This document shows positions 1 through 64,000 of a DNA stretch of 64,000 bases, piece after piece. The stretch is from assembly GCA_016490735.1 (NCBI GenBank), contig JAEMWC010000247.1, forward strand, positions 239,501 through 303,500. The letters are read 5' to 3'. Under the pieces are notes generated by a model. It did not search any database. It was not told the DNA's origin and was given only the letters and a program-made list of their open reading frames with translations. Each line of letters starts with the position of its first letter. Within the stretch, counting starts at the first letter, position 1. Source of the stretch: Pachyseris speciosa (taxonomy: Eukaryota > Cnidaria > Anthozoa > Scleractinia > Pachyseridae). The position numbers were made by a program, and so were the translations under genes.

Positions 1-102
1 TGGGTGGCGTATCAAGGAGCACCGCCAGAGGGATTGACGGGAACGATAAAGTTGCAGAAGTGGTGGTCTGGAACCAACTGTGCAGATGTTACCTTTCCCG
101 CG
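1..102 (+). CDS. Copy A exon: end of first H-lectin-like repeat
   Basis: Frame 1 reads [11 protein letters not shown] and later WWSGTNC, then stops at a gtaggc donor at 103. It resembles the C-terminal strand of the H-type-lectin-like repeat that is reiterated downstream. The exon runs off the window start, so its acceptor is unseen. It ends in phase 0 and splices cleanly to 1302. It lies outside the duplicated segment and has no counterpart in copy B. Confidence 0.65.
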
Positions 103-3100
103 GTAGGCTACGAATATTTAATAATTGGTTTATGCTCTTGCGTGCGTATATCGAGTTCTAATGCACGCAGGAAGTTTGTAGAGCGCAAGAGAAGCATAAG
201 AGTTCCTCGAGGGGTAGTCGAGAGGAACTCTTATGCTTCATGAATGCTTTCCAAACATCCCAAGTGCATCATAACTTGATATGGGCACAGCTAAATGCAT
301 GAACAAATTAAATTGTTTTGCAATATTGTTATTTGAAGAGTAGCTTGACAAAAACCAGCACAAAGTTGCAAAAAAAAAAAAAAAAAATTTCCGCAAGAAG
401 GAATCTTCTTTCTGACTTTTTATATAATTGGTCCTAATATGTGTGGAACGCTCGCCGCCATGACGTCTGTATGCTTTGCTTTTCATCAACTGGTGTTCTT
501 ATAAAATTTAATTCTTTGTCCATTTTGTTTGGACGAAAAATGTTTTAAACCGCGTAAGCTCCTCGAGTGGGAAAGGTCGAGTTTGCTTACGCAATGATCG
601 TGCTCACTAATATGATGCACACTTTCAATAAGTGTACTGAATTTGACTGCGTGAATTTACTCAGTACACTGTATCTATGTTACAGGTTATGAAGACCGAT
701 CAAAAATGAGAATTATTCCAATTAACATTTAACTGAAACCAGTAATATTTCCATTCGTCCAAAACATATGCTATGATTTACTCTTAACCTATATGGTAGG
801 CTTTTCCGCAGCTTTCGATAGACATGGTAACGTCAACTGCTAATTGTAGTCTTAGGCAGCATTTAGTGGCGATAGATGCTTATCATAGGTCAGCATGTTG
901 TAAAACTTTTTTATTTTCTAAAACCTCGTTGTCTCAGAGGATTTGCATTTTACAAGTTCATTTATTGCTTGGCCAGTACGAATAGATCCAGTAACGCTAG
1001 TTTGCCTTCGCTTAATTTTATGAAATATTAATAGCAAACTAATAGTATGACACGTTACCCAGTTTAAGACAATCTTTTATGACTAGAGGTTTGCACGTGT
1101 TACAGAATTGCACTCCCCGAGTAATTAGAGTCGGTCCAAGGATTATTACCGGAGGCTAACGGTTCTTTACTTTGGCAGTTCGTTAGCAATAACAATCCAA
1201 ATATATCTCAGGGCGAAAATCTTTATGACCTCCATAATTTCCTTTTCAAATAACAAAAGTGCAACCAACGTCAAACAATTTCGTATGCTCTTTGTTTTCA
1301 GGGCAAGTTTGTGGAGGCACCAGTAGTTCTTGTGACGTCAGAGCATTTAAGGACTGGGAAAAAATACGATGCAGCTCTAATTTGGAATGAGGATACTACG
1401 AAGGATTCTTTCAAGACGTGTCTTCGTGAAATGCAAAATTTTGATGGAAAACATGAAGATATTAACGTGGTAGGTGTTAAACAAATGTTGTGATAGTAAA
1501 AAGGAAAAATCGTCGGAATGAAAAGCAACTGCTTCTAATAATTCCAAACATATATAACTGGAGCTTTGAAATGATATTCCATAATAGTCTATATGGAAAA
1601 ACCGAAAAGTAAGAAGTGTGATTATAGTTACAAGTCCGCCAATTCTGAGCCTGACCACCACAACTGTCACTCTGTCCTATTGAAGGGCGTCACCCTAGAG
1701 GAGATCTTCATTTCTTGAACAAAGAAACAGTGAAAGGAGTTTTGCTACTAACGTAACACTAACAAATACTTTCAGGGTTTGTTTATGACAGGAATTGTCC
1801 AAACATTATGTGAAAAAAATGTCTCAGAACACGTCGCACACTAACGTCCACTAAGCGTAAATACCAAAGACACGGTCGATCATTTTAACAATTCAGTGCC
1901 GTTTAATAATCTTTCTTGACAGAACTGGTTTGCGTTTTCCAAACTTCACAAGCCACTGTTTACCGAGCATGGCGTTGTCCATTTTCCAAACACAAATCCA
2001 CCAACAGATGAAAACAACAATGCTTACTGTCAGGTAAAAGTAGCTAGCTCCAGAGATGGAATAGTAGAGGCCGTGCATGCGCATTACTGGAATTACCCAG
2101 TAAGCCGGATATTATAACCTCTTTGTGCACAATACAAATGCAATGGGTAGGTTACTTTGACATAGTTGGAAAATATGAGGTTGCATGGCATCATAAGGAA
2201 ACATGAACTCATCCGAAACATGTTTAAGTGTTGCAGACCATGCGATGGAGGGAATGACTATTTTATGCAATTTTTACAAGCCATGCTACTGAAAGGCCTA
2301 CAACATATAGGGTAGAGAATCTAGCCATTAGACCCACCCTTGATTTTCACTGTACACTTACAATTCACACTTAATTGTTTATCATTGCATGAAGTGATAA
2401 GATATACTATGTGAGCTTTTAACACTTGAAGTATGCCAGTATGTGATGCCGTTTGAAATCTTCAGTATGCATATGTCATGATTTATGCATAAAATAGTGT
2501 TACAGCATTAATTCATGTGACATTACAAGCAGATTAAGATTGCTGAGGAAATTGAGTCTATTACATTGTTTTTCTTAATTTTTTTAAACTTGTTTTTCAA
2601 TTATTTAAATTACCCATTTTTAATAGCATCAAGAAGGGATAACAGCTTTACCTTAGTACTTTTGTTTGCAGTTCGTCTCATTTACAAGAAATTACAACAC
2701 CACACCCACAGTTCTCCTATCAGCCAATCACAGCACAACCGAAAGTGGCAACTCGGCTCCAGTCCACAATGGTATTGCGACCTGGATTGAGGCACGATTT
2801 TCCTTTATACCTGGTTATGCAAAACATTAAGACCTCCGTTACCACACCCTCTTCATCCAAGGGCATTAAAAAGTAGAGCTAAGAACACGTCTTGGAGTTT
2901 TAAAGCACTTAGTGACAAGTGGTCATTGTGGCCCATCAAATCTCTCAAATCACTGAGAGAATCGTATGCATACATATATGTGTAACTGTTAATTGCACAT
3001 TTTTAACGAATATACTGCGACTACATGCTTTTAAGTGTTACTTTATTCATTAACGCAGTGGGGACAATAAAAAAGAATCATTAATAACATTGAAACAAAC

Positions 3101-6100
3101 ACGAAAACAAAATATGACAAAAAACAACAAAATACAAGAGGATTAGTTATGTCAACATTATAGGCAACCGAAAACTAAGAGAAGAACCTCTATCGGCAAC
3201 TTGAATATTAAACAAAGGTACTAATTAAAGCTTTCTCTGGTACAGCTAAGCTGTTGCAATTGTATGGCACGGGTAAAGCAGAAAGAACAGCCAGTAAATT
3301 TCCTGAATGTTTATATTTATAGAACATGAATTCCTCTGGGTTCAGAGCCTGTGTCAAAGAATTGTACGAGACCCGCTACGATCCGTTATCAGTAAGTTAT
3401 GCCGTCCTTACAGGTGCGTTAGCATAGAAAACAGAGCATTTTGATAAACTAACAGATGTTATGCTGGGTTTACTCTTAACAAAATCTCATTGCTTTTTGA
3501 TTGACACCAATGTGTTTTAATTCAAGCTCGGCTGGAATTTCAGGCAAATTTTCAGGTATGCGATAACCCGCTCTAGTGTTAAGGGAAGGCACCAAAATAG
3601 AATATCAAAGATGAGGTACTCAACTTTGCGACAAATCAATTAACGTTACTTTATTGAGGCTATTTAATCTGTATTCTATAACGTTTAGTGAGCTCGGCCT
3701 AAAACAAATGGGTTGTGATTGGTTCAAATAAGTAAAAACAAAACATAGTCACTGTGGGGTTTGTAGAGCCAGTCGGTTGGTCGCGTTTCAGCATCGCCAT
3801 ATAGAATTCAAACTTCACAAACAACTGGAATGAGTCCAGCAATTGCAACCACAAAAAGCAGTAAGCGACATGCTTCTCTTCCCTAGGTTCAAGGTCCAAA
3901 TTGCGAAGTAAATAACTGATTCTCATCTGTAAGTCTGTTCGTCTTATGCGACGAAAGACAATGCTAGGTAAAATTGGCCCTTGATATTTCTGACTGTTCG
4001 AAATTAAACGATTATTTTTGGTGCAGATATCTGTGATCCAGGATGGAGCTACTTTAATGGCTTCTGTTACTACACAAGTGAGACGTGCACAAACTGGACA
4101 ACAGCGCTAAAAACATGCCGTCAACAGTACGCGGTACTTGCTGATGTCAACACCAATGAAGAAAATGTCTACTTGCAGCACCGCCACAATGGAGAAAAGT
4201 CGTGGTTGGGTTTTAATGACATGTCCACCGAGGGACGCTTCATTTGGGCGGATTGCGGAGCTGGGAATTTTACAGCTTGGGCCAAAAACCAACCAAACAA
4301 CTTTGGGGAAGAAGATTGCGTACACGCACTTGGTGTGGAGCACAACTACGAATGGAATGACGTGAGGTGCAGTGACTGTCATCAGTTTACTTGTAAGAAA
4401 GGTACGAAAAAGAAACATTTCAAGATCTGTCCCTTGAGGGGGCGAGATACTAAAAGGAGCTGCACGAAGACGCCTTTTTTGCCGGGGAAGGGGAGAGGAG
4501 GGAGGCTGCAAAAGGGTCGCTAGGAAATCTTTGCACCGTATGTTGGATTACCTATTCTTTTGGGAAAAAAAGGTAGAAACCAAAGAAAATGATGAGTTCA
4601 GACTCGGTGCTGACGTACCAACCGTAACGGAAAGCGTTTTGCAAAATGCTTTTTATTGGCATTGAAGAAAGAAAATGTGTGCTTGTACCTAGGGCTAACA
4701 CGTAGAAGATGGATACCCTCAGTGTCCTCACAAGTGCTACCGGGTGAATGAAAATGTTAACTCTGAAACTGACGGATAAGAATTAAGCCTACTAATTTGT
4801 TAACGGGAAAACCATGCTAACACATTTGCGACTATGCGCTATTCAACACATGCCAGTATAACAACTTTTATAAAGTACTAGTCGACAACAGAGGTCAGTA
4901 AAACTGGGCCTTACATTCAAACAAATATACAGCTATAGGAGGCGGGGCAAGTTAGAAAACTATAAAAAAAACCTTACAAACTAATCGAAAATAAGCATCG
5001 ACATAACTGAATATATGAAAGGATTGAAGACGTCATTGCTGTCGTCATCGTCATCGTTATTGTCATCGTTGTCGTTATCGTTATTTTCATGATCACCATT
5101 ATCGCTACTGCTGTCGTTGTTGTTATTATCATTGTTACTTTATTACGTCGAAATAATTGTTCGTAGAAACCCCTTGATGATCCGCTAACTTTAGTGGTAT
5201 TGCATTAGTTAATTACTTTATTACCTATTTTGATATCTAAATTTCACTTGCAATAGATAATTTAAAATAAAAAAACATTTTCGCATTTGTTAAGTCATCA
5301 GCACCTGCGATTTGGGTTTCTTAGAGTGGAAGGTGCCTCCACTTGTAAGTTTGAGTTTTAAAGAGGGCGCCACCTAAAAAAGAGGTGGAGTGCTGTGCCG
5401 TTTACGAAACCAAGGGGAAAATCAGGTCTTACCAACTCTTATTTATGTATTTATAGAGGTTTTAATAATTATTGTTGTTCCAATGTATTTTCCCATTACA
5501 AAAAAAGAGTTACATTTGTGAAGCAGCTAGTCTATGAAGGAAGCCTTTCATTGCTATAGAATGACTTAGTACATCATGCTCTATAATCTTTTGAGTCATT
5601 TCATCTATTTTTTATGTTATTTGACTTCATAAATTTGTATTTATTTTATTTTATTTTTCTGCACAGATCTGAACGAGTGTAACAGAAACAATTATTATTG
5701 TCATCAATTTGCTACGTGCACAAATTATCGAGGCTCTTTCAACTGCACCTGCAACATTCAACAAGGATTCATCGGAGATGGATTTCAATGCTATCTAAAT
5801 TATGCGGGTATGATCTGTACCACGTGACACGCAATCTTAGCATGACCACTTAACCCATTGGCACCCGTGCCGGCCAAAACCGGCCGCGAAGAACCACGTC
5901 CCTTGTACCGCTTGTGACGTCATCAGTTTTAATGCTCAAGGACGACTTTTACATCTAGCATGTGTAGAGGGAAGAGATCTTCCAAACTATACCCAAATGA
6001 GCAGCATTCCGTCAAACAGGCCGGAGAAAACGCAAAAACACCAAATGACGTTGAGCCCAAAAATTTGAATGAAAATCTTGTTCCACGACCCACCTACACT

Positions 6101-7813
6101 TCCTTCCACCTAATCCTATGATCCTAAAAGTTTGCCACAAATCTTTTCCCACTGAAAGGAAGCCTGGGAAATGCCCAGCAAGAGAAAAAGAAAGCGAGGC
6201 AAGAAAAGCGAAAGAAAAGGGGAGGAGAGAAAGCGAAAGATAGAAGGAGAGGGGGCGGTGAAACTTTTCAACCCCAAATTTTGTTTTCTGTTCATGCCCG
6301 AACTTAGAAAGCTAATATTAAGCATGAGGGACAGAAGGGCGCGATTAACTCCACCAGCAAACATAGTTTTGGGCAGTTTTGGTCTTTTTGGCTAGAATCT
6401 GGCCAGAAAACGGCTCGACGAGCTTCAAAAGGTGTTTTTCGGCAAAATGCTCGGTAGTCAATGGGTTAATGTGGATGAGAATGTGATATCAAAACTCATC
6501 AAGACCGAGGGTAAATCGTGCCCGGGAATATGATACAAACCTGGTCCTTGAAATAATACTGTGATACTATAATTATGCTTCGGACTTCAGACTATACTTC
6601 AGACTATACCGTCTTCCAAGATGTGGTGATAGGCTTTACTATGATTTCAGTCGGAAATTTTCAACAAATGTACGCTGTGCTCGACATGTGATATGATGCA
6701 TGTTGTTTTGTAAGAGAAGCATTACTGTATCCACTGCTCTGTCCGTTCCTCGATGTCAGCACGCTTTTTTGGAAGAACGAGGAACGGGATGGCCATGAAT
6801 GGTTGGAAGGACGTTAAAAGGTTGATTGATGAATGAACCGGTGTTCTTATGAGTTTTATTTCCTTTTAATTTTCTCCAGCTTGGCTGTCTAATTCTGCTA
6901 TTCTGGGAAATAATGTGGCTTACTTAACGCCACTGAGTAACTGGCTTAAACCTGTTGCACAGAGCCAGTTATCTGTCTGGAAGCGTTGTTGGCGTGCATC
7001 TGTAGACGGCTGGGCTGCATCAACGTTTCACTCACAGTGCGATAACAAGGGTCCAACTGTTACGATTGTAAAAGTCGGTAATTATATATTTGGAGGCTAC
7101 ACCAGCCTGTCCTGGGGTAAGTGACTTCTTTTGGTTGCCAATAACACTAAGATAATAGCGTCAAGGAGCAGGTACTTACTTTTAGTCTTTAAGTGCAGTA
7201 AAAACACAGTAAAAGAAGCCATGATTATCTTTGATAGGCTGAAGTGGTTCCTGCATATTGGATGAGCTTGTAGTGAGGAATCAGGCTAAAGAGCTTCTTA
7301 ACTCTATCGTGAAAACAATTATCTCTTAAAATTTGTTTGAATTAGTGAGTTATTGACCCGGACAGGTCACCCGAAACAATAGTAAACTTAATTTATAATA
7401 ATTATAAATAATAAGAGATAAGCATATTCATCAGAACAAGAACAGTGTATTTAGCAACAACAACAACAACCACCGATGTATGCATGTTGCTTTCATGGTG
7501 TCTCTGGCTAACAAAACCGTCGAAGAATCCAAACTTTTGTATTATTTACTGCACGTCTATACCGAGAGTAAACGGAAAATCAGACTCACTTGTTCGTAGA
7601 GTACAAACACTAAAGCTTGCATTATATTAATGAACCTGAAAAGCAATAACTGCATGAACAATAGAAAATAATAGAACTATTATTGTGTAGAAAATGTGGT
7701 TTATCGCTCTGACGAAGGGCTAACGCTCGAAACATCATTTTTGTGAATCCCTGTATGGTGGTCAATTTACATGAACAACTCCATTGATAAACCAAATTTT
7801 TGTGTTTTACTCC

Positions 7814-7849
<36 letters not shown>

Positions 7850-10800
7850 ATTCCCTTTAGTCATTTAATATATATATTTAGCCAAGCCTAAAAACGGAGC
7901 TCCAAAAGCATTCTTTTTCTACTGGCATTTACATATAGTCTGCTTGTCATATCACCCATCTGACCTCACTCAAGGTACAGACCCAATGCTGTAAAAAATA
8001 GTATGGAAAGGTGATCTGAGCCAGTGGCACAGTGGATTTGGACCCCCCGTGGATTTGCACCCTCCAGTCCAGATCTGCTTGTGGATCAGATTTGGACCTC
8101 CTAGTCCAGAACTGCTAGCAAATATGAATCCCCTTTTACGGATTTGGACCCCCACCCCTCCTAAAAACAAGCGTTCTATTCAGTAAGGTAATAAAAATTC
8201 CTTTCCAAACTGAGTTTGGAGATGTTAAAAAGCAAAATAAAAATATTGAGGTAGGTTTTTTTAAAAATAATCTTTAATACCTTGTGTAAAAAAGAACCTG
8301 CAACGCTAGTTTTCATCTATAAATTTTTAAAACATAACATTTCTTAACATCTTAGAGCAATACCTAAGGACAGGTCTGTTTCCCCGTTCAACTGTAGGCA
8401 ACTTAGCTACTTAGGTATGGTTTAGAGCCACTAGAAATTGGTGGAGAAGCCTGGTGATTGCTCCTTGGAATCAGTATCACATCAGATATATAGTGATTCA
8501 GATCATCACTTCATAATGAATGCAATTTCAATTATTCACAGCCTCCCATGAGACAGTCAGAAATCAGAAATTGTGTATCCTCTGGATATATGTATGCCTC
8601 ACAAAAATTATGAGAGAAAGATACATGGAAATCAATAAAAATATTTAGATGCTATGAATTAAGACCAAGATATTTCTTTTGATCAATTACTTCTTGACCT
8701 TACTATCACAAAGAAAAACTGCTTGCTAACATTAAGCTCATCACTCAATGCACCTACAGTGTTTTCAAAAAGAAATCCAGCTGCTCTTCTGGCCAGTTAA
8801 GTGCAAGACCAAACAACTTGATAATAAAATATTGGGCATTTGGTTGATACCACTATCAAGGTGATTCAACAAAGGAAAAGTGCTGAAAATCTGTGTTAGC
8901 CATCTTAACTTGATCTTAACATACTTCATCAAACATCAGAGATTCCATTAAACATTAATGCCAAATGTCATCCAAACATCCCACAAGATTGGTGTGACCA
9001 GCTACTAATAAAATTAATTGAAAGACTGTATGCAGGAGAAGGAAGTCCAAAGGATGTGTACATTGATGAGAAAGAGCTTACTTTAAGTTTAATTTTAAGT
9101 TTTAAGTTTAATAGTACTTTGTTTTGCGAATACAACTAAGTTGATACAAAACAAAAAAGTGCATGACTGGAGAATAATTGGGAGAAACTAAATTCCCATA
9201 CAAAGAATATTATCTAATATTACACATTCTAAAAACTAAGAGGTGAAATTTAAACGTGGCCCAAAGCTAACCTAATCAAATTAAATAAAATACTTGTCTC
9301 TTACAAGTCACCCCTGATTTGAGATTGAAACTAAAAATTATGAAGTAATCCAAAGCAAACCTAATTAAATTACATACTTGTCACTCACAAGCTACATCTG
9401 ATTTAAAATTAACACTAATAATGTAATAGATAGGACTTAAAACTGCTTAAAGAAGGTGCATGCATGATGTTCGATGGAACACCATTCCAGTCTGTTATGT
9501 AGCGATTAAAAAAAGAAAAGCTGAAGGCAGACAGACATTCTTGCCGGAGTCCTAACTAAATTAAACAAGACTTGCTAGTAATTAAAATAGCTTGTACTGA
9601 TAAAGCTAGGAAAATCGGTATTTATTTTGACATAAATGCCCCTAGAAAAGAAAATAAAGGGTACAAACTCTTCGTTTACAGCAGTCAACAGGAATTGACC
9701 GCGGTTCAGAAACAACAGAACAACAAACATATTACAAGAAAATAAAGCACAATACGAATAATATTTCTTCGAAGATTCTTGGAGAAGGTGGAGAAATTAG
9801 ACAAGTAACAAAACTATCTTGTATTAAGCTACAAAAATTGCTTAGCAAATTTGACATAAATGTCCGTAGAAAAGACAAAAAAGAGGTCCGCGCCTAATCG
9901 TTTAGAGCAGTCAACAGGAATCACTGAGACAGCAATCACTCGGAATGCGACAGAGCTGAATAATAGAGCCATTTCTCACAAAATCTTTCCTTGGCTTACA
10001 CAGAACACTTAAGTGCTTTGATAGTTTTACTGTTACTTCCCATGTCTTCCGAAGAACCTTCTTTAATTAATGATTCTCAGTGGCAAAACATCATCCAGAT
10101 AACGAAGAAAGCGCTTGCCAAACCAAACGAGCATTTCTCTCGCAGACCCGTCCACTATAAAATGTATCAAAACCAGCCAGCCAGTCAACCCATTTCGCTG
10201 TTTTTATCATCCAAACACTGATTCTTACCGGTTCAAACAAATTAAGCCGACATGTTTAAAGACGGCGAAACTTAATGGTTGTTTACAGGCTGCTTTCGAC
10301 GAAGATCTCTTAAAGACTTTTCTCAAATGACGAGTGAAGCGCGCTGGGTTTTGAGTGTTTTGGCAGCATTTTGACAACTTTATGTGAGATTTTGAGAAGT
10401 GCACATGCACATGCATTTGATCGGATTTTTTATTTCTACTCGAGCTTGAGTTTCCGCCTTTAATCCTTAATTTTACGAGGACTCATTGCGATTACGTCTT
10501 ATTAAGATAAGGGCAAAAGTTTCTTAACGCTATTGAGGGAGCAAGGTCGAAAAACAGTCAGCCAAGCCGAGTAAAAACACTCGTTCGCTTGCAAAGAAAA
10601 CAACGTAACAAAACAAACAAACAATTCAACTACTTCTTTGCGTCCAAAACGAGTACATATGATTGTTATTTATATCCATTCCAGAGAAAAATAAAGTTTC
10701 ATTCCTGAACAAAAGTAACAAGGATTAAACCAAATGTTAAGCTTCTATTTATTTAATTTACCTCACTGTCCTATGTTGTAGAGGTTTCTACCACTTGAAA

Positions 10801-11505
10801 ATACGTAAGCTTCAGTAAAGTAAAAACAAGCATCCGCAAAAATAGCAAACGGTTTGTCCAAAGAAAGAGCTTCTTCCACAGAGTTTGAGCTACTCATTCC
10901 TCCCATTAGTACCGGTGAACTGTTAAGTGACTTGTCTTGGTGAGATGCAAGATGCCGCGGTGAACTGAAATCCTTTGAAGCGTTGAATTATAAGCTTACT
11001 GTTTTCAACCGCACAATCTTTGAAGCTTTTCCTGAGAAAAATCTTTCGTCCTTCCTTTCATCACTTGAAAATTCACCTTCCGGAGTATCTTTTGACAAGT
11101 TCTTGATTTTTATGCATTTTACGCGAAAGACAAACTTCGATCGAAGAAGATGAAGTTGTTTTGCTCAAAATAAAGAAACCAACTGAATGTGAAGTTACGA
11201 GCCGCAGAAAGCGCGCGAAAAATTTTAAAGACCTCGATTTGGTTTGGGTGTCCCACACCTGGCTTGAGCCTGCGATCCAATCGAAAGCAAGTACCTGGTC
11301 AGCGGTCAACTTCAAAAAAACAGATGACCTCGATGAGGTCTTAACTTGAGTCCGCGATATGGTCACGTTACACTGGTCAGCAGATACCTTGTTTTGACAG
11401 GTGTCAATTGGCTATAAGATGGATGTCCAGTATCAAAGACGTACGCTGTAAACTAGCAGGTCAGCTGGGCCAGGTGGAGTATGGCCGCCATGTTGGATTA
11501 TTATG

Positions 11506-11536
<31 letters not shown>

Positions 11537-11592
11537 GACTCCGTCGTCGTCGTCGTGCGTACGCGCCCACGAGTAATACCGCTAGCCATTTT

Positions 11593-11624
<32 letters not shown>

Positions 11625-12688
11625 AGGTATGGTGCTCCGCTTGGCGGCCCTTCGGGCCGTCGGAGCTCCGCTATTATTATTTAGTACCAGATAGTGTTGT
11701 TCCTGTTGTATGAATTTAGGTCTTGTACTAAACTGTGTGCTTCCAGCGACCCTTAAAGCAGACCATGGTCTGCACCACACTCTTCTGAGCTTTAGTAAAT
11801 GTTTCGAATAAGAACCTGCTTCATTTGTCAAGCTGAAATGGTTCGTATGATTATACTGAAACAAACTATTCAATTAAATAACGTATTATAATTCGCTTGA
11901 TACGCTGGAGAAAAATAGGGTGCGAGTGGTGCCGGCGAAGCTTTTCCATTGCCTGCTACGTAGGCTGCACTTACAAGGACAGTAACATTATTTGATGATA
12001 TCTTAGCTTCTAACACCCCTTATAACTTAATTTAACTAACATTGTCAAACATAGGCAATATAACTGTTGTGACTACTTCCTCGCCTTTTGTTTTTTAGAC
12101 ATCTTGAAATCTGAATTCTCCTTACTGTGTTAAATACTTCTTTTCGTACAACTTCTAATAGTTTCTTTGCAAAAGTGCTGGTAGTAACTATGAATTATGC
12201 AGTGGTAAAGCAAAACAAAACAAAACAAAACAAAACAAAACAGAAAATAAGCATACAGGAGAACTTCAGCAATGAAGCAAAACTGCGATTGCTCGCTAGA
12301 ATCTGGAACTCGTCTTTTTTGACATTTAAGTTTTCTTTTAGTTTCCAGCTGTGTGACCTATCAGTACGATTCTAAAGCCTTTCTTTTTTCACTGGTGAAC
12401 AAGCCTGGATGGGCGCCTGTGAAACTGCCTCAGACGGGAGAGTATAGCTCTTATCGCTATTCCATTTACATCTGCTTATTGTATGGGCCCATATTCGGAG
12501 GAGGTCACGACATCTATGTTTCCGACTACGCATCATCCAACAGACATTCTCAAGCAAACCTTGGCTGGACGTACGGTCCACCAAGCGGCTACAGCTATGG
12601 CAGTGCCTTTGCCCAAACTTTCCTCTCAGGAGGAAGTGACTTATATTTTACACCAGACGAAGTAGAAACATTCTACGAGACAACTTAA
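1..12688 (+). CDS. Lectin-like/EGF/TLDc protein gene, copy A (5' partial, nine exons)
   Basis: Nine exons join in one open frame: 1-102, 1302-1469, 1923-2033, 2672-2791, 3323-3413, 4027-4401, 5667-5807, 6880-7116, 12342-12688 (563 codons plus TAA). Phases match at every junction (0,0,0,0, then 1 throughout). Domain order is the end of one H-type-lectin-like beta-sandwich repeat, two further such repeats, a C-type lectin domain, a calcium-binding-type EGF and a C-terminal TLDc domain. Cysteine-rich lectin and EGF modules imply secretion or surface display. TLDc is best known from intracellular proteins (OXR1, NCOA7, TBC1D24), so this architecture is unusual. The signal peptide and promoter lie before the window. 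The gene converges on a decayed CARD-gene copy. A paralogous pseudogene follows at 18,626-26,121. Seen: exon phases and motifs. Inferred: role in recognition of glycans or microbes. Confidence 0.8.
103..1301 (+). other. Intron with hairpins; left boundary of the duplication
   Basis: No coding sequence is seen. The stretch contains three small inverted repeats (about 142-170, 191-239, 552-592) and an A-run near 369-386. Homology with 16,126 onward begins near 649, so this marks the left edge of the segmental duplication inside the intron. Confidence 0.6.
191..239. repeat. Perfect 18-bp hairpin
   Basis: Bases 191-208 and 222-239 are exact reverse complements with a 13-base loop. A related but weaker hairpin lies at 552-592 (8-bp outer stem GCGTAAGC). 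They may be fold-back transposon ends. No mature-miRNA evidence can be read from sequence alone. Confidence 0.6.
1302..2033 (+). CDS. Copy A exons: second H-lectin-like repeat (1302-1469 and 1923-2033)
   Basis: Two phase-0 exons (56 and 37 codons) encode one repeat. The first opens [15 protein letters not shown] and ends [11 protein letters not shown]; the second opens [17 protein letters not shown] and ends NNAYCQ. The pattern of alternating hydrophobic strands, a DAALIWNED segment and INV-NWFAF at the exon junction matches the H-type lectin fold. Acceptors are ttttcag and ttgacag; donors are gtaggt and gtaaaa. The longer minus-strand frame at 1893-2084 is antisense to the second exon. Carbohydrate binding is inferred from fold only. 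Confidence 0.65.
2672..3413 (+). CDS. Copy A exons: third H-lectin-like repeat (2672-2791 and 3323-3413)
   Basis: The first exon reads [20 protein letters not shown] and ends ATWIE; the second reads [16 protein letters not shown] and ends SYAVLT with one base left over (phase 1). Together they give a third beta-sandwich repeat. The donor of the first exon is GC (gcacga) in this copy and GT (gtacga) at the matching place in copy B (20,121), so splicing here may be weakened or may use the minor GC-AG class. Confidence 0.65.
4027..4401 (+). CDS. Copy A exon: C-type lectin domain
   Basis: A single 375-bp exon, phase 1 at both ends, encodes a complete [19 protein letters not shown] at the start, WLGFND in the middle, [12 protein letters not shown] at the sugar-site loop, and WNDVRC plus QFTCKKG at the end. 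The calcium/sugar motif is QPN rather than the EPN (mannose type) or QPD (galactose type) of vertebrate lectins, while the WND calcium-site motif is kept. Calcium-dependent sugar binding is plausible but its specificity cannot be read from sequence. The exon is preceded by tttttggtgcag and followed by gtacga. Confidence 0.85.
5036..5145. repeat. Degenerate GTC/ATC/GTT trinucleotide microsatellite, copy A
   Basis: A run of GTCATC, GTTATC and GTTGTT triplets lies in the intron between the lectin and EGF exons. The copy-B counterpart near 22,350-22,440 is shorter, showing length divergence since duplication. Confidence 0.7.
5667..5807 (+). CDS. Copy A exon: calcium-binding EGF domain
   Basis: The 141-bp exon is phase 1-1 and encodes [27 protein letters not shown] and GFIGDGFQC. 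Six cysteines and the D-x-N-E-C opening with an aromatic or asparagine position inside the third loop fit the EGF-CA family. It links the lectin domain to the TLDc domain and probably serves as a rigid extracellular spacer. Confidence 0.85.
5854..6465. mobile_element. PiggyBac-like MITE, copy A
   Basis: The element is flanked by TTAA at 5,850-5,853 and 6,466-6,469. Its ends read CCCATTG and CAATGGG. TTAA target duplication with CCC/GGG termini is the piggyBac signature. The interior has a purine-rich AAAGCGAAAG tract near 6,180-6,260 and no transposase. The same insertion is at 23,151-23,760, so it predates the segmental duplication. Confidence 0.65.
6880..7116 (+). CDS. Copy A exon: N-terminal half of TLDc domain
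   Basis: The 237-bp exon, phase 1-1, encodes a short linker then [35 protein letters not shown] and [12 protein letters not shown]. The F-H-x-x-C-D-x-K-G-P-T and IFGGYT motifs are hallmarks of TLDc. The exon continues into 12,342 through a G+TT codon. It has no counterpart in copy B, where unrelated sequence occupies the site. Confidence 0.8.
7709..7733 (+). ncRNA. Hammerhead-like core, copy A (probably degenerate)
   Basis: The sequence CTGACGA, an extra A, a GGGC/GCTC stem capped by TAAC, then GAAAC is arranged like a hammerhead catalytic core. Position 7 of CTGANGA is variable in known hammerheads. The flanking GGTTTATC (about 7,698) and GATAAACC (about 7,786) can pair. The extra A after the core and weak pairing next to the would-be cleavage site argue against activity. 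The copy-B version is at 24,942-24,966. Confidence 0.35.
9060..9560 (-). mobile_element. 5'-truncated LINE fragment (ORF2 C-terminus and 3' UTR)
   Basis: Minus-strand translation near 9,560-9,422 reads [20 protein letters not shown] then [12 protein letters not shown] and a stop. This matches the C-terminal tail seen on many invertebrate non-LTR reverse transcriptases. The remainder is AT-rich 3' UTR. The catalytic domain is absent. Confidence 0.5.
12211..12242. repeat. (CAAAA)n microsatellite, copy A
   Basis: Six tandem CAAAA units. The orthologous tract in copy B (25,640-25,661) has about four, a simple length marker between duplicates. Confidence 0.9.
12342..12688 (+). CDS. Copy A exon: C-terminal half of TLDc domain and stop
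   Basis: The acceptor tttcttttag at 12,341 gives [14 protein letters not shown], matching the usual TLDc continuation. [10 protein letters not shown] is the conserved GP-x-FGGG-HD-hydrophobic core. The exon ends [10 protein letters not shown] and TAA at 12,686-12,688. A nearer AG seven bases downstream would break the frame, so 12,342 is the better start. The preceding intron is 5.2 kb in this copy. Confidence 0.8.
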
Positions 12689-14269
12689 AACGTCATCTAA
12701 AGCCTTGCACTAAGGTTTCAACCTCAGCATGTTGCATTTAAGTATCATGATTAAAGTTAGAGCTCTGAAAAGTATATCAGCAGAATAAGACTCCTTGTTA
12801 AAAGAAATTAAATGGTTTTTCAAACATCGTTTATCATCGGGGATGAGACAGACTTGTGGACTACCGGAGGGTTACTTTGTTGAGCTAAGACAAAGTCAAG
12901 GGTGCGAACGTTCAAGTAAATTACAGTACTTTTAGCTTATAACATGAATGCGAGTTTCATCTCGCAGTTTTATATTATTAAAATAAAACCACTTTGATAC
13001 TGAGGAAATATGACTCATTTGTTTTGTATCATAAATATATCACGTTTTATACCTGTGATGGTATAAACTGATAAATCTTATGGGGCGCGGATAAACCTTA
13101 AAGGCCCCAAATATAAAGAATTTCCCGGGGGAGCTTGGCCCTGCCTCCCAATCCTTATTATCGTCTTTCGTGTTCCCTGTTGCTTATGTTGGCGTGCTGT
13201 AGGCTTTTAGGGTTTTACCAAAACTCTTTCTCCCAAATTCTCGATGACAGACGTGGATTTGAATTTAATTCAAACACGGAAAAATCAGTTGCAATAGTGG
13301 TGGTGCAAAAAGCAAGGTAAGCTGGTGCTATTTGTTAAGTAATTCCTGAATCGAAAAATTAATCAAATCCATCCCAAAAGAGATATTTTTCCCATATTGT
13401 GGCACCAAAATAGAAAATCTTCTCCCTATTCAACACATATCGTGAAATTCGGAGACCAATTCATTTATTCCCTAACTTTTAGTGATGCAGTTTAACTCAG
13501 TGAAACCTCCCGCAAATTGAGTGAGTAGTTAAAAATCAAGATAAGTTGCCAATAGTAGTCCAGGAGCCATCTGGGACTGAAAATATCCCTCAGCCGTTTT
13601 AACAAATAGAGTAATACACTTAAAATTTTCTCATTTAAACTATGGGTGCATTCTTTTAGAAATACTTGGGATAGACGGTATTCTCGTTCCATTTTGGGAA
13701 CTATTCTGGTTTGGCAAAACTGAACAGAAAAGCGTTCCATTCATTCTGCCGCCGATACCAGAATGAATAGAGTCACGAGAAGCATCAGAATATTTTTTAA
13801 CTCAGATATATAGAATATGCAGTCCACTGAAAAGTTTTGGAGGGAAAATCGTGCGTAGTGCAACAAGTTCATGATGTAGCACCGGAAGTCAGGTTTACAC
13901 CCTCGATCCAGACCATGCTACGAGCTAATTTTCTTTTATTCTCATATTAGTACCTAAAGAACGGACCTTAGGTAGAATCATACAGTAATAACTTGATGAT
14001 ACAGTGGTAGTAGTAAGAAATTTTGGGGATCGACGGTTGAAACAGATATTAACGCTTTGATTGTCGAGGTAGCACTTTGAGCGCACAAAACGCACTGAAG
14101 CTATTTAAAGAAAAAACAAAATCAATTTAAGAATACTCCGAACACAAATGAGGAAAGAAAAACAATAAGGCTCATGTCATCCACATCACAAGATAATATG
14201 TGATAAATGTGTATGCTTACTGCTGCATTAGCTAACTCATGAGCAAATGGAGGATTGAATCTCAGTAGG
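12689..14269. other. Convergent 3' flank between TLDc gene A and CARD remnant A
   Basis: This non-coding stretch is homologous to 33,608-35,329 in unit B. It holds the 3' ends of both convergent genes. The TTAA at 12,738-12,741 is the empty target site of the 7.4-kb block inserted in unit B. No domain-bearing frame is seen. Confidence 0.65.
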
Positions 14270-15606
14270 TTAGAGTTCGAGGGATTCACTTGATGCTTTG
14301 ATTTCGAAAAGAACTCCGTAAAGCCAGATACCAGAAAGACGAATTCCATCAGCAGTGTTGGCTGCTTGAACGATCTTGAAGTAGCGGTACCCTGGCATTT
14401 CGCCATTGACACGCCACGTGGTTGTGAGACGGCAGCTATCAGTGCGGTCTTTAATGTGCGTTTTGCGAAGGCTGTGCCAAATGTGGCCATCAGTTGAACC
14501 TTTAAGTTGAGGCAAGATAAGGGCGGGGTCTCTCTTTCGATCTGTTAGGGCATAGTGAATGATGAACAAAAGATGATTCTCACCCAAATCAATCCACCAC
14601 CATGAATTAGGTTTTTCTTCAGTACCACAGGTTGGGCCTTTCCTGCTGAGTAGTACATCAATTGCTTCTCCCGGCCCGTCAGTGGAACGCGTAGCTTTGA
14701 GTTTTGCTGAGGTATTATTCGTCAAGTGATGGATGACATCAAAACTTGGTTTACGATCGTCGAACGGTAGGAAAATGCGTAAATAAAAAGATAATAACTC
14801 TGTTGCTTGCATTGACAATAATAACCAGTGATCACACACAAACCAAGCTTTCATGTATTTTACTGGAAAACAATGTTCATTGGCGTTTCGTATTACAGTG
14901 GAACCCCGATATAACGATATGCCCAAGGGAGCAATAAAATTATATCGTAATATCAAGGAACAATTATATCGAAACTCCCAATATAACGTTATGGCCGTAT
15001 AATAACCGAAAATATCGTTATATCGGGGTAAACTTAACATGTAATATTTTAATGCATATTTTTTTAAACGAAATTTGGGATGAGTATCAAATGATTCACA
15101 AATATAACATTTCAAGAGCGCAGCAATGTCCTTAAACAGTTTGCAAAGCACTAAAAGTTTTCAAAGTTTACACAGCAAATTCTGTCTGGGTGTGAATCGT
15201 ACAAGTGAAAAAAATCAACTGAAACATTTGAAGTTATGACTGTTATCGTTTTTACTTATCCAGTTCACGTGTTCATTGATTTTTTAAAGAACCAGACACT
15301 TGTTCACTCTGAAAGTACTCCTGCAGTCTTAAAAACGCGTCCTCCATCGCCGAAAGAGAGAAAGAAATTCTCTCTCTCGTTCGCCTGAATCTTTCAACGT
15401 AATTACAGAATCCCTTATTGCCTTCACTTAATCTCTCGTCACCCTCTTTAATTGCATTCACCCTTGCTTTTACCCTTCTTACGAGATTCTCTTTCTCGCT
15501 TTGTAGCTTCAGTCTTTTTCTCTTGAACAAGTTCTCTTTCTCTTTCCAAGCTCATGAGAAGGCTCTTGCGTTCTTGGTTTGTGTTGGGTTTTCTCTTTAG
15601 CGCGCC
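14270..15606 (-). pseudogene. CARD/coiled-coil/F5-8C-like gene, copy A remnant
   Basis: Minus strand. The last exon (14,778-14,270) is still open and encodes the F5/8-type-C-like domain: SWWWIDLGENHLLF, GSTDGHIWHSL, GYRYFKIVQ and LSGIWLYG. The splice acceptor before it reads AC where unit B has AG, so normal splicing is lost. Only about 187 bp of the coiled-coil exon survive (15,606-15,420, matching 40,385-40,199), fused to intronic sequence, and the reading frame shifts inside it. CARD and the other exons are absent. An in-frame three-residue insertion distinguishes the last exon from unit B. Confidence 0.75.
14896..15070. mobile_element. Pogo/Tigger-like element, left end only
   Basis: The end CAGTGGAACCCCGATATAAC after TA matches the left end at 35,952 in unit B. 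The right end is missing because the deletion that removed most of the CARD gene cut through the element. Confidence 0.5.
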
Positions 15607-16125
15607 TACAGGCTTCCCAAGCTCAAAATTCGACTCTGCGTCAGCTTGTTTATGTAGAGAATTGTATGAAAAAGTGTGTAAATAACTATCTAATTAGAAA
15701 TAATGTTTTCCTACCTCAAATGTGTCGCGTACTTGTCTCTTGTGCCGATTTGGAAGCCATTCTGCCGTCGTTTAGCGAAGTTATTCGAAATCGTTGTCTC
15801 TCCTTCTAAAAGAAGGAGAAGGCAGACCACTCCATCGATCGCATCAATCGCTGGCCAGACGTCATTCCACAAATCGCTCTCTCCTCAAAAGGAAAAGTCC
15901 CGAATTGCAATCAAACAAACAGTTCCATAAAGCCCAATAAATTTCACTCCACATACGTGTGCTTCGGCGATCGAAAGACTCATGAAGAATGAAAATTTTG
16001 GCTTAAAGTTTACTTCTTCGGCTTTCCTGATATGCTTGTGACCGACTTCAAGCCAACGGCCGCTACGCAAGGTCAACTCTGATTGGTCTATTTGAGCCAA
16101 GTCACGCACTGACAACAGTCAACAG
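15607..16125. other. Segment shared with 26,925-27,474, at the A/B unit junction
   Basis: About 520 bp here are closely similar to 26,925-27,474. No coding exon is convincing: the minus-strand ATG near 15,760 opens only 14 codons before TGA. The shared piece includes AAGTCACGCACTGACAACAG just before the start of unit B, so it lies at the recombination junction. Confidence 0.6.
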
Positions 16126-16322
16126 CGTGAATTTACTCAATACACTTTATCTATGTTACAGGTTACTGAAGACCGATCAAAAATGAGGATTATTCCAATT
16201 AACATTTAACTGAAACCAGTAATATTTCCATTCGTCCAAAACATATGCTAAGATTTACTCTTAACCTATATGGTAGGCTTTTCCGCAGCTTTCGATAGAC
16301 ATGGTAACGTCAACTGCTAATT

Positions 16323-18154
16323 ACCCGGGCTGCGCGCGTCTCGCGCGGCGCCCGGGTCTTAAACTACCGACGGTTCTTCTTTTTCGTCGTCGAGTATCAT
16401 CCACAAAGGGCACTTCCGGCGTTGCTGCGCAAGCGCTAACTATTTTTAACAACAGTGATGCGTGTTGTCACGTATGGGGAAATGTCGATTCACCTTGTGG
16501 CTTTTGAAGTCTGAACAAACAATATGTTAAGAGAAGTGTCTATGCGAATGATTGCAAGTTCAACGGCGAGAAGAAAGCTTTTAACATGAGTAACCTTAAC
16601 TCCAGATGGACTGCCGTGTTTCCTCGTGTCTGCTTCAGTAGACTGCGATTAGTCTCTAATTTTGGCGATGGATTGTGGGGCGGGCGAAAGACACGTGCGC
16701 GCGCGAAGTTGCGAGGAGACGCGACGCGAGGGGAGCGCCAAAAATTAGAGACTACAGACAAAGGGAGTTTGACCTTTCACGGCCGAGTGATTCGGAAGTA
16801 TAAATCTCATATCAACAGCAAGAATGATACTTGTTGTCACGTATCGGAAAACGTCGATTCACCTTGTGTCTTTGAAGTCTGAACAACTAATACGTTAAGA
16901 GAAGTGTCTATACGAATGTTTGCAAGTTCAACAGCGAGAAGAAAGCTTTTAACATGACCAAAATTTAACTCCAGATGGACTGCCGTGTTCCCCGTATCCG
17001 CTCCATTGAGATGTACATTTTGTTGAATAACTCAAGTACGGGATATCATACACCCCTGAGAATTTGACAGGTAGTTAATTTACTATTTCAATTTCTGGAC
17101 TTTAATTTTTGAATGATAAGCGATTAGTTTTTACAAATGTACTAGCATCCCTTGAAACTGTCCAGAAACGTTCCTTTCTTGTGTTTCAAATGACCCTGGA
17201 TTGACGTATTTGTAAACAGTTTCACTCTGCTAATTAATTTTCTACTCACATTTCACCGAGACTCCATTCACATTTATGCGAAAAAATCCTACATCGTTCG
17301 ATAAGCGTTTCCTTTCTCAAACAATTATCCATCGAAGCGAAAACAAGTGTGCTTAGTTTTTTTTTGGAATCAATACACTATTTTTATCACCCCTGCATAA
17401 TGATAAACCTCTGTGGCCTAAAGGTCAGACCGCCGACCGGTTAGCTTAGTGGTAGAGCACCGGACTACCGTGCGGGAGGTCGCGGGTTCAAACCCCGGCC
17501 GGACCAACACTCAGGGTCTTTAAATAATTGAGGAGAAAGTGCTGCCTTTGTAATGACATCTGCAAATGGTTAGACTTTCTAGTCTTCTCGGATAAGGACG
17601 ATAAACCGTAGGCCCCGTCTCACAAGTCTTCATAATTGATTCTGTGGGACGTTAAAGAACCCACGCACTGTTCGAAAAGAGTAGGGGACGTAGTCCCCGG
17701 TGTGGTGGTCTATCTCTACTAGAATGTGGTTACGGCGGAGGGATTTGCAGTTACGGGCCTACAGAAATTGGCGCAAGCTGTTGTAGTGTCCCTGCCAGGT
17801 CTCTGGCGAAGACTATAAATCATAAATCATAAATCAGGTCATTGTTCCTGCCTGCGACGCAGCTAAACCGGGTTCGATGTCCTTTAGTGGTATATATCAC
17901 GGGCTTTATTTTTTCTGTTTCTCTTTTTCTTGTTCTTTTAGAAATATTTTTTACAAGTGTTATAATTATTGTTCTCAATGGTTGAGCTGTATTTTAGAGG
18001 AATATATGTTGATAGGGGTCTAAAGAAATAGACTCCAACACAAGCTAAACACAATGCGTCCGATGTAAGAAAGACAGACTTCTCTCTATTCTTTTGTTTA
18101 GCACTAAGTTAGGGATACAATACTGTTTTTTGCAAGCCCGGGTTTAGGCTAATT
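16323..18154. mobile_element. 1.83-kb insertion in unit B flanked by GCTAATT
   Basis: Unit A is uninterrupted here (near 845). In unit B the seven bases GCTAATT occur at 16,316-16,322 and 18,148-18,154. The left side begins ACCCGGGCT and the right side has AGCCCGGGT four bases before the flanking repeat. Inside are two direct repeats of about 165 bp (16,457-16,625 and 16,832-16,990), a GC-rich inverted repeat between them, and a tRNA-derived SINE. No transposase is visible. Class is uncertain. Confidence 0.55.
17428..17836 (+). mobile_element. tRNA-derived SINE
   Basis: 17,435-17,506 resembles a tRNA: a D-arm GCTTAGTGGTAGAGC (A and B box region) and GGTTCAAACCCC. It is followed by a SINE body and a tail of three TATAAATCA-like units (17,812-17,836). 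The acceptor arms do not pair, so it is not a functional tRNA gene. A GGGACGTTAAAGAACCCA motif near 17,645 lies in the body. Confidence 0.75.
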
Positions 18155-21100
18155 GTAGCCTCTTGTTGTAATCTTAGGCAGCATTTAGTGGCGATAGATG
18201 CTTATCATAGGTCAGCATGTTGTAAAACGTTTTTATTTTTCTAAAGCCTCGTTGTCTCAGATGATTTGCATTTTACAAGTTCATTTATTGCTTGGCCAGT
18301 ACGAATAGATCCAGTAACGCAAGTGCGCGTTCGCTTAATTTTATAGAAATATTAATAGCAAACTAATAGTATGACATGTTGCCCAGTTTAAGACAATCTT
18401 TTATGACTAGAGGTTTGCACGTGTTACAGAATTGCACTCCCCGAGTAATTAGAGTCGGTCCAAGGATTATTACCGGAGGCTAACGGTTCTTTACTTTGGC
18501 AGTTCGTTAGCAATAACAATCCAAATATATCTCAGGGCGAAAATCTCTATGATCTCCATATTTTCCTTTTCAAATACCAGAAGTGCAACCAACGTCAAAC
18601 AATTTCGTATGCTCTTTGTTTTCAGGGCAAATTTGTGAAGGCACCAGTAGTTCTTGTGACGTCACAACATTTAAGGACTGGGAAAGAATACGATGCAGCT
18701 CTACTTTGGAATGAGGATACTACGAAGGAATCTTTCAAGACGTGTCTTCGTGAAATGCAAAATTTTGATGGAAAGCATGAAGATATTAACGTGGTAGGTG
18801 TTAAACAAATGCTGTGATAGTAGAAAGGAAAAATCGTCGGAACTGCTTCTAATAATTCCAAACATATATAACTGGAGCTTTGAAATGATATTCCATAATA
18901 GTCTATATGGAAAAACCGAAAAGTAAGAAGTGTGATTATAGTTACAAGTCCGCCAATTCTGAGCCTGACCACCACAACTGTCACTCTGTCCTATTGAGGG
19001 GCGTCACCCTAGAGGAGATCTTCATTTCTTGAACAAAGAAACAGTGAAAGGAGTTTTGCTACTAACGTAACACTAACAAATACTTTCAGGGTTTGTTTAT
19101 GACAGGAATTGTCCAAACATTATGTGAAAAAAATGTCTCAGAACACCTCGCGCACTAATGTCCACTAAGCGTAAATACCAAAGACACGGTCGATCATTTT
19201 AACAATTCAGTGCCGTTTAATAATCTTTTTTGACAGAACTGGTTTGCGTTTTCGAAACTTCACAAGCCACTGTTTACCGAGCATGGCGTTGTCCATTTTC
19301 CAAACACAAATCCACCAACAGATGAAAAAAACAATGCTTACTGTCAGGTAAAAGTAGCTAGCTCCAGAGATGGAATAGTAGAGGCCGTGAATGCGCATCA
19401 CTGGATTTACCCAGTAGGCCGGAATCTGGCTCTGTGATATTATAACCTCTTTGTGCACAATACAAATGCAAAGGGTAGGTCGCTTTGGCATAGTTAGAAA
19501 ATATGAGGTTGCATCGCATCATAAGGAAACATGAACGCATGCGAAACATATTTAAATGTTGCAGACAATGCGATGGAGGGAATGACTATTTTATGCAATT
19601 TTTACAAGCCATGCTACTGAAAGGCCTACAACATATCGGGTAGAGAATCTAGCCATTAGACCCACCCTTGATTTTCATTGTACACTTACAATTCACACTT
19701 AATTGTTTATCATTGCATGAAGTGATAAGATATACTATGTGAGCTTTTAACACTTGAAGTATGTCAGTATGTGATGCCGTTTGAAATCTTCAGTATGCAT
19801 ATGTCATGATTTATGCATAAAATAGTGTTACAGCATTAATTCATGTGACATTACAAGCAGATCAAGATTGCTGAGGAAATTGAGTCTATTACATTGTTTT
19901 TCTTCAATTTTTTTAAACTTGTTTTTCATTTATTTAAATAACCTATTTTCAATAGCATCAAGAAGGGATAACAGCTTTACCTTAGTACTTTTGTTTGCAG
20001 ATCGTTTCATTTACAAGAAATTACAACACCACACCCACAGTTCTCCTATCAGCCAATCACAGCACAACCGAAAGTGGCAACTCGGCTGCAGACCACAATG
20101 GTATTGCGACCTGGATTGAGGTACGATTTTCTTTTATACCTGGTTATGCAAAACAATAAGACCTGCTCTACCAAACTCTCTTCTCCCAAGGCCTTTACAA
20201 AGTAGAGCTAAGAACACGTCTTGGAGTTTTAAAGCACTTAGTGACAAGTGGTCATTGTGGCCCATCAAATCTCTCAAATCACTGACAGAATCGCATGCAT
20301 ACATATATGTGTAACTGTTAATTGCACATTTTTAACGAATATACTGCGACTACATGCTTTTCAGTGTTACATTTATTCATTAACGCAGTGGGGACAATAA
20401 CAAAGAATCATTAATAACACTGAAACAAACACGAAAACAAAATATGATAAAAAACAAGAAAATAAAAGAGGATTAGTTATGTCAACATTTTAGGCAACCG
20501 AAAACTAAGCGAAGAACCTCTATCGGCAACTTGAATATTAAACAAAGGTACTAATTAAAGCTTTCTCTGGTAAAGCTAAGCTGTTGCAATTGTATGGCAC
20601 GGGTAAAGCAGAAAGAACAGCCAGTTAATTTCCTGAATGTTTATATTTATAGAACATGAATTCCTCTGGGTTCAGAGCCTTTGTCAAAGAATTGTACGAG
20701 CCCCGCTACGATCCTTTATCAGTGAGTTATGCCGTCCTTACAGGTGCGTTAGCGTAGCAAACAGAGCATTTTGATAAACTAACAGATGTTATGCTGGGTT
20801 TACTCTTAACAAAATCTCATTGCTTTTTGATTGACACCAATGTGTTTTAATTTAAGCTCGGCTGGAATTTCAGGCAAATTTGCAGGTATGCGATAACCTG
20901 CTCTAGTGTTAAGAGAAGGCACCAAAATAGAATATCAAAGATGAAGTACTCAACTTTGCGACAAATCAAATAACGTTACTTTATTGAGCCTATCTAATCT
21001 GTATTCTATAACGTTTAGTGAGCTCTGCCTAAAAGTAAATAAGTAAAAACAAAACATAGTCACTGTGGGGTTTGTAGAGCTAGTCGGTTGGTCGACTTTC

Positions 21101-21338
21101 AGCATCGCCATATAGAATTCAAACTTCACAACCAACTGGAATGAGTCCATCAATTGCAACCACAAAAAGCAGTAAGCGGCATGCTTCTCTTCCCTAGGTT
21201 CAAGGTCGAAATTTGCGAAGTAAATAGCTGATTCTCATCTGTAAGTCTGTTCGTCTTATGAGACGAAAGACAATGGTAGGTAAAATTGGCCCTTGATATT
21301 TCTGACTGTTCGAAATTAAACGATTATTTTTGGTGCAG

Positions 21339-21713
21339 ATATCTGTGATCCAGGATGGAGCTACTTTTATAGCTTCTGTTACTACACAAGTGAGACGTGC
21401 ACAAACTGGACAACAGCGCTAAAAACATGCCGTCAACAGTACGCGGTACTTGCTGATGTCAACACCAATGAAGAAAATGTCTACTTGCAGCACCGCCACA
21501 ATGGAGAAAAGTCGTGATTGGGTTTTAATGACATGTCCACCGAGGGACGCTTCATTTGGGCGGATCGCGGAGCTGGGAATTTTACAGCTTGGGCCAAAAA
21601 CCAACCGAACAACTTTGGGGAAGAAGATTGCGTACACGCACTTGGTGTGGAGCACAACTACGAATGGAATGACGTGAGGTGCAGTGACTGTCATCAGTTT
21701 ACTTGTAAGAAAG
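21339..21713 (+). pseudogene. Copy B CTLD exon with premature stop
   Basis: Splice sites are intact and the length equals copy A (375 bp). The stop at 21,515 truncates the domain before the QPN loop. The frame after the stop is still open to the donor, so decay is recent. The last coding residues still include [10 protein letters not shown] and WND. Confidence 0.85.
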
Positions 21714-23150
21714 GTACGAAAAAGAAACATTTCACGATCTGTCCCTTGAGGGGGCGAGATACTAAAAGGAGCTGCACGAAGACGCCTTTTTTGCTGGGGA
21801 AGGGGGAGAGAAGGGAGGCTGCAAAAGGGTCGCTAGGAAATCTTTGCACCGTATGTTGGATTACTATTCTTTTGGGAAAAAAAAGGTAGAAACCAAAGAA
21901 AATGATGAGTTCAGATTCGGTGCTGACGTACCAACCGTAACGGAAAGCGTTTTGCAAAATGCTTTTTATTGACATTGAAGAAAGAAAATGTGTGCTTGTA
22001 CCTAGGGCTAACACCTAGAAGATCGATACCCTCAGTGTCCTCACAAGTGCTACCGGGTGAGTGAAAATGTTAACTCTGAAACTGACGGATAACAATTAAG
22101 CCTACTAATTTGTTAACGGGAAAACCATGCTAACACATTTGCGACTATGCGCTATTCAACACATGCCAGTATAACAACTTTTATAAAGTACTAGTCGACA
22201 ACAGAGATCAGTAAAACTGGGCCTTACATTCAAACAAATATACAGCTATAGGAGGCGGGGCAAGTTAAAAACTATAAAAAAAAAAACATTACAAAATAAT
22301 CCAAAATAAACATCGACATAACTGAATATATGAAAGGATTGAGGACGTCATTGCTGTCGTCATCGTCATTGTCATCGTTATCGCTGTTTTCATGATCACC
22401 ATTATCGCTACTGCTGTCGTTGTTGTTATTATCATTATTACTTTATTACGTCGAAATTATTGTTCGTAGAAACCCCTTGATGATCCGCTAACTTTAGTGG
22501 TATTGCATTAGTTAATTACTTTATTACCTATTTTGATATCTAAATTTCACTTGCAATAGATAATTTAAAATAAAAAACATTTTCGAATTTGTTAAGTCAT
22601 CAGCACCTGGGTTTCTTACAGAGGAAGGTGCCTCCACTTGTAAGTTCGAGTTTTAAAGAGGGCGCCACCTAAAAAAAAAAGCGGAGAGCTGTGCAGTTTA
22701 CGAAACCAAGGGGGAAATCAGGTCTTACCAACTCTTACAACTTCTATGTATTTATAGAGGTTTAATAATTATTGTGGTTTTAATGTATTTTCCCATTACA
22801 AAAAAAGAGTTACATTTGTGATGCAGCTAGTCTATGAAGCAAGCCTTTCATTGCTATAGAATGGCTTAGTAAATCATGCTCTATAATTTTTTGAGTCATT
22901 TCATCTCTTTTTTATGTAATTTGACTTCATAAATTTGTATTTTTTTTTTATTTTTCTGCACAGATCTGAACGAGTGTAACAGAAACAATTATTATTGTCA
23001 TCAATTTGCTACGTGCACAAATTATCGAGGCTCTTTCAACTGCACCTGCAACATTCAACAAGGATTCATCGGAGATGGATTTCAATGCTATCTAAATTAT
23101 GCGGGTATGATCTGTACCACGTGACACGCAATCTTATCATGAACACTTAA

Positions 23151-23760
23151 CCCATTGGCACCCGTGCCGTCCAAAACCGGCCGCGAAGAACCACGTCCCT
23201 TGTACCGCTTGTGACGTCATCAGTTTTAATGCTCAAGGACAACTTTTACATCTAGCATGTGTAGGGGGAAGAGATCTTTCAAACTGTACCCAAATGAGCA
23301 GCATTCCGTCAAACAAGCCGGAGAAAACGCAAAAACACCAAGTGACGTTGAGCCGAAAATTTGAATGAAAATCTTGTTCCACGACCCACCTACACTTCCT
23401 TCCACCTAATCCTATGATCCTAAAAGTTTGCCACAAATGTTTTCCCACTGAAAGGAAGCCTAGGAAATGCCCAGCAAGAGAAAAGAAAGCGAGGCAAGAA
23501 AAGCGAAAGAAAAGGGGAGGAGAGAAAGCGAAAGATAGAAGGAGAGGGGGCGGTGAAACTTTTCAACCCCAAGTTTTGTTTTCTGTTCATGCCCGAACTT
23601 AGAAAGCTAATATTAAGCATCAGGGGCAGAAGGGCGCGATGAACCCCACCAGTAACATAGTTTTGGGCAGTTTTGGTTCTTTTTGGCTAGAATCTGGCCA
23701 GAAAACGGCTCGACGAGCTTCAAAAGGTGTTTTTCGGCAAAATGCTCGGTAGTCAATGGG
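23151..23760. mobile_element. PiggyBac-like MITE, copy B
   Basis: Same insertion as 5,854-6,465, flanked by TTAA at 23,147-23,150 and 23,761-23,764, with CCCATTG and CAATGGG ends. Confidence 0.65.
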
Positions 23761-23887
23761 TTAATGTGGATGAGAATGTGATATCAAAACTCATCAAGAC
23801 CGAGGGTAAATCGTGCCCGGGACTATGATACAAACTTGGTCCTTGAAATAATACTGTGATACTATAATTATGCTTCGGACTTCAGAC

Positions 23888-23953
<66 letters not shown>

Positions 23954-24161
23954 CATATATTGTTACAGTTTTCTCATAGTTCGTAACTTAATTTTGCAAT
24001 ATTTATTGTTTTGTAAATATTGGATGAATTGTTAAATAAATTTTTTATTCAAATATTAAAAAAATATTATTTTTTTTTTTTTTATCGCGTAGTGCTTATT
24101 GTAACCCTTATTCAACTTGCAAACAGACTTATGTCTTCTGCTAGTTTTTGTCTCGTTTCCG
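23888..24161 (-). mobile_element. Retro-insertion with (ATA)n tail, unit B only
   Basis: Unit A lacks this block (near 6,605). In unit B a pure TTA run (23,888-23,953) is followed by about 200 bp of AT-rich sequence. Read on the minus strand, it ends in an ATA-repeat tail, the form expected of a 5'-truncated non-LTR or SINE insertion. Its family is not recognised. Confidence 0.45.
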
Positions 24162-24438
24162 TCTTCCAAGATGTTGTGATAGGCTTTACTATGATTTCAG
24201 TCGGAAATTTTCAACAAATGTACGCTGCGCTCGACATGTGATATGATGCATGTTGTCTTGTAAGAGAAACATTACTGTATCCACCGCTCTGTCCGTTCCT
24301 CGATGTCAGCACGCTTTTTTGGAAGAACGAGGAACGGGATGGCCATGAATGGTTGGAATGACGTTAAAAGGTTGATTGGTGGATAGAATGAATGAACCCG
24401 GTGGGCTGAACCCGGTGGGCTGTCCCGGTGGGCTGTCT

Positions 24439-24656
24439 GAATGAACTTGGAAAAATCGACCACTTGAAAAGAAACTCGCCCAGCTGCGGTGGAGTACTGC
24501 TACTTCAACAACTTCCCACAGAAAATAGAAGGGCAATAAGAGCGAGAGAACGGCTAAAAACATGCTTAAAATGGACGGTGCTACCGCACTGGTGAATATA
24601 TGCACCGCAGCTGGGCGAGTTTCTTTTCAAGTGGTCGATTTTTCCAAGTTCATTCC
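24439..24656. mobile_element. Short MITE with ~52-bp inverted ends replacing a TLDc exon
   Basis: Bases 24,439-24,492 and 24,604-24,656 are inverted copies beginning GAATGAACTTGGAAAAATCG. The element lies within 24,395-24,825, the stretch that replaces the copy-A TLDc exon region (about 6,830-7,590). A small GGTGGGCTG triplication (24,399-24,437) precedes it. Confidence 0.6.
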
Positions 24657-24941
24657 TTAAAGTTGGCATCGAGTCCCACATACACAGCGATTTTCAGGGA
24701 GATTTAACACGATTAACCGCGTCCACTTTGACGATGAAAACACGGATATAGGAAGGAGAAGCATTCCTGACCATCATAACTTGCCGTTCAACAAGCGATT
24801 TCTGCGGTGCGGTGATGTCCGGGATCTTGTAGAGTACAAACACTAAATCTTACATTGTATTAATGAACCTGAAAAGCAATAATAGCATGAACAATAGAAA
24901 ATAATAGAACTATTATTGTGTAGAAAATGTGGTTTACCGCT

Positions 24942-24966
24942 CTGACGAAGGGCTAACACTCGAAAC
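24942..24966 (+). ncRNA. Hammerhead-like core, copy B (degenerate)
   Basis: Counterpart of 7,709-7,733. Stem II is further weakened (ACTC opposite GGGC) and the cleavage side reads GAAACGCC. Probably inactive. Confidence 0.3.
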
Positions 24967-26924
24967 GCCATTTTTGTGAATCCCTGTACGGTGGTCAATT
25001 TACTTGATCAACTCCATTGATAAACCAAATTTTTGTGTTTTACTCCCCCACTGACGCAGTACCACAGTTTCTTTAGAAACTAACCCCCTTTATTCATTTA
25101 TTATTATTTAGTACCAGATAGTGTTGTTCTTGTTGTATGAATTTAGGCCTTGTACTAAACTGTGTGCTTCCAACGACCCTTAAAGCAGACCTTAGGTCTG
25201 CACCACACTCTTCTGAGCTTTAGTAAATGCTTCGAATAAGAACCTGCTTCATTTGTCAAGCTGAAATGGTTCGTATGATTATACTGAAACAAACTATTCA
25301 GTTAAATAACGGATTATAATTCGCTTGATACGTTGGAGAAAAATAGGGTGTGAGTGGTGCCGGCGGAGCTTCTCCATTGCCTGCTACGTAGCCTGCACTT
25401 ACAAGGACAGTAACATTATTTGATGATATCTTAGCTTCTAACACCCCTTATAACTTAATTTTAACTAACATTGTCAAATATAGGCAATATAACTGTTGTG
25501 ACTGCTTCCTCGCCTTTTGTTTTTTGGACGTCTTGAAATCTGAATTCTCCTTACTGTGTTAAATACTTGTTTTCGTACAACTTCTAATATTTTCTTTGCA
25601 AAAGTCCTGGTAGTAACTATGAATTATGCAGTGGTAAAGCAAAACAAAACAAAACAAAACAGAAAATAAGCATACAGGAGAACTTCAGCAATGGAGCAAA
25701 ACTGCGATTGCTGGCTAAAATCTGAGTATAAGTGAATGGAACTCGTCTTTTTTGACATTTACGTTTTCTTTTAGTTTCCAGCTGTGTGAGCTATCAGTAC
25801 GATTCTAAAGCCTTTCTTTTTTCACTGGTGAACAAGCCTGGATGGGCGCCTGTGAAACTGCCTCAAACAGGACTATATAGTTCTCATCGCTATTCCATTT
25901 ACATTTGCTTATCGTATGGGCCCATATTCGGAGGAGGTCACGACATCCTTGTTTCCGACTACGCATCATCCAACAGATATTCTCAAGCAAATCTTGGCTA
26001 CACGTACGGTCCACCAAGCGGTTACAGCTATGGCAGCATCTTCGCCCAAACTTTCCTCTCAGGAGGAAGTGACTTATATTTTTCACCAGACGAAGTAGAA
26101 ACATTTTACGAGACAACTTAAAATGTCATCAAAAGCCTTGCACTAAAGTTTCAACCTCGGCATGTTGCATTTAAGAGTGAATGTCTGTAAGGATGTTGAA
26201 GAAATGACGGAAACAGCTCAAAAGTCGGTTTGGCTCATACTTTTTATGTTGGTAGGCACTAGTACCACACATTTCAAAATGGTGTTTATTTACTCAAATA
26301 TTCGTTAATTTGGGAGAAATTAATTTAAATCAATTAATGTTATTTTTCATCAACAAATCCTCAAAATTCCCAATATTCATGACCTTAGCAACTCAGCTTA
26401 TCGCAAAGTTTGATCCTTTTCCACGCAATTCCGACTTGATTGAACCTTCTTAAGATTATTGATTGAAGAAACAGTTGATTTTCTCTTCAAATAAATAAAA
26501 TACGCAAAAAATCGCCAAGCATACCCACAACTCGTCTGAATCGTGTCCGGTAGGACCCAAAACAAACACACCGTAAATGGCTGTGGTACGCCACGAATCT
26601 CCCCAGAAAATCTCTTGAGAGACCACGAAGGATTGTTTTAACTTTCTACCGTTTCAATTTTTTGGGATCTTCAACGGTTTTGCGACAAAAAGTCTCGAAA
26701 TTTAGTTAATTTTAACTATCCGCCGTTTTGAAATATTCATGTAAATTGTGTGACAGATTACCGCCGTAGCGAAACAGTCCTCGGAAAGATCTCTTTCTCT
26801 AAGTTGCAAATGTGAATCACCGTTGTAGTTCTTTTCAGAATTGAAGTCAAGTGGCACATTGAGATATAATGGAAATAATCAATTTTATCAAAAATAGAAA
26901 TCCGAAAGAACAGCTTGCAACACA

Positions 26925-27474
26925 GGCTTCCCAAGCTCAAAATTCGCTTCTAAATCTGTGCTTTATGGGACAGCTTGTTTATGTCGAGTATTGTATGGGA
27001 AAGTCACCGATCGTAAAAAAAAATGTGTAAATAACTATTTAATTAGAAATAAAGTTTTCCTTCCTCAAATGTGTCGCGTACTTGTCTCTTGTGCCGATTT
27101 GGAAGCCATTCTGACAGCGTTTAGTGAAGTTAATCGAAATCGTTATCTCTCCTTCTAAAAGAAGGAGAAGGCAGACCACTCCATCGATAGCATCAATCGC
27201 TGGCGAGACGTCATTCCACAAATCGCTCTCTCCTCAAAAGGAAAAGTCCCGAATCGCAATAAAACCAACAGTTCCATAAAGCCCAATAAATTTCACTCCA
27301 CATACGTGTGCTTCGGCTGTCGAAAGACTCGTGAAGAACGAAATATTTGGCTTAAAGTTCGCTTCTTCGGCTTTCCTGATATGCTTGTGACCGACTTCGA
27401 GCCAACGGCCGCTACGCAAGGCCACCTCTGATTGGTCCATTTGAACCAAGTCACGCACTGACAACAGTCAACAG
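26925..27474. repeat. Second copy of the unit-junction segment
   Basis: Homologous to 15,607-16,125. It lies inside the TIR-bounded block, immediately before a different continuation (GAATTGCAATAACGC) at 27,475. This suggests the block captured flanking host DNA or arose by recombination. Confidence 0.65.
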
Positions 27475-27607
27475 CGTGAGAATTGCAATAACGCTTAGTA
27501 GAAGTTCCTTACGAAAAGGAAGTAGTCCCTTTAACAGATATTAAATTGAGTGTAATCTTTCAAAAGTATAAAACGACGGTTAAAGGTTAAACTGGGCTCC
27601 TTACCCT

Positions 27608-27647
27608 AAACAAACAAACAAACAAACAAACAAACAAACAAACAAAG
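27608..27647. repeat. (CAAA)n microsatellite
   Basis: Ten tandem CAAA units. Confidence 0.95.
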
Positions 27648-27761
27648 AAGATAACCAATAGTACTACCACTAACAACAACAATAAAAATCAAAATAGCAA
27701 ATTCTCGCGATTGCTTCTCTTATGCCTTTTGCGAAATAAAAGAAATAGGTTCTTATCCACT

Positions 27762-30593
27762 ATACAGCTACCCACCCCATCGTGTCTGACCACAGGGATT
27801 CCAGGTCAGTGCAGTGTTTCATATAGGGGTTTTGCCCAGGGGGCCGCCGGGGTTTTGGGGGGAACAGTAACGACGCGTTAGAGGGTTTCAAGATTTTTGC
27901 CAGGGGTAGTATACTCCCACTTCACCCACTTCAAGTTTTGAGAGTTTGCGCTTTTGTTATTTCTGCAGCACCGTCTAGGATGACCAAACGACATTACGAT
28001 CTAGTTTAAGAAAAGGTCTACCCCCTCAGGAACGTAGTTTGCGAACCTTTGCTAAGGGCTTTACCATCGTTTCTTTTTTTGCCGAAACGATGAAAAGTTG
28101 AAAAAATATCTGTTGTTGGACAATATTTTGGGACTTTTCTATTATATCAGTAACCAAGTTGCAACAAAACACGCCGGCTACACAATCAAAGTGCGTTGCG
28201 TGGGTGACTTTTCTCGGCAGGTTGGATTCATTAAGCTGATGCGTGGATCTTGGTTACGGGTGCGTGGTTTTTAAGTAGTCGCATCTAAATATGCTTCATA
28301 GCATCCTTATTGTCACAAGGTAAGTCCTTTTAACTACGAGATCGTTGGCATGTGTAGCCGCCGATTTGAAACATCTGCTAAGAGGTGCTTCTCATGAGCG
28401 GTACAACTGTTTCAACATTAACTGCTACGTTTACCATAGTAATTGGTCTCACTGTTTCACAAAACAAGAACGTTCCCTGACAGCCTGGACAATTTGTTTC
28501 TGTCACTGAATATATGGGTTTTCCCTCTCTGTGTAATATCATCTGCCTTTAATCCGAGATCCCCACAAATCTCCCTCAGCATTCTTATTAACAAACTCGA
28601 TAATTTGTTATTGTGAAAGTTTGAATATAAAGATTCAGCCTCAATTGCATTTTGTTGGTCTTCATCGTCGCTACTGGATTCTTCATGCTCCGTCGATGAG
28701 ACCTTTCGCAGTTTCGCTGCCAGTAGAGTTCAGTAGAGAGAAAAAGCCTGTCACTTGTTGTGGTGACAGAACGTCGCTCCCGAGGAAAAGGCGAGCTCCT
28801 AATTCACTCCTTTGCGCATGTCAGTCGAAACGTCTTTTGGATCGGCTCTCTTCCCGCGCTCCTCTCCAATTAAGAACTGCTCGGTGAGGTAATTTTGGTT
28901 TTATGTTAGGTTAGTTTTCCTCTTCACTGTTCTTAGTGCCCATCCCAAGATGCACCCTCATAGGGTGGTCCATTGCCACTGAATGCCGGAACTTGAATCC
29001 TTTCCCAAGATCTTTTCCCTGCGTAGCCTCATTTCTCCTTGTCGGGCAGTGTTTCTCTTTCCAGGGATCGTTCATACTTTCCCACATCTAGATAAGCCTG
29101 CAAAGCTGATGACCACTGAAATGTCTTAATACAGCCCTCTTCTTGACAAACAAATATTCCACTGGCCTCTGCTGCTACGGCTTCGTCATCTTCTAAACCT
29201 TCTGGGCCTTGACGGGAGGAACTGATTTCTTCAGAAGTTTGGGAGGACTGACGATCTTGTCGTGGCTTAATGACTCTGACGCATTATTTGTCGGTTGAGA
29301 AATGAGGCGGATCCAACACTACACTGTTTTGAGGACAGCTCTGAAACCATTGAAACGCGATCAAAGTGGTCCAGAGGAAAAGCAAACCATCGTGCACGTA
29401 TTTCAGAGCTGCCCTCAAGACAATGTAGCAGTAGCCGCTATCTGACAAGACGTACTTGCAACACTTAAGAAACAGCTGTTCCAGATACGGATAAAACGCA
29501 TTGGAAACAAGACAATGCTGGATGCTATCATTGTGTCTGTACCATTGTAAATAGCATGTCAAGCAGTCAGGTATCAGGCGTGAAGGTAGAGAGGTTCGAT
29601 TTTTCAGATCCCGAATAGTCTTTGACCGGAGAGGAAGAAAGCCGACCAAAAGGAGTTTCGAATGACATGCGCAAAGTAAGGAGTGAATTAGAAGCTCGCC
29701 GTGAATTAGGAGCAACAGGCTTTTTCTGTCTACTGGCAGCGTAAGGTCTCATCGATGGAACACGAAGAATCCAGCAGCGACGATGAAGGCCATGATGAAG
29801 AGTTTATTTTGAGTTTATCGAGTTTTATTTTAGTTATAAGTGCTTTTGTTTTGCACGGCCCCATAAGGTCTTAGCTTTAATTTCTACCGTGGGTAAATAA
29901 AGTTATTGTATTGTATTGTATTGTGTATTGTATTGTATTGTATTGTAGACCAACAAAATGCAATTGAAGCTGAATCTTTAACGCGGTCGTCGAAGAGTAG
30001 GCTGCCTTGCGTCACCCTGTTGTTTCGCTAATTCGGCGCACCATAACAAACTATGGCGAGTTTATTGATAAGAATGCTGAGTGAGATTTATGAGGATCAT
30101 ATCTCGGATTAAATGTTGATGATATTGCACGGAGAAGGAAGAAGCCAGATATTGATAGAGCAAAATGTACAGGTTGTCAGGGAATGTTCTAGTGTACTGT
30201 GAAACAGTGAGACCAAATACTGTACTATGGACAACTTAGCAATTGAAAAAGTTGTACCGCTCACGACAAGTACCTATCAGCGGCATATGTTTCAAATTCA
30301 GCAGCTACAGGTGCCAACGATTTGGTAGTTAAAATGACTTACCTTGTGACAATGGGGATGCCTTAAAGCATATTTGGATACTTGCTTATAAACCACACAC
30401 GCATGACCAAGATCCACGCATCATGTGAATGAATCCAAAGCCGCGCAATTCGCCCGCGCAACGCACTACCCCTTGCAAAAAGCTTGAACTGACCTTCTAA
30501 CGCGTTGTTACTGTTCACACAACAACCCTATATCAGACACTGCACTGACCTGGAGTTCCTGTGCTCAAACCTGATTGGGTGGATGGCTGTAGG
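27762..30593. mobile_element. 2.8-kb palindromic DNA element with ~1-kb inverted arms
   Basis: The left arm (27,762-28,865) and right arm (about 29,625-30,593) are diverged reverse complements over their whole length. Outer ends read TACAGCTACCCACCCC and its inverse near 30,575-30,590. The right arm is interrupted by a LINE tail (about 29,790-29,946). The 760-bp centre has a 143-codon minus-strand frame (29,284-29,715) that I do not recognise. The long arms suggest a fold-back or MULE-like non-autonomous element; no target duplication is clear. Confidence 0.6.
29790..29946 (+). mobile_element. LINE 3' tail with (TATTG)n
   Basis: CACGGCCCCATAAGGTC, then CCGTGGGTAAATAAAG and a TATTG-repeat tail. 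It interrupts the right arm of the palindrome, so it is younger than that element. Sequence form is like CR1-type LINE ends. Confidence 0.55.
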
Positions 30594-30598
30594 ATTAA

Positions 30599-31952
30599 CC
30601 CTTTAAGTCCGAAATACCTTTGAACGTTTTCGTCAATTTTGTCGATGCAAACAACTGAAAGAGATCTTGATGTCCTATATGAAGGTCTCCTTTGAAATGT
30701 TTGCTGCTCTGGAATACCGAGGACTCAGTCAAGTTTTATTGTGACGTCACCAATTTGAACCGTTGAAGAGTATTTACTACGGAAGCAAATATAACATCTA
30801 AGTCTTTCCAACTCCTCTACTTTCTATTTTTACAACGAGTGTACGTGAAGTTTCATTGTGTGTGTGTGTGTGTCTTGTGTACGTATCTAGATGCCTATAT
30901 TTTAAAATGAAACTTAACAAGACTAGTGTCTAACCAGAAAACTATATGGTTTATTAGGCGCTGGGCATTTCCATCATTTTCATCAATATTTGGCTTAGTT
31001 TAACCTACAGATACCTTAATACCTTTAATTTAACTACCCATACAAATATATTTTCATGTGATGTAAGAAGAAAATGTGAAAATAAAGTATTGTATTGTAT
31101 TGTATTGTATCCTTGTTGTTTTATTCGCGACAGTAACAAGTTGTAATCGGTAGGTACTCAGTTTATAAGTGTGTTTTCGAGCCATTTTTCACTGCAAAAG
31201 TTCCTAGGCTGGCATCATTAAGTTGGAATGGAGAGTCGAGGCAAACTTCTGAACGAAACCAGAGGCGACAGATAATTTCATAACGACTGGTACGACAAAA
31301 GTGTTCCTGTCGAGTCATGGCGGCTCGGACAAGTGACGTTCGTCTCTCTGGCCGTTCCGTGATAGATTTTTGCACCTAGCAAGGCAATTTTGGCGATATT
31401 TGACTTGCAAAGAACACAACGGGTACCATATTTTGCCAGTAGGTCCGGATGGCTCTAGAAAATGAAGATAGCCGGACTTTAATTTCGCCTTGGTATCCAA
31501 ATTACCCAGAATGCAATTCGAGTGCCAAAAAGAAAAACGAAGACTTTTAACAGTGGCTCGAATAAAATGGCTTATGCTCGACTCGTTTTAGGCGTGAGAG
31601 GCAAAATTGGAGATAAATGCTTAGTCACGAGATCAAGGTTTGCTCTCATTAGGGAATTTTATTTTCCAAAGGTGTTTTTCAATTAAAGAATTGAAAGCAA
31701 AGATGTGTGTCTTTTAGCTTTGCTCCAGGGCACATTAAACGGCCATTTTTGGTTTTGCTTGAAAACAAATAGTGATACAGAGAGCGAAATGAAGGTTATT
31801 CTCAGTGTATTGGCTCTTAAAGCCTAAAACAGTTACTGGTTGACACTATAAACAGACCATAATAATCAGGTCTCTAAATTTGAAAGCGTTAGCAATCTTG
31901 AAATCGGTAGGCCTGTCTGTCGTTCAAATTTGTACGATTGGGACTTAAAGGG
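30599..31952. mobile_element. TTAA/CCC element (piggyBac-like MITE) with internal (TATTG)n tail
   Basis: The left end is TTAA then CCCTTTAAGTCC; the right end is GGACTTAAAGGG then TTAG. Inside, AATAAAG with a TATTG tail (31,088-31,111) marks a nested retro-insertion. No transposase is seen. Confidence 0.5.
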
Positions 31953-33519
31953 TTAGGGCCATATTCCTTTAATTTACAAAAGGTATAAGAGAAGCAATGG
32001 CGGGAATTTGTAGTTTTGATATTCGTTGTTGAGGGTGGTAAAGGGGGGTGGGGGTGGGGGTCTTGATCACGTTTAAAGGGAAATAAAATGGTCGTTTCAC
32101 ATTTCACGTACATTAAAATGGGGATTTCGCGTTTCACGAGAAAAAACAAACAAACAACATTTCTTAGGGAGTGTACGTTTTTAATGTGGGAGGAATTGGG
32201 GAGGGGAGGGCTGGAGTAATTTTGCAATAGTTAAATAGGATAACCTTGGCCCTCCACTTATGTCTCGAATATAAAGCATGGCGCTTCACATATAGTCAGA
32301 GTGAAAGGGACCCCCCCCCCCCCAAAAAAAAAAAACAAAAAAAAACAAAAAAAAACCTTGTAAGTTGCCGTGTTTTGCCCATTTTTCATTGTTTTCAAAG
32401 ATTTATTCATTCGAAACTGTACAGTAAGGGAAACTCACGAACCTATAACGAGATGTTTTAACTGAAAGTAGAAAAGTTGTTTGATAATTGTCTGCCTTTA
32501 CTGTACATGCTATTGTATGTGAGAATACTGATATATCAAACCGACTTGACTTGACTTAGCGCATACGCTATACCGGGTTACGTCAAGAAAAAAAAATCGA
32601 CGACTCTCTCTTAGAATTGAGATATAAATGGATGACCCGTCCGCTAACGTTAACATATTTTTTTGGTGACCCTCCCCCAAATTACTCCAGCCCACTTTCC
32701 CACCTTATAAAGCATACAGTCCCTAACTTTGGTCAGAAGGAGAACTACAGTCAAAGCACTGCCTTGTCTGAAGTCCTTAACTTTTTAGGATATAAACTAG
32801 TGAGCAGCACACAGCAACAGCTATTGTCAACGTTTATACTATTCGACCGGTTTCGCCTGATTACACAGACTTTATCAGAGATTGTAACAAGATTGGTGAA
32901 AGAACTTAAGTTTTATTTTTACTAAATGTTGACAGTACAAAGTTCAAATTTGGGCGTGAAGAGCCAAAAAACACCCACAAACGAACGAATACATACAGGA
33001 TATAACGTAAAAATGTGCTTGCAATTATTGTTTAATTTTCGGCCTCACGATTTTAAAACGTGGCAAACATTGGAAAACGGGCCTTGTCCTTGTGGATTAA
33101 GGATTTCTTGTTACCGTCTGCCATGTAACTCATCATCAAAAAGTTACATTTGGTAGAATCTCGCTACCTTCAGAGGCGGTTTCCATTGACGAGCAAAGGT
33201 ATCCCAGACACCTTCCCAAGGCAATTACAGCGCTGAGTAAAGAATGACGTTCATATTGCAATGGAACGCAATATAGTTTGTACCGAACTGTACCATATTA
33301 AGGCATCTATCGCTAAAATTTCTCTCAAAATTAAAGAAACATGAGACAAAATCATAATTCACAGTGAATTTAACTCCCGAATCTCATTTGACGGATAATT
33401 ATAATAAAAAATCACGGCTCACGGTGATTACCAAAATCACGTTTAATTTCACGAGGAAAAAACCGGCCATTTCACATTTCATGGGAAATAAAAAGGCAAT
33501 TCACGGCTCACCCAACCCC
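31953..33519. other. Unassigned interior of the TIR-bounded block
   Basis: Contains a G-run tract (32,040-32,063), a C/A homopolymer tract (32,309-32,356) and repeated TTTCACATTTCAC motifs (32,095 and 33,470). No gene is supported. Confidence 0.5.
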
Positions 33520-33607
33520 TACTAGTGCCTACCAATATAAAAAGAGTGAGCCAAACCGATTTTTGAGCTGTTTCCGTCACTTCTTCGATCCTTACAGACG
33601 TTTACTC

Positions 33608-35329
33608 TTAAGAATCATGATTAAAGATAGAGCTCTGAAAAGTATACGTATACCAGAAGAATAAGACTCCTTTTTAAAAACAATTAAATGGCCACAAGCT
33701 AGCACTCGAAAAAAGCAATCAAAAGATGTTTGATTTGGTTAACTAAGAAATCAATAGCAAATTAATATAATGATATACTGAATTCATAAACAAAAGCGGT
33801 TTTTAAAACATCGTTTATCATCGGGGGTGAGACAGACTTGTGAACTACGGAAGGGTTACCTTGTTGAGCTAAGACAAAGTCAAGGGTGCGACAGCTCAAG
33901 TAAATTACAGTATTTTTAGCTTATAACATGATTGCGAGTTTCACCTCGCAGTTTTATATTATTAAACTTAAAAGACCACTTTGATACTGAGGAAGTATGT
34001 GTCATTTGTGTATCAGAAACCTATCACGTTTTATACCTGTGATGGTATAAACCTTATGGGGCGCCGAGATTTTAAATCCTTTTCCGTCATTTTAAAGGCC
34101 CCAAATATAAAGAATTTCCCGGGGGAGCTTGCCCCTGTCTCCTAATCCTTATTATCGTCTTTAACGTTCCCTGTTGCTTATGTTGGCGTGCTGTAGACCT
34201 TTAGGGTTTTACCAAGACTATTTCTCCCAAATTCTTGATCATAGACGTGGATTTAAATTTAATTCAAACACGGAAAGATCAGTTGCAACAGTGGTGGTGC
34301 AAAAAACAGCGTTTGCTCTTGCTATATATTAAGTAATTTCTGAATCGAAATTAATCATATCCATCCCAAAAGAGATATTTTCCGATATTATTGCACCAAA
34401 ATAGAAAATCTTCTCCACATTCAACACTCACGTGAAATACGGAGACCAATTTATTTATTCCCTAACTTTTACTGATGCAGTTTTACTCAGTGAAACACCG
34501 TAAATTGAGTGAGTCGGTGAAAAATCAAGATAAGTTGCCAATGGCAATCAAGAAGCCATTTGGGACAGAGAATATCCCTCAGCCGTTTTAACGAATAGAG
34601 TAATACACTTGCAATTTTATCATCTAAACTATGGGCGCATTCTTTTAGAAATACTTGCATGGAATAGACGCTATTCTCGTTCTTTTGGGACCTATTCTGG
34701 TTTGGCAACACTGAACAGAATAGCGTTCCGTTCATTCTGTCACCGATACCAGAATGAATAGAGTTACGAGAAGCATCAGAATATTTTTTAACTCGGATAT
34801 AAAGAATATGCATTCCACTGCAAAGTTTTGGAGAGAAAATCGTGCGTGATGCAACAAGTTCATGATGTGGCACCGGAAGTCAGGTTCACACTCTCGATCC
34901 AGACCATTCTACGAGATGCTCCAACAGGTCACCTCCGCTAAGAGTATTAAGCTTTCAGAATATGCGTTCTTTTGGAAAATCTTATTTCGTGTATTCTCTT
35001 ATTAGTACCAAAAGAAAGCCGAGGGCCTTAAGTAGAATCATACAATAATAACTAGATGATACAACGACAATAGCAAGAAATTTGGGGATCGACGGTTGAA
35101 ACAGATATTAACGATTTGACTGTCGATGTAGCACTTTGAGCGCAAAAAGCGCACTGAAGCTATTCAAAGAAAAAACAAAAATCAATTTAAAAATACTCCA
35201 AACACAAATGAGGATAGAAAAACAATACGGCTCATGTCATCCACATCACAAAAAATATGTGATAAATGTGTATGCTTACTGCTGCATAAGCTAACTCATG
35301 AGAAAATCGAGGATTGAATCTCAGCATTG
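33608..35329. other. 3' flank of the CARD gene, unit B
   Basis: Homologous to 12,738-14,269. Non-coding, with the probable 3' UTR of the CARD gene next to 35,329. The minus-strand frame 34,487-34,873 is not conserved as coding in unit A. Confidence 0.6.
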
Positions 35330-35829
35330 TTACAGTTCGAGGGATTCACCCAATGCTTTAATTTCGAGAAGAACTCCGTAAAGCCAGATACCAGAAAGAT
35401 GAATCCCATTAGCAGCTCGAACGATCTTGAAGTAGCGGTACCCTGGCATTTTGCCATTAACACGCCACGTAGTTGTGAGACGGCAGCTATCAGTGTGATC
35501 TTTAATGTGCGTTTTACTAAGGCTGTGCCAATTGTGGCCATCAGTTGAACCTTCAAGTTGAAGCAAGGTAAGGGCGGGGTCTCCCTTTTGATTTGTCAGG
35601 GCATAGTGAGTGATGAACAAAAGATGATTTTCACCCAAATCAATCCACCACCATGAATTGGGTTTTTGTTCAGTACCACAGGCTGGGCCTTTCCTGTTGA
35701 GCAGTACATCAATTGCTTCTCCCGGCCCGTCAGTGGAACGCGTAGCCATGAGTTTTGGTGAGGTATTATTCGTCAAGTGATGGATGACATCAAACCTTGG
35801 TTTTCGATCGTCGAACGGTAGGAAAATGC
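35330..35829 (-). CDS. F5/8-type-C-like terminal exon
   Basis: Acceptor tttttatttag, then a Gly codon completed across the junction and IFLPFDDRKPRFDVIHHLTN. The domain ends LLEIKALGESLEL and TAA. It is open and has an intact AG, unlike the unit-A copy at 14,270-14,778. Confidence 0.8.
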
Positions 35830-38800
35830 CTAAATAAAAAGATAATATAATAACTCTATTGCTTACATTGACAATAATAACCAGTGATCATACACAAGCC
35901 AAGCTTTCATATATTGTACTGGAAAACAATGTTCATTGGCGTTTCGTATTACAGTGGAACCCCGATATCACGATATACCAGGGAAGCAGTAAAATGATAT
36001 CGTTATATCAAGGAAACGATATAACGATATGGCCATAAAATAACTGAAAACATCGTTATATCGGGGTAAACTTAACATGTAATATTTTAATGCATACTTT
36101 TTAAATGAAATTTGTAATGACTATCAAATGATTTACAATTGTAACCTTTCCAAGCGCGTAGCACGATATGGCCGTAAAATAACTGAAAACATCGTTATAT
36201 CGGGGTAAACTTAACATGTAATATTTTAATGCATACTTTTTAAATGAAATTTGTAATGACTATCAAATGATTTACAATTGTAACCTTTCCAAGCGCGTAG
36301 CACGATATGGCCGTAAAATAACTGAAAACATCGTTATATCGGGGTAAACTTAACATGTAATATTTTAATACATACTTTTTAAATGAAATTTGTAATGACT
36401 ATCAAATGATTCACAATTGTAACATTTCAAGCACGCAGTAATGTCCATAAACAGTTAGCAAAGCAGTAGACGTTTTCTTCAAAGTTTACGCAGCAAATTC
36501 TGTCTGGGTGTAAATCGTACAAGTGCAACAAAACTAAACTTAAACATTTGAAGTTGCGACCGCTATCGTTTTTACTTATCCAATTCACGAACCAGACACT
36601 TGTTCATTCCTGAAAGGACTCCTTCAGTTTGGTTTGCCTCATTTGTTTAACTTGCAGACTTGAAAACGCGTCCTCCATCGCCGAAAGAGATAAAGAAATT
36701 CTCTCTTTCGTTCGCCTGAATCTTCCAACGTAATTACAGAATCCTTTATTTTGCATAGGAATCAGAGGTGTAGGTTGTCGCTGATTCGTCATTATCATCA
36801 TCATCATCATCATCATCAATCCAGCAGGCATCCCAACAATTTTTTCTGGAACTCTGCCTCTAGCTTCTGACTTCCATAGTCATTACACTAGATTTGTCTC
36901 TAACCTTAATTTCCGTAGGCCACTTATACATAATAATTATGGAGCCTCTACTTTTACTTTCATTGCATCGAAAATTTGGGAGACTATTCCACTGCATCTA
37001 AAAAAACTATATTATTACCCCTTTTCCAAACTAAACAAGCTATATCTGCTAAATTCGCAATTTGTTTCCTAGCATTGATTGATTTAGTTTACTTTAGTTT
37101 CTTTGTTCTATTGTTTCATTTGATTCATGTATCCACCTATACTTGTTTACTTTAGCACCTTTACTCTGGGTAAAATTATTTTCATTACGCTTATTGTCTA
37201 TGCCAGTTAGTTTAACGTGGCTGTGACCAACCCGGAAGCATCTGCTACTTTGGTCACTGCGCACATCTTAATTTCGTTAATTTCTTATCTTTATTCTGAT
37301 TTTGTTTTATAACGTACTTCTACTAATGCAATGTAAATTCTATGTAAACAGTGCAAAATAAAAACATCTCTCATCTCATCTCATCATCATCATCATCATC
37401 ATCATCAATGTTTTGCTTAAATTGTGACTGTATACTGACAATATCGTTATCTCGGGAAAGATTTTACTTTCGACCATATAGATTCTCATCAGTATATCGG
37501 GAATATCGTTATTTAGAAGTCGCGTCGTTATATCGGGATTCTGTTCCATACATCTTCCTTCCTACTTTTGTATTGTCACGCAAAAACTAATGATTTGGTG
37601 TGCTCATCATTTAGCTTCTGTGGTGGATACTAAAACAATTATTCACCTCAGTGTCTGTAAAAGTGGTGGATATTCACCACTATTCACCTCCACGTCGGTG
37701 AATAATTATTAATTATACCGGGAATATCGTTATATCGAGGATCGTTATATCGGGGTTCCACTATAATTAGCTGGTGAATTTAAAATATTGATATGAAAGA
37801 GAACACCTGCTATAACAGCTGAGTACCAACAGGTGCTATGAGTCACCGTGGAAGCTAAGCGAACCAGTCTCTGTCGCTAACAGTATATCTCAATTTTTAT
37901 ACATATCAGAAGTAAACTGCTCTTTGATAGGGTTAAAGACACCAGGCGATGATTTACAAATGTAATCACTAGGATCAATATATTAGAGGGGTTGCAGCTT
38001 GATAGAGAAAGAGAGGAATGGTGTGATGTCAGTTGGTGACATTATCCACAATATAAAAGATGGGCAATCGGATGCATGGGCAATCATGAATATGAGATTG
38101 GAAACAGGGTCGTCCAGTTATAGTCTTGAGAGCTTTCATCAGATAAAGGAAAAGACATCGTATTCAGGAAAACTGAGCTATGGTTAATGCATTTGAGACA
38201 ACTGTGTCATTTGTGGCTTTCGAAGGGTCTAGGGTCGTGGGTTTCCTTCTTTTCCAGTCACGCCTTTGTACTCTGAACCTGCAACTGCCGTATATTTGAC
38301 TCACGGCGCTGTCGTTCACAGTTTTCATTTACTGCTTCTTAGCGATTTCCGGTGAATTTAAACTCCTACAAAAGTCGCACTAGCCAATCAACAAGACCAA
38401 GAGACTAAATGAGGTATTCTCGACGAAAGAAGCACAAGTTTAACAGAATGTTTTTCATAGGTAATATTATGTGAAACAATATTATTAAAAATGAAGACTG
38501 ATAAGGATCTCGGGAAAACAACGTAATCTAAAGTGCGAATGCGGCCAGTGCTTCACTCCGTAGATAAAGTGGATACTGAATGGATGTAGCAGTTCAGCGA
38601 AAACTGGTAACCGTAATGTAAGCCTGGTATCTCTCAAAGAAATCTATTTACTGCACTTTAAGAAAGCATGATGAAAAGCCAATGTTTGTTTTTTTCCGAC
38701 GTGAGAACGGCGATTCTTTGCTTTTGTTTTAATGAAAGCTTAAATGAAATGATCCAAAGCGCACCATGGGATCGTTTCTCTGCTAAAAAGGAAAAAGGTT

Positions 38801-41800
38801 ATCATTAATTCCATTACTCGTAATACATTCAGCGAAATTACTCCATTTAACTCTCTCTTAATTGTACGGAGCCTTTATATGTGGTCCTCAGAGACCACGG
38901 CTTTGAAAACCTGCAACGTTTCCAAATTCCGGACTATGGTTGAAATGAACCATTGTTATTGCCAAATGCTCAGTTGTTGAGACTACCACCGCGTAAACTG
39001 ACAAATAACCCCACGGACAACACCAAAACATACGCAACTTTGTCCTGGAGGTTTTTTATAAAGTCCTCTTGAAGCTACATGAGAAGCAAACTTCGACTCC
39101 ACTTCTTGCCATATGTTCTAAATTTTCCTGCTCACATATCTTTAGTGCGACATGGATAAAGCTATTTGATTTCAGTTGCTATCACTGGCCTGCACAAAGA
39201 AATGAATGTGAATGATATATGAAATAAATCATACATGAACTGCGGAAATGAAAGCAAATGAAGATTGATCCTCGCAGTTGTAATCGCAATTTATGCAATT
39301 GCGAAAAGAAACCTGAAAAAAATTGCGATTACAACGCGTTAACTGCGAGGATCATTCTTCATTTGATTTCATATCCGCAGTGAATGTATGATTTATTTCA
39401 TATATCATTCACATTCATTTCTTTCACAGGAACATATGAACCCATAATTGACCCGTTCCCAACGTCAGTGGCTTCACAGCTCAGTTGGTTAGAGCATCAC
39501 ACCGGTATCGCCAGGTCCCGTTGAGGTCATGAATTTTTTTCAGGCTTCTTTTCGCAATTGCATAAATTTCGATTAGAACTGCGAGGATCATTTTTCATTT
39601 GGTTGCCCTATTGTTTAACACAAAGGATTTTCTGCTTCATTTGCTTTCCTGACAATAGCTGCGACCATTATAGGCCATAAAATCCAAAATGGCCGCGCCC
39701 GGGAAATTTGAAAGCGAAAATAGACGAAAATGAAAAAATTTTTGTACACTTAAATATTATATCACGTTTCAAAACAAAATTTGGAAGCTAGCAATTATTT
39801 TTAACAATCTAGCGTGACTTTGCTCTAAGAGTGGACGTTCCCTTTAACAGTGCTGGGGGGAATGTTTTTGTTTTCACGTTGGCAATACTTCGGAATTGTT
39901 TTTACTTAATTTTGTTGAATATACTACAAATTTCGGATTAATAGGTACTCGTCATTTTGAATGTATTCAAAATGTAGTCTTCTAATCGAGAACTTTCAAG
40001 ATCACTTCTACGTTAACATTAAGGTACTGCTGTTTCCTATACAAATTGGTGCTTACCATTCAAAAAGATCCTGCTTTTACGGATTTCGTCTTCCAAAGTT
40101 TTGCTCCTGGCTTGCCATTTTCTCAGACTTTCTTGGAGTTCTATTACTCTTCCAGAATAACTATCTGATTGTTGTTGAAGCTGATCAAACCTCTCCTGAA
40201 CTTCACTTAATCTCTCGTCACCCTCTTTAATTGCATTCTCCTTTGCCTTTAATCTTCTTACGAGATTCACTTTCTCCCTCTGTAGCATATTTTTCTGTTG
40301 AACAAGTTCTCTTTCTCTTTCCAAGCTCTTAAGAAGGCTCTTGCGTTCTTGGTTTGTGTTGGGTTTTTTCTTTAGCGCGCTTTGACTCTTGCCCTCTAAA
40401 TCAGCAGAAGTGTTTTCAAAATAATTTTCGATCAACTCTTTTGCTTTTTCAAAAAGTTGCATTTCCTGCATTCTGTAGTGTGCAAGCTGCCTAAATATGG
40501 TTTTTACTTTCTCCTCCTCTGTACACGTGCTTTCCTCTGTAGTTACCTCCAAACCTCGGACAGTTGGTGACTGCTGTAGCTCGTTGTTGTTGAAGTCTGT
40601 TAGTTCTGCCTGACCTGTTGCTGTCCCCTTTTCGTTAACAACTTCAATCAGCCGCTTTTTGTAGGCGTTAGTTAATTCTTCTTCTTTATCTTGAAGTTTT
40701 TTTCTTAGTTCGTCACGATCCTTCTCGATTTCCTCTTTTTTCTTCCTTTCGTCATCTAAGACAGCTTTTAGTTCTGTGGTAAAAGAAAGGATGCGAATGT
40801 GGCAAACGTTTTTCTTCGAATATTAATCACAGTCTTCTGTTAAAAACTAAAAATTCCTCGAAGCAGTTTAAAACAAATGGCCGTGGCACCTTGTAAAAAA
40901 TACTTGGGCGTCACCTTTATGCTTAAGCATTGGAAATAACATTGTGATCTTTCATTAGTGGACAGAGAAACCTGTGTGCGTTCTGGTTTACCTTCAAGCA
41001 AAATAATTCACTTATTAGTTTGCCAAATTTAACCTTGTTACATTCCCTTGAGTGAACGATCTCTGACAAATAAGATTCAACCAGATTGTTGAAGTTTAAA
41101 GGAAGGTTTCCGGCCTATTTCACTAACTTTCATGTTGCCTAAACCAATGATTATGACAGATTGTTCAGTGGGGTTGAAAAATTATGAAGAGTTTAAAATT
41201 AAAAGCTCCTCAGTGATGGTCGCAAACGCAAATGCCATAAAGCATATAATTAAGTCACATCTGCATCGTTAAAATGAGTTTTTACTTCTTTTGTAAAAAG
41301 TTTTCCTTCACTTAAAACGTGATCCGAGAGGCAAGAAAGGGATTAAAAACAGATAAACGTTTTTTTTTTTAATTACTAAAACATTTTAATTAGTTACATA
41401 CTAACTGAAATCCCTATATAACTTACATAATATTTACATGATACTTACATCACGTCATATTACAACTTACATCATATAACATCATATTACAACTTAGATC
41501 ACGATACTAGCACACCATACCTAAATACCACATGTTACTTACTTACATTACTCACAGGAGGCTTACATACGATAGCAAAAGTAAATAAATTAAATAAATA
41601 AATAAATAATAATTTTTTTTTGCCACATGATACAGTTCTTCAACTTAATTGATTTCACTCTTTATGTTCAAAGTGTTGTGTTTTCTTTAATAGGTACAGG
41701 TTGCCGACTAACCTTCTATTGTCTTCGTTTTGCCAACAAGGTCTTCCAGAAGCTTTTTGAGATCATTCTTTAATAGTTCATTGCTCTCATCTAGTTGCTT

Positions 41801-43211
41801 TCTTAGCTCGTCGTTTTTATCCGCAACCTTTTTTAATTCTTTCTCCAGATATCTTATTTTCCCTTGCAGCCCCGCGCTTCTTTGTCGCTCTATGTCGATT
41901 TCTGCGATTGAAGGAAGAATGTAATTGTATAAAGGTGGGCCCACACGAGGGGATTTGTTGCAGGAACATGTTGCTGCAAAACGTAGCAGGGACACGTTTA
42001 TAAACTGTGCACATTAGGGGTTATCTAGCTGGGACGTGTAGCAGGGACATGAATCAGGAGAAGGACGACGACTAGCACACGCACACGAAAAAGTAGCTGG
42101 AACATATCCCTGGTAGATGTTGCAGGGACACATCCCCTTGTGTGTGTTGACACTTTTTCTCTCGTGCAACATAAATTTTCGCAAAATTTGTCCCCGCAAC
42201 ATGTCCCATGAAGTTCAACAAGTTGAACTCCGTGCGACATGTTGCAGGGACACATTTTGCACAAAATTCATGTTGCACAAGTGAAAAAGGTGTCAACGCA
42301 CACTAGGGGATGTGTCCCTGCAACATGTCCCTGAAACATACCCCGGGAACTTTATCACAAGTGTGCAAACTCTGCGATTTGGTCCCTGCTACATGTCCCT
42401 GCTACACATCCCTGCAACATGTCCCTCAGTGTGTACTTAACACGATTTTGTCCCTGCTACATGTTGCAGCAACATGTTCCTGCAACATGTCCCCTCGTGT
42501 GGGCCCACCTTAAGACGCTTTTATGCAGCAAGATGACGAAAGCGTGCTGTTTCAAAGAATGTCAGCAAATGGGTGTTTCTTATCCTACACATGAAAGCAG
42601 CACTTGACAAAACGTCTAATCTCTCCTAGTTCAAAAGCTTAAACTTTAAGTACTGCTGTTCAGAGTACAATATCAGGTTAATGAAATTGAAAGTATTGCG
42701 TACGAATTTGTACAAATAATTTCGTGAACGCCCCTTTTGAGTTGTAAGGGGGGAGATGGCTAAAATTTCAGACTAAATAGCAACTCAAACGCCGCTATCA
42801 GTGCCGTTGATAAGAAAAGCAAAAATTTTAAAAACCGTGAAAGAGAAATTAGAAAACGCGACTATCAGAATTCTTAATTTATATCTTGCCAACATCATGC
42901 AATAACTTACCTGCATCATCAAGAACCGAAATAAGATGTGGCGAAACTCCTTCAAGTGCTTTCTTAAAAACGTGAAAGGCTTTGTCGCCTCTTGTTGGTA
43001 ATATATCTAAAAGCATTTCAGATTGCTTTCTTCGAGTTTTCATGGACTTAATTTTCTCTTCCTCTCCTGGAGTAAATACGAGTGGCATCTTAACTAAAAC
43101 TTCTTCCGCGTTCATGTCTTTTAAAAGCTCCTCCTTGGCAATCTTTAAGATTTTCCTACGGCTTTCTTCCATTGGTTCGTCTGGTGCTGGATTGGCTCTT
43201 TCAGTTGCCAT
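35330..43211 (-). CDS. CARD / coiled-coil / F5-8C-like protein, four coding exons
   Basis: Minus strand exons 43,211-42,911, 41,901-41,713, 40,773-40,057 and 35,829-35,330 join in one frame (568 codons plus TAA); every junction is phase 1 with GT-AG borders. Residues 1-100 form a CARD (EELLKDMNAEEVLVKM, FTPGEEEKIKSM, TRGDKAFHVFKKALEG). Residues about 101-400 are a charged coiled coil. The last 165 residues form an F5/8-type-C-like jelly roll like that in HECTD1-type proteins (SWWWIDLGENH, GSTDGHNWHSL, YRYFKIV, LSGIWLYG). A cytoplasmic adaptor in innate-immune or death signalling is plausible because CARDs assemble with other CARDs. The start MATERA is the first Met, but a tttttcttttag acceptor lies 33 bases upstream, so a 5' exon exists. 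Partners are unknown. Confidence 0.75.
36015..36450. repeat. ~139-bp tandem repeat, about three copies
   Basis: The motif ACGATATGGCC recurs at about 36,023, 36,163 and 36,302, each followed by the same TAACATGTAATATTTTAAT block. Unit A has a single copy (14,990-15,120), so the expansion occurred after duplication. Confidence 0.8.
36794..37407 (+). mobile_element. 5'-truncated LINE flanked by CAT/ATC repeats
   Basis: From about 36,827 to 37,072 the plus strand encodes FHSHYTRFVSNLNFRRP, NYGASTFTFIASKIWETIP and LNKLYLLNSQFVS then a stop, the C-terminal tail found on many cnidarian LINE ORF2 proteins. A 300-bp 3' UTR ends in a TCATC/ATC repeat tail (37,367-37,407). The 5' side also abuts a CAT run (36,794-36,818), perhaps a target in a microsatellite. 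Confidence 0.65.
39196..39427. repeat. ~100-bp-arm fold-back repeat
   Basis: 39,196-39,292 and 39,321-39,427 are near-perfect inverted copies (AAATGAATGTGAATGATATA and its inverse), separated by a short loop containing TTTATGCAATTGCG. The inner loop sequence recurs near 39,553 next to the SINE. Confidence 0.8.
39468..39580 (+). mobile_element. tRNA-derived SINE remnant
   Basis: GGCTTCACAGCTCAGTTGG then TTAGAGCATCACACCGGTAT is tRNA-like (A box and anticodon arm), but the T-arm/B box region is deleted. The body CAGGCTTCTTTTCGCAATTG follows. Confidence 0.6.
40057..40773 (-). CDS. Coiled-coil exon 3
   Basis: A 717-bp exon, open throughout, encodes a long highly charged helix: KKKEEIEKDRDELRKKLQDK, RELVQQKNMLQREKVNLVRR and QERFDQLQQQSDSYSGR. 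There is a hinge near LTDFNNNELQQSPTVRG. Acceptor ttttaccacag, donor gtaagc. A fragment of this exon survives at 15,420-15,606 in unit A. Confidence 0.75.
40774..41712 (-). other. CARD-gene intron 2
   Basis: AT-rich. 41,395-41,535 contains irregular TTACATCATA-type repeats and 41,582-41,620 an AATA/T run. Nothing coding is seen. Confidence 0.6.
41713..41901 (-). CDS. Coiled-coil exon 2
   Basis: Encodes EIDIERQRSAGLQGKIRYLE and continues KKVADKNDELRKQLDE, with clear heptads. Acceptor tcaatcgcag, donor gttagt. Phase 1-1. Confidence 0.7.
41933..42510. mobile_element. Harbinger-type MITE in CARD-gene intron 1
   Basis: Ends AGGTGGGCCCACACGAGGGG and its exact inverse, flanked by TAA on both sides; a TWA target duplication is typical of PIF/Harbinger. 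The interior is made of many direct and inverted copies of CAGGGACATGTTGCAG-like words. No transposase is present. Confidence 0.65.
42911..43211 (-). CDS. CARD exon
   Basis: Encodes MATERANPAPDEPMEESRR and then a six-helix death-fold pattern ending VSPHLISVLDDA. The spacing of hydrophobics and the RGDKAF-x-VF-x-KAL motif are typical of CARDs. Donor gtaagt. The sequence upstream is open back to an AG acceptor at about 43,245, so translation might begin in an earlier exon. Confidence 0.7.
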
Positions 43212-43357
43212 TTGGTAAGATGGTATTTCCTCAGATGACCACGGCTAAAAGAAAAACGTGTAATTAATAAAGCTCGTGATACGAAATTGGATTTCTTCCG
43301 TCAAGTAGCTTATGTCTTTCGGTTAGAAACATTTTGAAATTGGAAAAAGTTTCTTTA

Positions 43358-44046
43358 GGGTGGCTCAGAATGGTTTCGTTACTTTTAAACACCAACTCTT
43401 TGATGGATCGATACTCTCACGATTTTTTGTTTGTTTCCTTGAACATGGTATCAGAAAACATTTCATGCCCAATTATTTCTCAACAAGTTGTGATCAATTT
43501 TTTTGACACATAAGTTTACCATAGCAGTAGAGCCTCTAAGAAACCCTTAATTTTGGCTTTATGTGCCTGTAACTAAAAAACGAGTTAGATGACCCCCGTT
43601 ATTTTTATTTAAATTGCAATCAGGATATGAAGATTCATCTTTCTGCAAAGTTTTAAAAACTGATCTGTACAAGGGGTTCAAAACCACTTTAAATTATCGG
43701 AAAATTAAGATGGCTATGAACCTTATGTAGCAATTTTTTTTAACTTTGAAGGAAGATGAATCTTAATATGCTGATTGCAGTTCAATAATAAAAAACAGGA
43801 GCCATTCGACTCCTTTTTGAGTTACAGGCACATGAAGCCAAAATTAAGGGTGTTTCTAAGAGGCTGTGCTGTTGCTACGGTAACTTTATATGGTAAAACA
43901 GTAATCAACAGTAATCATAACTTGGTGAGAAATAAGTGGGAGATTTTTCATACCATGTTCAAGGAAACAAACGAAAAATTTGTGGGAGTATTGATCCATC
44001 AAAGAGTTGGTGTTAAAAAAAAGTAACGAACCAATTTTGAGCCACC
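43358..44046. mobile_element. Fold-back MITE upstream of the CARD exon
   Basis: The two halves are inverted copies around about 43,700. Ends are GGTGGCTCAGAATGG and its diverged inverse, flanked by TTA. The short frame at 43,775-44,026 falls within the palindrome and is not a gene. Confidence 0.65.
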
Positions 44047-45930
44047 TTAAATGACCATAATACACTGAAAAGGTCTTCAGAGCTTTATGAATTCACCCAA
44101 GTCCCTTTATTGCTTTATTGATAAGCCTTAAAAATCGATCCGTAGATCAACAACACTTTATTTCAACCCAGAAGTTGAAAAGACGAATTTACAATGCTAC
44201 AACAATTGATAAGGGTGCTGGTTACCTGAAATAACCTGAGAGTTAAAAATGTCAAATAGCCAGTTAAAAAAAATCTTTAATGTTTAGCGGATCAGAGACA
44301 CGAAAACAAACAAACAAACTTAGACAAACTGACACAAGTAGGATGTAAAGAGAGTTAAGTACCAGTAGACTATGTTAGTCCTCGGAAATGCCATTTCCAG
44401 CTTTCTCAGGGGCAAATAAAAGTGATTAAATAGCTGTAAATTTAAGTCAACTCTTGCGTCAAAACGAAAGAATGTGCTAAGACGATCGACATTTATCGAT
44501 GTACATTCGAATATATATTCACAAGTCCATGTTGAATTCAGTTGATTTGACATTAGCAATTTATTCATGCTGAACAAGCTTGCTTTACGTTTCTATACAA
44601 CTTTGTACTTCATTAAAAGCTGAAGAAGCTAATCCTAGCAATAAGCAAACCAAAGCTTATCTTAGCGCTGATGCATCAGGTATGTGTGTGCGTCGGTATG
44701 TTATTTTATATTATGCAGATTCAAACGCTAAATTTGCTGCTATGAGCGACATGCTCTGTTGCTTTCATTGCTTTATCTTATTCTAATTTTTTCACCAGAG
44801 TTTTGTGGTAACTGCAAGTTTTTAGACGTTATAATTAGCGCCTTAATTGTAGGAGAAATAATTACGCATTTGCCACTGAGGAAGAGGCAGCAGCCTCGAA
44901 ACGTTTGGCATTTAAAACTAATTTTTAGCACATTTTCATAAAAAAAAATTAGGGGAGTCGACCGAATCCTCCTCCCCCCGAATTGAACCACCCTTGGATC
45001 CGCAGTCCGCACTAGGCTTTTATTTTTTTTTTTTTTTAACAATTTACAAAAAAAAAAAAAAAAACCCGTCAATTTGTACATGTCTCCATCTTTCAAGAAC
45101 AATGAATCAAAGTCCTGAGCGATGTAAAATATAACTACCCATAGCTTTCATAGACCATATAACTGGATTTCAATTACAAGCATAGAGCTAATCTTCTATC
45201 TTTCTTTCCAAAAAATTCTGAAATAACCTCATTTAAGTCGATTTTCTGATGTCTATGAAGTTATAACACGGATAGCGAGGACTACCTACCAAGTGACATA
45301 GTGCTCCGACTTGAGCCTCTTCATGCTACTAAATCTTTGCTTTAGTTTCTTCTTCCTGCTCTGTCATTATTTCAGTGCCGATGGCAAAGTAACCATCTGT
45401 AATTGAGTTTTTAGCCATGGAAAGCTTAGCAGAGCGAAGGCAGGCCGATCCAAAGGCCATAAAACGAAGCGACCACAACGCGTTCACTCTTTACCATCCC
45501 GCTTGCTTTCTCAACGCTTTTTTCGCGCCTTGTCTGGACCATTCGGCCACCAATGAGTCACGTCGCTCCTCTCCGGAAACCAACATTTGGTGTTGAAAAA
45601 TACCCGTCGGTCTGTTGTTTTATCAACAACACATCAAAGAACCAAGCAAAGTTAAATGCATGAAACTAAACAATTTTTTTTTCCACTGACAAAAAATTAT
45701 ATTTTATGCATTTGCTTTTTATACATTTGTTTCTTCTTTTCTTTTCTTTTTTCGACTTTTTCAGGTAGGCACGTGCGTACGGTGCGTACAGGTAGCTACG
45801 CCCATACCTTGTTAGAACTTTGGTTGTCCGTCACTAACAAACTGAACGGGTTGCATGTGCTCGAGCCGTAGGTGTTTGTCTGCTGATTGTGGAAGATAGC
45901 TGCCTTTGTTCTTTTCATCCCCTTCGTCAG
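44047..45930. other. Upstream region of the CARD gene
   Basis: Contains the minimal hammerhead-like motif (44,871-44,910), T- and A-homopolymers (45,020-45,065) and a CpG-richer stretch at 45,400-45,560 that could hold a promoter. A minus-strand ATG near 45,418 opens 29 codons (MAKNSITDGYFAIGTE), and a GTAGGT donor lies near 45,290; this might be an upstream exon of the CARD gene but is weakly supported. Confidence 0.35.
44871..44910 (+). ncRNA. Minimal type-I hammerhead-like ribozyme motif
   Basis: Stem I TGCCA (44,871-44,875) pairs with TGGCA (44,906-44,910). The core CTGAGGA (variable seventh-position base) is followed by one extra A, then a perfect 5-bp stem II GAGGC/GCCTC with loop AGCA, then GAAA. 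Stem III is two pairs (A-U, C-G), and cleavage would follow the T at 44,905. Very short stem III is known for hammerheads of Penelope-like elements, which may work as dimers. The extra A after the core is non-standard, so activity is uncertain. Confidence 0.5.
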
Positions 45931-46873
45931 TTTCAGTGGCCCATCACTTTAACAATAGAGCTTCGCTCCATGCCGGCAGTCTTCAACTTTTTGACAACTG
46001 TTTTCCGGCCGCTATGGTTGGAAAAGACCTTCGACGACTCCTCAAGTGACGTATTTTTCACGATTGACTTCATCATCTGGTTGATTCTGTTCACTACCAT
46101 CTGTTGCCGCTTGTACCAAACTTGTGAAGATTGATCTTTTACGCAGGAGAGGTAAAGTAAACCGGTTGTGCGTAGCTCGGTAGGACGACGCCAAAGGAAC
46201 TCTTTGAAAATTGCAACGGGGAACCTGTCATCTCCAATGGAAAACATCTTTAGCGTGTTTTAGTTCGGTTGTCAATGAATTCAATTCATGTTGTTTATGT
46301 CTAGGCAGAAACGGAAATCTTGAACGGCCACCCTGTGATGCTCTTGACGACCTCTGAGGCCAAAATATTGAGTGAGGAGCCACCAAACTGTTTGTGTGAG
46401 GACCTGTGGAGTTCCTTTTTTAAAGCGTGCTGCTTCGTCACAGCTCATTTTCCTCACTGTTTAGCAGACTTCGGGACTTGTTCGGCCGCTTGCCTTAACT
46501 GAACTTGTTGTCGCAGTAACCGAGCTTTACCTTTAAGGACATGCTTTGAGCTTTTAAACTCCCGGTCTCTAATTATGGAGTGTTAACAACCTTTCTCTGT
46601 TAGATACTGATCCATTGCAGTGGCCATTTATGCGAAAACTGTCAGGTTCGTAGTCTTGCCCGTCGTTTTTACAAAATGCCGCGTAAAACGCCTCGATGGT
46701 TTTGTTGAGAGCCTCCGGCTGAAAGGTTTTAATAATTATGTCGTGGCCCTTTGTGCTGCCAGCGATCTCCAAGTTTTGAGCCAGTTCTTTGTTGTTATCA
46801 GAGTTTTGGTTTTTGTATTTTCCTTTAAGCTGTCAATTAAAATGGTGTTGCTTTCTTCAAATCTGGTCGCCAT
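45931..46873 (-). pseudogene. Crypton-like tyrosine recombinase relic
   Basis: Minus strand from ATG at 46,873: MATRFEESNTILIDSLKENT, then a frameshift into FQPEALNKTIEAFYAAFCKN and DGQDYEPDSF, and at 46,247-45,933 NRINQMMKSIV and NHSGRKTVVKKLKTAGMERS followed by IVKVMGH and a stop. The H-x-x-R (HSGR) and G-H motifs match the C-terminal catalytic region of Crypton-type recombinases and domesticated DUF3504 proteins. Several frameshifts show it is dead. Confidence 0.6.
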
Positions 46874-47652
46874 TTTGTTTCGAGACAGCTAATTTGCAAC
46901 TTTGTGTATACCAGTCAATCATTTTTAATTTCATCTTTGTTACCCTAATTTCAACTCAATTTCACGTTTCTGCACTACAGTTAGGATAAATTGACAAGCT
47001 CTTAACCAATCAGATTGCAGAAATGTTTGCATGTATATTATTCGATCTGAAATCATACGTGTTATTTCAAAGCGCGCGAGTTCGACTTGAAATCACAAAT
47101 GGGTTTCTGGAAAACCCGAATAGCGAATATTGAATAGCAAACAGCGAACAGCGAACAGCGAATAGTAAGAATAGTACGAATAGTGTGAATAGTCTGGAAT
47201 AGTGCGAATGGTAGCGAACAGTCGCGAATACAGTGGCAAATTGGGAGGGAGGGAGGGAGGCAGGCGGGGGGGGGGGGTGGGGTGGGGAGGGGGGGTAACG
47301 AATAGCACCCATTACCTCGAATAATATTGGATTTAGGTTGATTGGACCATGCGAACAAGCGACCCACCTTATATGGAAAGTACTTTATATTCAAATATGG
47401 CAGCGAGAAATCAGCATGATGGCATTTAATTTCGGTTTTGAAACACTGAATCACTTCAACGCTTGTCTAGCAGATCAGGTGATGGTAATGCTGGATCAGG
47501 TACGTGCACGAGGACTCTAAAGTATCCCAGGAAGACATGAAGTCATTGCTTACCTCCATTGTTGACTCGTAAGTCACGTTGATCTTCTTTCCCTGGATAA
47601 GTTAGATCCCGGCTAGCCAGCGCCTAACATGGACGAAACTGAACCTCGGTTA
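46874..47652. other. Low-complexity spacer with G-rich tract
   Basis: 47,105-47,235 is an irregular GCGAATAGT minisatellite. 47,245-47,297 is a plus-strand G-run tract with more than six GGG groups, a strong G-quadruplex candidate. Long proline-rich minus-strand frames here are only its antisense. Confidence 0.7.
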
Positions 47653-48046
47653 AGGATACTTCATCAATTAATGTGATCAAGTAAGCTGAAGCCACTCAAA
47701 AGGCACTAAGGCCACAAGGTAGCGGGCATTACCCCCTAAAATCTACCAAAGCAAAGATTGAGCCCAAGCATTAGCATCCATGGACAGCTGTTTCGGCCGT
47801 GTTAGGCCTCATCAGCATGGCAGAGCTAATGCTCAGGCTCAAGTACCCACATATCAATAAAGCAAGCAATGAAAACGCAAAGCTTGTGGGATGTGGCTGG
47901 AGTAACAAGGATACTTCACAAATTAATGTGAGCAAGTAAGATGAAGCCACTCAAAAGGCACTAAGGCCACAAGGTAGCGGGCATTACCCTCCTAAAATCT
48001 ACCAAAGCAAAGATTGAGCCCAAACATTAGCAACCATGAACAGCTG
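47653..48046. repeat. Hammerhead satellite array, left block
   Basis: About one and a half ~255-bp units beginning AAGGATACTTCATCAATTAA. The first ribozyme is complete (47,758-47,842). The second is cut at 48,046 right after CAGCTG by the left Tx1-like LINE. Confidence 0.85.
47758..47842 (-). ncRNA. Hammerhead ribozyme, type I, satellite unit 1 (intact core)
   Basis: Minus strand, 5' to 3': stem I outer arm TTGAGCC and AGCATTAGC, inner CATG; CTGATGA; stem II GGCC / GGCC with a six-base TAACAC loop; GAAA; palindromic short stem III CAGCTG; cleavage triplet GTC; then CATGG and GCTAATGCT closing stem I. All conserved core positions are present and the cleavage site is the preferred GTC. Architecture follows the hammerheads of animal satellite DNA and retrozymes. 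The tiny palindromic stem III suggests best activity as a dimer. Confidence 0.85.
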
Positions 48047-48489
48047 TTTTTTTTTTTTTTTTAATTCACAGAACGGCCAAAGGGTCGTTGATAAAAAGAG
48101 CAAATACAATACAATATGACGACGAACGCAAAAAGAAAAGCACTCATTACAAAAGATCAAGTTAAAAATGACAACTGCATGATTAGTACACCAATTAAAG
48201 CAATCGAGGACATCACTAATTAAAGGACATCACTAATACGTGTTAAAAGAAAAATTGCCTGAAACCTTACAAGAATATGCCCTGAGAGAGGAAGGAGGAT
48301 TACAACCTACAAATTAAAGACAATCTCGTTATCTGCATCGACAGAGCAAATAATATTATTAGCGGACCAAAAAAACCTAACTCTGTCAAAAGCATCACAG
48401 CGGATACGCAATTTGACATCTTTAATAATCATATCAATGATGGCGCGAGAATCTAAAACGTTATTTCGGAAAGTCGCTAGGTTTCGGGT

Positions 48490-50520
48490 TCACCAAACAA
48501 AAAACAAGATCGAAGCAACTAAATAGTGAAAGATAGGAAGAGTAGTGGAAGACGGAGCATCAGAGAGAGGAAAGAGAACAGAAGAAAAGGATAACACAAA
48601 AGGAGAGCCCCGAAGACGAGAGAGAAAGGGAACGAAATAATTCCAGACCCGGATCACTCTAGGACAGGAAACAAAACAGTATAAACAATATAACCCCCCA
48701 GTATAAACAATATAACCCCAGGATTTAAAAATGGACCTGACACGAACTGCATTGTGCAACAGAAGCCATTAGACATCATTTTTGCGATTTTCAATTAACT
48801 TAAGGGGCGATTTGCGCCAAACCGAGGTCCACCGCTCTATGAGACGCACCCAGCGACAAAAGGAAGGACCAAACCCAAATTTAGAAAGAGTGCGCACAAG
48901 AAAACCATGGTCAACGCGATCAAAAGCTTTCTCCTGGTCTAGCGTAACAAGAATGCCAGTTTCATCAGTTTTGTCAATCATATCGCGTGTATCACGGATT
49001 AACTGTAAGTTAGAATAAATCGATCTTCCCACTACGCCGCACGTTTGATCGTGTTTTGACCGGTTTTAAACGCTCTGTGATTACCTTGGATGCCAGTTTA
49101 TAATCTGTGTTTAGGAGAGATATTGGACGCCAATTTTCCGGCATTCGCCTATCATACGTTTCGTACAGCAAGCGCAAGAGGCCCTCACGCTGGCTGTCAG
49201 CTAGGACCCCCAAACGATTTTTTCGTTAAGAGCTAAAACGAGAATGTCGCCCAAATCATCCCAGAAAGACAGATAAAATTCAGACGGAAGACCATCAGAC
49301 CTAGGCGATTTACCAGTCTGAAGGCCTTTCAGGGCAGAAAAAAACTCATCTTCCGTTATTTTACCCTCACAGCTTTCGCGTTCAAGGTCCGTTAATAAAA
49401 ATTCAAGGTCGTCAATTATTTCAGCTTCAATCTGTGCGTCAAGGTCATCTTTGGTGAAAAGATTTTTATAAAAATTGACAAGAATAGATTCAACATCAGA
49501 CTGTGACGTTTTCTCCACACCATTTGAATCGAAGAGACAATCAAACGAATTCTTGTCAGCTCACTTTTGCTCGAGCCGAAAGAAATGCCGAGTTGGTTTT
49601 TCACCTTCCTTGATCCATTTGGCACGTGAGCGAATTTTCGCGCCCTCCGCCTTCCGTAATAGGAGGGACGAAAGGGCACTTTCGAGGTCTCTTATTTCCG
49701 AAGACATAGAATGGTCACCTTGTGAAAAGGCATGCTTGGCCCAGATTAAACGTTTAGTCAAGCGATTACGTTCGAGATTGGCAGTTTTACGCTTACGATA
49801 AGAAAAACCAATGCATGCGTTGCGGATAACAAGTTTTAAACTATCCCACCATTTCCCCAGAGAACAGAAATCAGCAATACGACCCTTGTGAGTATTAATG
49901 AGCGCCGACAATTCACGCTTAAAGTCTACATCAGACAAAAGGGCAGTGTTAAATTTCCAAATACTGTTTCGAGGACCAGGGCGATTATCAACAGACAGAT
50001 TTAAAACAACAAAATCATGGTCCGAAAAAGGACACGATAAAACTTTGTTTAAGCAAACGTATTTCACTAAATTTTGAGAAACCAAAAAACGATCAAGGGG
50101 CGATGCCTGAGAACTGTTAGCCCAAGTAAAAGAAATTCCACGACGATTTTGTTTACGCCAAATGTCAACAAGTGAGCAATCAGACATGAAATTACGAAGA
50201 ACACGTTTATCAGGCAGATGATTTTCAGAGCAATGCAAGCGATCAAGAACATTATCAATACAATTAAAATCGCCAGCGATCAAACGAACAGGAGAAAGAA
50301 AATAGGAATGTCATCCTTCGAAGAAGGCCCTGCGGTCAGAAACGGTATTTGGAGCGTAAATGTTTACAATATTAAATTTGTGTGACCCCAAAAGCACCAA
50401 TGCACTAATAACTCTGCCATCAGAATCAAAAACATATCGAGAAATCCTGCCCTGGAATCTAGGAGAGACAAGCAAGCCAACACCGGCTGACCGGCCACTC
50501 CTGTAATAAGACAATATCAA
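48490..50520 (-). pseudogene. ORF2 of left Tx1-like LINE (frameshifted, RT deleted)
   Basis: The endonuclease region (50,283 inward) retains GDFNCIDN and SDHDF. The linker and start of RT (LPSEFY, ENWRPISLLNTDYKLASKV) follow, then a deletion removes motifs downstream of KAFDRVDHGF. The C-terminal region ends SILFFVW. Confidence 0.7.
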
Positions 50521-50608
50521 AATCAGCCCAAGACAATTCGTTTAAGGCTCACATCTAGCGAGGGTAATTAACCCCGAGCATTTAAGGTGTCAACTTTTAG
50601 CATTGGCG

Positions 50609-52142
50609 CTAATGGCGACCCCTCCTCCTCCTTCGCGCTCTTACCCACTCAGACGCATCATCAGAGTCAGATTCAGAGTTATTGCTGTGATCTCGCTGAC
50701 TGGTTCTTGATTTTTGACGGCTATCATCCCTATAGTAATCCAGCTCGCGACGGCGTTCGCGATCCCGATCGCGGTCCTGCGTCGAAGCACGGTCGTACTC
50801 ACGGTCCCGGTGTCCATCGTGTTCACGATCATACTCACGGGACTCGCGTGGACGATCGCGAACCCGCTCACTGTCCAACGATGCATCAGCATTTTTTCGA
50901 TAGTTTCTTTTACGATCTTCCTTCTGATCATCCTTCCTCTTTTCTTCTTCCTTCCTCCTGTCCTCTTGCTTCCTTTCCTCTCTCTTCCTCTCCCTCTCAC
51001 TCTTCTCGGGTGCTACCGTCGCACTATTCATCTTAGGGGAAGTTCGCTGAGCCTTTTTACCACTGGAATTCAATTGAGTAGATGCCCCACCCGAAGCGAT
51101 CCCCGCAGCGCGAATAGCCTCGACTTGTTCCGGCGAACGCGAGGCCACATTCGCGTACGAGGGCGACGCGACCGGTTGGGAAGTAACAGGCGGGAAGTTA
51201 CGGACTTCGCAACATCAGCATATGATGAATTAGAAGGCTGAACGTCAATGTTTGCACTGTACAACAAGAATGGACAATTTAGGGCGGGATGCTCATTCGA
51301 ACAGCAAATACAACACCGAGTGGACTCCTCGCAATCCTCCATGCGGTGTCCAGGTTTCTCGCAAATGAAACAACGAACAGAGGAACAACTTGCGGCCAAA
51401 CGGTAAGAGTCCCCGCAACGACGACAGGTCTTCGGTTGACCTGGATACCAGAAACGAATGAACTCGCCTGCAAAAAAAAAAAACAGTGGACGGGATGTCC
51501 ATCTGAAGGCGCATTCGAGCAGTACGAATCCCATTAAAAATAGAAGACGCAACTCTATCTCGGCGAAAAGAAAAAACCTTTCCGTACGCCGAAAGCCGCC
51601 CAATTAAAATCGTATCCGGCAATTCGGTCGGAGCTTCGAAAACTTTAACAAGTACCACTTTCCTTTCACAATCCCCCAAGAAAACTTGGCAACCATTGAT
51701 ACAAACAACTTGAAGGCCGAGGGCAACATTTTTAGCGTCACTAGATTCAAAGGACACAATCAACGTGTTGTTTGAAGCGCGGCGCTGTATTGAATTAATC
51801 TTGTCAATGTCCAGGCCCGCTTTGTCAATCCCTTCAAGAATGTCTTGGCTAGGGCAGAGGGTGTCTATTGTGAAGGACACAGATAACTCCTTCTTCAGAC
51901 GTACACCAGTTTTTCCAAACGACCACGTGTTGCCGGGACTTTAGTAAAACGAGCCCCTCTCGCATATAAATCCTGCAAAACACTCGGTGCAGGAACGAAA
52001 TCTTGTCGATCCTCAGCCTCTGGGGACTTGGACCCCTGGGAAGTATTATTTTCCTCGGAAAACAAGACCGGCGTTTCGACGACAACATCACCCTCCGCAT
52101 TCTCATCCGTTTTCGCATTCTCATCCGGTTAATTCTCGTCAC
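50609..52142 (-). pseudogene. ORF1 of left Tx1-like LINE (frameshifted)
   Basis: Order from the 5' end: acidic N-terminus, a nucleic-acid-binding domain-like segment (SFTIDTLCPSQDILEG to GRLSAYGKV), three CCHC knuckles, then EKSERERKREERKQEDRRKE and RD/RE dipeptides resembling the U1-70K low-complexity tail. ORF1 proteins coat the element RNA. Frames shift near 51,880, 51,600 and 51,150. Confidence 0.7.
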
Positions 52143-52152
52143 CTTTGGTCAT

Positions 52153-55100
52153 ACCGCCGAATAAATGGAACTGGGCTTCGAACATCACGAACTTCACTAA
52201 TTCAGCTCCTTCTTCTCCTATCAGGCGATATCGAAACTTGCCCTGGTCCGAGCGACAGATGTGGCTTGTGTCTAAGAGCTCTGAAGAAAAACCAAAGCAG
52301 GATGTCTTGCTCGCAGTGTCATTTGAAGTTTCACCTGAAATGCTTCTGCCCTGATGACAGCGGAGTCAAGTGTAATTCTTGTCTTTTTAACAACAATAAC
52401 ACCCAAGATGGAGCTAATCAAGATCAACAAGAAAATGTCCATCGATATGACATCCCTGAACTTAGCGAACTTGTCTCTAAAAAGGGCCTTAAGATTCTGC
52501 ATCAGGCCTGCTGGCAAACAAAAGTATCATCTGCCAAATCCTGGATGGCTTTAGGAATGTACACATTTTCTCGGTCAGTGAAACACATTTATCCTCTGAA
52601 AGCGAAGCCGAGGTCCAGATTGAAGGTTACACATTTATTGCAAAGTCAAGGGCTTCTGGTCAAGGTGGAGGTGTTGGTGTTTATATTTCTTCATCTATTC
52701 CCTTTCAAAGACGAATGGATCTCGAACAAGAGGATATTGAATGCATCTGGATTGAAATATTATTTCCTAAAACCAAAGGCTTTCTAGTTGGAATTATTTA
52801 CCGCCCTCCGGATTCTTCTAGACATCTCTGCGCGGATTTCAATTGCAAATTCGAATCCATGCTTTCGTTAGTATCAGCTGAAAACAAAGAATGTATTCTC
52901 TCAGGTGACATTAACTGTAACTATTTGGTGTCCTCGGATCACAAAGAAATTAAATCCATTCTCACCTACTTTGGTCTGAAACAACTCGTTAGCAACCCCA
53001 CGAGAATTACGCGCGAGTCCAAGACCCTAATTGATGTTATTTGTAGCAATGTACCTCATAACATCTCTTCGGTGAAAGTAATCCCAGCTGGCTTGAGCGA
53101 TCATGAACTCATTGGATGTGTTCGCAAGCTGAACAATGTTAAGTTCAATCCGCGAATCATTACTTGCCGAAATTTTGCTAACTATGACCCTAAGCTATTT
53201 TGCGAAGAGTTAAATTCTGCGAATCTTGAGGACGTTTATTCATCTATCAGCGTAAATGAGGCATGGGCCTCTTTACGAGACATTCTCCAACGGTGTATTA
53301 ACAAACATGCTCCCCTTATTTCGAAGAAAGTCAAAGGCCGACTATGTCCTTGGTTGACTCCAGATGTCAGAAAAGAGATGATTCTCAGGGATGGTTTGCT
53401 CAGGAAAGCCCGCCGAACTAATCAGGAAATCGATTGGTCTTCTTATAAACGCCAACGTAACAGAGTATCTGGCCTTGTTAAAAAATGTAAAAGCAGATAT
53501 AATCGAGATCTTCTTAAAGATTGTGCGGACTCTCCAGATAAATTTTGGGCAGCCATCAAGAAACTCTATCCTACCAAGTTGCCTTCTCAACAAGGTTCGG
53601 CATTTGTGATAAATGGATCAAAGTCAACTGACAAAAGCTTCATTGCAAACAGTTTTTGCGAATATTTCAGTACCGTTGCCAGAAATCTGAAAAGCAAATC
53701 AATTTTGCTTCGTGACTTTGTCTGGAGCAAACCTGCTGAAGAGAATCTTCCCAATCAAGTTACGGAAAGTCAATTTACTTTTAAAGCTGTGAAAGAGTTA
53801 GAAATTCTTAAGGAGCTAAAAAATCTTAAGCGGAAAAAAGCGTCTGGACTGGATAATTTCCCCCCGGGATTGCTCAAAGATGCTGCTCCTGTTTTAACTA
53901 AGCCTCTGACATTTATCATCAATTTATCTCTTGAAACTGGAGTTGTACCTAGCGAGTGGAAAGTGGCTAAGGTGATCCCCCTCTACAAATCTGGGTCTCT
54001 GACTGAGATTGACAATTACAGACCTATCTCAATTCTCCCTACTTTGTCAAAGATCTTGGAGAAAATAGTGTACAAGCAACTGATGGCTCATCTAGAACGT
54101 CATAGTCTACTTTTTGAGTACCAATTTGGTTTCCGTTCGAACCGCTCAACGGAACTAGCTGTTACTTACTTCACTGATCTCATTAGAAAGGAGGCCGACA
54201 ATGGAAAGGCAACAGGAGCAGTTTTCATTGACTTATCAAAGGCATTCGATACCATCAGTCATTCTGTTCTATTAAGTAAACTGTCCCGTTATGGCGTTTA
54301 CAATATGGAACTACAATGGTTTACGGATTATTTATTTCTCCGCAAGCAGATCGTTCAATTTAATGGTGTCCGTTCTGAACCAAATCCAATTAACACTGGA
54401 GTTTCTCAAGGAAGTATTCTTGGGCCTCTCCTTTTTCTCATCTTCTTTAATGATGTCCATAGTCCTCTTCGTAATTGTAGGATAATTACTTATGCTGATG
54501 ATACAGTGATTTTTACATCCTCAAGTGATATCGATGTGTTACAAAGCAGCCTTTCCCAGGACTTAGATAATCTCTCTAACTGGTTTCGTGATAATGAACT
54601 TATCCTTAATCTGAAGAAGGGTAAATCCGAGGTGATGCTGTTTGGTACCGGAAAACGGTTAAACTTGTTTCAAGGCTGTCAAGTCAAGCTATCGGTCAAT
54701 GATTCTCCCATCAACACCACTACATGTTATAAATACCTCGGCGTGCATCTGGACCCAACACTTACTTTTGAAACGCATTTTCAAAAAATGTACAAGAAGG
54801 CAGCAGGAAGAGTGAACCTCTTACGGCGCATCCGTTCCAGCATTGATACTCTTAGTGCCCAACGAATTTATCAATCGATGATTATGCCAATATTTACGTA
54901 TTGCGGTTATAATAGTGTTGGATGGTCAGAGTCCCGCAAACGCATGATCCGCTCCATTGAGACCCGAAGCCTCGAAATTATTTCTCCAAAATGCAGTCCG
55001 CAGAACTGTGATCTTCGATTTTTAACAATTGACAACTTTTTACAAAAGAGAGTGTGCTGTTTTGTATTTGACTGCCTTAATGGAACTGCATGTTATCCAT

Positions 55101-55470
55101 TTAAAGATTACTTTCAACGATTACATCATAACGCTTTAAACACTAGAAACAATGGGAAAACAGTAAAACTACCAAAGGTCAAACTGGATTTTGCGCGCCG
55201 TAGTTTTTATTTTTTAGGTGCTTCGATTTTTAATTCATTGCCGTTAAGTTTAAGAAACATTAATTCTAGAGTTTTATTTAGGAAAGCCTTGGATGATCAT
55301 TACTTGTAATTTCTATGATAGTTTTTTATGTATTTTTAGCTTAGTGCATTTTTAGTTTTTAATTCTTAGTCAGCAGGACCCCGCTGATAACAGTACTTTG
55401 TACCGAAGGGTTATCCTGGGTAAATATTCCATTTATTATTATTATTAAATATTCCATTTATTATTATTTT
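52153..55470 (+). mobile_element. CR1/L2-like LINE inserted in the left Tx1-like LINE
   Basis: The insertion is bounded by TTTGGTCAT (ending 52,152) and TTTTGTCAT (ending 55,475); the uninterrupted right Tx1-like copy has a single TTTTGTCAT near 62,865. The element is 5'-truncated just inside ORF2 and ends with GGTTATCCTGGGTAAATATT and an ATTATT tail. It is the youngest-looking protein-coding element here. Confidence 0.8.
52157..55309 (+). pseudogene. CR1/L2-like ORF2: PHD finger, endonuclease, reverse transcriptase
   Basis: The N-terminal part (52,157-52,510) encodes LLLLLSGDIETCPGP and a PHD-type zinc finger (CGLCLRALKKNQSRMSC, CHLKFHLKC, CNSC). A small deletion near KILHQ (about 52,506) shifts frame. 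From GLLANKSIICQILDG onward the frame stays open to TAA at 55,307-55,309. Endonuclease motifs SETHL, GDINCN and LSDHEL and RT motifs FGFRSNRST, FIDLSKAFDT, VSQGSILGPLL and YADDTVIF are intact. Only the one frameshift and the missing 5' end separate it from a normal ORF2. Confidence 0.85.
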
Positions 55471-55752
55471 GTCATGCTGACAACTTGGTGGGTTAAGATG
55501 CTGCTATGTGGTCCAATCAGCAGTTATTCCAACTTGTTAGGCCTCATCAGCATGGCATAGCTCATGCTCAGGCTCAAGTACCCACATATCAATAAAACAA
55601 GCAATGAAAACGTAAAACTTGTGGGATGTGGCTGGAGTGACAAGCATACTTCACAAATTAATGTGATCAAGTAAGATGAAGCCACTCAAAAGGCACTAAG
55701 GCCACAAGGTAGCGGGCATTACCCCCTAAAATCTACCAAAGCAAAGATTGAG

Positions 55753-55842
55753 CCCAAGCATTAGCAACCATGACCAGCTGTTTCGACCTTGTTAGGCCTC
55801 ATTAGCATGGCAGAGCTAATGCTCAGGCTCAAGTACCCACAT
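55753..55842 (-). ncRNA. Hammerhead satellite unit, inactive subtype (CTAATGA)
   Basis: The minus-strand core reads CTAATGA, changing the invariant G5 to A, and stem II is imperfect (GGCC against GGTC). The same defect is in units at 56,031, 56,616 and 57,126. Stem I arms are kept. Confidence 0.75.
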
Positions 55843-56333
55843 ATCAATAAAACAAACAATGAAAACGTAAAGCTTGTGGGATGTGGCTGGAGTGACAAGG
55901 ATACTTCACAAATTAATGTGATCAAGTAAGATGAAGCCACTCAAAAGGCACTAAGGCCACAAGTTAGCGGGCATTACCCTCCTAAAATCTACCAAAGCAA
56001 AGATTGAGCGCAAGCATTAGCAAACATGACCAGCTGTTTCGACCTTGTTAGGCCTCATTAGCATGGCAGAGCTAATGCTCAGGCTCAAGTACCCACATAT
56101 CAATAAAACAAACAATGAAAACGTAAAGCTTGTGGGATGTGGCTGGAGTGACAAGGATACTTCACCAATTAATGTGATCAAGTAAGCTAAAGCCACCCAA
56201 AAGGCACTAAGGTCACAAGTTAGCGGGCATTACCCCCCTAAAATTAATGTGAGCAAGTAAGATGAAGCCACTCAAAAGGCACTAAGGCCACAAGTTAGCG
56301 GGCATTACCCCCTAAAATCTACCAAAGCAAAGA

Positions 56334-56418
56334 TTGAGCCCAAGCATTAACAACCATGAACAGCTGTTTCGGCCTTGTTAGGCCTCATCAGCATGGTAGA
56401 GCTAATGCTCTGGCTCAA
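56334..56418 (-). ncRNA. Hammerhead ribozyme, satellite unit (intact core, GTT site)
   Basis: Minus-strand CTGATGA, GGCC/GGCC stem II with TAACAA loop, GAAA, CAGCTG, then GTT before CATGG. The cleavage nucleotide is T rather than C, allowed by the NUH rule but usually slower. Confidence 0.8.
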
Positions 56419-56843
56419 GTACCCACATATCAATAAAGCAAGCAATGAAAACGTAAAGCTTATGGGATGTGGCTAGAGTGACAAGAATACTTCACAAATT
56501 AATGTGATCAAGTAAGATGAAGCCACTCAAAAGGCACTAAGGCCACAAGTTAGCGGGCATTGCCCCCTAAAATCTACCAAAGCAAAGATTGAGCGCAAGC
56601 ATTAGCAACCATGATCAGCTGTTTCGACCTTGTTAGGCCTCATTAGCATGGCAGAGCTAATGCTCAGGCTCAAGTACCCACATATCAATAAAACAAGCAA
56701 TGAAAACGTAAAGCTTGTGGGATGTGGCTGGAGTGACAAGGATACTTCACAAATTAATGTGATCAAGTAAGCTAAAGCCGCCCAAAAGGCACTAAGGTCA
56801 CAAGTTAGCGGGCATTACCCCCTAAAATCTACCAAAGCAAAGA

Positions 56844-56928
56844 GTGAGCCCAAGCATTAATAACCATGAACAGCTGTTTCGGCCTTGTTAGGCCTCGTCA
56901 GCATGGCAGAACTAATGCTCAGGCTCAA
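56844..56928 (-). ncRNA. Hammerhead ribozyme, satellite unit (CTGACGA core)
   Basis: The core is CTGACGA; position 7 tolerates any base. Stem II and GAAA are intact, the site is GTT, and stem I is slightly weakened (AGCATTAAT opposite ACTAATGCT). Confidence 0.7.
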
Positions 56929-57352
56929 GTACCCACATATGAATAAAGCAAGCAAGGAAAACGTAAAGTTTGTGGGATGTGGCTGGAGTGACAAGAATAC
57001 TTCACAAATTAATGTGATCAAGTAAGATGAAGCCACTCAAAAGGCACTAAGGCCACAAGGTAGCGGGCATTACCCCCTAAAATCTACCAAAGCAAAGATT
57101 GAGCCCAAACATTAGCAACCATGATCAGCTGTTTCTACCTTGTTAGGCCTCATTAGCATGGCAGAGCTAATGCTCAGGCTCAAGTACCCACATATCAATA
57201 AAACAAGCAATGAAAACGTAAAGCTTGTGGGATGTGGCTGGAGTGACAAGGATACTTCACAAATTAATGTGATCAAGTAAGATGAAGCCACTCAAAAGGC
57301 ACTAAGGCCATAAGGTAGCGGGTATTACCCCTAAAATCTACAAAAGCAAAGA

Positions 57353-57437
57353 TTGAGCCCAAGCATTAGCATCCATGGACAGCTGTTTCGGCTTTGTTAG
57401 GCCTCATCAGCATGGCAGAGCTAATGCTCAGGCTCAA
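57353..57437 (-). ncRNA. Hammerhead ribozyme, satellite unit (intact core, GTC site)
   Basis: CTGATGA, stem II GGCC against AGCC (three pairs), GAAA, CAGCTG and GTC before CATGG. Conserved residues are complete. Confidence 0.8.
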
Positions 57438-58081
57438 GTACCCACATATCAATAAAGCAAGCAATGAAAACGTAAAGCTTGTGGGATGTGGCTGGAGTGA
57501 CAAGGATACTTCACAAATTAATGTGAGCAAGTAAGATGAAGCCACTCAAAATGCACTAAGGCCACAAGTTAGCGGGCATTACCCCCTAAAATCTACCAAA
57601 GCAAAGATTGAGCCCAAGCTCTAGCAACTATGAACATTTTTTGTTGATAAAATTTATTCACACAACGGCCAAAGGGTCGTTGATAAAAAGGGCAAATACA
57701 ATACAATATGACGACGAACGCAAAAAGAAAAGCACTCATTACAAAAGATCAAGTTCAAAATGACAATTGCATGATTAGTACACCAATTAAAGCAATCGAG
57801 GACATCACTAATTAAAGGACATCACTAATACTTGTTAAAAGAAAAATTGCCTGAAACCTTACAAGAATATGCCCTGAGAGAGGAAGGAGGATTACAACCT
57901 ACAAATTAAAGACAATCTCGTTATCCGCATCGACAGAGCAAATAATATTATTAGCGGACCAAAAATACCTAACTCTGTCAAAAGCATCACAGCGGATACG
58001 CAATTTGACATCTTTAATAATCATATCAATGATGGCGCGAGAATCTAAAACGTTATTTCGGAAAGTCGCTAGGTTTCGGGT

Positions 58082-61000
58082 TCACCAAACAAAAAACAAG
58101 ATCGAAGCAACTAAATAGTGAAAGATAGGAAGAGTAGTGGAAGACGGAGCATCAGAGAGAGGAAAGAGAACAGACGAAAAGGATAACACAAAAGGAGAGC
58201 CCCGAAGACGAGAGAGAAAGGGAACGAAATAATTCCAGACCCGGATCACTCTAGGACAGGAAACAAAACAGCGTTCAGAAGTTTCCTTGCGCGAGCACAC
58301 AGCACAACAATCAGAACTAATATAACCCCAGGATTTAAGAATGGACCTGACACGAACTGCATTGTGCAACAGAAGCCATAAGACATCATTTTTGCGATTT
58401 TCAATTAAGTTAAGGCGCGATTTGCGCAAAACGAGGTCCAGCGCTCTATGGGACGTCCCACAACAGACCTCCACAAGCCGGCACACCTAGGCGCAGCCCG
58501 TGGGAAATCAAATAAAAGCAAATAAATTTCATTACAAGAAAGATCGTCAGGTAACGTACCATACTTATCAAATAGCTGCTGGAAAATGTTTAGACATCTA
58601 CGGTAAAAAAGAGAAGGCTCGGATGAAGACGGAACCAGATTCGAAGCAAAAGCAAATCGCGCGTGAAGTCTTGCTAGGCGATTTCCGATAAAATAACGGG
58701 CCAGATAATGCCATTTGTGGCCACCAAAATTATCGCGGAGACTACAAAAACAAGACAGACGAAGACATTTAGAACGAAAGTCGACAACGTTTATGCCACC
58801 GAGTTCGATAGGCGCGCAGCAACGCTGCCGACTGACGCTCTGCGTTTTACCTTTCCACACAAAAGACCATACGAGACGATGAAAACGATCACAAACCCAA
58901 TTGGCAGGCGCGATCATTTTGGCCACGTGCCAAAAACGGCTAGCGCCAAGTACATTAACAATCATTGCACGGCCTGAAAAAGACAGCTCTCTCTGTTTCC
59001 ATAAATTAACAACGGTTTCTAGTTTGTCAAGCTTCGATTTCCAGTTATCCGACTTGACAGATACTAGGCCATTTGAAAAATAAACCCCTAAAATTTTTAT
59101 TTTCGATACCCAATTTAAACCGAAGGGAGAGGCGCCATTCGTTCTCCACCGCCCAAGCCACATAGCCTCTGACTTGGAGGAGTTAAGCTTGGCGCCTGAG
59201 CCTAGTTCATACTTATGTACAACACGCAAAAGATGAAAGAGAAAGCTCGCTTTTAACAAAATTAGTGGCATCCTCGGCGTACTGGGAGATTTTAAATTGA
59301 AGACCCCCAGCTCCGGGAAGCCGGAAGCCCTCGATTTGCTTACATTTCCTGATTTGAGTTGACAAAACCTCCGATACCAAGACATAAAGAAGGGGAGACA
59401 GGGGACAACCCTGCCTCACTCCCCTCTTAAGGAAAACGGCGCTAGAGAGAGTGCCAATACAGATAATACGTGAAAAGACATCATTATAAAAGAGACGCAC
59501 CCAGCGACAAAAGAAAGGACCAAAACCAAATTTAGAAAGAGTGCGCACAAGAAAACCATGGTCAACGCGATCAAAAGCTTTTCCCTGGTCTAGCGTAACA
59601 AGAATGCCAGTTTCATCAGTTTTGTCAATCATATCGAGTGTATCACGGATTAACTGTAAGTTAGAATAAATCGATCTTCCCACTACGCCGCACGTTTGAT
59701 CGTGATAAACAATAGAGCTCATCACCGGTTTTAAACGCTCTGTGATTACCTTGGATGCCAGTTTATAATCTGTGTTTAGGAGAGATATTGGACGCCAATT
59801 TTCCGGCAATCGCCTATCATCCTTTTTGCACAGCAAGCGCAAGAGGCCCTCACGCTGGCTGTCAGCTAGGACCCCCAAACGATAGTTTTCGTTAAGAACT
59901 AAAACGAGAATGTCGCCCAAATCATCCCAGAAAGACAGATAAAATTCAGGCGGAAGACCATCAGACCCAGGCGATTTACCAGTCTGAAGGCCTTTCAGGG
60001 CAGAAAAAACTCATCTTTCGTTATTTCACCCTCAAAGCTTTCGCGTTCAAGGTCCGTTAATAAAAATTCAAGGTCGTCAATTATTTCAGCTTCAATCTGT
60101 GCGTCAAGGTCATCTTTGGTGAAAAGATTTTTATAAAAATTGACAAGAATAGATTCAACATCAGACTGTGACGTTTTCTGCACACCATTTGAATCGAAGA
60201 GACAATCAAACGAATTCTTCTCAGCTCGCTTTTGCTCGAGCCGAAAGAAATACCGAGTTGGTTTTTCACCTTCCTTGATCCATTTGGCACGTGAGCGAAT
60301 TTTCGCGCCCTCCGCCTCTCGTAATAGGAGGGACGAAAGGGCACTTTCGAGGTCTCTTATTTCCGAAGACACAGAATGGTCACCTTGTGAAAAGGCATGC
60401 TTGGCCCAGATTAAACGTTTAGTCAAGCGATTACGTTTGAAATTGGCAATTTTACGCTTACGATAAGAAAAACCAATGCATGCGTTGCGGATAACAAGTT
60501 TTAAACTATCCCACCATTTCCCCAGAGAACAGAAATCAGCAGTACGACCCTTGTGAGTATTAATGAGCGCCGATAATTCACGCTTAAAGTCTACATCAGA
60601 CAAAAGGGGCAGTGTTAAATTTCCAAATACTGTTTCGAGGACCAGGGCGATTATCAACAGACAGATTTAAAACAACAAAATCATGGTCCGAAAAAGGACA
60701 CGATAAAACTTTGTTTAAGCAAACGTATTTCACTAAAACGATCAAGGCGCGACGCTTGAGAATTGTTAGCCCAAGTAAAAGAAATTCCACGAGGATTTTG
60801 TTTACGCCAAATGTCAACAAGTGAGCAATCAGACATGAAATTACGAAGAACACGTTTATCAGGCAGATGATTTTCAGAGCAATGCAAGCGATCAAGAACA
60901 TTATCAATACAATTAAAATCGCCAGCGATCAAACGAACAGGAGAAAGAAAATAGGAATGTAATCCTTCGAAGAAGGCCCTGCGGTCAGAAACGGTATTTG

Positions 61001-61366
61001 GAGCGTAAATGTTTACAATATTAAATTTGTGTGACCCCAAAAGCACCAATGCACTAATAACTCTGCCATCAGAATCAAAAACATATCGAGAAATCCTGCC
61101 CTGGAATCTAGGAGAGACAAGCTAGCCAACACCGGCCCAAAAGTCCAGAGACAATCACCAGACCATTTTCGCGCAATTTTATCAGCTTGTAACTTGCAAG
61201 AGACATGAGTCTCCTCTAATAAGACAATATCAAAATCAGCCCGAGACAATTCGTGTAAGGCTTGATCACATCTAGCGGGGGTAATTAAGCCCCGAGCATT
61301 TAAGGTGGCAACTTTTAGCATTGGCGCTAATGGCGACCCCTCCTCCTCCTTCACCCTCTTACCCAC
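58082..61366 (-). pseudogene. ORF2 of right Tx1-like LINE: endonuclease and reverse transcriptase
   Basis: Pieces in order: endonuclease N-terminus (LKVATLNARGL, VLLEETHVS), GDFNCIDN and SDHDFVVL; linker; RT (ENWRPISLLNTDYKLASKV, LVTLDQGKAFDRVDHG, GVRQGCPLSPLLYVLV); then a C-terminal zinc-knuckle-like CAVCSRKETSERCFVSC. The catalytic YADD is YAED, replacing one of two metal-binding aspartates. Frame changes near 61,030, 60,670, 59,960, 59,300 and 58,450. Confidence 0.75.
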
Positions 61367-62869
61367 TCAGACGCATCATCAGAGTCAGATTCAGAGTTAT
61401 TGCTGTGATCTCGCTGACGGTTTCTTGATTTTTGACGGCTTTCATCCCTATAGTAATCCCGCTCGCGACGGCGATCGCGATTCCGATCGCGGTCCCGCGT
61501 CGAAGCACGGTCGTACTCACGGTCCCGTTGTCCATCGTGTTCACGATCATACTCACGGGACTCGCGTGGACGATCGCGAACCCGCTCACTGTCCAACGAT
61601 GCATCAGCATTTTTTCGATAGTTTCTTTTAAGATCTTCCTTCTGATCATCCTTCCTCTTTTCTTCTTCCTTCCTCCTGTCCTCTTGCTTCCTTTCCTTTC
61701 TCTTCCTCTCCCTCTCACTCTTCTCGGGTGCTACCGTCGCACTATTCATGTTAGGGGAAGTTCGCTGAGCCTTTTTACCACTGGAATTCAATTGAGTAGA
61801 TGCCCCGCCCGACGCGGGCCCCGCAGCGCGAATAGCCTCGACTTGTTCCGGCGAACGCGAGGCCACATTCGCGTACGAGGGCGACGCGGCCGGTTGGGAA
61901 ATTACGGTTGGCGGGAAGCTACGGTCTTCGCAACATCAGCATATGATGAATTGGAAGGCTGAATATCAATGTTTGCACTGTACAACAAGAATGGACAATC
62001 CAGGGCGGGATGCTCATTCGAACGGCAAATAGAACATCGACTGGACTCCTCGCAATCCTCCATGCGGTGTCCAGGTTTCTCACAATTGAAAAAACGAACA
62101 GAGAAACAACTCGCGGCCAAATGATCAGAATCCCCGCAACGACGACAGGTCTTCGGTTGACCTGGATACCAGATACGAATGGATTCGCCTGCAATAAAAA
62201 CAGTGGACGGGATGTCCATCTGAAGGCGCATTCGAGCAGTACGAATCCCATTAAAAATAGAAGACGCAACTCTATCTCGGCGAAAAGAAAAACCTTTCCA
62301 TACGCCGAAAGCCGCCCAATGAAAATTGTATCCGGCAATTCGGTCGGAGCTTCGGAAACTTTAACAAGTACCACTTTCCTTTCACAATCCCCCAAGAAAA
62401 CTTGGCAACCATTGATCCAAACTTCTTGAAGGCCGAGGGCAACATTTTTAGCGTCACTAGATTCAAAGGACACAATCCACGTGTTGTTTGAAACGCGGCG
62501 CTGTATTGAATATATCGTGTCAATATCCAGGCCCGCTTTGTCAAGCCCTTCTAGAATGTCTTGACTAGAGCAGAGGGTGTCTATTGCGAAGTACACAGAT
62601 AACTCCTTCTTCAGACGTACACCAGTTTTTCCAAACGACCACGTGTTGCCGGGGACTTAAGTAAAACGGGCCCCGCTCGCATATAAATCTTGCAAACCAC
62701 ACGCTGCAGGAACGAAATCTTCCCGTTCCTCAGCCTCTGGGGACTTGGACCCCTGGTAAGTATTGTTTTCCTCAGAAAATAAGACCGGCGTTTCGGCGAC
62801 AACATCAACATCCGCATTCTTATCTGCTCTCGCCTTCTCATCCGCTTGATTCTCGTCACCTTTTGTCAT
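61351..62869 (-). pseudogene. ORF1 of right Tx1-like LINE
   Basis: Starts MTKGDENQADEKARADKNAD at 62,869, shifts frame near 62,650, continues through AIDTLCSSQDILEG to the zinc knuckles, and ends in the RD/RE-rich tail and SDDASEWVRG. The second knuckle has lost its first cysteine (FFNCEKPGHRMEDC). Long hydrophobic plus-strand frames at 61,432-61,962 are antisense to the RD-rich tail. Confidence 0.7.
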
Positions 62870-62925
62870 GCAGACAAGTTGGGGGGTGAAGATTGTGCTA
62901 TGTGGGCCAATCAGCAGTTATCCTA

Positions 62926-63345
62926 ACTTGCTAGGCTTCATCAGCATGGCATAGCTAATGCTCAGGCTCAAGTACCCACATATCAATAAAACAAGCAATG
63001 AAAACGTAAAGCTTGTGGGATGTGGCTGGAGTGACAAGGATACTTCACAAATTAATGTTATCAAGTAAGCTGAAGCCACTCAAAAGGCACTAAGGCGACA
63101 AGGTAGCGGGCATTGCCCCCTAAAATCTACCAAAGCAAAGATTGAGCCCAAGCATTAGCATCCATGGACAGCTGTTTTGGCTTTGTTAGGCCTCATCAGT
63201 ATGACAGAGCTAATGCTCTGACTCAAGTACCCACATATCAATAAAACAAGCAATGAAAACGTAAAGCTTGTGGGATGTGGCTGGAGTGACAAGGATACTT
63301 CACAAATTAATGTGATCAAGTAAGATGAAGCCACTCAAAAGGCAC
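62926..63345. repeat. Hammerhead satellite array, right block
   Basis: About one and two-thirds units. The ribozyme at about 63,142-63,226 (minus) keeps CTGATGA and GTC, but GAAA is AAAA (G12 lost) and CATG is CATA next to the core, so it is probably inactive. The array ends at an ATGTT microsatellite. Confidence 0.8.
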
Positions 63346-63373
63346 TATGTTATGTTATGTTATGTTATGTTAT
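63346..63373. repeat. (TATGT)n microsatellite at the array end
   Basis: About five and a half TATGT units directly abut the truncated last satellite unit. Confidence 0.9.
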
Positions 63374-64000
63374 TATTTCATTTTTATTTTATGGGTTACA
63401 AAAAGGATGTGATTTAGAGCACCAAAATAGTGCGATTCGTGAATAAATTGCACTGTTGAGAGCCAATAGATTGTAAAGATTTCCAGTGATTTCAAAATGG
63501 GTGTAATAAGGCACACAAACCGCGAGAACTGAGCATAAAGGCAGAAGGTATAACCACCGAGTTTTTACAAATAAAATTTCGTACGACCACAAGCAAGATA
63601 ATAAGAAATTCCGTATCCTCAGGCGCTTTAGGTAACGGAGCAAAAGAAACTATTTCGTCTGAGGAAAGGATTGGAACATTATGCCTCGTCTTATGAGTCC
63701 TGCGTGTTGTTTAATACGTATTGAGGTTAACGTTAGACACAACATACAACGTCGCTTTAAAGTCGTTACACTAAATCAACAAAAACAAGGTAACCGGTAG
63801 AGCTTTTCTACAAAAAAGGAAACATATTTAGACAAGCAACAAACTTGTTTTGGGAACACAGACTGGCACGTATTCTTATCGAAGACGAGGTCACAAACGA
63901 TTTTGTTCAGAAAGTCTATATCCTTTGGCTTAAATAAACGATCAGTATAAAAATTATTTTTGAAGTGTATTCAATATTGTGGCAAAAAACAGTTACCATG
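63374..64000. other. Unassigned right edge
   Basis: AT-rich sequence. The 84-codon minus-strand frame (63,389-63,643) has no recognised domain. Nothing else is supported. Confidence 0.4.

Follow-up and report, generated by a model that had tools for sequence, protein, structure and literature searches.

Metazoan retrozymes of the non-LTR kind are described as type I hammerhead ribozymes in tandem repeats of 150–450 bp, with low GC, no LTR and large target-site duplications; in one coral the units measure 220–240 bp (Cervera and de la Pena 2020, PMC7229834). The autonomous mover of animal retrozymes has been left open in the literature. A review states that the repeats show no conserved motif from which an autonomous partner could be deduced (PMC7761336), and Penelope-like elements (PLEs) are named as a strong candidate mobiliser in PMC7229834. 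The anole PLE PAc cuts and extends both strands, with two internal starts and a 30–40-bp tail (PMC11167929). Rotifer Penelopes have head-to-head inverted pLTRs with the tail at one of them (PMC3846280).

We analyzed a stretch of 64,000 nucleotides from the coral Pachyseris speciosa (the window; positions are counted within it) together with other loci of the same genome. The repeat in the window is a metazoan non-LTR retrozyme, a class already known, and is probably a non-coding, non-autonomous element with a unit of ~254 nt. It resembles the metazoan non-LTR retrozymes, including the Acropora millepora family, of PMC7229834 in its type I hammerhead, short tandem repeat, low GC, absence of an open reading frame or LTR, large target-site duplications and dispersed arrays, and differs from the Acropora family in its longer unit (~254 bp versus 220–240 bp). 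PMC7229834 does not mention the inverted arrays and paired fixed start sites found here; the word 'inverted' occurs in it 0 times. The insertion footprint of the retrozyme is new; a literature search, a weak one with most subscription papers outside its coverage, turned up neither inverted arrays of retrozymes nor a LINE within a hammerhead.

Anatomy of the repeat and layout of the window

The units are 254–256 bp long, and each carries the ribozyme on its minus strand. The minus-strand motifs comprise CTGATGA, a GGCC/GGCC stem II whose loop is TAACAA, the GAAA element, the palindrome ACAGCTGT, a cleavage site that reads GTC or GTT, and a stem I of considerable length, in agreement with the original prediction of a ~255-bp unit with these hammerhead motifs. 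CTGATGAGGCC occurs five times in the window, a number reached by 0/100 dinucleotide-preserving shuffles (shuffle mean 0.00). The window has nine ribozyme sites. Four of them are intact, exactly those of the units at 47,758, 56,334, 56,844 and 57,353 for which a full core had been predicted. Their cores lie on the minus strand at 47778..47815 and 57373..57410 (both with C at the cleavage position), 56354..56391 (T at the cleavage position) and 56864..56901. The five dead sites comprise four with CTAATGA and one, at 63162, with AAAA instead of GAAA. Outside the window, 131/138 sites are intact across 20 loci of the same genome (L031–L050). A first look yielded ~1763 retrozyme candidates.

The covariance-model check proposed for the hammerhead gave a divided answer. 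No Rfam match in the window reached the gathering score (best 31.7 bits versus 34), whereas 10 other loci yielded eight Hammerhead_1 matches at or above it, six in L041 (35.8 bits) and two in L045 (34.1). With an E-value threshold, Hammerhead_1 was matched over three of the window cores, at 56353-56397 (31.7 bits, E 1.7e-4), 56863-56907 (30.5 bits) and 57372-57416 (23.3 bits), and Hammerhead_HH9 over the fourth, at 47758-47836 (22.3 bits, E 0.14). Helix variation was set aside as evidence, the units being too alike and the majority of changes one-sided; the minimum-energy fold of a one-unit circle does not display the open catalytic junction of the hammerhead. The ribozyme string had 0 exact matches in the viral contigs scanned. 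The anatomy, a type I hammerhead whose core and helices are intact, in short, low-GC tandem units without LTR or open reading frame, supports the predicted 'retrozyme-like type-I hammerhead' when read with the published description of metazoan retrozymes (PMC7229834). A frame with reverse transcriptase and GIY-YIG endonuclease was looked for in the units and is absent; the array itself is not a PLE.

A single array had been proposed for 47653..63345, but the ~255-bp units form three minus-strand blocks separated by two minus-strand copies of one L1-like LINE, with a plus-strand LINE nested in the first copy. The bulk of the span is LINE sequence, and these interruptions rule out a single continuous satellite. 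Block 1, on the 5' side of the minus strand (62927..63347), ends at unit phase 211, where it abuts a simple repeat of TATGT. It is followed by LINE copy 2 (57637..62926), whose frames are broken and which contains a CCHC ORF1 region and an L1-like reverse transcriptase; its 5' junction is at phase 122 and its 3' junction near phase 134. Block 2 (55533..57636) has active and dead units alternating at ~510 bp in its right part. LINE copy 1 consists of a main part (48050..52152), with its poly(A) joined to a hammerhead unit at phase 127, and a severed 5' end (55466..55532; copy 2 positions 1-69 match 55535-55467); between the two lies the nested plus-strand LINE (52153..55465), with a 938-aa frame and an RVT_1 match of 135.5 bits. 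Block 3, on the 3' side (47652..48049), holds one intact hammerhead, and its outward 3' end is at phase 13, within the site S1 described below. The array is heterogeneous, with a within-array divergence of 5.83%, and no target-site duplication was recognized around it. We take the window, with good though not full confidence, to contain an old retrozyme insertion of the kind described below, seen in one orientation, with its S1 end at 47652 and holding the two L1-like LINE copies.

Insertion footprint of the dispersed copies

The label 'satellite' in the original prediction is misleading: the copies lie scattered as insertions that have fixed ends and target-site duplications, and most of the span is LINE. 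Among loci sampled by similarity to the window, target-site duplications of 9–16 bp, mostly 14–15 bp, flank 16/25 evaluable retrotransposed insertions (L043 and L056 excluded), and a duplication of at least 9 bp is absent at the other nine. Such duplications were present at 13/19 loci, compared with 2/342 mismatched flank pairs, and at 3/6 evaluable loci of a hold-out scored with looser flank windows. Sixteen of 27 retrozyme arrays are oriented head-to-head (L032 and L039 judged on short pieces). Outward 3' ends lie at S1 (unit phase ~9–13) or S2 (~46–58), spaced by ~40 nt, in 35/41 cases (binomial 1.7e-31), the bins having been drawn after the first 19 loci and two left ends being excluded, in L043 because of an edge and in L056 because of masked letters; 6/8 hold-out ends fell into the bins. 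The remaining six ends are at phases 118, 18, 30, 19, 39 and 18. In each of the 10 inverted loci where both ends could be classed, one end is S1 and the other S2. No poly(A) was found at the retrozyme ends.

The opposite arms of an array differ by less than 0.6% at 6/8 loci, against an average between-locus unit divergence of 2.60%. Locus-specific letters are common to both arms in L036 (3/3), L041 (3/3) and L043 (2/2); arm-specific letters are present in L042 and L046, and within-arm unit divergence exceeds 1% at 8/21 loci. The array centers have scattered phases, with a 1–3 nt overlap at 6 of the 12 loci examined and centers not cleanly resolved at the other 6. Nearly uniform inverted arrays, as in L031 with up to 28 full units, are the expected trace of rolling-circle reverse transcription of small circles and predict a two-primer reaction.

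Possible routes of retrozyme spread

A PLE is located 650 bp from the retrozyme in L041. Its arms are inverted, its duplication is 13 bp long and one of its ends exceeds the other by 55 nt; its frame gave a GIY-YIG Pfam match of 22.3 bits, below the cut-off of 22.6, and no other Pfam match, and its reverse transcriptase part (YIDD motif) was named by eye. Close PLE pairs were head-to-head in 8/8 cases among 97 scored matches. The retrozyme shares with PAc (PMC11167929) and the rotifer Penelopes (PMC3846280) the head-to-head inverted arms, a 30–40-bp tail at one end, target-site duplications and a hammerhead. It also has two internal starts, spaced by ~40 nt; in the L041 PLE the end difference is 55 nt. 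Unlike PLEs, the retrozyme is without a coding frame and its type I hammerhead is complete, stem III included; its duplications are longer than the 8–10 bp given for rotifer Penelopes (PMC3846280). The S1-S2 stretch was no more similar to the L041 PLE tail than expected by chance (190/500 shuffles as good; one PLE family compared). Sequence kinship between the retrozyme and the tail of this PLE was not significant in that test, and the Penelope link therefore rests on architecture. The ends, duplications and inverted arms together constitute a footprint suggestive of Penelope machinery, and their presence can be scored in whatever genome is at hand.

It is likely, in our judgment, that the retrozyme is non-autonomous and that Penelope machinery copies its ribozyme-made, often circular RNA, starting from both nicked strands. 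Self-cleavage of the minus-strand RNA at the hammerhead is predicted just ahead of unit base 138 (before CATGG), perhaps faster in a dimer, since stem III is short and palindromic. Monomers, or multimers where the ribozyme is dead, would circularize by analogy with published retrozymes. A Penelope-type reverse transcriptase/endonuclease would cut the target with a stagger of ~14–15 nt, and both freed 3' ends could serve as primers, as both-strand extension is published for anole PAc. One cDNA would begin at S1 and the other at S2; the cDNAs may circle the template several times and then join head-to-head. The sequences show the end product of this proposed path: tandem units in inverted orientation, flanked by a target-site duplication, whose ends differ by ~40 nt in the manner of a Penelope tail.

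The tandem arrays would also be expected of an ordinary satellite in which unequal crossing-over multiplies the units, the hammerhead is a relic and later DNA inversions generate the inverted arrays. Period-2 and period-5 patterns, which unequal crossing-over can produce, and the old, heterogeneous array of the window fit this account; the dispersed insertions with duplications, the two fixed end positions and the high proportion of intact ribozymes in the 20 loci speak against it, and we consider it very improbable. Retrotransposition might instead yield inverted arms by self-priming (snap-back) rather than by priming from both target ends, and self-priming on an antisense template is proposed for rotifer Penelopes (PMC3846280). 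The head-to-head arms do share a template, and the center of L031 joins nearly equal phases (68/59), but arm lengths differ (10 versus 5 full units in L043), the outer ends begin at different sites and the other clean centers unite unlike phases (95/173, 25/213, 219/108, 93/48 and 206/140). Snap-back as the only source of inverted arrays is rejected on the center phases and the S1/S2 ends, and we judge this route unlikely.

The helper could also be the L1-like LINE of the window and not a Penelope element. This LINE is physically linked to the repeat, and 15-bp duplications of Nematostella repeats have been likened to those of LINEs (PMC4918200). The lack of poly(A) at the retrozyme ends, the two start sites with inverted arms and the absence of the LINE from all of L031–L050 make such a helper quite improbable, though slightly less so than the satellite. 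By the same absence from 20/20 loci, the hammerhead array was rejected as promoter-like 5' repeats of the LINE.

The LINE within the hammerhead core

LINEs with site-specific insertion, such as R1/R2 and Tx1, occupy one position in one repeat family, often at full length. The LINE described here likewise occupies one position of one repeat family and is often full length; unlike those elements, it sits in the catalytic core of a ribozyme that belongs to a different mobile element, and at one locus, C166, the LINE appears to move with the ends of its host. The target is constant: the 3' junction in the hammerhead is at phase 127-128 in 20/20 copies read (38 were scored outside the window, and the first 20 of these were read; the LINE has ~150 copies), and in every copy read the LINE is between loop II and the GAAAC core. 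All 40 scored 5' matches begin inside the unit, a biased count, as the query held 74 unit bases and therefore favored copies with the junction.

The LINE may have entered the hammerhead once and then become cargo of the retrozyme pathway, as opposed to inserting repeatedly at the GAAAC core; we hold single entry to be a serious but tentative possibility. In C166, LINE pieces 1405-5293 and 4747-5293 are joined head-to-head with a 3-nt overlap, and their outer ends fall at retrozyme phases 10 and 55, an arrangement in which the LINE appears, at this one locus, to have moved with retrozyme ends. Ten of 20 LINE tails carry an allele seen in 0/20 free units (L069 left out, L081 added and one tail gapped at the allele position), the free units having been picked by likeness to the window, so that the allele may occur in others. 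C166 and the shared tail alleles favor co-mobilization of the LINE with the retrozyme, and the 10/20 tails that stop at phase 6–19, near S1, point the same way. On the other side, C166 has no visible duplication, and the poly(A) tracts, which vary in length and composition among copies, favor independent insertions, as do the two LINE copies that sit in separate units of the window array with unlike 3' ends.

In the most far-reaching reading, metazoan retrozymes would be Penelope passengers, their hammerhead-made RNA circles copied from both nicked strands of one target at once, with two fixed starts and head-to-head joining, and a LINE lineage would have settled in the GAAAC core and spread via retrozyme ends, as the parasite of a ribozyme which in turn would be parasitic on a retroelement. 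We put this combined picture forward with some hesitation; the core of a ribozyme would be an unusual home for a LINE. The LINE tails have a diversity of 7.27% versus 2.43% in free units, an excess due in part to ragged alignment ends. The reverse transcriptase of the LINE scored 140.5 bits as L1 ORF2, far above its 46.8 bits as R2.

Hammerhead units in the window

At 47652-63347 of the window (C247:239501-303500 of the genome searched, 983,672,442 bases in 2368 contigs), the minus strand carries ~255-bp units. The original prediction had described one array, 47653..63345; two LINE copies lie between units and split it into three blocks. The predicted hammerhead repeat itself was confirmed. 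Its type-I hammerhead comprises a stem I of ~30 pairs, CTGATGA, stem II (GGCC-TAACAA-GGCC), GAAA and the palindrome ACAGCTGT, with GTC or GTT directly before CATGG. The ribozyme core is intact at 4 of the 9 sites of the window. Towards its right, block 2 shows a regular alternation of intact units (56354, 56864 and 57373) with dead ones (56609 and 57119), which puts like units ~510 bp apart. The suggested Rfam check gave a divided answer: the best window score, 31.7 bits, was below the gathering score of 34, and two of ten other loci searched reached 35.8 and 34.1 bits. When a unit from locus L041 was folded as a circle, its energy was -88.0 kcal/mol, with z -5.4 relative to 100 dinucleotide shuffles; the open hammerhead junction was absent from the minimum-energy form of this one unit. 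The repeat adds a new member to a known class, the retrozymes; PMC7229834 describes the cleavage and circularisation of 220-240-bp coral retrozymes. Cleavage and circle formation would likewise be expected of the units studied here.

Elsewhere in the window, a 139-bp tandem unit (36024-36432; 2.9 copies, 98% alike) showed no recognised feature. Two similar minus-strand frames (FDDRKP.FDVIHHLTNNTS...) were found at 14270-15160, with no domain match in Pfam, and at 35330-35887, with an F5/8 type C match of 25.9 bits, just below the Pfam cut-off of 28.2. A C-type lectin domain (54.7 bits) is encoded on the plus strand at 4008-4523.

A two-armed insertion footprint

A 510-bp query yielded at least 118 matches in the genome, a lower bound because scoring covered 40 of the 1763 first-look candidates. 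Twenty loci (L031-L050) were fetched by score order and 7 more as a hold-out, a sampling that favours copies resembling the window's dimer. Ribozyme sites in L031-L050 are intact in 131 of 138 cases. A common flank word of 9-15 bp was present at the array ends of 13 of 19 loci; when flanks of different loci were paired, 2 of the 342 combinations had a common word of at least 9 bp, at most 19 bp long. Hold-out flank windows were slightly wider than in the first set and gave common words of 16 bp (L053), 15 bp (L055 and L057) and 7 bp (L058), and of just 4 and 5 bp at L052 and L054; L056 was masked. A duplication of at least 9 bp is thus present at 16 of 25 evaluable loci, 12 of them with 14-16 bp. 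Duplications of 15 bp are reported for Nematostella repeats (PMC4918200).

Sixteen of the 27 arrays are inverted: the left arm consists of minus units and the right arm of plus units, 5' heads inward (one arm is merely a short piece at L032 and L039, and L043 extends beyond its stretch). Outward 3' ends concentrate at two unit positions ~40 nt apart, S1 (8-14, 21 ends) and S2 (44-58, 14 ends), which together hold 35 of 41 ends; the other six lie at 118, 18, 30, 19, 39 and 18. The binomial probability of this concentration is 1.7e-31, with bins drawn after the first 19 loci; 6 of 8 hold-out ends fall inside them. Among 15 inverted loci with both ends scored, ten combine S1 with S2, none S1/S1 or S2/S2, and five have one end unclassed. 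Among the papers listed in literature searches, none on inverted retrozyme arrays was seen, and the word 'inverted' has 0 occurrences in PMC7229834. The two-start, two-arm footprint appears to be new, as does a LINE in the ribozyme core.

Judged by their letters, both arms of an inverted locus share one template. For 6 of 8 loci, divergence between opposite arms is under 0.6% (exceptions, L042 with 2.10% and L046 with 1.89%); between loci, unit divergence averages 2.60%. Within arms, 13 of 21 loci stay below 1%, and the eight that do not include the window (5.83%). Locus-specific letters are common to both arms at L036 (3/3), L041 (3/3) and L043 (2/2); at L042, 2 letters are shared and 4 are arm-specific, and at L046 the numbers are 2 and 3. 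The 28 full units of L031 contain ten departing letters altogether.

Six of 12 array centres are clean: scattered phases (base positions within the unit) meet there without a spacer and overlap by 1-3 nt. The script gave no clean resolution for the other six. Variants recur every five units at L046 and, with misses, at L032, and every two at L050 and in the window, which suggests multimeric circles; unequal crossing-over could do likewise. Single-orientation arrays have 11 outward 5' ends, of which 4 are no more than 10 nt away from the cleavage site (at 137, 139, 133 and 147; p about 0.01) and two of these no more than 1 nt, a pattern consistent with run-off where hammerhead cleavage has left an RNA end. 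L031 (1827-9375, C1787) is the longest retrozyme read; it interrupts a long open frame that resumes past a 15-bp duplication.

Parallels with Penelope-like elements

The plan of inverted arms and two start sites is shared with Penelope-like elements (PLEs). In the anole element PAc, both strands are cleaved and extended from an internal start, and the 30-40-bp 'tail' of genomic copies is the stretch separating two start sites (PMC11167929). In rotifer Penelopes the pLTRs are inverted, mostly head-to-head, and one of them carries a 31-bp tail (PMC3846280). A Penelope-like fragment with a YIDD motif lies 650 bp from the retrozyme of L041 (5586-7478, C198); its GIY-YIG match scores 22.3 bits, below the cut-off of 22.6. 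The fragment has inverted head-to-head arms, identical at 346 of 348 columns, and a duplication of 13 bp; one end is 55 nt longer than the other. Its family is very numerous, with 22185 first-look candidates; 97 were scored, and the 8 close pairs found in this set are all head-to-head. Likeness between the start regions of this one PLE and the retrozyme was within chance. Arguing from architecture, we infer that a Penelope helper probably moves the retrozyme, with priming on both strands. In the literature the helper is given as open (PMC7761336) or as LINEs or PLEs (PMC11722881).

A LINE inside the hammerhead core

The L1-like LINE of the window is present in two minus-strand copies. Copy 1 (48050-52152 and 55466-55532) is split by a plus-strand element whose 938-aa frame matches RVT_1; copy 2 occupies 57637-62926. 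The LINE encodes a CCHC zinc knuckle (28.2 bits), and its reverse transcriptase is nearest human L1 ORF2 (140.5 bits versus 46.8 for R2). Its last 500 bases gave 147 candidates, of which 40 were scored, 2 of them in the window. From the 38 outside it, the first 20 were read at the 3' junction; in 20/20 the poly(A) passes into a sense-oriented unit at phase 127-128. A 5'-junction query (74 unit bases plus LINE) gave 187 candidates, and all 40 scored, including the window's own, start at query position 1-18, inside the unit part; containing unit bases, this query favours copies with the junction. In the copies read, the two junctions place the LINE after loop II, at phase 122, and ahead of GAAAC, at phase 127. 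The LINE-bearing unit lacks the 3' strand of stem II and G12, so its hammerhead would be expected to be inactive.

The LINE may have inserted repeatedly at the GAAAC core, or have been captured once by a hammerhead and then carried as retrozyme cargo, a history to which we give slightly less than an even chance. On C166, LINE pieces 1405-5293 and 4747-5293 meet head-to-head with 3 nt overlap, and the outer hammerhead tails (unit remainders beyond the poly(A)) end at phases 10 (S1) and 55 (S2); no duplication was seen. This layout is the footprint of a retrozyme, with the LINE as cargo, and argues for capture, as does an allele present in 10 of 20 compared tails and 0 of 20 free units. Ten of the 20 tails also stop near S1, at phase 6-19; eight leave the fetched stretch, five of these past S1, and the others end at phases 237 (L066) and 142 (L069). 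Against a single capture, poly(A) tracts vary among LINE copies, and the window array holds two copies in different units with unlike 3' ends.

The hammerhead tail of L069 (C9:212725-212925) is just 16 nt long and is followed by sequence resembling, by eye, part of a tRNA or tRNA-derived SINE. A private unit gap of ~15 nt is common to the LINE tails of L059 and L060 (C1716 and C1002), which would reflect either a shared origin or two haplotypes of a single locus. At C275:543067-543412, a minus-strand LINE 5' junction is followed within 2 bases by a plus-strand hammerhead unit, so that the array is inverted and the LINE lies close to its centre.
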